Shown one piece after another: positions 1 to 64,000 of a stretch of 64,000 bases of DNA. Numbering within the stretch: the first letter of the stretch is position 1; every line of letters begins with the position of its first letter. Origin of the DNA: Perkinsus olseni (taxonomy: Eukaryota > Perkinsozoa > Perkinsida > Perkinsidae); NCBI GenBank assembly GCA_013115135.1, contig JABANP010000113.1:62001-126000 (forward strand), given 5' to 3'. Below the pieces are notes generated by a model. That model ran no database searches and was not told where the DNA came from. It was given only the letters and a program-made list of their open reading frames with translations. The position numbers and the translations under genes are program-made.

Positions 1-494
1 AGTGGTAGGCGGCGCCCTCGCTCATCTTCCCCGTTTTGTACTCAGGTTGGGAGGGTCCATGCCACCTTGGGTGATGATCGACAAACCACCAGCGTGCCTT
101 CTCGGGGCTGTTCATTGGTGCCTTCTGGCCGTTATCACTGGCCAGGTGAGTGCGCTGTCACGGAATCTTTCCAAGGCCCTCGTTCTTTGGGATTATCATT
201 CATGAGGCCCGTTAGTTCATAGTGTCTGACTGCTTCACAGTAGTGATTTAGTGTGCATCCTCGAGATGAGTGAGTGTAGCTTGTGAGTCTGCTCAGGTCG
301 ATGGAGTTGTGCCGCAGAGTCAAGAAGTCATCATGCCATGCTTGTTGGCATTGGAGCATGTGTAAGTTGGCCCCGACTAGAAGCGTTGAGGATTAGCAAG
401 ATGGTGTAAGGTCTCAAGATTTGATGCAGGTATCTTTCCTGGGCTGCTGAGTATCCTGGGTTTCTCCCAATTCTCATCCGAGCTCGTGAGATAC
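1..494. other. 5' flank, no gene supported
   Basis: Small open frames exist on both strands, but none carries a recognisable motif or a consistent exon chain. The stretch ends just before the first ATG that joins in frame to the nucleotidyltransferase gene. Earlier exons of that gene could lie here; I cannot show them. Confidence 0.4.
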
Positions 495-3400
495 ATGCTT
501 GTGACGCGGAAGGCTCCGATGCTTGCGAAAACGAGGTGGGAACGAACGGAGCCGGCGGAGCGATGCTTGTTCTTGTTATTAATTATTTCAGGTTGGAGTG
601 CTACGAGTTGCAAAGTCTGCCTTCGGAAGCTGCTAGGGACATCGCTGTACCCTACAGGCAGATAGCATGTGAGCCAGCGGAATCACAGCGGAGCGAAGCG
701 TGAATTGTTGTCGTGATTCCAGGCACTGATGCGGAGGATGCGGACAATGAGTTGGAGCTATTAGCGGAGGATATGTTCCCTCGTCCGGAGAGGATCGATT
801 GGCTCCATCAGCAGTTCAACGAGGTCAATGAAATTGTAAGGTGGATGGTCGTCCTGCGTGTTTTACGGTTTTTCTATCAGTTGATGAGCTCGCCGCTAGG
901 TGTTGGGGGTAGGGTATATGGCAGTCTCGTGAACGGCTTCCCGACAGCGCATAGTGATATTGATGTTGCCGTTGAATTGAGAGAAGAGGTCAAGGAGGAA
1001 TTACTGTAATAATGGAAGGTTGGTCGAAATCTCCTTGAGGCTTGGTTTCTGCCTGGATCTCTGCGAGATGAGTCGTAGTAGTAGCCTTCTTTGGAGGTCC
1101 CAGGTTGAAGGGTTGGCAGACGTGTAGATATCATTCTTAGGGCGAAGCAAATTGAAGCAGCTGAGGAGGCCAGAGCAGGGGCTGGGTCAGAGGGTAGTGG
1201 CTCGAGTGATAGAGAGGAGGATAACGACAAGGAGATGACCAGCAAAGCTCGAGACCGGAAGGCTACTATAGCGGCTATCGAGCTACTAGGGGAAGAATTC
1301 GACAAGCGAGGGTGAGGGCAGCTACTGCCGATCGTCGAAGCCGCTCCCTGTAGAAGTTCACGTTACATGGTTGTAGGTATGTTGTTAATGAAGTCGTCTC
1401 AGCGCGAGTACCGATACTGTTGCTGGTTAAGGAATTCACCGGTAGGAGCTCTCTTGTCGATTGGTCGTGGCGGATGGTGATAATGGCAAGGTCCTGACGG
1501 TGAGAGGGAGAAGGTGGAGTTTAACCTCTCCTTCGATCACGAGATTACACTTTATAATTCGAGGTTGCTGAGATGCTACGCTATGCTCAGGCCTGAGGTA
1601 ATCAGCATCAGCAGACGGAGCAATTTCGTGGCGCAGTGACTAATATATTGTTATCAGGTACGGTCGTTGGTGGTCCTGGTCAAGCACTGGGCCAAGACCA
1701 GGGATGTCAATGATGCCCTCAACGGCACTTTTCCAGTTACAGGTGAGTCCGTACTCGGATGGGGCATTCAGAGACTTTCTCGACGGCTGCTACGGCGACG
1801 GCGGAGTGGAGTTTTGATTTTTTGTTTCTTAATTTCAGTTATGTCTTGCTGGTCATATTTTTCTTGCAACAGAAGGGTATATTACCGTCCTTACAAGATC
1901 CTCGCTGCTTTCGAAATGTCAAGTCAGAATGGATAGTCGACAGGTAGAGCGCAGCACCCTGTTGCGAAAGGTCCTTGGCTCGATCCCCAGTGCTTTCATC
2001 TTCGAAGACTTCCAGATACGTCGACTCAAATCAGCATCATGTATATTTCTTCGATTGGCTATCCACTGGAGTCACGGACCCGCAGGAAGCCCTCAGTCGC
2101 TTCTTCCTACCAGAATACGCTCAGAAGTGAGAGAAAAATGCGGAGTGGTGGGGTCGATCCTGCGGTCTCAGATCCGTACCGAGCCTATCGCGCCTGTTAT
2201 ACGAATTCTTCGATTTCTACACGGAAGTCTTCCCGAGCTACGAATCCGTCGTCGACGTCCGCTCCATCGGCCCGCCGGTGTCCAAGGAGGACTACTTCAA
2301 AACGGAGCTGGTCAAGCTGATCAAACGTATGGAAAAATGTGGTATTACCCTCATGACGTTGAGATAGCTAGAGGTGTCAGAATCCCGAGAGTGTGCAGGT
2401 AGCAGTGGTGGTGATGATGACAGTGATGAAGGGCCTTGTCCGACTCTTGATACTGTGATGGGGCTGAGACGTCGGCGTGCGTGGCTGTCTATAGCTGATC
2501 CATTCGAGGACCTCAGACTCCTCGGTGTTAGCCCGAGAGGGATGGAGAGGCTGATGCAGGAGATGAGGAGAGCTTTGGCTGTGAGCCGCCGATGATGCTC
2601 CTGCTGCTGTCGCTTGGTTGCTTCGCTCCGCTGCGATTTTATTCTTCGTCTTTTCAGCTGCTGGATCATCCGAAGCCGAAAGTTAGTTGGATTGAACGCC
2701 TGTTTTCAACACAGAAGGTGGCCAGAGGGAAGAAGGAGTTCAACCACCCCCGCAAGGCAATCGATAGGGCGGCCCATAATTGGGGGACGTATCATGACAA
2801 CAGCGTGGAGGGCATTAGGACGAGGTGAGGTTTGGCCGAGTGGTTGCGGTTGTGGGCTGGTAACCTCGAGGTTGGTGGTTCAAATCCTTATCCAGTTTCA
2901 TTTATTATAATTCAAGCGAGTCCGCCGAAGCCTTCTGCCGGAATCCTGAACTTGATGACGCTGCCACGTGGATGGCTGTGAATAGGGCCTGGACCTGGGC
3001 TACCCGAGGGGTTCCATCGACCCACGCCATGCTGAGGTGGGTAGAGACAGAGTAGACGCGTTGTTGTATCGGTAGTGGTTGTGTAAGGTTTGATGTATTC
3101 TGCTGCCTTACCATGCTGGAGGGTGTCAACGTCACGTCTATTGAGTGCATAGAGGCACTGCCGGGCCATAAGCTCATCAATAAGAGCAGCGCTGGAGATG
3201 GTGATGAAGCTGAGGGCGAGGTGATGAGAGTAGTAGTGAATGAACCGCTCTATAAGTTGTGCTTTAGTGTGTCTTGCTGTCATGATCATCGTGGTTTCAG
3301 TCGGAAGAGCTGAGTATGGAGGTCGTCTGTAACATACCGCAGTTCCAGCAAGCATTGGCCAATGCACGAACGACGCGTCGCTCCGCCGCCCAACCACCAA

Positions 3401-3858
3401 CGAGGCAGCGGTCTCACGGCGGCTGGACGGACGATAACAGCCGGACGCAACGTAGAGACTGGGGGAATCGACGACAACAGCAGGAGCGGCGGGCCGATCC
3501 AGACTATGATCGACCGGAGACAGAGAACAGAGGCAAGAAGGCGCTGTATAAGCCGGGAAAGGCTAAGGCACCTCAGGTTAGTCGCTAATGGCGTTATCGG
3601 GGTTGCATGTGTAAGGGTTAGGTTAATAGCCGTGACCAAGATACGGGGGCGAATCTCAGTAGAAGAGGCTTCCATGTCAAGAGCAAGCACGGCCGATCAC
3701 GGGCTAAAGATGACTACAATGGCTACGGAGGAGGTAGGGAGGTTCCTGGTTCGATTCCTGGTAAGGACTATATTCAGCGAATAATTATACCCGAGGCTGG
3801 TAGCGGTGATGATGAAGCCGCCCCTGTATCATTACTGCCCAGTAAACTATTACGGTGA
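495..3858 (+). CDS. noncanonical poly(A) polymerase / terminal uridylyltransferase-type nucleotidyltransferase, 17 exons
   Basis: Family of Cid1/TRF4/TUTase enzymes, which add A or U tails to RNA. I read exons 495-535, 592-668, 723-835, 881-1005, 1120-1311, 1377-1441, 1491-1597, 1658-1742, 1839-1943, 2016-2126, 2172-2338, 2399-2580, 2658-2824, 2917-3036, 3088-3220, 3301-3576 and 3622-3858, all with GT-AG introns. Motifs in order: the catalytic GS...DxD segment (YGSLVNGF then DIDV, exon 4), SARVPIL (exon 6), VLVKHWAK (exon 8), SYVLLVIFFLQ (exon 9), and the PAP-associated end LSIADPFEDL with a following helix (exon 12). Exons 13-17 encode a basic, Arg/Gln-rich tail with no domain I recognise. 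The third catalytic Asp of the family appears to be Asn (EFNLSF, exon 7). The join of exons 8 and 9 is off by one base, so there is either a frameshift or a misread splice site. Start at 495 is the first in-frame ATG; upstream exons are possible. Confidence 0.85.
2825..2916 (+). other. intron containing a degenerate tRNA-like sequence
   Basis: This 92-nt intron begins GTGAG and, a few bases in, shows an A-box-like stretch (TGGCCGAGTGG) and about 40 nt later a B-box-like stretch (GGTTCAAATCC). The loop CTGGTAA would carry a GGT (Thr) anticodon. The T stem pairs only at its inner base pairs and the acceptor ends do not pair, so this is a relic rather than a working tRNA gene. Confidence 0.4.
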
Positions 3859-3998
3859 CATTGATTAGATTGATCGATACTCCTCACTTGTCTCCTCCGT
3901 CTTTTTCCAACTGTACCATTTCATAACCCCTGAAGGCTTCTTTTGTGTTGGTCAATGACCCTTTGGTCACATCGTGGCAGTCTCAGTCTACAGTAGCT

Positions 3999-4809
3999 AT
4001 GTCCATCCTCTCATCGTTGGGTCCATGGCGTGCCTGCCGAGCTAACTCCTTGCCGCTCCCGTTGGACGCCTCCTTCGACAGCCCATCGTCCACATCATCA
4101 ATCGACCGTAGCAATGCACACCTCAACAGCGTTATAGTAGAAGACGTTAGTTTGGAGGTGGGACGGCTACGCTCCGCCGTCGCTTCCACTTCTACGTCAG
4201 GATGTACCGCAGGATCTGGGCCGAGAGATTCGACCGATGATCGAAACGCAAGCTTGTCGTTCTCGGGAAGAAGGAAATGTGTCGCCCGTGGTGAGAGAGG
4301 CGGGTAGGGCTCCCTGAGCAACGGCAAGATGTCAGGCTGCAAAGTCGCCGCTGGGACAGGGGGCAACTCCACCATCGAAGGAACGGCCCCCGAGGAACGT
4401 CACCAGTGGCAATCGTCTCACGGTGAGCTCATCGGCTTGGCTGTCTCTTCGGTAGGCCCTCTGCTAGGTACCTAGCAGATCTCTGTTTAAGTCACAGGTC
4501 TTAAGAACTCCGGCCGATAAGAAATCGCCTGTCGCGATAACTACGCCGGATACGAGGACGCCATCGGGTAAGCTACGGCTCGTCTTGCTCCGTCAGTAGC
4601 AGTACGTACTAGGTGGTCGGATGACGAGTCCGAAGCCACGACCAGCAAGCCTTATCATATCACGGTCTTTGATGGAAGAGGAGGAGGAAGCTCCACCGGA
4701 GGCGCTGTTATCGGTCGCCGGCAAGATGAGTAGAAACGCCTCTTCTTCCTTCTGCTTCGCTCCGCCCTTCTTAATTAGGTCACATCTCAGTGTCATCATT
4801 CACCCCTAA
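3999..4809 (+). CDS. Ser/Pro-rich hypothetical protein, multi-exon
   Basis: Not recognised. An ATG at 3999 opens a Ser-rich first exon ending near 4145 (GTAGAAGAC then GTTAG). The next exons, about 4201-4303, 4336-4432, 4500-4569 and 4613-4738, are rich in Pro, Ser, Thr and charged residues. The last intron (about 4739-4787) contains GCTTCGCTCCGC, and the last exon reads SHLSVIIHP then stop at 4809. One internal join (near 4304-4335) leaves an unusually short intron and an ambiguous phase. It begins 140 bp after the previous stop. It could be the N-terminal part of the oxidase gene downstream rather than a separate gene. Confidence 0.45.
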
Positions 4810-5514
4810 TAATAACGCAACCCCCCTAGCATCGTACCCCATCCTGTCGGGCTAATGAGTGTGTCCTCAACAACAACAACTGGTCCCCAGCGGGCAACCA
4901 GTCCATCTGTGCACCGCCATCCTCGATCGGCTTCGAGACGGGGGAGGGCTTGTCCAACCAAATAAGCGAGAAGTGCTTCACTCAGGACGCTCAATGGAAG
5001 CGTGCGGTAGAGGAGGTTCGACGGGCGGTGAGTCCGTCGCGTTCGAGCTCATTACCATCGGCGGGCGTGCACAGGTGCAGAAGTCAGTTGCCCGGGGCTG
5101 CGCGGCCTCCCCCTCCGAGTTGGTAGCTGATCTCTTGCGAGAGGGGGCTGCCGAACTGTACGGCTTCTGGTCCCTCAGCGAGAGGTCTCTCATGCCCATG
5201 ATAGATCTCATAATGGGCAACTCTAAAACAGTGCCCTGTCGTGAGGCTACGATGATGAGGTAACCACTGGAGTACACTGCCCATACCACGGGTTGCTAGG
5301 CTTAGGTCCTCTGAAGGGAACACAGTAGTGCCCCTGACTACGTCGGAGGCTGGTCCTCTGCCGTCATGGTCTCCATCGTTTAATCACACGGCAGTGGAAA
5401 CGAGGGTTGGCATTGTTCGGGATGGGCGAGCCATGGGATGATAAGAAGACTTGCTTCATCATCATGGATATATTCTTTTTCACCATATCACTCTCTTACG
5501 GCCTCTACGCTAGG
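4810..5514 (+). CDS. coding-like exons of unknown function, possibly 5' part of the oxidase gene
   Basis: An open stretch at about 4855-5028 runs into a clean GTGAG...CACAG intron (5029-5078) and continues in phase in an exon to about 5263 (ending REATMMR before a GTAACC donor). The joined product is helical and acidic, with no motif I recognise. A further coding-like piece lies at about 5328-5440. I cannot decide whether these are 5' exons of the NADPH oxidase-type gene or a separate gene. Confidence 0.35.
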
Positions 5515-8500
5515 TGAGGACGGCCCAACAGCCACCATCATTCAAGTGTCTCCTCAACACCTCGACAGCTCACTCGGTTCGCATGTCTTTGCACTGTGCG
5601 TCTTGTAGCGATCATAATGGAAGACCGCCCCAGTCGTTGTCGCCCAACGCGTTTAGTTTGCGGAGACGCCGACTGCTTTGTGCTCAGATACGGTCGTCCA
5701 GCAGGCCAATTATTGGGCTTCCCTCTGGTCCTCGCTCGTGGCGGAGCGATGGGCACGCTCCTGTACAGTATTGCCTTGTTCGCTACTATGAGTCGTCGTT
5801 TAATCACATCGTTGTATAAGATAACTGAATATAAACCCTTGTTACATTCCCTTTCGATCCATGTACACTCAGCCTGGCTGCTGGCGGTGTATGTTGTGGT
5901 GAGTCGAGCCCCCTACTCGGATCATCGCTAGGGTCTGACCATCAGGTGCACGTCTTTGGCCATTTGGTCGGGCACAATACCTGTGTTTATCAAGAGTAAA
6001 GCCCGGCATCATAAATTCAGTACGCCTCCACAGCAGGCTCAACACTGTCCTACAGAGTCCCTTATAGGTATTAGTCTGTGCCAAGCCGGGTTTCGAGCCC
6101 ATCCTACCGTCATTGGTCCCCATTCGGCCGTCGTGTCCCCTTGATTCAACCCCAACGGTGTGGGGCATATTTTCGAGCACTGTTGGTTGGTCGGGTGCCG
6201 CCCTCATATTTTACTACTTGCTTTCATGTATGAGTATTCTGCTCTTCCTTGCACCTACCGATCGGCTTTCAGGGGGCGGTATTCCCGTAAGAAGTTTCGA
6301 TGGTCTCATTACAAGACATTTCAATTCGTCCATACTACATGCATGGTCCTCTACGTTTTACTGCTTTACGTAAGTCTGTGCTGCCTTCAAGCTCGCATAC
6401 TATGCTGGTGAACATCGGCTGTGTGGTCTAGTGGTATGATTCTCGCTTAGGGTGCGAGAGGGCTGTGCGGTATTGTGTACAATTCGCGCCGAAGGCGCGA
6501 AAAAAAATAAAAAAATGAAATGGAAAATATATTTGTCGCGGGGATGTACCTTTAACAAGTGTTTGAAATAGAGTTCTCTCGTGGTTTTATAAGCCGATTG
6601 GACTCATTTCGTCAGACTAGGTATATACTGCACAAACCTCTGCCAAAGGTTGTCCCTCCGTCGGTGAAAGGTAGCTTGGTAATTGGAACCAGCTATAAGC
6701 TGATCATTCACTGCCATGGAATCTGCCTCAATAGGAGTCATCTGAGAGTGATACACCCAAGCCACTCCGTGGCTAATATTTGCGCATGGTATACTCCGGT
6801 AACCACGTGAATTGGGGATTTTATCTTGCGACCCTCCCCGAATTTACTCCAAGCCTGGGCTAAAATACCACAGCCCGTGGTCCACGGGCTCTACAACCCT
6901 GACCTCTACGCCAAAGCATAGCGGTACTCTGAGTCCCGGAAATATCCTTATCTGTCGTCCAGGAAATATGCTGATATAAGGAAAGCTCCCTTACGGAGCG
7001 CAACTTCATAGTAGGAACTCGCTGGATGAAAAATAATAGTATCCCCTCGAGGACTGTAGTACGGTATTAGCCTTTCCAACCTGCGAGTCTATAACGTCAC
7101 ACACCAGTGGGCCCTTTTGCCTTTTCGACCAACAAGTTTGCACTTTTTGTACTGCGAAATTTCTGAAAATTCCATCGCAACCTTCCGAAATGGTCCACGA
7201 AAGTAAAAGGCGCGAACTTCTTTGATGCATCGCGACTCACGATTCGCGGCGTGAATTCAGTGTTATGATCGACTGTACCGTACGGTCTAAAACTCGGTTG
7301 GTGAGGCTGTGGACAGCATCGGCGGGCCCCGGCTGCTCAGCTGAGCTGAGCAACCACCTCGGTTAGCTCATTACAAACGCTCCGAAAGTCTTCTTCAGAC
7401 GATACGCCGAACCAGGCCCTGGTTACCAGCCTGATAATATCAGGGGGATCAGAAACAAGTCAAGTCACTTTTAGTACAATTGCTACCCGAGGTTTGGTGA
7501 CATATCGCCAGGATTTTCTAGGAAGGGACAGTTGTACAGCCACTGGTCGCGGAGGTCCCAGGATAGGCAGCAGCGCGTTTGCAACTTTCGCTCGCCCGCG
7601 AGCTCGGCGTCACGGCGTCGCACGTGCTGCGCATGATCCGCATCCTTACAAAACTTTGCGCAGAGATAGAATGTTACGGTGAGACGCTGAATTCAAATGA
7701 ATCTAGACATGCGCTATTTCATTCTGAAGAAAAAATATTAAAAAAACCAAGACACGCGGAGAAGGCTTACAATTGGTCTAGCCGGTAGTCTAGCCATGGT
7801 CTAGTCGGCTACCAAGGCGAATCGTCAGCCAGCCACGCAACCTCGATAGATGTTCAAAATATAATGAAATAGAGCTTTCTCGGCTCTATTTCATCCCAAA
7901 AAAATCGCCTCCATATGTGCTGTATTAATTCTTTTCTGCTCTTTTTCCCGTCTCGTGGTCTAGCGGCAAGAACGTCGCTTGGGCGGCGAGAGGTCCCGAG
8001 TTCAATTCTCGGCACAGCCCTTCTTATTACCTCTTAGATACATGGTTCATCACAGCTGCTGGGGCACGGTTTGCCTCTCGTAGTTCCCATCGTCATGCCC
8101 ATATGTCTGTTGTATGGAGACTAACCCACGGGCGTCGGCCAAGGGAACTCTCTGGTCTCAGGTACTTATTCTTGCGAATCCGGCGGAGCTTTCATCGACG
8201 CGTACGTATAATCCGGGCAGAGAGCGTGAGCTCAGAGCTGCTCAGGATTGACATTGCCACAGGCGAGAAGTTCGTGAGGCGGTGCAGCCCAGGGTGACTC
8301 AGTACCGGCCTTGGGATTCGAACCTGAGACCTCGAGGTCTTCCTTCAGGATGTATGTCCATGTTCTCTGTCCAGAGATCTCATGGTTCGAGTGGCATCCA
8401 TTCAGCGTTGCCAACTGGCCTGCTCTTGGCACGGGCTTCGTCCGGCTGTTGGTCAATACCAAAGGAGATTGGACAAGGCAGCTCCACCGGAGGTGACCAG

Positions 8501-9841
8501 CATCTCGGATTCGAGCTGTTGGGCGTGCTGCCGGACATACTTGCTACTATGCTCAGGTGCGAAGAGAAAACCGGACGACCTGCCTAAAGTGAAACTGGAC
8601 GGACCTTTCTGCGCTCCTGCCCAGAGCATCAAGGCAGATGTCACTACGTTGACCAAGGAGACAGCTCCGAAGCGATCACTGACTAAAAAGTGGTGGAATA
8701 GACGGAGTGTCAGTGTAGGTTATCGGCGCTTCTCTCACAGCCCGTCGTTGGTCTACCACACCCATTCAGACCAGAGACTTGGACTACGCTAGCGATAGCG
8801 ATGAGGAGGCCGAGGACGACATAGAGCAGGGCCAGCTCGGTGTCACGGCGTCGCAGCCTGATTGCGGATGCTCGCTGGATGACGTTATCGTATGCATTGG
8901 TGCAGGAGTTGGCATCACACCCTTCTGAGCAGCCTCGACGCCATGTTGAAAAAGGCCGCGGCACATAAGGTGTCAGGAGAACAGGCCGAGATTGGTAGGA
9001 GCAAGAAGGTGAGCGCCGCGGGGCCGATGGATGGGAACTGGTATCCTTCGAGGTGTGGTTTTACTGGCTCACTCGGAACGCCGGGGATTTCCTCTCTGGC
9101 GTGAGCATCCTACGGCAGCTCTCAGCAGCTGCAACGAAGATGCTGCTCACCGGGGACACCGGCCTGGCTGGGCTCACAGAGGTCCACCTGAGACTACACG
9201 TTACCGCGGCAGTCGGGGTGAGCGGGCAGCAACACCACCACTGTGTCGGTCTAGGATCTCCCTGCCTCAGCCCCTGCAGCTACAGAAGCCCTCAACCTTC
9301 CTCTTTCATGAGAGCCTCAGTAAGGTTATCTGCCTTCAGATGGCCACGGCTCAGACGCCGTCCGACGAGGATACCAAGTAGGTAAAAGCTCGATGGTCAT
9401 CGGTCATTCACAGCTCCTGCAGGCAAGCCTTCATGTGCGACATCCCCACCGGGTCGTCAGTACTGCACGACTCGTACACAGCGGACTCTGATGACTCCGC
9501 CACAGCTCGAGAGGGCCCCAGCAGCAGTATACCCATCCGTTTTGGCCGCCCTTGCTGGCCTCAAGACTTTGTGAAAATAGCGTTCAGTGATCGTTGCCCG
9601 CTCCACCAAGGCCACATAGCATCTGCTCCCGCGCCAGTGGAGGCTCCGACCAAATGGGTGTAGGTTTCCGCTATCCCGCCTTGAGTATCGGTCCCCTTTT
9701 TGAGGTATCTATGCGGTAACACTAGGCTACAGGCTGATGTAGCTGATGCATGCCGATGGGCGTCCAATGAGACCGGCCATAAATTTGTACTCTCGCGGAA
9801 CTACTGCTGCCACTACTCCAGTTCTGTCAGGTACTCATGTG
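5515..9841 (+). CDS. NADPH oxidase / ferric reductase-type flavocytochrome, many exons
   Basis: Membrane flavocytochromes of this family carry electrons from NADPH through FAD and two b-type haems across a membrane. Membrane part: exon to about 5900 with ARGGAM and helix 3, whose His residues join across an intron to VHVFGHL (His spaced 14 and then 4, as in the family). Helix 5 at about 6300-6369 joins in phase to IHG at 8038, again with His spaced 14. FAD part: WFEWHPFSVAN at about 8370-8410 and KGDWTRQL. NADPH part: DGPFCAPAQ near 8600, VIVCIGAGVGITPF near 8890-8925, FEVWFYWLTR near 9047, IRFGRPCW near 9540 and the C-terminal FVLSRNY near 9790. The 5' end is uncertain. The frame stays open beyond 9841, so the true stop may be as far as 10146. 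The longest intron (6370-8037) splits the haem helix and contains tRNA-Pro-like sequences. Confidence 0.8.
6417..6461 (+). tRNA. 5' half of a tRNA-Pro (AGG), truncated
   Basis: Acceptor 5' strand GGCTGTG, D arm with TGGTCTAGTGG, and a perfect 5-bp anticodon stem CTCGC/GCGAG around loop TTAGGGT (anticodon AGG, Pro). After the anticodon arm the T arm and 3' acceptor are missing and replaced by sequence ending in a small GC hairpin (cgcgcc...ggcgcg, 6485-6500). It lies 47 nt inside the 5' end of the oxidase intron 6370-8037. It is a tRNA half-gene or relic, not a complete tRNA. Confidence 0.6.
6462..7948. other. interior of the long oxidase intron, no gene supported
   Basis: About 1.5 kb between the two tRNA-Pro-like sequences. 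Only short open frames are present, none with motifs. A 12-bp-arm hairpin (ATGAAATAGAGC and its complement) lies near 7863-7893. AT content rises locally near 7710-7750 and 7850-7930. The stretch could be a decayed insertion. Confidence 0.4.
7949..8019 (+). tRNA. tRNA-Pro-like sequence (anticodon GGG), acceptor stem mismatched
   Basis: Seventy-one bases with a D-arm start TGGTCTAGCGG, anticodon loop TTGGGCG (GGG), a perfect T arm (CCGAG, TTCAATT, CTCGG) and 3' acceptor CACAGCC. The 5' acceptor strand here (CGTCTCG) does not pair with it, and the anticodon stem has one mismatch. The 3' acceptor is instead perfectly complementary to the GGCTGTG of the half-tRNA at 6417. It ends 18 nt before the splice acceptor at 8037. 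Confidence 0.5.
8294..8348 (-). other. 55-nt intron with an antisense tRNA-like 3' portion
   Basis: The intron starts GTGAC and ends CTTCAG; removing it joins SPG to MYVHV exactly in phase in the oxidase FAD domain. On the minus strand it contains a perfect B box (GGTTCGAATCC). The T stem is broken, and only the 3' half of a tRNA can be argued. It is the same type of association seen in other introns of this window. Confidence 0.4.
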
Positions 9842-10227
9842 TGAAGAGTTCTGATCTTTTGAATGGCTCTGCAAGATCGCTGTTACATAGTTCTGAATCG
9901 TCTATTATTTCCTCGGCACATTCGATCCTTCTTTCGTCTTTTATCGCTATCAAGTTCATCCACTCTAAGCCGTCCAGTGTCGGACGCGCAAGAAGCTCCC
10001 ATCTGATGTATATACATTCTCGATCAGCATGCCTCTCGACCTCTCTGCATGGAGCCAGTCTCCTCTTCACGCTCGGTTCGGCACATGAGTTGTCAATCTC
10101 GTGGAGTGTAACTATAACATTTTCAGCCATTACTCACCAACACTGATGACCCCAGCCAAGCAACGGCCATCGCATCATCGCCAACACGTGAGCCATTCCG
10201 CGTCCGGCGATCCTTCGAGGAATCGGG

Positions 10228-11954
10228 ATGTTTCAGGCCATGGCCGCTTTGCCCCTGATCTTGGTCATCGTCACCACGGTACCGTGCTGTGCCGTGTCGA
10301 AGAAGTCCCACACTGCTGATCTCACTGTCTCCGGAGAGAATCTAGTTGAACGTGCCATGTTGGACCCCATCTATCTGCAACAGGAGAGTGAGCACGACGA
10401 CCATCCGTCAGTTGCCCATGTCGGACTGCTGCTGCTTAGGACGCGCGCTGTATTACCAAATTCCCGTCGGCGGCTCAACGCCACTGGCTCAGGGGCCGGG
10501 CAGTGATGAGAACTCGAGGAACGTGGCAGAACTGTTGGAGTATCTGCAAGCCTTTAGGCGTGACATCGATACTAAGGTAACTATTTCGTGCTATCTTGAG
10601 GGACCTTACATCTCCTTTATGCAATATTATGTCAGAAACCAGGCCATGGGAAGGTGGTGGACGTACCGAACGCTTTGGCGAAGCCCTCCCACACCGCACC
10701 TTCCCAGCAGCAGCAGTTGGAGCCATCCGAGGCCGTCGGAGTGAGAGACGGGATAGAGTGGTCCGTCGCTGACAGTTCTTTGCATAGGTCAACCACATGC
10801 TCGCGGCTCGCGGTAGCTGCCGAGCCTTCGCTGAGCAGGGCTGTCTGAATCCGGACCTAGATGCCATGCCCGACGCGCAGCGTGAGTATCGTGCTGCTAC
10901 CGATATTCACACTGGCCTCGGTGCCAGTACTCGGACCATGCAGGTGTACTCGAACAGGCCTCCGACAGTGGGCTGGCCAGTAGCACACGAAGGATCTCAG
11001 TCGAGCAATGCCGCGAAGACGTAAGGGGGTTACATTGCGTATCCTTCCCTCTCATTGAAGTCTCAGACCTGTGACGCCGGAGCATGTTCGGATACGTCTA
11101 ACGAGCTGATGTGCCGAGGATGTCTTCGTAACTGCTTCCGGTGGGATAAAGAGACCGACTTGACAGTTGGGAGCTGATGGACTACTTTCAGTTACTGCCT
11201 GTTCCAGCACGAGCTGCTCTGTATGAGGCGACTCTGTGCTTCCTCGATCCTCGCTGCAGTAGACTCCTTCGTGAAGACTGTCGGGAGTGGTCACGGCCCG
11301 TGGGCTGGGAAAGGGGAGGCCCTGGCGAAGGTATGTGCGGCAGCTGTTAGTCTGCGGCTCCACTATTTGGTCGCAGGCGATCGGCGTCCAGTACTCCACC
11401 CTGCAAGGGCAGCAGATAGGCGAGACTGCCAGGTTGGTGTGGAGCATAGAAGTGGTGAGGACAGCGCTTTCATTGGTCTTCAGATGGGTCCACCAGATCA
11501 TGGATCGGGATGTGACGCATCCCCGATGCACGGAAGAACATACAGCCGACAGCGACCCGACAGGATACTTGCACAAATTGGTAAGCCAGTTGGGAGGATC
11601 GAACCCCCGACCTTCAGTTTACAAGACTGATGCTCTGCCACTGAGCTAAACTGGCTGTATTTTGTATGTCTGGAGTCCTGTACGCACGACGAGTTCATTC
11701 AGGTCACGTGCACTCAGAAGTCGCCTCGAGTATCGCTCAAGAGGGTAGACGAGGACAACATAGAGCCACAGGTCTTATGCGCCGACATGCCAGAAAGAAG
11801 TGTCGCTGACGGTGAGTCACTGGTGAAGCCCTTGAGTCGATTGATTGGGTTGCCTTCAGGCGGGGCTCCAGTAAACTTCACGGCCGTTGCTGATCGAAGG
11901 TCACGCCGACTCTGGATTGACATGACTAAAGATGCCGCGATTGTGCATGTTTGA
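10228..11954 (+). CDS. secreted protein of unknown function, multi-exon
   Basis: Starts with a typical signal peptide (MFQAMAALPLILVIV...). Exons follow that I join by phase: to about 10390, 10441-10575 (NVAELLEYLQAFRRDI), about 10652-10747 (Gln/Pro-rich), 10789-10882 (two Cys), about 11066-11160 (Cys-rich: C at close spacing), 11332-11580, 11703-11812 and 11870-11954. The joins 11580 to 11703 and 11812 to 11870 are in phase and end WIDMTKDAAIVHV then stop. No family recognised. Joins in the middle are less sure than at the 3' end. An antisense tRNA-Thr gene lies in the intron 11581-11702. Confidence 0.5.
11585..11655 (-). tRNA. tRNA-Thr (TGT), complete, antisense inside an intron
   Basis: Seventy-one bases on the minus strand fold as a full cloverleaf: acceptor GCCAGTT/AACTGGC (7 bp perfect), D arm with TAGCTCAGTGG, anticodon stem TCAGT/ACTGA around CTTGTAA (TGT, Thr), T stem GGGGG/CTCCC with one G-T pair and loop TTCGATC. 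No tRNA intron. It sits inside the plus-strand intron 11581-11702, with its 3' end only four bases from the GTAA of the splice donor. Confidence 0.92.
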
Positions 11955-12444
11955 TGATGCGTGATGCTCTTCGGTGGAGACATTGTCTGTTGCTATTATA
12001 CTTGTGTAGGAAGTACACTTAAGCCAGACTAATAAGCGCCGTTCTGCTGTTCGAAGCACAAACCAACTCCATCGGCGAAGCAAGCCAGCGGGTCTCGGTT
12101 CCCCGCAGTTCACATTCCTCCTCACGTCAGACAACGCGACGGGGTTGCAGGGAAGAATCCGCGAATCCACTTTAACTTGTTCGTCATGCTTAACTTGAGC
12201 AATCTTCTTCTCACTTGAAAAGTGACCTAACAATAATCTCTTTCTTAAACAGTTGAAGATGTTCTGCATCCACCATCTTTGCATCCTTCCCGTTGAGCGG
12301 TGGCCCGCGTTGCGATTGACTAATGTAACAAAATGGCGCATTCAAATTGTAATACCGTTGAGCTTCATACATATCCGATCACCGGAAGAACATCGTCAAA
12401 CAACAATCTCATGCGTGAGTCCGAAGACTAGGGAGCCGGAGTTT
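11955..12444. other. intergenic, convergent gene ends
   Basis: Lies between the stop of the secreted protein gene (+) and the stop of the first tandem paralogue (-). Only short frames without motifs are visible. Confidence 0.4.
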
Positions 12445-13241
12445 CTAGATGATCCTCTCTCTGTTGATATCCTCGAACATTTTCACATCTGCTGCATTCA
12501 CCTTTTCATAGACTTTGCAGAGATCCTCGTGCATCTCAGTGAGCTGATAATCCCTCTCAGGGATTTGTAAACCCGTTCCGAAATGACTCCTCTTTACCAT
12601 GACAGACCGGAGGTGGCTCAGAACGTTCTTACAATCCTTCTTACTCTCGTAAAACCTCAAGCGGGGTAGAGAACCCCGACTTATCTCCGGGAGGGGGTCG
12701 CGCTCGCGGTTGATCGCGTAAATCCTGCCACGGACGTGCTGGGGGTTGGTTGTTGGCGCCGTTATACTTCGGAGGGCTGCCACTCCCTCTCCGGTTACGT
12801 CGCTGAGAAGACAGGCCATCGACCAGCAATCTCAGCTACAGCGATGTTACTGCCCCGTTCCATTGCCAACCATAGTGAATCGAGCGTGGGGTGAACAGAC
12901 GATCCTTACTAATGGAATATGTGCTGCGGGCACATGATCATCGTAGTGTTGAGAGAATTCTTCTTCCAGTCGACGAAAAATATCCATGGGACTTTCTGCA
13001 TGTTGACGTGGACAACACACCGATCCAAGTCCCTGTCATCCTCAACGTGGGAGTGGTAAGTCTGAAAAACATTCATAAATGAGACGTCGACCCGCCAACT
13101 TGGTGGCACCAAGCTATCCCCTTCCGCCACCTCTATTGGAATAGTCTCTTCGCTGGGGTTCTCGAATCGGCGGTACTTCTCCAGACTACTCTTACCGTAG
13201 ACGAAGGGTGCACAAACGGCTGTTGTGAAGAACAAGTGCAT
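12445..13241 (-). CDS. secreted protein of tandem family, copy 1
   Basis: Not recognised. The first exon (13241 to about 12909) begins MHLFFTTAVCAPF, a likely signal peptide, and ends ...TMIMCPQHIFH with the donor CATTA/GTAAG. The second exon (12819 to 12445) starts around ACLLSDVTGEGVAALRSIT and contains LSHLR and a Glu/Asp-rich helix before the stop. The same two-exon plan, donor and motifs occur in the gene at 14000-14873, so these are tandem paralogues. Conserved positions include VEDD, CVV, PWIF, VD and MIMC..HIFH in exon 1. Confidence 0.55.
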
Positions 13242-13312
13242 GCTGGCTTTAACCGCTCTGATGATAAAAAAGCTGAACAGTTCGCATCAAAGCGCCGCGG
13301 TCATGCCCTCGT

Positions 13313-13654
13313 GTGCGAGTTTTCTGTCCAAAGCCGATAACCGGCTTGATTGGACTAGCACCGGACCTCGACGGGGGGAAATGCCAAAGAGGAATTGGTT
13401 CGAGCGAGTTTATCACGCGGGAAAATCCATTCGAGCAGCCTATGGCGAACGAGATTTCATGCAGCGGACCAGCCATCGACCATCCTTGCCCAAACACAGC
13501 CCTCGAAGTTACGGGTATGAGCGTTGAGGTGAAGTACCCCGGTGAATATGGTTCACTGTACGGGCCTACAGTTCCACTTAAGCCAGCTCCGGAGAGAGAG
13601 GTTGTCGCAATGCAGTACTCGAAAATTCCGAGTCGAACAGTCCCGCAGGGCTGA
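13313..13654 (+). CDS. open frame between the tandem paralogues, uncertain
   Basis: A 114-codon plus-strand frame with balanced composition (GLIGLAPDLDGGK, ITRENPFEQPM, SVEVKYPGEYGS) and no ATG at its 5' end, so it would be an internal exon. The minus strand is also open for 166 codons over 13249-13749. No motif decides between the two, and it may be noncoding. Confidence 0.25.
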   Translation: MRVFCPKPITGLIGLAPDLDGGKCQRGIGSSEFITRENPFEQPMANEISCSGPAIDHPCPNTALEVTGMSVEVKYPGEYGSLYGPTVPLKPAPEREVVAMQYSKIPSRTVPQG

Positions 13655-13999
13655 GGCAAACGCGCCGCGTTTTGCTTCCTTGTTGACAACAAGTTGTTGT
13701 TTCTTTCTCTCGAGAGGTAGATTGGAGGATCGAACGTTCTATCTCCCACATGATGTGACTCAACCTCTACGTAGACTAGGGTTTCGGACAGCTCCCATGT
13801 TTGTTTGCCGCGCCTACAATAATCTAACTTCTTGTGTCCAAGTCGTCGCGTTCGTCATGTCTCCCCATCCTATCGCATACAAGCGTGAGTCTTTGCTCCA
13901 CTGGTCTAACGCAAATACCTTTCATACAGTAACACCGCACAGCTTATCGAACATGTGCCCATAAACAGTAGGTGCTGGTCAAAAGGAGTGAACAAAAAC

Positions 14000-14873
14000 C
14001 TAGATGAGCCTCTCATTGTCATACGGGTGACCCGTAACGACCCGTAACGGGTCGGGCGTATAACGCGGTGCAGTGATGTTGTATTCCTCGAACAACTGCA
14101 TATCCGCCGCGTTTGTCTCCTCGTACGCGTCACATAGTTCCTCATACATCTCATCGAGCTCATAACGGTCTTCGGGGATGAGCACGAAGCCTCCCTCAGA
14201 GGTTTCCAAACCCTCTTTGGCACGCTTCTTCTCCTTCATGTGGAATCGGAGGTGGCTCAGCACGGTCACACAGCTCATTTTTGCCCCAAAGTACCCCAAG
14301 GGCGGCGTGGCTCCTTGGGTCATCTCCGGGAGAGGATCGAGCGCACGTGTAGTCGCCTTCATCCTCCCCTGCTCGTATAAAGGGTTGAATCTTGGATGGG
14401 CGGTTATACTGTGGAGAGGGGCCACTCCTTCTTCGGTCACGTCGCTGAGGATACAGGTTATCAAGAAACCATCCACAGCGCTACTGTCTAAATTCACTAC
14501 TCATTACACGGAAGTGACTACGGGGTGACGCCGAGCGATATACTTGGTGAATGACAGGGAACTTACTAATGAAAGATGTGCTTATTGCACATGATCATGC
14601 GAGTCTTAAGACAGTCGTTCTGGTAGTCAACGACGAAGATCCACGGTACCGGCTGTACATTGACAACACATTCATCAAACTCTGGGTCGTCCTCGACGCT
14701 GGCGTTGTATGTCTGAGACAGACCAATGACTGATCAACAGAAGCGACTGGCCCGCCCTTCACCTGAATCGTGGGGACCTCCATTGGTTTGGATTCCCTGA
14801 ATTGCTGGTAGCCGCCAGAACGCCTGCTGTAGACAGAGATGACGGAGAGGAGCGCCGAAGTGAGCCAAAGCAT
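14000..14873 (-). CDS. secreted protein of tandem family, copy 2
   Basis: The ATG at 14873 opens MLWLTSALLSVISVYS, a likely signal peptide. The exon ends ...MIMCNKHIFH with the same CATTA/GTAAG donor as copy 1. The first exon needs one frame change between the signal peptide part and the VEDDPEFDECVV part. The second exon (14497 to 14000) reads TCILSDVTEEGVAPLHSIT, LSHLRFHMKEKKRAKEG and LDEMYEELCDAYEETNAADMQ, matching copy 1 closely. The C-terminus is about 20 residues longer than copy 1 and is encoded by a short direct repeat of ACCCGTAACG (about 14028-14052). Function unknown. Confidence 0.5.
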
Positions 14874-14918
14874 GAGGGTGAATGCGATACTCCTAACACG
14901 AGACTGAAGTTGAGTCAC

Positions 14919-15441
14919 TCAACATCAACTCGCCTCAATAGACCCCGCCCCGCGGAAAGCTTCTTGCGCCCGAAGTATCACTCCTCTTGGCGAGCGAGAA
15001 CATGGAGCGTTCGAATTCCAATCGAGCGGTCGGACTCGAAGGAGATCTAGAAATGATGACGCCGCCCGCACGTTGTGGCAGGCCTTCACGGGTGTCGATA
15101 ACTGTCCACTTACCACTAGGCACTGGGATCTACCGATTGACACGCCATGGCTTCACACAGTATATCCGCAGCAATGTTGAGAGTGCCTCCCTGACACATA
15201 GTGAGCTTATTGCATTCGTCGCTCGTGTCTCGCGGGCGGAGTATCCACACGTGAATAGATACTAGTCTTAATAATAAACGCGATAATTCCGCCGGCCTTC
15301 TGCTGAAACTTTGAATCCGAAACGTGCATGCGAAGGCAGAGTTGAATTCACTGAATATGAGCAGTTGCGCCCTCCGGCTCTTCATCGTCGTCGTCGTCGT
15401 CAGTTTCCTCGCCATCCACAGGAGAGGCGAAGCCTTCATGA
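14919..15441. other. intergenic, no gene supported
   Basis: Short frames on both strands without motifs. A (CGT)n-type microsatellite lies at about 15385-15400. Confidence 0.35.
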
Positions 15442-16170
15442 TCACGTTGCCTTCTTGGACTTCCCTGGATATGGATTTGGAGCATCAAGTGGTATGAAGC
15501 TGCTGGTCATTCTTACCCTCTTCTGTCTGTCGAACAATTCTTTCTGAGCATCTTCCCGAACATCAGCCGCGGTGTAGTTGATTTCACGACTCCCCCGAAC
15601 CCCCTTGGCTCCTAACAAAAAATCCAATCCCTTACTCTCGCTCCGCCCAGCCTACTCTGAGCCTCCATGAAACCCTCAGCGTCATCAAAGTCTTTCACAA
15701 CTTTCATCCGAGCCTTCTCTGCCTCATTCCGAATCCGCATGCGCTCGTCCAGACCGGCATCCTCCGACACCTTATAGAACAGCGGCTCATCATCCACAGC
15801 CTCGGCAACAGGCGAGACGCTGTCCCCTGAACACAACGAGATGCTTAATCCCCGCCCTGCAGCCCCGACGGAGTTACCGAACTCCAAGCCAGTTGCATCT
15901 GACGGGAGGACTTCCTCAGCGAAGGGTCGGCGAGCATCATTTTCCTTCAGCTGTCGTGCGAGCCGTTGAATGACATCGTGAGCTGATTCAACACTCTGAC
16001 TGTCAGCAATCTGACAGCTGCACGCTCCCTTCGAAAAACCACTTCGTCGCACTCCGCACTCACCGCAACTTCGAGAACGTCGCCGAGAGCAACGTCCTTG
16101 GCCGTGTCCTCGGTGACCACTTTAGCATCAATAAGCTGCTTCCAGAAGGATCCCACATACCGCAGTCTCT
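15442..16170 (-). CDS. small charged coiled-coil protein, unknown
   Basis: Read right to left: an exon with SFWKQLIDAKVVTEDTAKDVALGDVLEVA ends at a GTGAG donor near 16068. A second exon begins SAHDVIQRLARQLKEND and continues to RIRNEAEKARMKVVKDFDDAEGFMEAQ. A third segment reads DFLLGAKGVRGS...FIPLDAPNPYPGKSKKAT then stop at 15442. The step between the last two segments (near 15630-15645) needs a frameshift or a very short intron. No family recognised. It lies just downstream of the RAP gene on the same strand. Confidence 0.45.
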
Positions 16171-16177
16171 TCTCCCT

Positions 16178-16205
16178 CGTGCCTAGCCATTAGACTATCG
16201 GGAGA
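16178..16205 (-). other. tRNA-Glu-like 5' fragment
   Basis: On the minus strand TCTCCCGATAGTCTAATGGC followed by TAGG resembles the acceptor 5' strand and D arm of eukaryotic tRNA-Glu. Resemblance stops before the anticodon arm. The CTAAT and TAG within it could serve as branch site and splice acceptor for the coiled-coil gene. Based on recognition by eye only. Confidence 0.3.
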
Positions 16206-16283
16206 GGGGCCAATCCCTCCGCGCGGACGAATTTCACTAGAACAGGGTGCTGGGGCAGTGGACCGATCGAACTGCTGCTGATA

Positions 16284-19200
16284 CTATGCAACGAACCGAG
16301 TCATGGTGACTATTGAGTTCCATATAAAGCCCCGGGGGCATCTTTCATCGCCCAGGATACCCACGATGATATCCCGTGCCCACTCACCGCATTGGGACCA
16401 CTCCTGGTAGGGTACCCGAATAACAGTGAAGCCTAACGCCTCCAAGATGCGGTGCTTCAACAGACTTGATGCTGTCCTCATGCTAGTGTCACGGTAGAAG
16501 TGATGCGGCCCGTCAACTTCAAACGCAAAGGACTCCCCGACCAGAATCTGACCGAACACTTGAGGCCTTGTCCGAAGCCTGCCCCCTAAGCTACGTCAAT
16601 GGAGTAGGGCCCGACGACCACTTCGTTCCGGTGACGCAAACCAACCATGGTGAAGAACTTCGACACTTGCCGATGCAGCTGGGACGTCTGGCCCATCACG
16701 TCCTCAGTAGCCGTGTTGTAGGCACGAGCCCGTGCAAGGAGATCTTGATGCTGACGGAGCGAAGCGATGCAGGACTTCACATTTTCTCGCGAGCTACACC
16801 CTTCATGAGCGCCTTACTTCTCTCTCCATTTTACCCATGATGGATTCGGGTGCTAGGAGCCTCGCCCACAGGTCGAATATTTGCAGCTGTATGACCGACG
16901 AGAAGTTCATCTCTTTCCTGAGAGAGTCGCCAATGGAAATGCAGCAGTAGCGATTCCGTTCAGCCGAAGACTCGTGACGGAATACCACCGACGTTGTGGG
17001 CGACTTCCGCGAGAACTGAAGCTCGAGGATGGCCCACCTGAGCCGGTTGGCAACCCCCAGCAGAGCGTGCACGGCAGCCTCCTGCCAAGGGTTGCTCTTC
17101 CCGATGTCAGTAATGGCGATGCCGTAGAGGAGGGCCGGGGCCAGCTTAGGTTCGGTTATTTGATGTTGCTTCTCGAACACCATCCTATAGGCCGCATCGA
17201 ACCAGGTGGGATCGTGGATTCTAGAAAGCGGAGTATAGGAAAGGCGGAGCGAAGCCGCCTATACACCTCAATTTTTGGTAGTTGACGATGCACATGGTGA
17301 CGCCACTGACTGAGAGGTTTGCATGAAGTCGATGAGCTGCCGTCTGCGCCAGTCGGCGAGCGAAGATTTCATCTCGGTAATTAAGCGAGCCTGATCCATC
17401 CTCATAAATAGGTTGAAGCTGTGCGAGTAGCATAAAATGACCTATGCACAGAAACCAGTTGGTCAAGTCCGTCTCGTTGAAATTAGCCAACTGTAACGTC
17501 GCTTGCTTGGTGGCTGCCCTCATGAAGGACCTGCCCCATCACCATCCTCTCAGCCAATATCGTACGGAAGCTCACCGATTGTAAACCTTCATCATCCCCA
17601 ACGACATCGCCATCACCGACAAAGTGCTACAACTACACTGTGCCACTCTCGCCCTGACCTGACACCGTACCGAGCCATTGCAGCAGCCGAGAGTCCAGGG
17701 CGGCAAGATACCTCCTTCAGTATCTTGTCCACGAGCCTCTTATCCTTATGCTCGAACTTCGCCAACGCCACCATTATCGAGCCGAGGTTGTACGTGGACG
17801 TCCGCTCCACCATATGATAAATACGGTTGGAGAAGTATTGACTGATGCCTGACCAACGCTGCCCCTTGAAGATACTCGAAGGTTACTCCCGCTGTCTTTT
17901 CAAGGGACAGTATCAGCAAAAACGAACGGATCCATTTTCACCATCGTCAGCAGCAGACGACGACCGCTGGCGAATGTTGGAGTAGTGGGAAGCTAAGAAT
18001 CGCTGAGCGCCAATCATGGCCCTTCCCTACCATGTATATTCATCTTGGACCGGGCATAGGCCGCTAGTATTGCTGAAAGGTCGTTGGGGGATACCTACAA
18101 CCAACCGAGAATTGATATCCAGTCTAATGCCCGGAACCCTGACGTCAGTTTTGGCCAGCATCGCATCCGCTGGAAGCCTGTCTTCTTCCTGAGGTTCCTT
18201 CAACCTCTTCTTGCGAGCCTGCCGTCGGGCTTTCGAGAGTTCTACTCGCTCTCTGAGCCGCTGGTTGGAGACGGCCTCGTATACTCTAGCCTTTATCATG
18301 TTATACAGCACGAAATACCTACCAGTAAAAGTCTCACCATCAACCGTTGCCTTCTAGCGTCGGCGGTAATGCTGATGATCGCAGTGATGACTATTCCGGA
18401 ATCCTCGGGTTCGGGTACTCGACAGGGAGGGCTCACATTCTCTGATCATGCTCTTTGGTCATCTTGGACATCCCCCATGCGATCAGTCTGAGGGACTCCA
18501 GCTTGAGAGCTAGATGCGGGTATCGGACGCCAACTGAGGAGAAGGATGACCGACGGCGTTGAGAAGCAAACATGACGGAGTTGGTCCCCAGAGTTTACGC
18601 CAATCGACCACTCAAGCACGTACGGCTGGAAAGAATATCAATGATACCGTATTCAGCTTCGAGTGAAGGGACCCTATCCGAGTGATCTCGTTGTAGAGAG
18701 TCGGCGATAGGATAAGGAATCAGATCATTCAAGGCCAAGCGCAGATCAATGACGACCTACCGGTGCCTCTGAAGATGATCTCATCATTGAGGGCCTTCAC
18801 TAGAGCGGAATGCCGAACATCAGCCCGGGCGAATCTGTGTTGGGGCGGAGGAGGCAGTCGCCCCTTTTCACCACATCGAAGACGCAGCTTACCCATAGCA
18901 AACCATACTCAGAGCCTTTCCGTCCGCCTCGCCGATGAGACGCAGGAACATTGACCCGAGCCGCTCAAACAGGACCTACTGAAGATCATCCAACCCGGCG
19001 GAGCGAAGCAGGAAATTACATACTTCTTCTCGATAACCCATCTTTGCATACGCATGAGCGACCATCGCCACTTCCTGACACCATCACGCAGGTTCGATTC
19101 CCAGTCACGGCATCTTTTCGACGTCTCACTTGAGCATCATAGTAGCGAACCTCTCTACAGATGAAAGGAGCCAAAGCAGCAAACACTCGACTATCGTTGT

Positions 19201-20793
19201 AGTCCAGCTGACAGAGGGCGCTGACAACCTAAAGCGAGAGGCCGGACTGATCTCGAGAGAACCTCTGGGGCAAAGTCGGGAGTACCAGAGACGTCGAGTG
19301 TGGGCAAAAGCGTTTCGCATTGGCCACGGTGTAGTCCGCGACGGCAGCAAGCAGGGGGAGGGGACGTATCCGGAACTTGTGATAGGAGTTGATAAGGAGG
19401 GCCACGTCTCTCGGTCTCCAATCTGAATCGGGCTCGAGGATAGAAGACATCCCCGGACCAACAGAGGAATGATGATCGGAGGACGACCGGACAGCAATAT
19501 GGGTCTCCTCAATTCACCCAGGGCAAGCTGGCAGCCAACAGGCGCGACAACCGGAGACGAAGGATGCCATCGGTATACCGACCGTTGCCGTGCTGATCGT
19601 TGGTGTTCCCTTCCTTATTGTATATACCCAACTTGGCTGCTGCCTTTCGGGCTGCGACGTCGAAGGCGTTATCGGCCCTGTAATCAACCTGAAAACTATC
19701 GAATACTTCTTGTGCCGAATCTAAAGCGAGACCACCCAACCGCTCACCTGTACGAATGCGTTCAGTGTCGCCGCTAATTGTCGTGGATCCATCTGCCGCG
19801 CCAGACGCGGTAGCTGACTCGTTGCGAAGTCTTTCCACATGACTTCGAAGATCTGTACTCCGGAGATACGGAAGGGCAGTAAGACAGACCGAGGCCCGTC
19901 AAGGTACCTTGCATCCCTTCGGTTTAATGTGCAACCTCGAGAAGGCGCAAGTGAATCCAGTGAGGTCATGAGGACCGAAGCTTTGCCTTATCGGAACACC
20001 GGCCTTCGTGCCGTACAGGAACTGAGAGGGGGCCAGATAGTGATGAGCTGTGACACTCTCAAACCTGCTCGATCCAAAGAGATTTCGTCGACACCAGAGC
20101 CAGCCCCTTATTTTGGGTTCGAAGTACAAATAGGTGGCGAGTTACCTTAGCGAATGCCCTTATCGTGGTAGCGGCCCTCCAGCCCATCTCCTGGTAAGCA
20201 TACACCATCTCGGTCATGGGTTGGACGGATGTAAGGCCATGGACCGTACGGCGTATCTGAGGTGCTGCGTACGGTGATACCACTGCAGCATGCCTCCGAC
20301 TCTGTGATTGAGGGCCTGCACGAGCTCCTTATTGCGGACTTTGCTCTTAGCAAGACACGCTATGATGTCGGCAACTTGCTCAGGTAGGAGGCAATGCTGA
20401 TTTTTGATGGTATACCTGTGGCAAGGAGAAAATCGAGGGCGGAGCGAAGCAATTCACGATCTACCGCATTAGCGCCTCCCAGTCAGCAAAGTGCATCTCC
20501 ACTGACGAAGGGTCTTCCTTCGCCATACTTGCCAGCTTCTCGTACACCTGATGAAAAACGATGTGCCTCAGCGGAGCGAAGCACAGGCCAACCTCGGGAA
20601 TCCTATCAGGCTCGAGATCATGAATTCGCCTAAGCTCTGGCAACACCGGTCGCGGGAACCTCACCGCCTGGTAGCCTGCTTCCAGCAAATCTGAAAGAGC
20701 GGAGCGATGCACTGATAGCAGCAAGTCCGTGCCTGCTGTACCAGCCTCGTCTTGGGTGTCAGGGAAGTCCCTGTCCTTCGGGATGACTACCAC
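16284..20793 (-). CDS. RAP-domain protein with helical repeats, many exons
   Basis: RAP proteins bind RNA, usually in mitochondria or plastids, and are abundant in alveolates. The C-terminal RAP domain is clear at 16780-16284: VSKFFTMVGLRHRNEVVVG, then FEVDGPHHFYRD, LLKHRILEALGFTVIRVPY and EWSQC. Upstream exons show helical pieces typical of such proteins, for example LAATLNAFVQ (about 19770), VAMVAHAYAKMGY (about 19070), ALLINSYHKFRI (about 19400), MVYAYQEMGW (about 20200) and IMVALAKFEHKDK (about 17760). Introns of about 45-55 nt carry the 12-mer GCTTCGCTCCGC at 17244, 18998, 20439 and 20571 (and one variant at 20699). I treat it as one gene; two adjacent genes are possible. The start is not fixed. 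Confidence 0.7.
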
Positions 20794-21021
20794 ACTCTGT
20801 GCTGGACCTCTTCCGAACAGCCGGGCTAAGACGAGTATCTACGCTAATTCAGTGACGGGAGGCTTTCTAGTTGGTGAGAAGCGACCTACTGCTGGTCGAT
20901 GGTGGACTGCTACAGCCGAGGGGGACAGCCGGGAAAGCATTATAGGTAGAACCAGCGATGCTGAGTCCCGCCAAGTGCTCCTTTCTCCGCTTGTGGCTAG
21001 CTCACATATCCTCTTCTTACA

Positions 21022-22278
21022 TCAATCACACAACGTCCCCCAGGAGGTGATTGACACACGACTGAACGCCGAAAGAGCCGACAGATGGTCACGAAACTTG
21101 GTGAATGCATTAATGGTGATAAGTATTCCACGAGGCAATAGGGCAAACAACAGGCTGAAGGTAGACTCCAAACACAAGGGTATAAAGATGATGCCAAACA
21201 AAGCGACGACAGTAGCAATGACCGCTCTTCCCTCACGCTGGAGCGGTATCTCAGACGTCGTAGTTGATGTCGTATGCTCTGTGCAAATTGAGGTGGCAAA
21301 CTGGGCAAGTGTGAGAAGTATTCAACCATCTACTCAAACAGGCGCGATGGAAGCGATGACCGCAGATGATCTCACGCAGCATCGGGTACCGTGGCTCGAC
21401 ATACCGACCATCAATCGGGGAAACGAAAGCCTGCAGACCAAAAGTCACCATCTCCACCCTGGTGTCCCAGTCGTGGGCTTACTTCGCCACTGGTGAATCC
21501 TCCTGTTGGTGGAGCGGAAGAATCCTCGTTATGGTCACTGAAAAAGGTGAGGAGATCTCCTCTTGTTGTTCCATCATCATCGCCATAGTAGCTCATGTCC
21601 TTGGCACAGATGGCGCAGGTCCCTTCGTCAGGCCCCGCCGGAACCAGCCGAATGCGGTTAATGATACCTACAAGAGAGCAGGCATCAGCTTTCCTATCAC
21701 ACGCTGTGTTACCCTTCTTGGCTGCCTCTGGGCCTTGGATCCATCCTGCCTTTACTAAGCACAAAGTCAGAGGGACCTGGAATGGGGAAACATGACCGGT
21801 GACGAACGTGTAGTAGAAGGAGTACTGTGAGGAGCGTGATGAGAGCTAGTGTCCACACGAGCAGGCCGACCCATACAAAACACTGCACTAAGATGTACAG
21901 ACTGGGGGCTGTTCTGGAGCACGTCCGAGTGAGGGATATCAGATGAAGCCCGTATCTGCGAAAACGATGAGGTTGCACGCACGCGCGAAGATACGGCGAA
22001 AGTCTCACCCGAACCATATCGGGTAAAACAATGAAATGAGACTCCGGAATAGCACGAGTAAGGAGGGCAAGGGATCTGAACAATAAAGAGGAATGCACTC
22101 CATGGTAATCAGTTGGAAGTGACCAACCTGAATCTTGCAGAGGTCTGCCTCCCCTCGCTATACGGCAATATATCCACTCAAGGCCATTCTGAAGAGGGTC
22201 TGTTAGGAAGGTGATGAACACATAGACTTCCACCCACGGCAGAAGCGGCTGGTCGCAGTCTGACTGACAGAAAGACAA
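21022..22278 (-). CDS. multi-pass membrane RING-H2 protein, probable E3 ubiquitin ligase
   Basis: Read right to left. Two hydrophobic segments are at about 22230 and 21860-21920 (ILVQCFVWVGLLVWTLALI). Then GTCAICAKDM gives the first RING Cys pair near 21620. After a Ser/Gly-rich linker with an intron comes ICGHRFHRACLSRWL and CPVCHLNLH near 21300-21345, giving the remaining C/H ligands (H2 order). Past another splice two more membrane helices follow (AVIATVVALFGIIFIPLCL, about 21190) to a stop at 21022. RING proteins of this layout pass ubiquitin from E2 to membrane-linked targets. The N-terminal exon may lie further right (hydrophobic frame at 22341-22574). Confidence 0.65.
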
Positions 22279-23762
22279 CTACGTACACCGCGACCTACAA
22301 GACGACCCGCGACCTAGGCGACGCACGTTAAAACGGTAGTTCAGGTCGGATGGAGTACGAGGGCGAGACAACAAAAAGACTGCAGTTTTTGGCACAATAG
22401 TGCAGCGTCCCGCTGCCTACTCTTCGCACAGTGATGACTTCTGTAAGAGCCCATATGAACAGGGCCGGCGTAGGAGACAGTAAGGATGACCACGAGGCAG
22501 ACGACGACCTGTCGGTGACGAATCAGTCGGAGACTTGCCAGACTCGAGGCTCGAAACTCACCCAAACGAAGCATCGATATGAGTGGACCAGCGTGGATAC
22601 CAAAGTACTTCGCATCCGCTGAACAGCATCCTCCTTACTTCGAGGGGCAGGATACAAAACGCATCCGAGCTCCCGAAGGGGTTCGACCTATCAACATGGG
22701 AGGCATCACTACGCGGCGCACCGCAGAGTGGAGAGTGGCAGTTGATCGTACTCATCTCCGGTATGAGCCCTCCGCCTAGGTAAGACCACATCATTATCAA
22801 AGCTCTCGAACGCTCGACCTTCAGTCACCGTAGGCAGCAGGGGTTCTCCGAGGTTACTTGAGGATACCTAGGATTCACGATAACCTCGGGGACGTGGGAT
22901 TGGGCCCCCTACGTGTCGTCTGTCATCGATGGAATCATCGCTGCTGAATCTACCGCTTGCCGAATCTAGGAGCTTCGACCGCCGCCGGAAGGGAAAGACT
23001 GAGCACAAAATGACAGGAATTGTGATCGTTGTGATGTACGTGGATATTCCGTATTCGCTGAAGTGCGCTCCTTCTATGAAAATCCCCACGGTATTTTCGA
23101 CTTCTAGAGTCGCATAAAATAGGAGCCCTGAAACCTCTAGAGCTTCATCTATAACGCTCTAACTCAGGGACCCCAAATGTGCCGGGCGGAAATATACTCG
23201 CGTCCAGAGTCCTTCGAGTATTTCACTCGCGAGTCGGCGTTACGAAGTATTATTTTTGAGCCTCTGCTGACGAAATCAAACGGTGAAGACAAGAATGTGG
23301 TTTTCAAAGCCCTCCAGACTTAGTCAGAGTCGCACTGAAGTTCAGAGACTCGCCGCTATGCGGGAAACTGGCATACTTCACGAAGCACAAAACCAGTGCT
23401 GGCCGGCAGACATCACATTTCGTTGTGTGATGAGGCAGCCTCAGAGAGCTGTGAGCCTGCAGGGCTCTGGCCCCGAGGGCGCTATACGGTGGACAGAAGT
23501 CAGAACTCAACAACTCGCTTAAGACTTTCGTTAGAACATTTCACAGTCAGCATTCATCCACTGCAGGAGATGACTAGTTCCCCCTCATCGCTGCTGCATC
23601 CACACTGCATTCCGTGGGCTCAATAACGAATCACATGACCATGAAAAAGCAGCAAAGGCACTTGCCGCCATACCAATGCTTTGACTAGGTCCAACAACGT
23701 CGTTGTTTCAACGAAGCGCAGTCGAATCGGCTCGTCCGAGCAGTAGAAGCATCAGAGCTTTG
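22279..23762. other. weakly coding stretch, no gene recognised
   Basis: Minus-strand frames at 22341-22574 and 22868-23089 contain one hydrophobic segment each and could be 5' exons of the RING gene. No motif supports a separate gene. Nothing recognisable between 23090 and 23762. Confidence 0.35.
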
Positions 23763-24131
23763 TCAGGCACACGCGAACGTATAGCAAGTTCGATAACGAA
23801 GCCTCGCCGGAGTGCAAACGAAGCCGAATGGGAATCGTAAGCAGTTCAAGTGTCTCCGTAGACAGAGAAGCCGAACAACTGCACCGCCCCTTCCTGTGAA
23901 GCTCATGTTAAGGAATGCGCTAGTGACGTCCACTGACGCGACGTGTGGCGGTACATCAGCCGACAGCGAGACTCGGAATAGATGGTTAAGACCGTCACAC
24001 GCGCCCGTGCGCACGTATTTGTTTACTCTCCTGCCGTCGACGGCGATTCGTTTCTTGGTCGTCATGGCCCTGGTCTTGAACACTGGAATGATCGGCCTTC
24101 TGCGGGTGCCAACTGGCGCGTAGTATACCAC
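23763..24131 (-). mobile_element. reverse transcriptase relic (LTR-type)
   Basis: A 122-codon minus-strand frame resembles the fingers/palm start of an LTR-retroelement reverse transcriptase: KKRIAVDGRRVNKYV, SVDVTSAFLNMSF (first catalytic Asp in the DVTSAF context) and RFPFGFVCTPARL. No downstream YxDD segment, integrase or LTR is seen around it, so this is a truncated relic. Class inferred from motif order; copia, Ty3 or Bel/Pao cannot be separated by eye. Confidence 0.6.
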
Positions 24132-24268
24132 ATGTTATGGAGAAATTTGGAACATACTTATCAGGAGCTAATTGTCGATGACCTACGGCCCTCCCAGCAA
24201 TGCACGAGTGATGAGCATCCAGCAAGTCGGAGGAGTCTCGCGATCCTGATCCGAGGAGGCGAGCAAAC

Positions 24269-24807
24269 TTATTGGTAATACTGCACATACCGGTGAACAA
24301 CACTACCACGCTGTGCACGAAGTTCGAATTTGCTGAGATCATTGATTCTCGAATCTACGACAGATACTAAATCCCTCGTATTCTTACTGTAAGCTCCCCC
24401 TCGAGGCGTTGCTTGGCCTGTGCTCAGAACGCCCGACATTGACCGAAAGAGCAGCTCCGACGAGGAGTGATAACGTCTGAACAACATCGTGCAGGGATGA
24501 AGACAGAGCCGAGCCGACTCGCCAGGCCCAGATGACGTACTAGCCGCTGTTTCGTAAACACGTGGCTGTGTCATCAAGAAGTTGACTGTATCTATCCGAC
24601 TCACCCTGCGCTGGTCCCGGGAACCAACCCGAACTCATTGTCCTCGTTGTGATCACTCCCTTCAGCACCACTGTCACTGCCATCACTCATGCGAGCTTCG
24701 CGTCGGCTGAAGGTCCGGAGTAGACCTCCCGGACCTGGTATGATATACGGGAGGAAGTTCGTCGTGTACGACGTATTTGATGGAGCTAGTGGCGGTCGTC
24801 TACTCAT
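24269..24807 (-). CDS. hypothetical protein, two or more exons
   Basis: The ATG at 24807 opens MSRRPPLAPSNTSYTTNF and an acidic segment (DGSDSGAEGSDHNEDNE), followed by a GTGAG donor near 24602. Later frames to 24269 (SSSELLFRSMSG..., VDSRINDLSKFE) are plausible exons, but the joins are uncertain. Not recognised. Confidence 0.35.
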
Positions 24808-25114
24808 GGAAAAAAATAGGAAATCATGGTCTTCACCACAAACAACTGAAAAGAAAGCTTTCGACAGAAACCAGCGGACGTGAATCTATCTTCAGCCCAG
24901 CTGGCCGGTCATCGAGTAGTGCGTGAGCACGGATGTGGACCAACCACAGGTCGCCGACCTGTCCGCCTCGACGCGGTCATAACAAAACACCTGAACCAAG
25001 CTTAGAAGCAGGTGTATGATGAATGTACGAATGAGCAAGACAAATGTTCGAACACAAGCAGTCGTATCCTATAGCAGAATATGGTACCCTGGGGAGGATA
25101 GACAAACAGAGGAA

Positions 25115-27690
25115 TCAGAAATTATCCCAGTCAAAATCGTCTCCCCATCCCTCGCTGATCTTCCTCGCTTCATTCTTCTGTGCTGTCTTAGTGCTCGAGT
25201 TACTTGTTACTTTCGGGACCGGGTGAACCCCGTTGCCGATATTGTGACTCGATGAGGTCTCCACTTTGTTCGACACAGGGCCTAGCAAAAAGGACCTGGT
25301 CGAAGTGAAGGGGCCTCTACTCATACCTGCTGACGTATGCGGATGCATCTCGAAGCGAGCATCTGCAAGTTGGGTTTCATCCCGCGGAGTGTAATGCTCA
25401 TTGGTCGGAGAATGTTCGGCCGGTAGTGGGACGTCATCAAATTCACCCCAGAAGTCCTCCCCAACGTTATCAAGATCATCGTCGAAGTCCAGGTCGAGCT
25501 TAGCACCGCCAGTGCTCTTCTCTGGAGCTTCGTGTCGGGCCTGATATAAAAATGGATTTCTCGCCGCCACAACGGTCTATCGTTCGTAATCCTGTTTCGA
25601 ACTGCTCATCTATTAGAGCCATATCGAGGGCCAATGAGCATTTTGGAAAGTCCGCTACCATGCCGGATAATGAAAAAACTTACGTTCATCCCGAGTGAGC
25701 TGCTGGTACTGCTGCTGTAAGACGTGGCCTGTGGCGCAGCCGGAGGCGGGCCATTGTTCTCCACCTTCGCGTAACCCGCCCGACTATCGCCAATGTTACC
25801 GGAAGTCGGACCCGCTTGCGCAACGCCCAGACCGAACCTGGAACGATTACATACTCCGAGGTCGCTCTAGAGCAGATGCGATTCGTTTACAGGGCATCTG
25901 GTGCGGCCCATATTACAGTGTAATAATCACGAGGAGCTATCTCCGCAGATGATATCATGCCATAGCCTACCTTCCAAAGACGTTATAAGCACCGCTGCTA
26001 GTCGAAGCGCTCTTTGCAGCAGCCCCGCCCTCAAGCCCGTGAGAGTCCGTCGAAGCTTCGCCATGATCCTCCTTCAATTGGGCGACGCGCCGCGCTTCCA
26101 GCATGCCCTCGCGTACTATTCTGAGAAGAAGCGGGCAATTCGAAGAACTGAAGGTCAGAAAGCTCGTCGTACTTGACCATAGGCTGGAGAGCATCATATG
26201 CAGCATCCTGGACTTCTGGGCTGGGGTCAACAAGTCGGAGGACCAACAACGGCAATGCCTGAGAACGAGTCCCTCACCTTCTACAGCACAGGGCCGTTGA
26301 ACACGGGGATCCCGAGTCGCTCACCTTCCCTCCAAGCTCCGCAGGGTCGTAGATGCTGGATGTGGCCTGCAGGGCCTGGATGCATGCCACTCGACAAGGA
26401 GAGAAGCTATCCTTCATACCGGTCACGAAGGCATTGAGCAGTATCTGACAGAAGCATAGAAATACCGTTGTCGTTTAGATATCCCGACGTAATCTGCCAG
26501 GATTCCCATCTATGGGAAGACGCTTTTCATGCAGGCCACTGCGCCTGGAGTGGTACACACGAGCGCCTTCTAGAGAAGCGGTAGTTTCGGAAGCCTTCAC
26601 CACAGCTTCACCACGCGAAGCCCTCACCTGAGGTTTCTGTCCCGGGTCGAAATAGTCCGAAATCTTTCCGATGCAAATTGCGGTATTGGTGCCTAAGTTG
26701 AACGCATTGCTCCTCATACAGTAGCTGATAAAGCATACGAATTGAAGGCTCCGGGTCCCCTTGGAGCTTAGTCAAGTTTCTCAGCACTTTATTAGTCACC
26801 GTCGACGTCTTTAATTTCGGTGCTAGTAAAACCTAAGATCGGAGAGAAGCTGGGAGGGGTTATCGATGAAGACACGCCTACTATGGACTTCAAAGTCTGC
26901 TCGCGTATTGCGCTGTGAGAATCGTTGAAGCCGCTTGATATCTCAGGATACCTGTAGCAGACCTTGCCCACGTGCCGTGACATCCACAACATGCCCTACA
27001 GTGTGTTTTCAACGACCTTGTTGTCCATGTGCTCAACATACACATCCATGTTGCACAGAAGTCGATACCGAATTGTACCTGGCTTGATTGATGCATGGAG
27101 GAACCAGCCCAACTCCCGAAGTTCCATCCGCGCTGCGAGAACGGATTGCACTTCGATCTATAGTCATCTAAAGATTTGTCAGCCGCTAACTGCACGCCGA
27201 GCAAGCCGCAACGTGATCAGAGGTTGGCCTCCAACAGAGCCTTTCCGCAATACACCTACGACCACTCCGTCGCACACTGCCGTACTCGAACAGAGCAACG
27301 GATAAGAGCCTTGAGCCCGAGTCTCTTTATGCTCGGAACTCCACAGCCCAGCTCACGTCCAGCTTACGATCAGAAGATCCAAATAACTTCAGTACCGTAG
27401 GAAGGAGATCTCGCTTGAACTCCTCTGGACTGAGATATGTACCTGACACCAATAGAGTGGGTATCCTCCGTAAGTCCTGCTCCGGCAGCTACCACTACCT
27501 ATCTTCGTGAGGTTCACAAGAGCCGGAGCTGCTAATCGAGAGACATCATCCACTACCTGAGGTTGCAGGGAGAGCTTTACTCCTGCTGAGAGCTCAATCG
27601 ATGACAACTCACCTGGACCAGATTATGAAGGAGGACAGTCACTTGCATAGTCACAGGCAAACTCGAAAGAGCGTTGGGAAGCACGCCTGA
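25115..27690 (-). CDS. SCYL1: SCY1-like (SCYL1) HEAT-repeat region and C-terminus
   Basis: SCYL proteins are pseudokinases with HEAT repeats that act in Golgi/ER membrane traffic. Segments in order, right to left: SSLPVTMQVTVLLHNLVQ (about 27640), VSRLAAPALVNLTKIG (about 27520), EEFKRDLLPTVLKLFGSSDR (about 27390), FNDSHSAIREQTLKSIV (about 26910), VLRNLTKLQGDPEPSIR (about 26760), TAICIGKISDYF (about 26660), LPLLVLRLVDPSPEVQDAAY (about 26220). The order and motifs match the SCYL1 HEAT domain. The last exon (25570-25115) is acidic and ends EGWGDDFDWDNF. Introns are many and short. The matching pseudokinase half lies upstream at 29796-31836, with about 2.1 kb between. Confidence 0.7.
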
Positions 27691-29795
27691 ATAACGACGA
27701 GCGCGAACTCGCAGGCATTCAATCACATAAAACCCTCTTGCTGCATCCTCGAATCCGAGACCTTTCTTCGCGAAGTTGGGCGTGAAGCTGATCCGACCAA
27801 TTCCGAATTGGCAGTTCCTTCGCTCCTAGTCGCACGATTCGAAAGTTCTACAGCGAGCCCAGAAGAGCGGACGATGTCTGCGCGACAAGTTCAGTCAAAC
27901 TTTTGATCAAGATATAGAGCAAGTCGCAACAGAAGACATCATATCCCAGAGCCTCGGGAACGTTAAAACGTGAGCTCTAACGGTCCTCAGTAGCGAGGCT
28001 CAATGACATTGAGCATTGAATCAATGTTCTCTAGAGAACCCAAGACTGAGATGAAGTACTGGCGGAGGTCGTGACACTCACAATACCATACCGTGGATGA
28101 CGGTGCTACGATGAGCAAAATAGGGCCCACAAGACCGCCCGGACTGGAGGGCACGCGGTCATCGATCAGTGCAGCCAAAACACAGGCCGCAAATACGAAG
28201 AGTGATAATGTTCGGACCCAGTACTTGACATCAACGGGTGTAGCAATGCCCGATTCTCAGGACAAGATACAATATACCGAGGTCAGTGATAGAACGCCTA
28301 ATCGCCATGAGTAACCCCGTGATGACGAATACATAGTCTTGCAACCACACAGGACCGCGTCGGTCGGCCTTCCTGACTGAGTGCTGGTGGTAGTATTGAG
28401 CTCGGGAGAAGACACACGCTCCATCCCCTGGCCTCAGATCTGGTCGTTCAAGCCTTAGCTACTCATCTCATCTATCACGCTTGCACTCGGACGAATCGAT
28501 TAGGGCTCCCTATCAGCGTGAGTAATCTCTCAGCAACCTTTTTCTCGTAACTCTCACGGATAAATCTGATCTCCTCACCACAGGTTGTATTGGACGAACT
28601 TATCCCCATTTGTCTCGAACCTGCTCGCAGATCTAGTTTTTTTGCCGTTCACACTGTGAACTTCACAGAGTCTCTCCGTTCCGCCTACCGGGGTAACCTG
28701 TCCCGGATAGAAACAGCTTTTGTCGTTCACACTGTGAACTTCACAGAGTCCCTCCGTTCCGCCTACCGAGGTAGCCTATCCCGGATAGAAACAGCTCTTG
28801 TGACGCAACCTTCTCACCACATCATGTAGCACACGAGATGCTATACTCAGTCTAGTCCGCGGCATGACTAGCACTAACTTCTAAAGGCTAAAATATAAAC
28901 TAATAGTCGGCAGGCATGATTAGACCGTGGCGCTTAATCTATGTGAACAACGACCATCAGTCATCCTCTTCATGCAGACAGTCCATGCTCTGCTCATACT
29001 CTTTCAGTCAGCCTCAGGGACAGAGCACTGTTGCAAGAAGGCATCGCCCATTCTTCGCATATTCAAGCAAGGTTTCCGTCGTAGAGATTCTCTAATTTTC
29101 GCAGGACCAAGTCCTATGAGAGAACAGATGGCTGCGAGCTCGCTACACGCGCGCTGCGAACCTTCTGCAACAAAAACTTTCACGAAGCATCCTGCAGCTC
29201 ACCGCCCACGCGAGTATCTTCGCTCACCCCAACCTACTATCGAAGAACTCATCCTGTGCTGCCGCTGTCGCTAACCGAAGCTGAGACTCCAGGAAGTGGA
29301 GAATAGTAACCTGACAAGGTAGGGGAAAACCGAGTGCTCCGCGAAGCAGACAGAAGCCGACTTCAACGAGAGAACGATAGAAGAAACGACCATTCGAGTT
29401 TTCAGACTCAATTCAGACGGTCAGGTTTTTTTCAGACCTCTCGGATTGCTGGAACTTGGAAGAGGAGCCCCATCGAAGAAGCTCCTAAACGCTAAGTCGA
29501 GAGTGACGGCCACAGGAGAGAGAACCGAGTGATTGATCGGTATGTAAATGTTATGAAAATCTCGCCACGATACAGAGCCTCTTGACTGGAATAATACCGC
29601 TACCCACCTGAGAGTTCTCCTTCAGAAAACTGCTGTTGGCCAATCTAGTAACCACCATACCAGCATCGCGTGCCCGTGAAATCTCGTGCAAGGAGAGACT
29701 CCGGAATCCCCCTCGATACTGAGAGCAGATGACTGTCTACCAAGGTACATTAGAATGCTGTATTGTAGATTCTGCATGCTCGGAGATATTCATCT
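27691..29795. other. gap between the two SCYL1-like halves
   Basis: Contains minus-strand coding-like pieces with hydrophobic segments at about 28330-27990 (ITGLLMAI, LSLFVFAACVLAAL, GPILLIVAP) that could be a small membrane protein gene, a 78-bp tandem duplication at 28647-28802, and no other recognisable gene. If the hydrophobic pieces are a real gene, the SCYL1-like halves are two separate genes or have been split. Confidence 0.3.
28647..28802. repeat. 78-bp unit tandemly duplicated
   Basis: Two adjacent copies (28647-28724 and 28725-28802) differ at only a few sites. Each starts with the perfect palindrome GTTCACACTGTGAAC. On the plus strand both are open in one frame (26-residue unit, FTESLRSAYRG..LSRIETA). 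The sequence is unlike its neighbours. Origin unknown. Confidence 0.85.
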
Positions 29796-31836
29796 CTAGG
29801 AAGCTAGTCGACTGAGTATTGCGCCCTGCATCGGGCGACATGCTTGGCGCAGCTTTGGCTCTGCACTAGAGCCTCTATCCTTCCTCCTCTTCCTCAATCG
29901 ATCACATAGAACGATACATGCTTCGACGAGAGACGAATCGAAGAAGTCCGGAACGCAAGGATATTCCCAATATCCTCCCTGCAACTGTATCCATGCTCCC
30001 CTTATCACCTGACTGGGTATACTAGCCGCGGGATCTTCCCCAGGATTGAAAGATTCTTCCCCCCTATACAGCACTTCGCCATTGAGAAGATATGCTGCTA
30101 CCAGAGCCAAGCCGTAGAGGTCGACCACTGATGGATTACCCGACATGAGGCTACGCGGCGGCACAAATCTGAGACAAACAAAGAGATTAGGAGCATTGCC
30201 TTGATGCGAAGAAGATGATGACGTCAGGGATCACTGCGCCATCACCAAGCCGCAGTACAGTGAACAAGCAAACTTCGTTAGACGACCATGAATGACCGTC
30301 GTACATGACCAAACATCGCAAACTTCTGCAACACCCGCTCGCGGAATCGCAAGAAACAGTTGTATATCACCACAACCATTTGTAGTAGTTCGGATCACGA
30401 AGCACTATAACTGCAGCACGTACCGCGAGCAGCAGGACCATAGTGATTCGCGGTTCATACCAAGAGGACCGCAGCAGCTGGCGTCCGGAAGAATTTTTGA
30501 GGACCACTATTGTTGAATTTGGCATGATAGCTGGCGCTATCTGTGCTGCGGGACGTGGCGATTGTACTATGTACAGCACGGTGTATAAGGAGGGCGGCTA
30601 TCGATTCGCGCTGTTCATGTTGAAGTGAAAACGCATATAGAAATAACGGCTATCCACCATAGTTGGTTTCCGTAAGCGACACACCCGCACCCCTATCACC
30701 TCGTTAGACCGGAAGAATCTATATCAGACACAAGTCTGTTGCCATCAGCTTCTGAGATCGGCCTGGCCAGCTCGAAACCGCCGAGCCGGAACTCTCCTTC
30801 AGGGGTGACGAATACTGACTGGGGCCCAACATTACCTACACGAAGGACGGCTAATACTCTCGATGCCAGAGAGCAACAGAACTGGTAATCTCTCAGGCAC
30901 ATGCTGGCTCTACGTTCATGATAGTCCCTTACAGAGCTTCCCTGTGGTAGCCCGATACGTCTTGACAACATCTACGTCAGTGGACGAGTTTGTTGCCGCC
31001 CACAGCCAGCGCCATACTCCGCTCAAATCAACGAGAGAGGCGTTGTCTACAGTGCCGTTGCCATCGCCCGAAGATGAGCTTATAAACCCGTACTACCGTG
31101 CACCAGTTTTCCATCCACAATCAAGAACCGCAACGCAGAGATTATCGAGTACCTGACGAGCGAAGAGCCATCATCCCTGAGGAGCGAGTAGTACCCGTAG
31201 CACTGAAGAGCGAAGACTAGCACTGAAGTACCGAGATCATACAAGACCGATTAAGCAGCCCTACATTCCCACTAATAAGGTAAGCCGTTCAGAAGAGGCA
31301 GCCAAATGCATTACGACTGCATTACATGCAGCAATCCTGGCTCCCGTTCACCCGACTATTACAATCCCCAGACACACGGTTGCTTCCGGTCCTCCTGACG
31401 CCATGAGAAGTCGGCCAGCCTCGAACACCGCTCCACTACCACATATATACCAGTATCATTCTCCACAGCATCGTAAACCTGATCCGATGCATCACAGAAG
31501 GATGATAACGCTGTACCCATATCTGCGTGAACTAAATATGAAAACAACTTCCTATAAGCTCACGCCGATCGAGCTGCATGCATAGGAAAGAGAATTCCCC
31601 AGAATATCAAGCTTGTATGCGTAAAGCGCTTCACCCTAGCGTATGGTTACTTTGAGGACACAAGGATGCCGCAGAGTTCTCATCCTGTTCATGGCATTCC
31701 TAGCCATGAGAACTTCTGTGTACGTGGCGGTCTTCTTTAAAAGGACCAGAGCTGTGACCTCCGATCCATCTGCTTTGGACGTTCCTTCGTATACCTCCCA
31801 AAAACTACTCCTCCCGCCACCTGGAAGAAGCAACAT
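29796..31836 (-). CDS. SCYL1: SCY1-like (SCYL1) pseudokinase region
   Basis: Right to left: SSFWEVYEGTSKADGSEVTA and ARNAMNRMRTLRHPCVLKV (about 31800-31640, N-lobe), VYDAVENDTGIYVVVERCSR (about 31480), SLASRVLAVL, then GNVGPQSVFV and EGEFRLGGFELARP (about 30860-30770), and PPRSLMSGNPSVVDLYGLAL (about 30150). Where active kinases have DFG this protein has GGF and the HRD Asp is absent, as in SCYL pseudokinases. The 5' end is uncertain; the first exon may reach about 31900. The intron about 30165-30695 contains a repeat related to one at 44.8 kb. Confidence 0.7.
30465..30625. repeat. dispersed repeat, copy related to 44755-44935
   Basis: Lies in an intron-like gap of the pseudokinase gene. Shares with 44755-44935 the ordered blocks GCAGCTGGCG/GCAGCTAGCG, GACCACTATTGTTGAA and ACTATGTACAGCACGGTGT (one or two changes each). 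It is open on the plus strand over 30443-30628 (VEFGMIAGAICAAGRGDCTM). Nature unknown. Confidence 0.5.
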
Positions 31837-31840
31837 GTAG

Positions 31841-33105
31841 CCAAACTCTCTGCCACAATTCAGAGTGCAAAATGCCGCTGAGGACTACACTACGATGAAC
31901 GGTGGATTTGGCAAGAATTCGCGAACCATCAACTTCATGACGACCGAGCATACGATCGACCGACTAGGACCTCATCGCCGCTAGGACACCGCTACGCTTC
32001 CCTACTACCATCAACCACTTTCTTGGTAATGTGGAACTTCATGGAGCTAGGCAGTCCTCCGAGGCCCGTCACATTGCCGACTGTAGAGACTACACTCTTA
32101 TAGAGGGCATTCAACATTTAGGACAACCTTACTAAGCAACAGCGACGGGAAAGTTCTATGAAACCCAGGCATCTGAATGCCTCATTGTGGACCCTCCACC
32201 CCGCACGATCTGCGTTGAGGAGGAGCCTCCCCGGGTCGAGAGATCCACGAGCAGCGATTCATGGAGCATGGGCTTGCAAGGAGCCACCGCAACTGAACGT
32301 CTCGATCCGGTGGTCAGTTCAATCCTCCCCACTATAATACCAATGGTCTCGGTGACGTGTTGTGATACCGTGGTCACTGCGGTACTGCTACAGGTGAGAT
32401 GGTCCCGTGAGACTTTTCTCCGGAATATTGAATTCCAACCATTCCGCGTACCACTTTTCTAGGCTTTTCATGGCTTTTCTAGGCTTTTCTAGGCTCGTGG
32501 CACTGAGCTAGAAATTCTAGCTCAGTGCCACGAGCACGACGTCGGTAGCAATCCGCGACTAGCAAACCGTTATGAACTACGTCATTTCCTTTACCTCCGC
32601 TGACTTCATTGTGAAACCAAGCCTCGTGGTACCAGAGCCTCTGGTCCAGAGGACAGCCCTCACAGGAACACCCCCTTCTTCGAGAGCGCACACGGATTTT
32701 GGGAGTGATTCTCAAAGCTAACCACAACCTTCCTATTTCTGACGGGCTGCCCCGCAGGCATGAGTCATGTCACATTACGATGAGCGAAGGGACCCCTCAG
32801 GAGTAGCATCTTTGGTAGGGCCGATTACTCGCAGTCAGCGAACGTTTGGACGTGCTAGAGGTCTGCCAGCGCAACAATGCCCCGAATGCTAAGCTCACTC
32901 AGTATAATAGCTCCAGGAGCCCACTGCCTCCTCCCGCACACAAATCCGCCGCGAAATCCCTGAACGCTAGTGTACACTGTGGACGCAACATGCCAAGCGA
33001 AAACCAAATGCTGCAAGTTATTGATAATAGTTGTAGGTGATCACTTGTTGCCGAGTCGAGTCCAGATCTGCGACAGGGAGAAAAGGGTACCACAAACCAC
33101 AAAAC
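31841..33105. other. intergenic, only weak frames
   Basis: Frames at 32187-32462 (+) and 32479-32727 (-) lack motifs. Contains three near-copies of TAGGCTTTTC at 32459-32492 next to the 43-bp palindrome at 32493-32535. Confidence 0.35.
32493..32535. repeat. 43-bp perfect palindrome with single-base centre
   Basis: Arms 32493-32513 and 32515-32535 are perfect 21-bp inverted copies (starting GCTCGTGGCACTGAGC) around one A at 32514. It is preceded by a short direct repeat of TAGGCTTTTC. It is the longest of the single-base-centre palindromes in the window and lies outside the dense tract at 44-58 kb. Confidence 0.95.
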
Positions 33106-34560
33106 TCAGTTCTTACGAGTTCGATCCGGCCGCACGGGACGGCCAGTCTTATCAGAGCGAAGTCTGAAGTAGCATCGTTTGCAGCAGAAGGTCGGGTTAT
33201 TGGGCAGCACGGGGTCGTTCAGGACGACCATGTTAGCATACGCGGTGTTGCATAACTGAGAGAAACTGTTCGCTGAGACCGGCAACACCCTCACCACGCA
33301 TCGAAACTGCTTCGAAAAAGGACCCACCGAGCACATTTTCAAGTAGAGCTTCTGCTTCTGGTGCGTCCGTAATGGGTACGCTTCGCGTACCTGTGAGGAG
33401 CTGATGGATCCTCCTAGATGCCGAGGACTTACGAGGGAGTGGACTCGACCGTCGAGTAGGAGTAACGTTGGTGAAGTAAACTCGCTCCTCCGTATTGGTG
33501 TAGTGGAGATAATAACAACACGTTGAATGCGCCTTGGGAGACGACCGATAGAGACGTTCCACACTAAGGGAACGTGCCAATGACCAGAAGAACACGGCCA
33601 AGGAAACCTCATGCCTACGCTTCCTGGACGGTCGTCGAACGCATCTCGGCAAAGTTGATTTCAGGCAGGGCTGCTCGATCTCTCGGTGTGAAGTTGGCGT
33701 CGTGCACTCGTAGCCAGTTCCTAATATGCCCTTCATAGTCTACTGGCCTGCAAAAGCAATACTCAAATCATTGAGGAGCGAAAGAGAGGTCTACTTATCG
33801 TTCGACGAGGGTTCTATCTGGCGAGTCCGTGTAGACCGCATCGCCCATGACAAAACATGCTGATTTGGCGTACTTCGGACCATCGAAAACTCTGTCGGCC
33901 AAGAAACTGAAGCTATCTCGCAGGTCCTTTAATGTCTGACTGCCCGAGGACGTCGAAGGACTCTACATGGTCGTTTTTACGGAAGTTCCTCTGGTCCGTA
34001 TGATAAATATCGACCGAGACGACCACTTCGCTGCCGTCTGGCATCCTGTGGAGGCCCTCAGGACCATCAACATCCTCCTCGGCAAGCCTCACTAGTTGCG
34101 CATAGTCAGAGGGCAAGCCGCTCCGGTTAGCCTTGAAAAGCGCTACCCGGCGCATCTCGTTGTGTGAGATGGGCATCTTATCCTCGCCTCCACCGTAGTC
34201 CTGCTTCAGCCTCTCCGAAGCCAAATGCCCGACTCTTCGGAATCGATCGGCCCGCAATTCTCGCAGGGTAGGAGGCTCCGAACCATCCGCCACGCAACGG
34301 TCCAAGATCTGATTGGCCTCGGCCATGCACGAAGGGAACTGGATGTCAGCGCTCGTCGACACGTCGTCAATCCGCATACTCGGATCGACAGGAGGAGTGA
34401 AGCCCCGGGATAGCTCTGCAAAGGCCGCCAGAGCCCCTCGAGTGTCATCGGCCCACTGAGACAGGCCTCCTTCGTCCAACACCGAATCGCGGTTATCGGG
34501 CTCTGGAGACCAACCCGCCGAGGCGATGGAGGAAAGGGAGAGTCTCGAAGACTCCGACGA
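33106..34560 (-). CDS. SNAPC3: SNAPC3/SNAP50-like snRNA-activating complex subunit
   Basis: SNAPc binds the proximal sequence element of snRNA genes. The ATG at 34560 opens MESSESSRLSLSS. The conserved part begins VVSVDIYHTDQRNFRKNDHV, FDVLGQSDIKD-LRDSFSFLADRVFDG (about 34000-33880), FVMGDAVYTD, then after an intron DYEGHIRNWLRVHDANFTPR (about 33740), RVVIISTTPIRR (about 33510), and the C-terminal zinc-binding part: NTAYANMVVLNDPVLP then PTFCCKRCYFRLRSDKTGRP to a stop at 33106. Motif order and final C-x2-C fit the family. One extra base near 33925-33930 shifts the frame in the middle of the first exon; further joins are approximate. It could be a pseudogene or an assembly error. Confidence 0.65.
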
Positions 34561-34720
34561 CTCCATACTATGAGAATGATACTGACATAACGAACAGCAT
34601 GGTCCACCAGGCTTCAACAAAACAACCAGCAAAAGTCAGAAACATCGTCATGCCAGGACGGAGCTTCTCTTCACCATTCACCAACAGCCGTCAACAATCT
34701 CCGGAAGGCTTTCATGTCTG

Positions 34721-35576
34721 TTAGCAAATCATCTGAGGCGACTGGAAGGTCGAGGAGAAGAGGATAACGGTCTCATTGGGCCTATCACCTGGCTGCAGAC
34801 CGGCGATCACTGGGGAGTCTCTATCATATGCCCGACCCATCTCCTTAGCCTGCATGGTAAATAATAGCCCTATTGGAAAGTGGATGACCTCACTTTGTCC
34901 GGAGTCATGGACTGCGGCTGTGCGCAGAAAAGGACTCTCTTATCGTTCATTCGATATACTTTGAACCACCCCTTGTCAGATGATGTCGAGAAGCCCTCAC
35001 CTGGCAAGCGGCAGGAGCTGAAGATCAAACCGGCGATACCCCTGCTCATCACCTGTCACCACTATGCCGGGGAATGCTCGTTGGAGGGCATTCCGCAAAG
35101 TAAAGTAGACCTCAGTTTCTGCGACAAAACATCGCCATCAGGCGCCGAGCAAAGATGAGCCCGTCCGACCGACCAGCGAATGGCTCGTATACGATATGAA
35201 TCTTCGTATTAGACTTGTCCAGCGTGGGGTTGTTGAAATCAGTCTGGTAGTACGTCTTGGAGAAGTACTTCGTACTATAGTACGGCCAACTGAGGGTTGA
35301 TGATGAATGCTAGGTAACGACCAGGCAAGGTCCAAGCCAGGCCAACAGCAACCGTCAGTTCCTAGTCATGCGGGACCTCTAGTTAGCGACTCACTTCTTC
35401 CTGGTTGACCTGTTCTTCAATGTAGATGGTCGTATTCGCCTATCCGCCATAGTATGGGGTTTATCCTTGAACATCCATACTGCCTTACCATGGCTAGGTA
35501 GAGGTCCATCAGTCAGACAGCGGACACCGACAGGTCGTGAGAAGGCCACTTGCCGGGTGGACAGTAATATGCTCAT
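34721..35576 (-). CDS. hypothetical protein, about four exons
   Basis: The ATG at 35576 opens MSILLSTRQVAFSRPVGVRC, possibly an organelle-targeting start. Further coding pieces are YYSTKYFSKTYYQTDFNN (about 35280), IVYEPFAGRSDGLIFARR (about 35190), EVYFTLRNALQRAFPGIVV (about 35110), and a last exon with EVIHFPIGLLFTMQAKEMGR to a stop near 34721. Not recognised. It lies between SNAPC3-like and the epimerase on the same strand. Confidence 0.4.
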
Positions 35577-35972
35577 ATGAGAAAGTTTCTCAACTAAGAC
35601 GTAGCAGAAGTGAACTCATCTCCAATAGATTCTCTGGAGGGCATCGAGCCACACACTCAGGCGGAGGTAACCTCGAAAGTGTTGCATACATTCGGTCAGA
35701 GAGGGCGAGAAGATTACCAGGTTCTGGCTCGGTGCCGTATACAACGACATCGGATCGAACCCGGAGTCGACAGGAAAGCAAATGCTCTAACAAACCGTGA
35801 CGACAACACGACCGTTCGATGAGACCACCACCGTCATCTTTTCGACTAGAACTCGGGAAGAACAGCAGATTGGAAACACCAAGAGACTTGGCCAGCAATC
35901 AGTCATGCCATACAGTGTCGAGTATCGTGATTAACAGGGGGCACCGAGTTGCTAACGTGCCATCGAACAGCT

Positions 35973-37566
35973 TCACTCGCCCTTCGTGGAGGCAAGCCAG
36001 TGATCAGTCACAGCGTCCGGGTATCGTCGAGCAACTTCGCTCCGCCAGTAGTTAAGGACATCTTTGACGGTCTGTTGAATCTCATTGGCTGGCATCCATC
36101 CTGTTAGGTTGCGCAACTGACAGCATGATACCATCAAAGGGCAGTAGGCGCTGTCATGTCCACCTTGGCGTTGTCAGCGATGAGCACAGCTTCATCATAG
36201 GCCCGCATTCTACTCTCATCCTGCCTCAGCTCAATGCGTGGCCCTATAGGAGACTCAGCCAGCACTAGACGGAGGAGTTGTTCGGTGGACAGGACCTAGC
36301 GGGGAGGCTGCAGAGAGCCATTCCCCGGGAGCGGACCCCATTGTGTCGACTAGAATCGAACTCCGCAATCTGATCATCGATCCCCTGTGCATCTTCTTCA
36401 GCAGCGGCGACTGCCTCGGCCACGTAGCTGCCCACGTTATACACCTCTCCCGGAGCGGAAGTCTCCAGGACCTGCAGGATGACCCCAGCAAAGGGGATGG
36501 GATCAACTAGGGATGCACCTTGATGAGCTGCGTGGCCGAGTCTCGAACATCAGTTGTGTCTCGACGTGTCTTCAAAGCACCATGCCTGGCCGCAGGACAG
36601 TTCCCACTCCGACAAATCTAGCCCGGCATGCCGACCTTATCACGGGCTCCTGCTTTCCCGCCTTCGATCATGGCAACTTGACGGCAGAACTCCTGCAGGG
36701 CCAATGCCTCGGTCCCACCAGGCGAGACATGGATGAACAACCGAACGGCTACGCAATGGGTTCCTGAGTGGTCGCTGTGGTGGAGCTGACCATATGAAGG
36801 GGCGGAGCCCGAAAGGCCTCCCACCGTGGGCCTTGTGCTGCTGGAGGCATATCATCTCAGTAGCCGCCTTACTGACACCATAGGGAGACACCGGTCCCAT
36901 CGGTGCCGACTCGGGAATAGGTCGTCCGATGTAGTCGGGGCTATCCGATGTACCTAGAGAAGAATTATCCACACCCCACCGTCCATGTCCATGGTACTCC
37001 CATAGACAGTGCTGCTGCTTGCCACTAATACCCGTGCACCCGTACCCCGGAGGGCCTGCATGACATTAGAAGTCCCCTCGACCTGAACCAACTACCAGTA
37101 ACCAGCTGCAGGCCATTCCCCATTCCCTGCTTCTACGTTAGACTTGTAGGTGAGAGTCTCGGACTGGAAGGAGACCCCATTGATGGCCTGAGCGGCGAAG
37201 TGGAATACCATGTGGGGGCGGACCTCTGCTGAGGGCAATCGTCTAGGACGAGCTGTATCGCAACTGACCCCGAATGATGTCCTGTATGCGCTGTGCATCG
37301 GTGAGGTCTCCATAGGTGAGTTTGATATCCTCCAGCACCCCCGCCAGATTACCGAGATTGGCGCGGTACCGCACCAACCCGAACACAGCATAGTGAGGCC
37401 CTTTCTGGAGTCCTCGGACTTGGAGAGCCCCACCTGTGATCAGACCTGCTATCATTACTACAAACTCAGGCCATACCAAAGCCTTAGCGATGTTGGAGCC
37501 GATCATGCCGTTGATGCCCGTTATCCACACACGGACGACCCGTCGTGAGGTGCCTGGTGTGGCCAC
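35973..37566 (-). CDS. NAD(P)-dependent sugar-nucleotide epimerase/dehydratase (GDP-mannose 4,6-dehydratase-like)
   Basis: Short-chain dehydrogenase fold acting on nucleotide sugars in the cytosol. Motifs, right to left: VWITGINGMIGSNIAKAL (Rossmann glycine motif, about 37530), YGDLTDAQRIQDII (about 37270), FHFAAQAINGVSFQS (about 37190), ESAPMGPVSPYGVSKAATEM (catalytic YxxxK, about 36890), LRPFIW, RLFIHVSPGG (about 36740), DTTDVRDSA, GEVYNVGSYVAEAV (about 36440) and LTGWMPANEIQQTVKDVLNY (about 36070) to a stop at 35973. Several short introns or frame changes interrupt it. It shares strand and neighbourhood with the STELLO-like glycosyltransferase, which fits a sugar theme but proves no link. 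Confidence 0.72.
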
Positions 37567-37857
37567 CGTCGGTGGTGTGTAATAGATACTGTACGCTCAC
37601 TGTTGAGAACCCCAGCAGGCGAAGGCACTCCTTGAGGGGGCACTGCCTTGTGGCCGTCCCCATTAGCCATAGCAGCATCAGCCCAGCTGCGAGAATCCCC
37701 AGTGGCAGATGATGCTACCCTTGGCCAACGATACCTGGACCGCAATTACAGTCTTATACCTGCCTACCGCTCTAGCGGCTACGTACCCCAAAGACATGAG
37801 GGCCTCGATCCACCGCTGCACGTGGTAGACCTGAGCACAAGCAGTAATGCTCCTTGG

Positions 37858-39807
37858 TCACGACACCGTCACCGACTGTACGAGAGCTGGAGATAACCGC
37901 ATACTGACCTCATCCTCTTCCACGAAGCCTCTGCGGTATAATTCTACGTAGACCTCCTCGAGGCGAGCAGGTAGAGTGCCTGGTAGGGCTATAGCACAGG
38001 ACACCCACCACACAGACTACCGCTAGTGGGCACCCATTCCGCCAAGAACTTCATCATAGCCTCTGACTTCTTATATACCTACAGAGGGCCCGGTGGGGGC
38101 GCCCAGCAACGAGCATTACATCATCCTCCGCGATAAAGTCAGCAAGATAATCATGAGAGTTTCTGAGCTGCCTTACCCAAGTACGGCCTGCCACGGCCAC
38201 GGAGGCCCCTAGATCCCAGAGGAGCCTTTGCAAGACCTAAACAAGTCGTCATCATCATCATCAGCAGTAGGGGGGCCCTGGCGACATACGAAACTCCGCC
38301 ATATATCACTAACACGTCCGTGAACCTGAGGGGCCCATCACTACCAACGGAGACTCCGAGGTGGGTTACTGTAACAGGGAGGTAGAGTCCCCATAGAGCG
38401 TCATAGTCTCTGAAGAGGCATGCTTGGGCGTTTAGAGGCGTGAAGGCTGGAGCCTTCAGGAGGAAGGCTACTGTAGTGAGCTGGTGGAAATCCACCGGCA
38501 GGGGACCTAGGCCCGACAACAGCCTCAACCACGCGGACCACAGCAGACGCACGGGTTAAGCGGTAGATAGCGTCGAAGTCTGGATCATGATCGGCCAGTG
38601 TCTGGACGACAGCCACCTTCCGCGTCCATGTATCTGACCATGGGCCTGCTGCCCAGACTGGGGTAGGACCCACCTTTCGAAGTGGGCTCTGTTATCGTAG
38701 TTGAGCGTTCTCGACGGATGTATCGCAGTGGAAAGCCTCTAGGCCACAGGACTTCCTCCGGGTGAACGTTGGCCACGCCCGTACCTGATTGCCGGCAACA
38801 AGAGCCTCGGGTAGATCACGGAACGACTACTAATGAGACTAGACCCTACTACTACGACTACTATTGGTAAATACTACTATAAGGATTGAAGACGCTGGGG
38901 ACCGCGGACGTAGCAGAGACTGTTGTGGGGGCCTTCTCAGGACAACCTGCTCGAAGATGGTACCAAAGTTTCGTTACGACGATCCTACAGTCGCCGTTGA
39001 AGACGCCATTGGTGATATCCTCGACACTATCGGTGTAAATGATGTTATCGTCGTCTAGATCGAGAATTTTCTCAGCTCCATGGATGAGGGCGTATCTTTA
39101 GGTACACCACGAGATTCATAGTGAGCAAAGATACTCCCCAACAGCTCTACAGATAAGCCATATTCTTCCGTCCAAAGTGCTTCCACGGCAGCTTCTCCTG
39201 ACATTTGCTATCACTCCCTCTCCTCAGGTCAACTCCCCACCGCAAAGACGCCTCCAATGGCCACTTGGTGCTCGTCATTGAGGAAGACAGCCCTCGAGGC
39301 CGCAACGTGTTTCTTGAGGTCAGGCCAGAGCTCTCTAGGTCCCTTCTTGTCCCCGGCCACGACCATGCACCTACTAGTGATATCAGACTGCCCCCTGGCA
39401 CTCCGCTGTGTACCAATGCCCCGGTGGTCAACATCGCATCAGCAGCAACTCTGGGGCCATCGGGCAAATCCTCAGAAATGGTCGTGATGGCTATCCAATT
39501 GGCGCCTGCAGACGACCGGACTCCAGGCGAGGCAAATTGTGCGATGAGCAACATTGTGTACCACAGATCGAATAACTACCGAGAAAGGCTACTCACAGCA
39601 AGGCTCTCCACCACTGCACTTTGACCCTACGTTGCCCATTCTTCGGTGCTCCCTCGTCCGATGCAGATCTGGTGAAAGCTGCTCGTCCTCGTCCTGTGTA
39701 ATGTACTACCCGTCGAATATCCTTCCGCCAGTAAACTCGCGTTTGATATCCTCAGTGAAGAGTCTCCCGCTGACTCCCTCCAAAGACGGAGACTTTCCCG
39801 CTGCCAT
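37858..39807 (-). CDS. STELLO-like glycosyltransferase (DUF288 family)
   Basis: Golgi-type family related to plant STELLO proteins. Right to left: WIAITTIS (about 39500), VVAGDKKGPRELWPDL (about 39360-39320), AVFLNDEH (about 39280), RYALIHGAEKILDLDDDN (about 39090-39040, the DDD metal site), VAVVQTLADHDPDFDAIYRL (about 38610-38560), APAFTPLNAQACLFRDYDAL (about 38450-38400), LPVTV, VSYVARAPLL (about 38280), RNSHDYLADF (about 38150) and LPARLEEVYVELYRRGF (about 37960-37920). The match is by ordered motifs known for the family. Several short introns. The N-terminal start (39807 or further right, with a Lys/Glu-rich coil at about 39840) is not fixed. Confidence 0.68.
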
Positions 39808-40793
39808 GGTCGCCAGCTAGCTTCGCTTCGAGCTCTACAACTTTTGCTTTCAACGAGTCGATCTCGTTCGGGGCGGGCGCGGGGTACTAAACGTCATTTC
39901 GTTTCGACAGTCCGTATCAGCACATAATACCGTGAGACCTTCATCCCCTATTAGTGCTTCTCTGGCAAGAGAGTAGATGCCCTCACCATCTCCATCATCA
40001 CTGCTGCTGACCACCTCCAACAAGGCTACAGTTGAAAGTACGCCTGCCACGGAGAGTGTATAGTAAATGCTTTCTCGAGTAGCTCACCAGGGCGTTCTAA
40101 AATCCCAATCGAGAGGCCGCAGCAAACCGATATTCGAACTCAGTATCCATTTTACCAATCGGGAGTGGTCCCGGGATCGATTCCCAGTCTCGTCATCGGT
40201 TTACTAAACGGCTTTTATTGACGAGAAATCCCGATTTCGGGAATACGGAGGGTCCGTGTAGAATGGAGGAGGGTGAGCTTGACTACGAATCATGCATAGG
40301 GTGAGGACCACTACGCCAGTGCCAATCGTACTTGGGATAATGGCCTGGTCTCTGTCGTTCTCCTACCGGATCTTTGCCGCTAGGAGTTACGAAGGAGCAC
40401 ACTCCTCTTGAACGACACGACGAACATTTTGAATGGTCGTGAACACACCCGAGGCTGCTGCCCACTGTGTCCCTTCCCTCACTACCGATTAATGTAATGA
40501 TTGCCGATGATGCTATTATCATGATATGCCGAGTTGACAGAAGGGCCATGGAGTGAAGAAGACCACAACTACGCCCCGCCACCAGCGACAGATTCCAGGG
40601 CGGGCGCGCTGATGATCGCTCCGCCGGCCGAAGATGGGTAGGGGGGCGGAAGAGATGTAGGGCAAGCGCATAGAATGTTGTAGAAGGAGCTACATAATAT
40701 CGAGGGGGGTGTGAGGTCGTCTTTCCGGGGGCAATAGGAATTAAGATATCGGAGTTCAGCTCAGTTTTGTTGTCGAGTGTTGACAGTGCTGTA
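39808..40793. other. divergent intergenic region before the subtilisin gene
   Basis: Upstream of two genes read in opposite directions. A minus-strand frame at 39850-40050 (Asp/Glu-rich) may be a 5' exon of the glycosyltransferase. A B-box-like stretch (GGATCGATTCC) is at about 40172-40182, and an inverted repeat TCCCGA-TT-TCGGGA at about 40228-40242. No promoter element can be named. Confidence 0.35.
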
Positions 40794-42194
40794 ATGCCTC
40801 GCTTTCTCTTCATCCTCCTTTCATCAGTGGTGCTGATCATACTACCACACCTTGCGGTACTCACAGCACAGCCCGACACGGCAGTCGTTATCATAGAAGA
40901 CTTCAACGGTGATCAAGTCGGTATAGAAGATGTCTTCTACCAACGCCGGATGGTCCTCGGGGGGCAGGTGGGGTATTCACGGGACAGGCTGGACCGATTA
41001 GCAAAGTGCTTCAGAGTGTCTAAGGAATCTACCGCAATAGAGAACTTGAGAAGTATCGGGGCTCAGATAGTCCACGGTGGAAGTCCGGACTGCCCAGCGT
41101 CGGTTGTAGAAGTTTGTGCGTTGGTCGAGGACATAACAAATTATGTAGACTACAGGGAGCTGTCTTGCACTGATGGATCGCAGCTGAGTTCTCCCGCACT
41201 GAGCACAGGTAGGGCGGATGGATCGGTCACTGCTGGAGCGATCCTGAGAACCTATCAAAATGTGTTGAGGTATCCTCCTAATGACCCTATATTCCCACGA
41301 CAGAAGAGATTTTTCCAAGCCCTGCGGATTGAGGAGACTTGGGAGGCGGTGCGGCAATCGGGCCTCTCGCGGAAGGATGTCATCGTGAGCATAGTAGAGC
41401 ATGGTATACCCGGCGAACATCCCGAATTCAAGGGGAAGCTGCTGAAGGGATACGACTTTGGTGGCGACAAGAATAAGTCGATCGTGGAGGATGATGGTCA
41501 CGGTATCGCGATGGCCGGTATCATCGCCGCGAACATCAATAATAGGATAGGTATCGCTGGAATCGCTGACAAAGTCAAACTGCGTCCCATAGATGACGTG
41601 AACCCAATAACGGGTAAGGCCGCTTTGTCCATGACAATGCGAGCGTTGGAAGTGGCCCTTCGTTTCAAGAAGGACGACGTTATACTCTTTGCTGCTGGAT
41701 ATCCGTATGAGCAGAAAACGGCCCTACTTTTCAAGCGCGTGCTGGAGAAAGTTGTAAAGAGGGGTATCCTGTTCCTAACGGCCGCTTCCAACGAAGACGA
41801 TGCGGATGGCATGGAAGAGTTAATCTTGCCGTGCTCATTAGCGAATGGTATCCAGGGGGTCCTCTGCATCGCGGCAACCACTGCAAGCGATCCTTTCGTC
41901 CTTGCGAGGAATAGCTCAAAGCTTGCTAGTTTTGGAGCACCCGGCACCGATGTGTGGTTACCAACACCGAAGCGAGACGGAGACGAGTGGGTATACAGAG
42001 AACGTGAGGGCTCATCGGCTGCGGCTGCAGCTGTTGCTGGTATAGTCGCTCTGATGAAGAGTTTCAACAACTTCAAACCGAGGGATATCGAGAGGATACT
42101 TCTCAACTGTACTGAGGGTAGAGTCCGAACGAAAATGGAGTCGAGATGCTGTATGGAGTACTCCGATCTGATCTTGCAGTCAGTCAAGCAATAG
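40794..42194 (+). CDS. subtilisin-like (S8) secreted protease homologue, catalytic Asp replaced
   Basis: 466 residues in one exon; ATG at 40794 opens a signal peptide (FLFILLSSVVLIILPHLAV). A propeptide-like region of about 140 residues precedes the S8 domain. Catalytic positions: the usual Asp context (VAVLDTG) reads VSIVEHG with Glu at residue 202; His 236 (DDGHGIAMAG), oxyanion Asn 333 (TAASNE) and Ser 408 (GSSAAAAAVAG) are kept. Secreted S8 proteases are known products of Perkinsus, but this copy may be weak or inactive because of Asp to Glu. A paralogue at 61.3 kb shows that the last 25 or so residues are frameshifted here: one base is missing near 42132 (ACGAAAATGG against ACGAAGAATGG), giving a Cys-rich substitute tail. 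The upstream in-frame TTG at 40767 is not needed. Confidence 0.85.
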   Translation: MPRFLFILLSSVVLIILPHLAVLTAQPDTAVVIIEDFNGDQVGIEDVFYQRRMVLGGQVGYSRDRLDRLAKCFRVSKESTAIENLRSIGAQIVHGGSPDCPASVVEVCALVEDITNYVDYRELSCTDGSQLSSPALSTGRADGSVTAGAILRTYQNVLRYPPNDPIFPRQKRFFQALRIEETWEAVRQSGLSRKDVIVSIVEHGIPGEHPEFKGKLLKGYDFGGDKNKSIVEDDGHGIAMAGIIAANINNRIGIAGIADKVKLRPIDDVNPITGKAALSMTMRALEVALRFKKDDVILFAAGYPYEQKTALLFKRVLEKVVKRGILFLTAASNEDDADGMEELILPCSLANGIQGVLCIAATTASDPFVLARNSSKLASFGAPGTDVWLPTPKRDGDEWVYREREGSSAAAAAVAGIVALMKSFNNFKPRDIERILLNCTEGRVRTKMESRCCMEYSDLILQSVKQ

Positions 42195-44235
42195 CCGAGG
42201 CTCGCTGGGGATTGGCCGCTTAGATGATATCAGTGAGGGCCCGAGGTTCAAGGTGCCCTGGCTTCTGCCGTGTGAAAGCTCGCGTGAAAGCTCGTGTGAA
42301 TGACGATAATAAGTGCTGTGATTCATGTCATTGTGATGAGCCTCTTGCGCTGTTGAGTTGTAGATGGGGTCACACGGGCACTGTTGTCTATTCAAGCTTT
42401 CAGCATGGCTTCTGTGTAATCGTAGAACAGGCTCGACAAAGGTCGGCAGTACTCCAATAGCTTAGCAGCTAGTAGACCGTTCATGGCCATCAGTTTGCTT
42501 GCCTGGTGGCGGTCACTGGCCGGCCTTCTTGCACCAGTCAGAGCTCAATCATCTCGTCAGTGACAGCATATCCTATTGGACTCCAGCGTCGTATGAGGCC
42601 GACATGGATGATTGCTCCTCCCAGATCGTTTTGTTGTTGTTGTCACGATGTTATGGCCTCGGGGTGAGGTTTTCGACCACGCCACCGTCCATACTGCAGT
42701 CCGTTGGAGCGTTCGAGATGTAATGGAGTTTTTAAAGGGCCTCAAGTAAGACCTAGGGTAGGGACTCGATCGTTGTTCATCTCCGAGATTAGGAAGTCGA
42801 TTCCCGGCACGGCAGTACTACGGACACGGTTCCTGGACTACTGTGCGGATCCGGGCGAACATACACCCCATCTTACCCAGGCGGAGGCACTCGCGTAGGG
42901 ACCACTACCAATGGTTCTCTCGGAATCATTACGGTTGCCGTTCTCGATGTAGATACTGGACGGTATTCTCGAATATCAATCGAGCCGTCTTCCCCTCCTC
43001 TGCCGGCAGCAGCGGCAGCAGTGCTTCGCTGAAAACCTCGGCGTCATTGGGTGATGCTAATGACTGGTGTGATATACGCGTTCTCGGAGTACTACTCTTT
43101 CTACAGGTAGTGGGGTGTAGTCGAGGCTGAATCGTTACCATCGCTCGTAAGATATTCGGTGGGAGCAGTTTGCTCATTGCCTTGAATGGTAGGAATGAAA
43201 CGTGAAATCTTTCCTAGGGGAGGAGATGGCCTACTGGCCCGTCTGGAGGACCTGGGGTGATCAGGAGCGTGTCGTCGCCGTCCATGCGCGAGAGTGATGC
43301 GTTCAGTTTTTGCCAGGCCCCAAGCTACTCTCTGCGCAAACTGAACTGAACTCCGCTGAATTGATCTTATCCCTGGTGGAATGTCTAGGCTCATTATTAG
43401 ATTCGCAGTCGTCTAGTAAATAGAGTGGACACAGACACGGTCGTTCCTCGGTCCTTCGAAGCCTCCCTCAGATCCTACCGTATTCTCGTAACCTTAGACA
43501 GGAGTCATTCAGAAGAGGGACAGCAGCAGGGGAATCCTGGGTCCAGGGCCCTTCCGGACGGTAGTATTCGGGGAAGTGAGGATCCCCTACTGGGATAAGC
43601 ACATAATGGTGACACGCACACGTCACCCTGAAAGTTTCACGCCCACTCACCGGCCACTGCCCATCGTCGTAATGCGTTATGACCCCGTCTGGTGTCTACT
43701 AGGGTGGTCGATCTAGCCGCATGTGCTTCCTTTCAGCGTCAACGGCCGCTCATTCACCCCGTTCCCAGTCCCAGGTAGTAGTAATAGCATCAGCATGCCC
43801 TTTGAGGTCCCCTGTATTGGATTCTCTCAGCAATCTCCTCGAGGATCGATGGTCACGTCATCGCAGATCAGTGGTGGGCGAATTGGGCGGGATAACCAGC
43901 AGGCCATTGGGTTCATAAGTTGATGCAGCAGCTGGGAAAGGATCTGCCCGTTACCCTCACCGTACAAAGCAGTCACTTCATGCGCGAACGTTTCGTGGTG
44001 TATTCTCAGCCCAGCTACTACTCAATGGCTCGGGTTTGGTTCTCAGGACACACTGTGCCAGCCTGTTGCGGATAGTATGTCAATGTTTTGAGGACCCTAG
44101 GCGCTGGTGGCCCATCATTTGGGTCGCCCTGCTAGACCCTTCACGAGGCCGTGTTTGCGCTGAGCGGCGCCTCATCCTTGCGGAGTCGTATTTCCAGTAG
44201 CCCTAGTATTGCATTCGAGAAGCTACAGGTAGGGT
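41580..44235 (+). repeat. segmental duplication, copy 1
   Basis: Aligns collinearly with 61318-63965, about 85-95 percent identical by eye in the best parts. Begins inside the subtilisin gene and runs through the downstream exons. Differences include small indels and the absence of a block of about 155 bp that copy 2 has at about 63673-63827. Homology ends where the palindrome-rich tract begins. Confidence 0.9.
42680..44230 (+). CDS. gene of unknown function downstream of subtilisin, copy 1, probably decayed
   Basis: Coding-like exons shared with copy 2: VHTAVRWSVRDVMEFLKGLK (42691-42750) before a GTAAG intron, which resembles the start of a SAM domain; a Gly-rich exon with ITVAVLDVDTG (about 42930); VTIARKIFGG (about 43135); SAELILSLVECLGS (about 43355); and VPCIGFSQQSP to IGRDNQQA (about 43810-43910), open in both copies. 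Compared with copy 2 there is a stop at CTAGTAAATAG (about 43410) and a one-base difference near 43548. The product cannot be named. Confidence 0.4.
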
Positions 44236-44754
44236 AGGGTCTTGTCAAGCCGCTTGACTCAAGCGGTGGCTGGTCGAGGTGACACCAGGCGTCACCTCTC
44301 GTCAAGGGCCTCATCGAATCTAACTTGGTCTGGAATGAGGTAGTTTACCCTCCCTGCTCGGCACCGACAGGGCTGGTCCAATAGACACTGAGAACCTGTC
44401 AACTTGTGAATCGGGTGACCTTCCAGTTACCGACATCTCCAGGGTCTCAAAATCCTTAGCAGGTATCGGTCGTTCGGCCAGGGCAAATTACCCTCTCAGC
44501 GTTGTATGAGTCCGCTGGTTGCCCTCCTGTTTTCCGCGATTGATGTATTGAGTTAGTAACTCATGCATGTTGATTATGTTGCACGTAGTACGTGCGGTAC
44601 GTACAGGTCAGCCGCTTCTGTACCCAAATGGTTGAACCCCTATGGTTCTACTGAGTAGGCTTTACTTCGATCGCTCCATGTGACTTGGCAAGGAAACGTG
44701 ACGTCTGAGATCTGCACAGCCTAAAACCAGGACTATTTGATTGACAGCAGCAGC

Positions 44755-44935
44755 TGGCGAAGACCACAGCAGCTAGCGACAGAAGAGTTTTTTGAAAACC
44801 ACCATTGTGTGAAATTGTCTTGACAGCCGGCGCCCTTTGTGCCGAGACTCTCAGCCTGGGGGCCTCTCAGCGAGAGACGCGGAGATTACACTATGTACGG
44901 CACGATGTGTAAGAGAAGGCTTGAGTCGATTGATT
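44755..44935. repeat. dispersed repeat, copy related to 30465-30625
   Basis: Shares ordered blocks with 30465-30625 up to ACTATGTACGGCACGATGTG. Relative to that copy it has about 30 extra bases near 44845-44875 (CTCTCAGCCTGGGGGCCTCT region) that are rich in inverted motifs, in keeping with the surrounding tract. Confidence 0.5.
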
Positions 44936-45292
44936 TGCTCGTAGGAGCCCTTGAGGAAACCCTCTGTTTTGTGTTAACTTCCTGTCAATGCTAACATTGA
45001 GGTTCATTCTGCATGGTAGAGCCTCTACCGAAGAGGGGAAATTCAGTGCTCTGAATTCGAGAGTGGCGTGGCACATGTGGTGATTCGCGGATTGCTGAAT
45101 AATCCCGGCCGAATTTTGGGGCTATCAAACGATCGTTGCAGCTGGCAACTTTCCACCTTGACAAGGTGACCTTGTCTCAGAGACGTGGTAGTTCGATACA
45201 AAGCAGGATTCGAGATGGAAACTCGAGAGTTTAACGTTTTGGAAGCTTAACTTACAGTTGAAGCGCGCCGCATAACGCATGCTCCAACTTGT

Positions 45293-45384
45293 CATCATAC
45301 TATATGCTTACTATGGTAGTAATCATATAGTATGATGTCAAATCGTATTCAAAAGCGTCGCTTTTGAATCGCTTTCAAAGCGAT
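45293..45384. repeat. three adjacent palindromes
   Basis: Arms 45293-45306 and 45324-45337 (14 bp, 17-nt loop); 45347-45357 and 45359-45369 (11 bp, centre T); 45368-45375 and 45377-45384 (8 bp, centre C), the last overlapping the second. Three unrelated stems lie side by side. Confidence 0.9.
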
Positions 45385-45954
45385 AGGGTGAGGGCGCGAC
45401 TAATTCTGTGCAGTTGGTCTGCCATACCACTAATTATACCAATCCGACAATGGCTGGAGTCTTGCTAATACACTTCGACAGCGTAGTGTTACGAGCCGAA
45501 GATGAACTGAAGCGCGCTTTCATTCTGGGTGAGACTCCCCTCTTGCACTTGAGTCATTACATTCCTGAGTCATAAGTTGCAATCCTGTTTTCTAGTGTAC
45601 CCAGAATCGGCACCTAGTCGCGTCGAAAGGACGCTGCTCTTGCACAGGGAAGTGAGCTAAGCTCGCTGACGATATACTGTAGTCGCCTAGGAGGAGGTTC
45701 CGCCTCGCTGTCTTCAGCCCGAGTCTCCGGAGGACGATGGCATGGAGTATGCTGACGGGTCGCGGCCATCATCAATTTCCACGAACCGCAGTACCACTGC
45801 CTCGGACGGCTCGGGGTTAGACATTCAGTATACCGGAAGGGCTTTGCGGGGCGAGGACATCATGAGGTTTGCTAACCGCCTAGTTGACAACAGGTGAGTG
45901 ACTTTCTCACTCAGATAAACCCGGGATTTCCGGGCTCGAAGGCCCGGGAGTGGC

Positions 45955-46015
45955 CCGAAATCCTCAAGACATGATCGGTCCGAAGTTCGAACCGATCATG
46001 TCTTGAGGATTTCGG
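45955..46015. repeat. 25-bp-arm perfect inverted repeat, 11-nt loop
   Basis: Arms 45955-45979 and 45991-46015, beginning CCGAAATCCTCAAGACATGA, are perfect complements. No coding frame or poly-T tract nearby to suggest a terminator. Confidence 0.95.
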
Positions 46016-46197
46016 ACTCCGAACTTTCGAAGGAAGAAGAATTTCAGGGTCCCTTGTGACTTGCTGAGCTCTCTTGGCAGTCACTTCTAGGAGAGTACAA
46101 GTGGGAATGCCGGTTTCGCGCTGTTGATTCCCAGCCATGTTAGCAATAATCTCATAAAGTTTCGGCTTTGTACGTTCGCTCGTCACGGGAAACCAGG

Positions 46198-46236
46198 CCT
46201 TGTCTCGTGACTGATGGCATCAGTCACGAGACAAGG
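46198..46236. repeat. 39-bp perfect palindrome, single-base centre
   Basis: Arms of 19 bp (CCTTGTCTCGTGACTGATG and complement) around G at 46217. The stem can be extended by CCAGG/CCTGG beyond a 2-nt bulge. Confidence 0.95.
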
Positions 46237-47307
46237 TTCCTGGTCTGATGCATCAGCAGCCCTACCACTGGATGATAGCCGCTGTGGTCAGATGTATCAC
46301 TTCCCTTAGTGCAGAGCCGGGGTGTATTCAGGGTATACACGGACTCGGAGAAGAAACAGAAGTAAGATGAATTTTACACTAACCGGTGCGGAATTTTCTG
46401 TCAACATGTCTGTTTTGTCGAAATTCTCGATACAACAGCGAGGCGGATTCCTTCGGAGTCTTCTGACTCGAGAACTTGTTGGTCAGGTCTCTGTCCGACA
46501 GAGTCTGTCGTTTGCGACACTGATAATCCATACCTGAGCACTTCGGTGCGAGCGGCCTGGGCTACTCTCAATCTTGGTGAGCTGGCGTGATACTCTCCTC
46601 AGGAGAGTCTCCTGGCTACCACGATCTGGTAGAGCTTGACTGCTTCTTAGCCGCTCTCTTCTCGAGGCACCAAATTCCCGCTAACGGAGCACGAGAACCT
46701 CGATCATAGGCTGGGGCCGATGGCGGTCATCCACGATGGAAGTCGAAACTCTCCTCATGCCGTGAACATCGTGATGAAAACTTCAATGAATTATGACACT
46801 TGGCTAACTAGTAGTCGCCGCATGTGGCGGTGGCCCGTTAGCAGAAGCGAATGTCGACGCTTACTCCAACTAATCCGCTCTGGCGGAGATGCCTGGGTAT
46901 TTCCGTAAAAGGCTCATAGAGAGGGATTGCATGGCTCGCTAGTCTATATAGATTCTTAGAAAGATGATAGTCATGATACTTCGTGTGCCCGTCTCCTACG
47001 ATTCAACGAGATTGCGTTGACAACACAATACAATGTGCAATGTAGGATTCGCTCGTCGTAAGGCATATCGTACTAATCTGATTAGTCTAATCAGGGTGTA
47101 AATTATAGCCTGTAATCTATTGTACGAATCTGCAGAGGATATAGGGCCTATATTATAGGCTGGACGGTTTGCCCAGAGGATTGACCATACTCGGAGCCTC
47201 TGAGTGACTCAGACTGAGTCGATGCATACTCTAATGCTCAGTCAGCAAGCGTAACGGCGAACAATGATGACTCCGTGTTCCGTATTTGGAACGGTCGGAC
47301 CATTCTT

Positions 47308-47342
47308 GGATGTAGTAAGACCATTATGGTCCTACTACATCC
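47308..47342. repeat. 17-bp-arm palindrome, one mismatch
   Basis: Arms 47308-47324 and 47326-47342 (GGATGTAGTAAGACCAT) around T at 47325 with a single mismatch, suggesting it is older than the perfect ones. Confidence 0.9.
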
Positions 47343-48502
47343 ATGGAGGTGAAGGGTACTACCTCCAATCATACTGAGTCTGTACTTATGATACTGTATT
47401 ACTGGCACGTATCGCGTATGGTAGATTCCATCCACGATCTTTTTCGTCAATGTTCGGATTCGTACACCCACACTCGTCCACGTTATTTTCGTCCAGCTCC
47501 ATTCGTCCACCTCTAGTTGATCCACGATCTTTTCGGTCAGCGCTTTTCTTCCACGCCATTTCATGCATTCTTTTGCTCTTTCGACGATCGTTTCGTCCAG
47601 AACACCTGATCCAGTACTTTTCGTACACTACTAGTACTAGTGTAACACTAGCGATTTATTCCATCCATGTTCGTTTCGTCCAGGGCGACTTTGGAGTCCA
47701 ACGTTTGGACATATCTAACGCCTCATATGTGCAGATTCGCCTGAGCCCCTCAGGCTGAGGGGCTGAGCCGGAGGCCAACCCTCCCTTGCCCGACCCGTTT
47801 CGAACCTCAGAATCGAGCCGGAGGCTTTGATCTACCTGGTACTACCAGGTAGATGAAAGACTACCAGGCTGGTTACCAGCCGCTGGTAGTCTACCAGTGG
47901 TAGATCCTACCAACTTATATGCTTCTATCGCTCAAAGCGTGTTCGTGGTTTTCCTCTGTAGTCTCCTATTCAGCCCTCTGACATGGCTTTTGTAGTTGTT
48001 CAACACAGTTAGTTCAATTACCAATATGATGATGAAGCTCATCATGTGACTAAGTGAATGGCGAGAGCCCCTCATCTTTTGTTCAATTTTCTCGGCCTAC
48101 ATGAGGCATCGCGGCGTTCCTCCAAGACTCAAGAGGAGCTACGTGAATCACGTAACGTGATCACCCTACCGAGCTTCGGTAACCGAAGGCCTCTGGCCTT
48201 CCTCCGTGGGAGGACAAAATATGGCCGCCAAATAATGGCGGCCAATAACTGTAAACACTGCATTGGCCCGGCTCTAAGAGCCGGGCCGGGCTCTTTGATC
48301 GCATACTCTTCCCGAGAGTGAATGAGGGGACAACGTCCCCCGAGTCCCTCCATGCGTATCGCCGAGGCAAGGGCGGTGTGAGACTCTCACAGTGAGAGGT
48401 CCTCCTGGGCCGGAGGCCCATTGAGTTGGGTTTCTGAAACTATGACATATCACTGCCAGGCTCAACACTACCCATCTAGGACACAGTGGTCACTATATAC
48501 AT

Positions 48503-48552
48503 AGAATGTACCAGCCAAGAATTGAACTTGGGCACGAACAGCCGATCGGTGC
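48503..48552 (-). other. tRNA-like 3' portion
   Basis: On the minus strand a perfect T arm is present (CCAAG, loop TTCAATT, CTTGG) followed by CTGGT. The D and anticodon arms cannot be folded. Probably a relic. Confidence 0.3.
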
Positions 48553-48609
48553 ATGCGCGCACTCACCAGAGGCACACCTTAAGGAGGGGTTACCTCACCT
48601 TGGATTCTT

Positions 48610-50290
48610 AATGCCTTCATGCTGACCCTGTCCAGCGCCCTTGCTCCTTTCGTGACAATGATCTATGCGGATGACGTTGTAATCCTGTTTCGATATCGGG
48701 ATGTGCACAGCATTCAAGGTCTGGATGATGATATATCTCTTAGAGTCTAAGACTTAGACTGAATGGTTGGTGCTCCTCAGGCGAATGCCGCCTAATAGGC
48801 GAGATAGTATCTCGGAACAAAACCAGGCTGACGTGCTTCCCGCTGAAGAAGCAGCATGGGAGACCGGAGATAGTGGTATGTATCGAGGGTGACCTGATCA
48901 CAGAGGGCTCCGCCAAATGGACGATGCACGATGGGCCTTCAGCTGGATCGCAAGTTCAGATGGGGACCACATGCGGCATCGATAGTGTCAAAAGTTTTGA
49001 CTCAAAAGGCGAAGTCTTCGACTCGAACGGGCCTATCACACTGTCAAGAGACATGTGTGCAGCACCTGCGGCCTTATCCCGCATGTGGCGGTGCGGTTTT
49101 TCGACAACATCGCCCGGGCACATCTTCGACACGGAATGCCTTGCCGGTATACCCACTGGGTACCCCGTCCCACTGGGTACTACCCAGTCAACTTCGCTCG
49201 CTACAGGCCAGAGTCTGGCCGCCAGACTCTTTCGGAGGGCCTAGCGGCGCTAGGCTAGCGCTCGAATGGTCGCGTTCCGACTGCTTTCGTTTGTCGTACT
49301 GGCCCCGAATGCATAGCCTGGGACGACCTGTGCACTGCGCAGTGTGACACTGCCAGTTTCTAAAGCGCAGGGTGCAGCGGCCTGAGTTTTTCGACCGTGC
49401 GCCTTTTTCACGACGAGCTTGTAGAATTCTTGGAGCCTACAGAGTCGAGCGGCCTTCAGAGCCCGCGACTAAAGCCTCTCCTATTGGCTCAATAACGCAG
49501 TCTTCCAGGGAATGCCCAACGGATGCAGCGGTACCGTACTCCGACGGTTTCGTGGATTCGGGTTCCTATGCGGGCTGCGGTGTTGCATGGAAGTCAGAGT
49601 CTGGGTCATGGTCGACGAGGGATGCCCATGAGCTCGGCCTGGAGTTCAGGCTGAACCCATGGGCATCCTACTCGCTCAGCGTCGCTGAGTCAGCGAGTCT
49701 CGCTGCAGAACTTAACGCATACGCTCATGCGACCCGCTGCCCTGATCTATACAGACTGCCTCCGTGCAATCGACCTGCTAACCAGGGCATCGGAGGATTC
49801 CTCGGAACATGCGGCTGGATGTAAGCTAGCCCAGGGCTAGGAGCCCTCAGAAATCGTCAAGCGTGTGCACTTGCTGGATGCCGGCTTGATATTGCGATGC
49901 ACTCCCTCGAAAGACAGTGTCGGTAATCTAAGAGCTGACACAGCTGCCAGTGACACTGCGGCTCGTGCCGCCGCACAGCATGACCCTGCCTCTACCCTAG
50001 CGGTTCCCTAAGGGAACTTCCCTTCACTCGCTCTGCCCTCTCCCCGGCAGTCAGGGCGTGGCCGCGAGGAGGTAGGACTCCTACAGGAGTCTGTGGGCGA
50101 CTGTCTGTGGGCGCATTGCGCCCGGCGCAACTAGCTGCGCTGCAGTAGCGCCGCTACTCGAAGGCCAAGATCAATCAGGGCTCCCCGGTAATACCGGGCC
50201 GGTATGCCCCTTCTGCGACTCGGGTGCGGAGGAAGACTTGCTTCATTTCTTGTTCGATTGCAGCACTGCAACTGGCTGTTAGATTAGATA
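48610..50290 (+). mobile_element. LINE-type retroelement, 3' half (RT end, RNase H, zinc finger), broken
   Basis: In order: TMIYADDVVILF (RT YADD catalytic box, about 48655), GLQLDRKFRWGPHAASIV (RT thumb-like, about 48937), an RNase H-like domain YSDGFVDSGSYAGCGVAW ... SVAESASLAAELNAYAHA (about 49535-49740), and VCPFCDSGAEEDLLHFLFDC (about 50200-50265), a zinc-finger tail seen at the end of such ORFs. Frames change many times and several changes coincide with palindromes, for example at 48744-48760 and 48789-48813. The 5' half is missing here. Confidence 0.75.
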
Positions 50291-51160
50291 ACTCAACAAG
50301 AGTCGTTTACAGTGGTTCTTGAATTATAACTACAGTAATAACAGTAATACGTAAGCTAGGCTAGCAAGGAAGACAGTCACAAGGGGGTGAGACACTCAAT
50401 TGTGTACAACTTTCCTCGCACTGGCGTCAGCAGCAGAAAACCCTCGAGGCCGCGGTGAGACTCAGAGATGTAATGTGTCTTCCTCCATGCGGAGACTACT
50501 TCGGGACAAGGGCTTGGCTCCTGAGCCGGAGAGATTCATCAATGGCACCGGTCGACTGAGAACTTGCTGATATGTTGCGCACCCGAGCCGTTCGGGCCGA
50601 GCGGTGCATCCGAAGCTTTCCGCATCTACCGGAGACGGTTGAGGTGGCAATAGGGCTCAATGGGCCGTGTCGCGTCCTAAGACTTCGAAGAAGAAGTGGT
50701 AGGTGTGTTTTGGGCCGTATAAAATGGTCCAGTGATATTGATGATTTGCTTAGTGTACCAGGAGACCCGGTCCAAGTTGCTATGACAGTTGCTGTTCCGT
50801 TGTTACTCATAGTCAACTCAAGGCGAGGAGGAGTGTAAAGTCTGTCTACCTTTTCTTCTTCTAAGCTCAGTGAGCTTCACTCTCTCGTGGGCAATATGCA
50901 CGCATGAACAAGACGATTGGCGCATAATGAGTAACATATGACCAAAACCGCTAGTTCTATCCATGAGCGCGAGATTTTCTAGGAAAAACCCATATATGGA
51001 CGGACACGGTCTAGTATCTGTTTTCGTTCTCCCTAATGACGAAAATGTCCAACGCTTCCACTCCCATGGGCCATGGCCACGGACGCACAGTATTGCAGCG
51101 CTCCGGGCTTTGCGGAAATCAGGGACAGCATCCTGAGGGTGTGTAACACCTCCAATATGG

Positions 51161-51213
51161 GTGCCGCCAAGAAGTCTGAGGTTCGCCGCGAAACTCAGAC
51201 TTCTTGGCGGCAC
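51161..51213. repeat. 20-bp-arm perfect inverted repeat, 13-nt loop
   Basis: Arms 51161-51180 and 51194-51213 (GTGCCGCCAAGAAGTCTGAG) flank the start of the LINE ORF1-like frame. Because of it, both strands encode the same short peptide LRLLGGT. Confidence 0.95.
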
Positions 51214-53620
51214 CGTTCGCGATCTGTTGGAAAATCTGCACTATCTATACACTAGCGCCCAGGAGGGTCTAGTCAAGGCTCAATCTAGGCTGATTGGTCT
51301 TCTGGAAGACCATTCTGCGCTCAAGGATGAGCTCTCTAAGAGCAAATCCAACCCGGTCCGCCCCCTTCCGTCTGACGGTCACAGCTTGCCTAATATAAGC
51401 AACAACAACAACAACAACAACAACAACTCGCTCAAGGAGGGAGCAAGAAGGGCCTGAACGCCTTTGTCAGAGTGCGCAGGGGTCTGGAGGGTCTTCTCAG
51501 TGCAGGCATCATGGTTGTCTGGCGTCTCATGAAGCCAGGAATCCGCCACCGCAAGGTCGTGTGCTACCACTGCTGCGCGATTGGCAAATCGGCTCACCTT
51601 GCCAAGGACTGCCCCAATGAGGTCGCCAGCTACAAGTGTGGCCTGAAGGGCCACGAAGATCGCGCGTGCCCTGGAGGCCCTCCACGGTGCGTTAACTGTA
51701 AATGACAGTCTGTAATGGTACCCACCACGCCACCGATCACAGGGTCTGCCCATCCGTCCATAACCTCATTCGACGCTACCTTGGGTCGCTTATTAGGCTG
51801 TATTAGCCAAGGCCAACGAGATTGGTCACTGTAACATTCGAATTAATCAAATATTATTTGACAAATAGATATGGGTAGGAGCACGGTAGTTTTTCAAGAA
51901 GCAGTTGATAGCTTAGATGCCGATATCATAGCCGTACAGGAACCGCCGAAGCTAGCGCAATGCAGAAGGATCCTGGATACGGCCATATAGAGTGGTACGT
52001 AGTCTAGCCGACTCCAGGGACTGGGTGATGATTGACATTCGGAATGTCACATTCCTTGCAAGGGCATTCGCTATTCAACCATCCGCCTAAATTCTGGATA
52101 TTGTCCCTCGGATGGCCGCATCACTATGGAGCAGTGCCTTGTCGATCTGTCAGACTTCATCGATGGCCATCACGTCATCCTCTGCTGTGATAGTAATGCG
52201 TGGGTTCCACGCATTCCACGCCGTGGAATAACTCGTGGGGCACACCTCCAAACGGGGGTCCTATCAGCGCCGTCGAGGAATGGGCTGACGGCCTCAACTT
52301 GCAACTCCTCATTGAGGAGTCCTCAATGACCCAGACTCGTCACCAGCATTTCGAAGTCACCGGGCTGCTAGCGACGGGCCGTCGCCGACGGCTCCGAGTC
52401 TCATACTGAATCAATATTATTGATGTCACGCTGTGTTCTGAGTGGTTATCTCGAGATATTGGTGGGTGGAAGGTTGATTGGTCACACCGCATGTCAATGG
52501 TTTCCGACCACGCCACGATAACGACGGTCCTATCTTCTCGCCTTCAATGCCCCAGTGGGGCATCCCCACTGCGCCTCCTTGGCATGGGCAAGGTTGGTTT
52601 GATGTCATCAAATTGATGAGGTATTGTTCGCAGAGAGAATCTCCTTAGCTCTCAACGACCTGGCTGGAGTCAAGACCTCCAGTGCACTCGAGTGGGATCA
52701 GGTCGTTGCTGTCACGGACAAATTATGCGAGACCTTAGCTCAAACTGTACAGGTATATCGCCGTCCCAAGCGAGGCTCGCTTAGCGAGCGCGCTCGGAGC
52801 GGCCAGTTCGGTGGACTCGTGAGCTGGATCTGCTTCGTGACAGAGTACGCTGGCTCAAGAAAAGATTGCAGAGGACACGAGGATCTCCGTGCGTTCGCGC
52901 TGAACTACGTTCCGCCTCTCGGAACCTCCGGAACTTGAAGCGGAATTGCTGCCGGGAGCATGCTAGAACCACACTTCCACGGATAGAGGATCCACAGCGG
53001 GCCATGGTATTCCATCGGAGCTGGTGTGCTCGCAGCAAGGGCGTCGACCACACTTACCTCGCAGGCTCCCAGGCTGTGAGTCAAAGCAGAAGAGCTCGCG
53101 GACTCCCCCTTTCCTGTGGAGGAAGCTGACCTTCCAGAGAAGGCATCGGCCCGCCTCCAACTCGAAGAGCGCCTCCGGGCACTGAGGAACACCCCTGTGT
53201 CAATATCTCCGGTCGACACTGCTGAAGTTCTGGACGCTCTGCGTGAGATCAGGTCCCAGTCTTGCCCAGGCGTCGATGCAGTTCCCATAACCGCTGTGAA
53301 ACTCGCTGCTGAGCGTGAGCCACTCGTCTTTAAAAGATGATCTTTTGCAGCATTCTGTCCGCCTTCATTCATCATCGCTCGGTACCTCAGAGACTGAAAA
53401 GTGGTCTTGTGGTGACGCTGCCTAAGGGACCCTTAGTAAGGGTGGATGTCGACCTCCGTGGGAACCGAATTTCGGTTACCGAAATCATGGCGGCCAATCT
53501 CTGTCAATACAGCACTCGCCTGTCGGGCGAGATATTCTACAGAGTCTGTAGTACAGAGTCTGTACTACAGACTATCTACAACTCTATATATTCTACCGTG
53601 ACATCATTGACAAATAGCTA
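51214..53620 (+). mobile_element. LINE-type retroelement, 5' half (zinc knuckles, endonuclease, RT start), broken
   Basis: ORF1-like part: a helical segment, an AAC microsatellite (51400-51427) encoding poly-Asn or poly-Gln depending on frame, then CYHCCAIGKSAHLAKDC and a second knuckle KCGLKGHEDRACP (about 51560-51670). Endonuclease part: DADIIAVQEPP (about 51920), ILCCDSNAW (about 52178-52203), SWGTPPNGG (about 52233), IIDVTLCSEW (about 52414) and SDHATI (about 52503). RT start: LDALREIRSQSCPGVDAVP (about 53230), HHRSVPQRLKSGLVVTLPKG (about 53370). Frames shift at palindromes and the element stops near 53620 before the catalytic RT box. Confidence 0.75.
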
Positions 53621-54295
53621 AGTCACCTAGCCTAGGTACTACTGTGGATATTAAATAATTAAAGGATGTGCTGAGCACGCGCTCAGCATGATCGATTTGA
53701 TCGCACCTAATAGACTATCGCTAATAGACTATTACTATTACTATTACTAATAGTCTATGATAGACTGTCTATCAGTATTATTAGGAGACTGACATACTGA
53801 TGCATCAAGTGCGATGTGACAAAGCTCATTGGCAGATATACACCCCTCCACAAATTCTTAGCATATCCGGTTTTTGGGTAAATGTACATTGGCAACGGCC
53901 GTCTATTTTTGGGCTGTGTGTTCGCCAACAGGACGTGCTTTTCAAACGGAGCGTTGCATTTGTATGGCTATGTTCAACAACACTCGACGCGTACAACACC
54001 GTTGGTTTCCCTAGGCGTTGGTTGTTGTTCGGTCGGTTGCTTCTTGGCCCTTTACACATACTCAACGCCCAATTCTTTCTAACACTTGTTGCTTCTTTCG
54101 GGTGTTGCTTCTATTGCTCGACGTTGCTTTTTCTGCCAGTACATTATCAACAGTGGTGTTGCTTGACCACCTTCATCTAGGAACGTTGTGTTTTACGGTA
54201 AAAGTTTTACCCGGTCTTTCCATTTCGGCATTCACTGATAGTTTCTCAGAAGCTGCTTTTAGGAGTTTGGGTGACAGCTTCTGAGACTCAGACGG
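53621..54295. other. noncoding stretch with AT repeats and a dispersed 35-bp repeat
   Basis: ATTACT-type simple repeat at about 53717-53755. TCCACAAATTCTTAGCATAT at about 53847-53866 recurs at about 56320 and, inverted, at about 56583. Inverted repeat TCTCAGAAGCTG at 54244-54255 and 54275-54286 lies just before the AT-hook ORF. Confidence 0.5.
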
Positions 54296-55213
54296 ATGTG
54301 CAAACCATTCCTGCGTCCCTGCTCAACGAACTTAGTTGCCATGCAGCGCCGGGCCTATCATACAAGCCGTCGCAAGCGCTACTCCGAGATTACTGCCAGC
54401 GACGGCGGGAGTACTACTCCCTATGAGCGAGTTCATCCGAAAAGCTTTTTCGAGACCTCACGCCGCGAGGCTCACGGACATTTACTGGCGCTTGTAATAC
54501 CCCAACTCCTCCGAAGTTTCGCACTTGCGGGCCACAAGCGTGGGGCTGTGGCTTGCCACAAGCTGTGGCAAGCATTCAGCTCACGGCCTCAACATGGACC
54601 AGTGAGTGGTGAGTCACCACTGGTGACCACGACTCCTGCAAACATATACAGTGTATATGGTATATTGTATATGTATAGAGTGTATGTGTATATTATACAC
54701 ATGGTGAAAGGTTTTCTCCATAAATGCACTCTGTCGGGAGGCGTATCTCGCTCGGAAAGTAGCAAGGAGTCTGACGTAGCCGAATGTGAGGAAGAAACCA
54801 GCAACGCTTCGGGAGTAGGTGGAGATTCCAGCAGCTGGAATTTAGCTACAACCTGCTGCCAACTTGATGTCTCCGTTCAGGCTCATGGCGTCGAGGATGT
54901 CGGTCATGAAGGTGGGACCGAGGCGGGCAACCTTGACGGTGCCGAGTACCCTCAACGAAGCCGCTTACTTGATCCTCCAAGAGCAGATGGCGAGGCGCTG
55001 AAAACTGAGATCTCAGATGGCCGCAAGCGAAAGCGTGGGAGGCCGGGAAAGTGGGGGCCAGCTCTGAAGAAGCAGTATACTGCCACTAAGGGTCTTCCAT
55101 CACGAGGATCCTCTACGACTACACCATCGACCCCACTGGAACCCTCGTCGTCATCCTCACCGCCTTCCATTGACGATTACGATTTGCCGCCTGGAGTGGA
55201 TGCGCATTTGTGA
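54296..55213 (+). CDS. AT-hook-containing ORF, 305 aa, unknown
   Basis: The longest uninterrupted frame in the palindrome tract, with an ATG start and TGA stop. The C-terminal part has a DNA-binding AT-hook-like motif (RKRKRGRPGKW, about 55020-55050) followed by a Ser/Thr/Pro-rich stretch and an acidic end. The middle contains in-frame palindromes (54551-54573 and 54605-54621) and an AT-rich, Tyr-rich segment (about 54640-54700). Not otherwise recognised. It could be a domesticated or recent ORF, or chance. Confidence 0.4.
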   Translation: MCKPFLRPCSTNLVAMQRRAYHTSRRKRYSEITASDGGSTTPYERVHPKSFFETSRREAHGHLLALVIPQLLRSFALAGHKRGAVACHKLWQAFSSRPQHGPVSGESPLVTTTPANIYSVYGILYMYRVYVYIIHMVKGFLHKCTLSGGVSRSESSKESDVAECEEETSNASGVGGDSSSWNLATTCCQLDVSVQAHGVEDVGHEGGTEAGNLDGAEYPQRSRLLDPPRADGEALKTEISDGRKRKRGRPGKWGPALKKQYTATKGLPSRGSSTTTPSTPLEPSSSSSPPSIDDYDLPPGVDAHL

Positions 55214-55744
55214 TGAATGGTGAGGGTTTTCAAGCGGTATCAACTACATATTTACTCTTCAGGTTTAATTGAAATTTTCTTATGATCTCGCTCAAACTTC
55301 GTCTACTCCTGCGGTCTTTCACGGTGTCTCCCAGAGCCCGGAAACTACAAGTGCGTCGCTGTAGTAGTATTTCGTTACGGAGTAGGCGTATGCTTCTCAG
55401 GTTGAACTGCACTGATAATCCGTTACGCCGTGATATGAAGAAGTTCTACAGTAGAACTAGCAGTTCTGAATCTATTTCTCCACAGCTTAGCTTTGTTGCG
55501 TACTTCACAGTAGACTCTACTCCTACCAGATAAATTGGCTGTGCGACTCGCTACTAGACAGTCTAGTCTAGACTAGTGGCAGTATCACTGTGATACCAGT
55601 TAGAGATGAGATGCAGATAGTTAGGAAGACAGTGTCTTCAAGACAGTGCTTGATGTTGGACCAACATTGTTCTGCTAGTCGGAAAAACCTACGAGATAGT
55701 TCGAACTCATCACACCGCAAGTGCTCGTTAACAGTAAGCTGCAA

Positions 55745-56160
55745 AAAGTGAAGGTGTTGCAAAAGTAGAGGTGTTGGCAAAGTACGTGTGTTGCCAAAGC
55801 ACAGAAGTTGATAAAGTCCCCGATGTTGCCCAAATTCCAACGTCTACAAAACTCATATGTTATGTAAGTTCGTCAAGTCCGCTTGTTGCATGTGTTAACG
55901 AGTTTGCTATGCAAATGTGTTTGATTCGTCGCCCTGTTGTCAAAGTACCTATGTGATAATTTGACCCTAGTGAAAATCAACCACTGTTGCAAAAGCTAAT
56001 GCACGCGTTGATGAAGTTCATGGGCCAGTTGAAAAAGAATGCCACGTTGTAGAACAACGCGTTGCTAAATGTCACGTTGCCGAAGTAAATATTCCCGTTG
56101 CGAATGTCGTTGCTGCCGTTGCCATTTCACCGGAGTTGTTATTGTTGGTGTTGTCGAAGT
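55745..56160. repeat. degenerate minisatellite, unit about 17 bp
   Basis: Successive units vary around GTGTTGCCAAAGTACAG; the clearest five lie at about 55752-55840. Later units become irregular but keep GTTG...AAA spacing. Confidence 0.6.
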
Positions 56161-56170
56161 TCACTCACCC

Positions 56171-56581
56171 CCGGTTTTTCGACTCGTGCACTGTCACCTG
56201 GGCGAGTACGGAACTGCAATTCAAGGAGGTTTATTCTTATGCTTCCCAGGATATAACCTCCAAGTTTCAGGGCCTAACTCTTCATAGTTAGTGAGAACTC
56301 GAAAAGTCGTGAAAAATTTTCTCCACAAATTCTTAGCATACACGGCTTAAAAACTGCGCCTGAAAATACCAACTTTTACTCGGCAACTATGTCTACAACT
56401 TTGCATCTGATCTAATGCGGTACACCAGTGGAGAGAGCGTCTTTCAAAAAGCTATCACCCCATGTTTCGTCTCAATAGACCCTGAAACTTGGAGGTTATA
56501 TCCTGGGAAGCATAAGAATAAACCTCCTTGAGTTGCAGTTCCGTACTCGTCCAGGTGACAGTGCACGAGTCGAAAAACTGG
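56171..56581. repeat. 102-bp inverted repeat with about 207-nt spacer
   Basis: Arms 56171-56272 and 56480-56581 are near-perfect inverted copies (CAAGGAGGTTTATTCTTATG within). The spacer and the right flank each hold a copy of CCACAAATTCTTAGCATA. No terminal duplication or transposase is visible. It could be a foldback element or a large inverted duplication. Confidence 0.85.
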
Positions 56582-56685
56582 ATATGCTAAGAATTTGTGG
56601 AGGGGTGTATAACTGCTCTCAACTGTGAGGCTGAACAGAGTCACTCTGAGATGTGACAGTCGTAGTGTCGTGGCTTGGATAACTC

Positions 56686-56730
56686 GCCACCAGGAACGCC
56701 ATTGGAGCCTCCAATGGCGTTCCTGGTGGC
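56686..56730. repeat. 21-bp-arm perfect palindrome, 3-nt centre
   Basis: Arms 56686-56706 and 56710-56730 (GCCACCAGGAACGCCATTGG...) around GCC. Followed directly by GTGAACCGTGACTGAGACCG with a further short repeat of GTGAACCG. Confidence 0.95.
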
Positions 56731-57159
56731 GTGAACCGTGACTGAGACCGTGAACCGCCCTCCAATTTGGAGTTCGGGTCACATTGCACACGATTCCTGT
56801 GACAAGGGAAGGAAGGCTGCACCGTGCAGCCTGCACGGCTAGGTTATGCATATCTGCCAGATCTATTGCCTGTTGCTGATGACGCAATGCCACCTGAAAG
56901 CGGTAGCTCGGCGACACTACGGGATGATCGAGGACCCTAGCAAGGTCACCCTACTGAGCAGAGGAGCAGACGAGAGGCTCCGAGGCTCAGTATGTGCGCG
57001 GCCCAAGTATGAGGAAACGCAACATACGAGATTGACGAGTTCTCTGAAGATTGTGTATGATACACAGTGTATCGCGTTTCTCCATCATGGAGACTCAATT
57101 ATCAGCCCCAATTTATCTGGCAAATTGAGCGATATAACACAATCAACCTTACCAGTAGA

Positions 57160-58604
57160 TCAATCTTCAACGTTACTTTCACACATGGCTTCTAAAGACA
57201 CTCCATAAGGCCGAGAATGACGAACATTCGCACAGGAAGAAAGGATGTTGGTCTCTTCTCCTCCTTTCAAGCCGTGAATGAATGCTCCGGCTTGCTCCTT
57301 CGTCGTGAACCACGTATCAATTCTATTTGAAGTCAGTATATGCGAGTTATACCTATTGCAAGCATTGCGAGACCAGCGAAGTTGCAATCCAGAAATTCTG
57401 GATTGAGGACTAGAATACTACGGTTGTGTAAAAATGATATGCTTCCCGTACTGCGGAGGAGGGAATGTACCTGATGGCTCGACAGTGATGAACTCGCAGA
57501 CTCTGCTGAATAGCAGAGTCACCGCAAGAGAGAAGCTGCCTCCTAAATTAGGAGTCGTAATGCACCGTTACATACAGGCTTCATGTGGTCGATCATCGAT
57601 AAACGCATCTGCCTGGAATCTACTCCAGTCTGGAACTACCGCTACAGGCACCGGTCTATCGAGGTCACCTGAGCGGATACGATATAGATGTTCGCCGAAA
57701 CTGCACTCACCCAAGTGCTTAACGGACCACCGCCGCATTTCACTGATAAAGCGTCTGAACCCGACTAGGGCGTCTCGCTTGGAGAATTCCCATAGCCGAG
57801 TACCCAATACGACCTACAAGGGGGGCCGATACTACGGGATTGCTCACTGCGCAGCCTCAGTCACGCAATCAGCTAGCTCACTTTGACTCCAGGGACATTC
57901 ACTAGGCAGCGAACACCTTGCAAAGCGTCTTCGAAGGCAGGGACGGACTCAAAAAATCTGAGATTATAACTGCCGGCTACGAGGAAAGCTCGTGCTGAAC
58001 TTTCACCCGGGTCTATTGACCAACTTCCGGACACATCTACCATATTCGCGACTAACTCTCTTGTACTGAGGCAATGAACTCGGAGCCTTCCGATGATTCT
58101 CGCCGAGTTACCTGCTCGATATGCCCATTCAAAGATCGACCACGTAGTGGGATGGTCGGTAAGCCGACACCTAAGGAGAGCAAGCCTTCTTGTTGCATCA
58201 CAACAGCACGCGGATCACTGCCAGTGATTCACTGGTAGTATCCTACTATCATCATAGTAGTTGCTACTAACTCAGCTACCGAAATGAAGCACTACTGAGT
58301 CAGTAGTACTACCCTGGCTGGACAGTAGGTAAAGCTAGGTAGAGCTTAAAGCTCCAAGCACTGCTACTTAGTAAAAGTACATCAGGCGCTCCACGCAATA
58401 CCGTGGACAGGCGCTATAGAAACGGCAGGGTGGCCGACTCTGAGTCGGCGCACTATCAAGGTAATCTTTAACAGGACCCGATCTCGAGTTGCGGTTGTGC
58501 TCACCCTCAGCTCTGTATCCCACTGCTCGCCCATAATCCATCAGGACGCGGTTCATGTCTATCAGGAGAACGAAAGAATTAGACGCCGGAGGTATGAATC
58601 CCAT
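57160..58604 (-). CDS. hypothetical multi-exon gene, interrupted by palindromes
   Basis: Right to left, coding-like pieces: MGFIPPASNSFVLLIDMNRV (58604 on), ELVANMVDVSGSWSIDPGES and SYNLRFFESVPAFEDALQG (about 58050-57890), EFSKRDALVGFRRFISEMRR and VAVVPDWSRFQADAFIDD (about 57790-57600), and IDTWFTTKEQAGAFIHGLKGG (about 57330-57260). Composition is protein-like and the pieces lie in order. Palindromes at 57386, 57499, 57540, 58215 and 58291 fall between or in the pieces. Not recognised. May be a decayed gene. Confidence 0.35.
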
Positions 58605-59116
58605 ACGTTGAATGAATCCTGTGAGCTAGCATCATCCAGTACCCGTATGCTGCTCCCCTAGAGAGTCTTAGCCTGGTGCCCGACCAGGGCATATCATCAC
58701 AATGATAGAGCTACACTGGACCCCTATTCCCCGTAGATTGCCGACTTCCATTAACAACTTATTCCCACCGGAGACCGTCTGATGATAGTTCGCGATTATC
58801 GAAGTTTGTTACACGTGGAATCGTCAGACAGAGCGAATAAGTTTCACAAGGTTTCATGAGAAGTCGTGTTTCGGCAGATTAACGGAATGAGGCACGCTAT
58901 TTATCGGATACATTTTTCCCTACGCGGCGCAAACCGATGACTAATCGGTAAATATATCGACATTGAAGATATACCATCGTCGATATGGTACGAACACACG
59001 ATGTACCAGTCCACGTCCTAGTAGCAACATGAAGATTGTAAATTTCGATTATTAATAGACGACCCGCCCCAAGAGACGGGTAGCCGGGAGGTTACAAACT
59101 TTCATGTAAACTGCAC
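58605..59116. other. noncoding flank of the LTR element
   Basis: No supported gene. A short AT-rich inverted motif lies around 58950-59005 (ATATCGACATTGAAGATAT and nearby GATATGG). Confidence 0.4.
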
Positions 59117-59121
59117 GAAAA

Positions 59122-59450
59122 TGTAGACCTTTGGAAATGCCCTTAGGTCCACTTGCTCTCTTGCTTTCTTGGATCGCTTGACACTCCTCAACTCGGTCTG
59201 AACTTGGTCTGAAGTAGACAAGTGCTCCATGGAATGACCTTTGGCTCGCCGGTAGCGTGATCGAAATTGGTGTCACGTCACCTTCCGTACGTCACGCATT
59301 CTAGTCGCCAAGTGCATCGCTTTGCATCCCGTTCATTCCTTTGGTGGAACTGTTCTAACCTTACGACCTTTGACCAGGACGTAAGCGTTGAGTTGACTAG
59401 TGAAGCAACGATCTTGGTCACTTGTAGTCTTGCTCACTCGACAGACTACA
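59122..59450 (+). repeat. 5' LTR
   Basis: 329 bp, TGTAG...CTACA ends. Contains the palindrome-like GTACGTCAC and no obvious TATA box. Confidence 0.92.
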
Positions 59451-59454
59451 TTTC

Positions 59455-59463
59455 TGGTAGCAG
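59455..59463 (+). promoter_or_regulatory. primer-binding site (tRNA-iMet-like)
   Basis: TGGTAGCAG, four bases after the 5' LTR, is the complement of the CTGCTACCA end of eukaryotic initiator tRNA-Met. Confidence 0.75.
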
Positions 59464-59555
59464 CTCCTTGTTTGCTATCACTACAACTACGTTCCCCACA
59501 AGCTCGGTTACCCCCTACCAGTGGATAAGACCTTCCCCTACGTGCCTGGTTCCTG

Positions 59556-59783
59556 ATGGCTTCTCCTCGTAACGACCTTGGTATCGAGAAGAAGGACCTT
59601 ACGGTCATCGAGGAGCAAGCAAGGGCAGATGCGACGGCTACTGGTATGGACGAGAACTCTACCCAGTATCACACCCGCCTGGCCGTGGAACATGCAAGAG
59701 ACTACGATACTGATCTGTTCACTATTGTCCGGAAGGTCCCCGACGCCGACCTTCATTTCTTTTCTGAGTGCTACTGGTGCTAG
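59556..59783 (+). CDS. small ORF of the LTR element, gag-like at most
   Basis: 75 codons beginning MASPRNDLGIEKKDLTVIEE, acidic and helical; no zinc knuckle. The next frames (for example 60214-60540) look coding in part but are not joined. An 8-bp-arm single-base-centre palindrome (59799-59815) lies just after the stop. Confidence 0.4.
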   Translation: MASPRNDLGIEKKDLTVIEEQARADATATGMDENSTQYHTRLAVEHARDYDTDLFTIVRKVPDADLHFFSECYWC

Positions 59784-60810
59784 AAAATTTCTAGTAGAAA
59801 TGCTAGCCTAGCATTCCCTATGTGGTGACTTCTGCCTTCCTGGTTAAGGTTTGGTTCGTCGACTTGCACTATCCGCGCTGTTGGAGACCTTTGTTGCTCG
59901 GCTAACACACCACGTCCCAGCTAAGATGGATGCTGGTTGGCCTCTACTACTCTGTCTGGTCTCGCCGACGCGACCTTAGAAGTGGTTCACCCTGATCCTG
60001 GTTTATCGTCAAATCATCAATGCTGATCGTCTACTCATCACCGTGGTACAACCTGACCGTCTACCGGAAGATGATGGTTCTGTTGCTATATGGTTATGCT
60101 GCTATGTTGACACCTGTAACCGGCTCCGATCTCTTTGGGTTGAAGAGGTAGGAGAGAAGAGAAGAAGGCACTGTCTCGACTGAGAACGTAATTCAGAACG
60201 GCAGGAATTTTTCTTGGGTGTGCACTATACTGCTGATGACCTTTTTCGAGATTCCTTGGATGAAGATGATGACCTTCGGATGACTTTGACTTCGACTATT
60301 TCGACTTGTTATTGGTACGAGTTCCTCCACATGAGCTTACCACTGATGTCCCTGCTGTGGGCTGGGTCTTCTCGACCCTGGCTCGAGATTGTTCTCGACG
60401 GCAACCCCGACTTCTTTTTCTGGGGTTTGACCCCCTGTTCTTTGAGTCTGGAGAGCTCAAGAAAAGGTAAGGTAACCCTGATTACTTATGCTGAATTTCG
60501 CAAGACCTTGGTGAATTCCAACTTCGATCCTAGGCCCTAACTTGGTATTCTACCTCGGATTCACTCTTTCTGTTTCGTTGTTCTTTGTTTTTCTCTTGGA
60601 TATGTTGTCTTACTGACTCTGCAGATATCCTGGATGGTACACTTCTTGTATGGTTTGACTTCCATAGACTGTACCATGTGCATTGCTGGCACTCTGTTTA
60701 CTTAACCCCGTTAGCGTTGATGCTCCGGTGGGAGTACCTTCCGCTTTGGTTCCCGTTCTTTCTGTTTTTCCCTGGTTTGGCTGCCTGGTTGAGGAAACGG
60801 TGTCAAGCTA

Positions 60811-60820
60811 GGCGGGGAGG
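60811..60820 (+). promoter_or_regulatory. polypurine tract
   Basis: GGCGGGGAGG two bases before the 3' LTR; the usual site of plus-strand priming. Confidence 0.65.
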
Positions 60821-60822
60821 TA

Positions 60823-61151
60823 TGTAGACCTTTGGAAATGCCCTTAGGTCCACTTGCTCTCTTGCTTTCTTGGATCGCTTGACACTCCTCAACTCGGTCT
60901 GAACTTGGTCTGAAGTAGACAAGTGCTCCATGGAATGACCTTTGGCTCGCCGGTAGCGTGATCGAAATTGGTGTCACGTCACCTTCCGTACGTCACGCAT
61001 TCTAGTCGCCAAGTGCATCGCTTTGCATCCCGTTCATTCCTTTGGTGGAACTGTTCTAACCTTACGACCTTTGACCAGGACGTAAGCGTTGAGTTGACTA
61101 GTGAAGCAACGATCTTGGTCACTTGTAGTCTTGCTCACTCGACAGACTACA
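60823..61151 (+). repeat. 3' LTR
   Basis: 329 bp, no difference from the 5' LTR seen by eye. Ends CTACA followed by the target duplication GAAAA. Confidence 0.92.
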
Positions 61152-61317
61152 GAAAAAAGGGATGAGGAAACCTAAGATTTGCAAGGCTGCACCCCACGCC
61201 AGAAAGGGGCTAGCGGTTGGGAGGTAGGCTTCGAATGAGGAAGGGAGCCCCCTAGGTGGATACGCGACATGATGTCGTCGGGGGGGTGGCCGGGTCCGGG
61301 TAGCCAGACTGCGTCTT

Positions 61318-61905
61318 ATAAAAGACGTGAATCCCAAAAAGGGTGTCCAGGACAATGCGAGCATTCGAAGCAGCCCTCGACTCATGGGAGCCGACATTGT
61401 ACTCTTTGCTGGTGGGTTTTCGTATAATCAGGGCAAGGCCGTCTTATTCAAACGCGTACTAGAGAAAATTGTAAAGAGGGGTATCCTACTCCTTACGGCC
61501 GCTTCCAACACTGACGATGAGGATGACATGGAAGAGTTGATCTTGACGTGCTCCCTAGCCCACGGTATCCCGGGAGTGCTCTGCATCGCGGCAACCACTG
61601 CGAGTGATCCTTCCGTCGTCTCGCACAGCAGCTCGAAGCGTGCTAGTTTTGGAGCGCCCGGCACGGATGTCTGGGTCCCAACACCGAGCCGTAACGCAGA
61701 CAAGGGGGTATATGACAAATGCAAGGGCTCATCGGCTGCCTCAGCAGCTGTTGGTGGTATCGTCGCTGTGATGAAGAGTTTCAAGAATTTCAAACCGAGG
61801 GACGCCAAGAGGATACTTCTCAACTCTACTGAGGGCAGAGCCAGAACGAAGAATGGAGCCGAGATGCTGTATGGAGTACTCCGACCCGACCTTGCAGTCA
61901 GTTAA
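61318..61905 (+). pseudogene. subtilisin-like protease fragment, C-terminal half
   Basis: Aligns to residues of about 267-466 of the protease at 40794-42194. Keeps the oxyanion Asn (TAASNTDD) and Ser (GSSAASAAVGG) but lacks the signal peptide, propeptide, Asp and His segments. Upstream of it (61157-61317) there is no coding match. Its C-terminus (GAEMLYGVLRPDLAVS) appears to be the original one, unlike the frameshifted tail of copy 1. The LTR element lies 160 bp upstream, but its exact target duplication shows the insertion did not itself cause the truncation. Confidence 0.8.
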
Positions 61906-62239
61906 GCAATAGCCGAAGCTCGGTGGGGGTTGGCAACCCAGATAATATTAAGCACGGTATCATATTCAAGGTTTCAGCATGACTCGGACCCAATCGTAAA
62001 ATACGGTATTTTGCCAGGCAAAGGTCGGCAGTAATCCGATAATGTAGCTGCTGGTAGACCGTTCATGGCCATCAGTTTGCCTGTCTGATGGTGGTCCGCG
62101 GCCTGCTTTCTTAAACCAATCATCTTGCCGCCGATAGCATCACTTATTGGGATACTGCCTTGTGTGAGGCCTACATGGACGACTGCGCTTACCAGCTTGT
62201 TTTGTTGTTGTCACGATGTTATGGCCTCGGGGTGAGGTT

Positions 62240-63960
62240 TTCGACCATGCCACCGTCCATACTGCAGTCCGTTGGAGCGTTCGAGATGTAATGGAGTTTT
62301 TAAAGGGCCTCAAGTAAGACCTAGGGTAGGGACTCGATCGTTGTTCATCTCCGAGCGCAGGAAGTCGATTCCCGGCACGGCAGTACTACGGACACGGTTC
62401 CTGGACTACTGTGCGGATCCTGGCGAACATACACCCCATCTTACCCAGGCGGAGGCGTTCGCGTAGGGACCACCATCTGGGGGGGCAGCCAATGGAATCA
62501 TTACGGTTGCCGTTCTCGATGTAGATACTGGACGGTATTCTCGAATATCAATCGAGCCGTCTTCCCCTCCTCTTCCGGCAGCAGCAGCAGTGCTTCGGTG
62601 AAAACCTCGGCGTCATTGGGTGATGCTAATGACTGGTGTGATATACGCGTTCTCGGAGTACTACTCTTTCTACAGGTAGTGGAGGTGTAGTCGAGGCTGA
62701 ATCGTTACCATCGCTCGTAAGATATTCGGTGGGAGCAGTTTGCTCATTGCCTTGAATGGTAGGAATGAAACGTGAAATCTTTCCTAGGGGAGGAGATGGC
62801 CTACTGGCCCGTCTGGAGGACCTGGGGTGATCAGGAGCGTGTCGTCGCAGTCCATGCGCGAGAGTGATGCGTTCAGTTTTTGCCAAGCCCCAAGCTACTC
62901 TCTGCGCAAACTGAACTGAACTCCGCTGAATTGATCTTATCCCTGGTGGAATGTCTAGGCTCAGTATTAGATTCGCAGTCGTCTAGCAAACAGAGTGGAC
63001 ACAGACACGGTCGTTCCTCGGTCCTTCGAAGCCTCCCTCAGATCCTACCGTATTCTCGTAACCTTAGACAGGAGTCATTCAGAAGAGGGACAGCAGCAGG
63101 GGAATCCTGGGTCCAGGCCCTCCCGGACGGTAGTACTCGGGGCAGTGAGGATCCTCTACTGGGATGAGCACATAATGGTGACACGCACACGTCACCCTGA
63201 AAGTTTCACGCCCACTCACCGGCCACTGCCCATCGTCGTAATGCGTTATGACCCCGTCTGGTGTCTACTAGGGTGGTCGATCTAGCCGCATGTGCTTCCT
63301 TTCAGCGTCAACGGCCGCCCATTCGCCCCGTTCCCAGTCCCAGGTAGTAGTAATAGCATCAGCATGACCTTCGAGGTCCCCTGTATCGGATTCTCTCAGC
63401 AATCTCCTCGAGCATCGATGGTTATGTCATCGCAGATCAGTGGTGGGCGAATTGGACGGGATAACCAGCAGGCCGTTGGGTTTATAAGGTGATGCTGGGA
63501 AAGGACCTGACCGTCACTGACGGTCCGTCAGCCTCGCCGTAGAAAATAGTCATTTCATGCGAGAATTTTTCGCAGCGTAATCTCAACCCAGTTACTATTC
63601 AATGAATCGGGTTTGGTTCTCAGGACACATTGCGCCAGTCTGTTGCGGATAGTATGCCAATGTTTTGAGGACCCCAGTGGAGCATCATCCCCAACATCGT
63701 CCCCTCCCAAGAAGGAAGTCAAGGTTGATAAGGTCTCATCGGAGGCAATGGACAAGCTGGGGTGCGATCCGAGGTCCTCTCGCTCAGTGCGTCGAGCTGG
63801 TGGCTTCCCTCCTTCAGGATCCTTATTGCTGGTGGCCCATCATTTGGGTCGCCCTGCAAGACCCTTCACGAGGCCGTGTTCGCGCTGAGCGGCGCTTCAT
63901 CACTGCGGAGTCGTATCTCCAGTAGCCCTAGTATTGCCTTTGAGAAACTACAGGTAGGGT
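62240..63960 (+). CDS. gene of unknown function downstream of subtilisin fragment, copy 2
   Basis: Same exons as copy 1: the SAM-like WSVRDVMEFLKGLK (62270-62310), SAELILSLVECLGSVLDSQS (open further than in copy 1), RILVTLDRSHSEEGQQQGN and VRILYWDEHIMVTRTRHP (one frame, 62995-63285), VPCIGFSQQSP (63380-63490), and a final segment with PPKKEVKVDKVSSEAMDKL (63700-63760) unique to this copy. A 4-nt length difference near 62480 breaks the Gly-rich exon. A GTAGGG donor follows at 63952. Confidence 0.4.
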
Positions 63961-64000
63961 AGGGTCGTGCTAACTGATGGCCGTTGTGACGTCCTCGTTA

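What the first reader, a model, noticed from the sequence alone, without database searches (positions are those of the whole stretch)
44250..58450. Dense tract of single-base-centre micro-palindromes
Seen directly: at least 38 perfect palindromes with arms of 7-19 bp around exactly one base in 14 kb, against about one expected by chance (4 to the power -7 per position), and only a handful in the other 50 kb. Arms are all different, so it is not a mobile family or CRISPR. Others nearby have 3-nt, 5-nt or longer centres, and several overlap or nest (45347-45384, 47859-47893, 58215-58236). Inference: each copies its own flank in inverted orientation, as in short template switching during replication or repair. 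A one-base centre is too tight for a simple snap-back hairpin loop, so an inter-strand switch or later trimming is needed.
Basis: partly seen in the sequence, partly recalled or inferred. Interest (0 to 1): 0.92.

Follow-up and report, generated by a model that had tools for sequence, protein, structure and literature searches.

The report
Scars of thousands of departed transposons
The dense mini-palindromes are 22-letter scars, built on one fixed plan, most likely left when cut-and-paste (hAT-type) transposons jumped out of the DNA of the clam parasite Perkinsus; such scars seem to be spread through its genome and record past jumping.

Summary
The palindromes are real and more numerous than reported: 104 one-base-centre palindromes with arms of 7 or more in 44250-58450, about 0.8 expected. 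They are not random template switches. Most are halves of one fixed composite: an 8-bp word T written T(1-7), rc(T), T(2-8), 22 bp. In 303 kb this geometry occurs 123 times; other sizes and offsets give chance-like numbers, small excesses, or by-products. Related copies carry plain T at the same place, so the event is an exact +14-bp insertion: 21 of 24 distinct +14 indels fit with at most 2 mismatches. T favours T at position 2 and A at position 7, the Hermes hAT target nTnnnnAn. A palindrome centred on the complement of the base next to the element is the published mark of hAT excision through flank hairpins. Best reading: hAT excision footprints in Perkinsus olseni, repaired to one product because both opened hairpins carry complementary copies of the target duplication. 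Pattern counts extrapolate to about 20,000 genome-wide. The tract is dense probably because it holds dead LINE copies. No site still holding its element was found. New variant of a known kind.

The parts
44250..58450 (.). tract dense in footprints: 32 of the 38 exact composites of the window start at 44240-58450; 17 more with 1 and 14 with 2 mismatches start in 44200-58500
44244..44265 (.). exact footprint, T=GTCAAGCG
45154..45175 (.). exact footprint, T=CACCTTGT
46489..46510 (.). exact footprint, T=CTCTGTCG
46593..46614 (.). exact footprint, T=CTCTCCTG
47072..47093 (.). exact footprint, T=ACTAATCA
47139..47160 (.). exact footprint, T=ATATAGGC
47199..47220 (.). exact footprint, T=TCTGAGTC
47867..47888 (.). 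exact footprint, T=GGCTGGTA, overlaps the next
47883..47904 (.). exact footprint, T=CTGGTAGA, overlaps the one before
48140..48161 (.). exact footprint, T=TACGTGAT
48377..48398 (.). exact footprint, T=TGTGAGAG
48738..48759 (.). exact footprint, T=TCTTAGAC
49206..49227 (.). exact footprint, T=GGCCAGAC
49240..49261 (.). exact footprint, T=CCTAGCGC
49675..49696 (.). exact footprint, T=CTCAGCGA
50003..50024 (.). exact footprint, T=GTTCCCTT
50109..50130 (.). exact footprint, T=GGGCGCAA
50184..50205 (.). exact footprint, T=CCCGGTAT
52034..52055 (.). exact footprint, T=GACATTCC; C91 copy has plain T
52305..52326 (.). exact footprint, T=CTCCTCAA; C91 copy has plain T
52371..52392 (.). exact footprint, T=GCGACGGC
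52598..52619 (.). exact footprint, T=TTTGATGA; C91 copy has plain T
52768..52789 (.). exact footprint, T=AAGCGAGC; C91 copy has plain T
53422..53443 (.). exact footprint, T=CTAAGGGT; C91 copy has plain T
53463..53484 (.). exact footprint, T=AACCGAAA; C91 copy has 8 bp here, one base different
53551..53572 (.). exact footprint, T=GTACAGAC
53752..53773 (.). exact footprint, T=AGTCTATC
54606..54627 (.). exact footprint, T=GTGGTGAC
55553..55574 (.). exact footprint, T=ACTAGACT
56816..56837 (.). exact footprint, T=GCTGCACG
57052..57073 (.). exact footprint, T=TGTGTATC
58214..58235 (.). exact footprint, T=ATCACTGG
13679..13700 (.). exact footprint outside the tract, T=CTTGTTGT
28647..28668 (.). exact footprint outside the tract, T=GTTCACAG
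28725..28746 (.). exact footprint outside the tract, same T, 78 bp further on
32631..32652 (.). exact footprint outside the tract, T=ACCAGAGG
59780..59801 (.). exact footprint outside the tract, T=CTAGAAAT
63510..63531 (.). exact footprint outside the tract, T=ACCGTCAG
32486..32535 (.). arm-21 one-base palindrome with T(1-7) directly before it: read as a deep one-sided hairpin opening
   Evidence: reading inferred
45347..45383 (.). arm-11 one-base palindrome, T(2-8) 7 bases after its end
   Evidence: reading inferred
46198..46251 (.). arm-19 one-base palindrome, T(2-8) 8 bases after its end
   Evidence: reading inferred
48265..48295 (.). arm-11 one-base palindrome, T(2-8) 1 base after its end
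   Evidence: reading inferred
48050..50561 (+). decayed LINE copy, broken into frames
   Evidence: tblastn with open frames of the C91 copy
51015..53520 (+). second decayed LINE copy; carries 10 +14 insertions absent from its relative on C91

Best explanation
Excision footprints of hAT-type DNA transposons in Perkinsus olseni. An element inserted and duplicated an 8-bp target T (flank-T-element-T-flank). On excision the transposase cut one base inside each flank and joined that end to the opposite strand, capping both flanks with hairpins: T(1-7) joined to rc(T) on the left, the mirror image on the right. When the hairpins were nicked away from their tips, the single-stranded tails were copies of T on opposite strands and so complementary. 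Annealing, filling and ligation give T(1-7)+rc(T)+T(2-8): 22 bp, +14 over the empty site, for any pair of nicks whose tails overlap. Deeper nicking on one side gives the longer one-base palindromes. Shown: the composite, its fixed size and offset, the +14 difference from related copies, the target preference, the spread through the genome, hAT genes, and one hAT element with an 8-bp duplication. Inferred: that an element sat at each site, the hairpin chemistry, the tail annealing, and that the tract is dense because dead LINE copies tolerate +14 frameshifts.
For: Single large outlier at 8 bp, offset 1: 123 hits in 303,381 bases. +14 is the commonest of 75 distinct indels of 4 bp or more (24), 21 of these 24 fit with at most 2 mismatches and 23 with at most 3; of the 51 indels of other lengths 2 fit, both +28. 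T2=T in 45 and T7=A in 41 of 110 (p 1.2e-4 and 0.002), flanks without clear preference; Hermes targets are nTnnnnAn, 8 bp (passages). Ac/Ds footprints are palindromes centred on the complement of the base beside the element (passages). hAT dimerisation domain at 21 places; 581-aa frame with DUF4371 and that domain; 1431-bp element with 12 matching end bases and an exact 8-bp duplication. 14 of 39 longer palindromes carry the predicted third copy of T, 2.06 expected.
Against: No filled site: no insertion flanked by an 8-bp overlap among the colinear pairs examined. Published hAT footprints are varied (28 types among 128 in Candida), these are nearly uniform. Few hAT loci for so many footprints. 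Among TIR-bearing candidates a duplication of 8 is not enriched (3, against 52, 8, 12, 1, 0, 2 for 4, 5, 6, 7, 9, 10). The preference at T2 and T7 is modest; T3=C (48 of 110, p 2.4e-5) is not part of the Hermes pattern and its mirror T6=G (29 of 110) is not raised, unexplained. 25 of 39 longer palindromes lack the third T.
Confidence: 0.8

Rival explanations
1. Transposon-free breaks by a hAT-derived (perhaps domesticated) enzyme: it makes 8-bp staggered cuts, the ends are filled and closed as hairpins, and repair gives the same composite although no element ever sat there.
For: The composite needs only the two flank hairpins. No filled site was seen, recognisable hAT loci are few (21 and 6 places), and the product is nearly uniform.
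Against: The one-base offset is the known mark of cutting beside an inserted element (passage); here it would need 7 of 8 bases filled each time. A hAT element with an 8-bp duplication of the nTnnnnAn type exists.
Confidence: 0.1
2. Footprints of another transposon superfamily with 8-bp duplications (P, Merlin or a MULE-like group).
For: An 8-bp unit alone does not single out hAT (recalled); T3=C is outside the Hermes pattern.
Against: T at 2 and A at 7, the one-base offset, and hAT genes in the genome. P excisions usually leave element ends (recalled). The other superfamilies were not searched for in this genome.
Confidence: 0.05
3. Short template switching in replication or repair.
For: Inverted copies of the flank; the +,-,+ order could arise from two switches.
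Against: One size and one offset: 123 hits at (8,1), 0 at 7 and 9 bp with the same offset, where chance is 0.02 or less; target preference confined to the 8 bp.
Confidence: 0.03
4. Assembly or sequencing artefact.
For: No raw reads could be checked.
Against: Composites decay by point mutation (38, 22, 17, 23 with 0, 1, 2, 3 mismatches), are shared by some related contigs and absent from others, and show an enzyme-like target preference.
Confidence: 0.02

Closest known systems
Ac/Ds excision footprints (hAT) in Candida albicans, budding yeast, Arabidopsis
   Same: Palindromic additions centred on the complement of the base beside the element, explained by flank hairpins, nicking and microhomology joining; arms up to 20 nt in yeast (passages of PMC5873905 and PMC1978519)
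   Different: Those are varied and often have short arms; here one 22-bp product dominates, over very many sites
Ascot-1 excision footprints in Ascobolus immersus (Colot et al. 1998; recalled, not found in the library)
   Same: hAT-like element, mostly small palindromic additions, hairpin model
   Different: Recalled as 48 different products from one site; here nearly one product from many sites
Hermes (hAT) transposition
   Same: 8-bp duplications, nTnnnnAn preference (passages of PMC10368747 and PMC2803484), hairpins on the donor flanks
   Different: The preference here is weaker (41% and 37%), and the element behind each footprint is unknown
P nucleotides of V(D)J recombination (recalled)
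   Same: Hairpin ends opened off-centre leave short palindromes
   Different: The two V(D)J ends share no target duplication, so their tails are not complementary along a fixed 8 bp

Membership tests
hAT excision footprints | Built on an 8-bp target duplication | tested here: met
   Only 8 bp stands out: 123 hits against 0 for 7, 9, 10, 11 and 12 bp at the same offset; related copies have the single 8-bp T
hAT excision footprints | Palindrome centred on the complement of the base next to the element (one-base offset) | tested here: met
   Offset 1 gives 123 hits at 8 bp; offsets 0, 2, 3, 4 give 0, 0, 3, 8 (chance 0, 0.02, 0.29, 4.63); literature passage
hAT excision footprints | Target preference nTnnnnAn | tested here: met
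   T2=T 45 of 110, T7=A 41 of 110, p 1.2e-4 and 0.002; modest in strength
hAT excision footprints | hAT transposase and elements with 8-bp duplications in the genome | tested here: met
   PF05699 at 21 places, PF14291 at 6, one element with an exact 8-bp duplication; none tied to a given footprint
hAT excision footprints | Occupied allele (T-element-T) at the same site | tested here: inconclusive
   None seen in colinear pairs among 38 fetched sequences; other strains not available
hAT excision footprints | Variety of repair products | tested here: inconclusive
   One product dominates; 14 of 39 longer palindromes fit asymmetric products
hAT excision footprints | Hairpin intermediate and its nicking | not testable with these tools
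   Needs a bench assay
Replication template switching | Variable length and offset of the inverted copy | tested here: not met

The most novel reading that the evidence does not exclude
Perkinsus repairs hAT excisions by an almost deterministic route, annealing of the two opened flank hairpins through their complementary copies of the target duplication. Every jump then leaves the same 22-bp mark, so the genome holds a countable and roughly datable log of some 20,000 departures, hundreds of times more than the hAT loci found.
Probability: 0.5. Interest if true: 0.72.

Novelty: new variant of a known kind. Interest (0 to 1): 0.62.

Why it matters
Cut-and-paste transposition is normally counted from the elements still present. 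A uniform scar that names its own 8-bp target and decays by point mutation would let past jumps be counted, ordered in time and mapped without the elements. It would also make the hairpin-opening and joining step of hAT excision, seen in the papers read at single reporter loci, testable at thousands of natural sites. For annotation: these +14-bp scars shift the frame of old coding sequence and can be mistaken for assembly errors or regulatory palindromes.

Tried and rejected
Template switching as main cause: rejected on the size and offset table. A second class at 10 bp, offset 3 (11 hits): each starts one base before an 8-bp composite, exact in 9 and with one mismatch in 2, so a by-product. 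Long insertions in the C91 copy as filled sites: no such sign; they read like sequence missing from the window copy. Colinear-pair scan for insertions with an 8-bp overlap: none; overlaps from -2 to 9, including one of 7 and one of 9. TIR plus 8-bp-duplication scan: 3 candidates, one the hAT element, two sharing an end in L027 and not convincing. PF14372: no match in the genome or in the controls, so uninformative. Pfam on 66 tract frames: 2 families, one member each, E 0.003 and 0.006, taken as chance. Pfam on 74 of the 161 listed frames of 90 aa or more outside the tract: Peptidase_S8, SNAPC3, Epimerase and GDP_Man_Dehyd, one member each. Literature: ten searches; in the listings shown I saw no report of such footprints in Perkinsus, but the library holds open-licence papers only, several listings were capped, and four papers were read as passages only.
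Full report
OBSERVATION. The window holds 136 perfect one-base-centre palindromes with arms of 7 or more, 104 of them inside 44250-58450; a dinucleotide model gives about 0.8 there. Arm lengths peak at 7 (71 in 44200-58500) instead of decaying, and neighbouring centres (arms of 6 or more) lie 7 bp apart in 44 cases, with no other distance under 30 seen more than twice. Random inverted copies would not give this.

WHAT IT IS. Two palindromes 7 bp apart are one composite: with T an 8-bp word, the sequence reads T(1-7), rc(T), T(2-8). The window has 38 exact ones, 32 in the tract, and 22, 17 and 23 with 1, 2 and 3 mismatches; 10 simulated windows average 0.0, 0.0, 0.1 and 2.9 for 0 to 3 mismatches. 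Over 38 sequences (303,381 bases; wholly contained loci were dropped, some partly overlap, for example L041 and L049) a table of word length 5-12 by offset 0-4 has one large outlier, 8 bp with offset 1, with 123 hits, 110 with distinct context. Other cells are near chance or modestly raised (for example 6 bp, offset 1: 3 against 0.29; 6 bp, offset 2: 12 against 4.63; 8 bp, offset 3: 3 against 0.29); the 11 hits at 10 bp, offset 3, are by-products of 8-bp composites.

THE STATE BEFORE. The organism is Perkinsus olseni or a close relative: the subtilase frame at 40767-42191 is 84% identical over 94% of its length to P. olseni FOZ61_010842. The genome held has 61.5 Mb in 968 contigs. Relatives of tract segments lie on other contigs, and aligned copies show plain T where the other has the 22-bp composite. 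Among 75 distinct indels of 4 bp or more (of 92; 17 dropped as repeats of the same context) between copies at least 85% identical outside gaps, the commonest length is 14 (24); 21 of these 24 are composites with at most 2 mismatches, 23 with at most 3, one is not (8 mismatches, L019:5652). Of the 51 of other lengths two fit, both +28. The window's second LINE copy carries 10 such insertions relative to C91. Copies 96-98% identical by BLAST (L021, L022, L023) share one composite, while L022:3289 and L022:3486 are absent from the other two and L021:6340 is absent from L022: events occurred at low divergence.

THE ENZYME'S HAND. In 110 distinct exact composites T2 is T in 45 (p=1.2e-4) and T7 is A in 41 (p=0.002) against a background of 0.246; T3 is C in 48 (p=2.4e-5) while its mirror T6=G is 29, which I cannot explain. 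The ten bases on either side show no clear preference. Hermes, a hAT transposase, prefers 8-bp nTnnnnAn targets (passages of PMC10368747 and PMC2803484). Ac/Ds footprints are palindromes centred on the complement of the base next to the element, explained by flank hairpins, nicking and microhomology joining (passages of PMC5873905 and PMC1978519). The genome has hAT dimerisation domains at 21 places (a lower bound by the tool's own note), DUF4371 at 6, 4 of them over the cut-off, a 581-aa frame with both, and a 1431-bp element whose ends share 12 bases, with duplication GTCCGGAG, itself of the nTnnnnAn type. Its second near-full copy, on C25, has alignable flanks and the same duplication with one mismatch on one side, so it is the same insertion in duplicated DNA.

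MECHANISM. Shown: geometry, +14, target preference. Inferred: insertion, excision with flank hairpins, nicking, joining. A point I did not meet in the passages read: after nicking, the left tail is a stretch of rc(T) and the right tail a stretch of T, so the two sides of a target duplication carry complementary tails. If the nicks together expose at least 9 nt the tails overlap, and annealing plus fill-in yields the same 22 bp whatever the nick positions. That would explain the uniform product. Deeper one-sided nicking predicts longer one-base palindromes with T again near their far edge: 14 of 39 non-standard palindromes with arms of 9 or more have it (6 of 7 matching bases allowed, within a range of 15 positions on either side), against 2.06 with shuffled T; the other 25 do not. 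In the window 22 of 136 palindromes sit at no composite centre even with 3 mismatches.

GENOME-WIDE. Patterns fixing only the inner four bases of T gave 330 (CTGA), 104 (AGTC, the tool's reversed pattern, here a second sample), 212 (CAAG) and 84 (GAAC, reversed) matches, against 37 and 17 for the 10-bp-type spacing of CTGA and its reverse. Of the 42 matches with letters shown (of 330), 35 satisfy all remaining pairings, 2.6 expected. This extrapolates to about 20,000 (19,500 to 23,400), from four cores of 256 that were not drawn at random. In the fetched loci other than the window, which were chosen for matches and not at random, exact composites number 0 to 7 per locus; L017, L029, L031 and L035 have none.

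WHY THIS TRACT. It contains two decayed LINE copies (48050-50561 and 51015-53520), recognised through open frames of the C91 relative carrying RVT_1 (4.7e-25) and Exo_endo_phos_2 (8.4e-16). Dead sequence tolerates +14 frameshifts, genes do not: inference, for no gene annotation was available and insertion bias was not excluded. Counts by mismatch class (38, 22, 17, about 20 after subtracting chance) fit long-running activity better than one recent burst.

AGAINST. No filled site was seen; the uniformity is unlike published hAT excisions; a duplication of 8 is not enriched among TIR-bearing candidates. A transposon-free hAT-type nuclease remains possible. Raw reads and other strains were not available.

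Noticed in passing
window 50276-50421: A stretch of about 145 bp that matches more than 20 other places of the genome, many at 93-97% identity: a young dispersed repeat of unknown kind.
   Followed up: no
L021:4273, L022:4230, L023:1977 and L021:5640, L022:8823, L023:607: Two recurring long one-base palindromes (arms 19-28) shared by three related contigs, perhaps small palindromic elements; mostly without the third T copy.
   Followed up: no
window 42437-44100 and 62983-64000; C33:115000-121765 (L024): The DNA just before the tract recurs near the window end at about 91% identity, and the window end is 99% identical to contig C33: duplicated or allelic blocks around subtilase genes (subtilase frames).
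   Followed up: partly
window 28647-28746: The same footprint stands twice 78 bp apart with similar flanks, so it was probably copied in a short tandem duplication after it formed.
   Followed up: no
L041:1182 and L041:1741 (C129): Two +14 footprints lie inside a hAT element copy, absent from its relatives: elements are themselves hit.
   Followed up: partly
L024:3031: A +28 insertion containing composites, probably two nested events at one place.
   Followed up: partly
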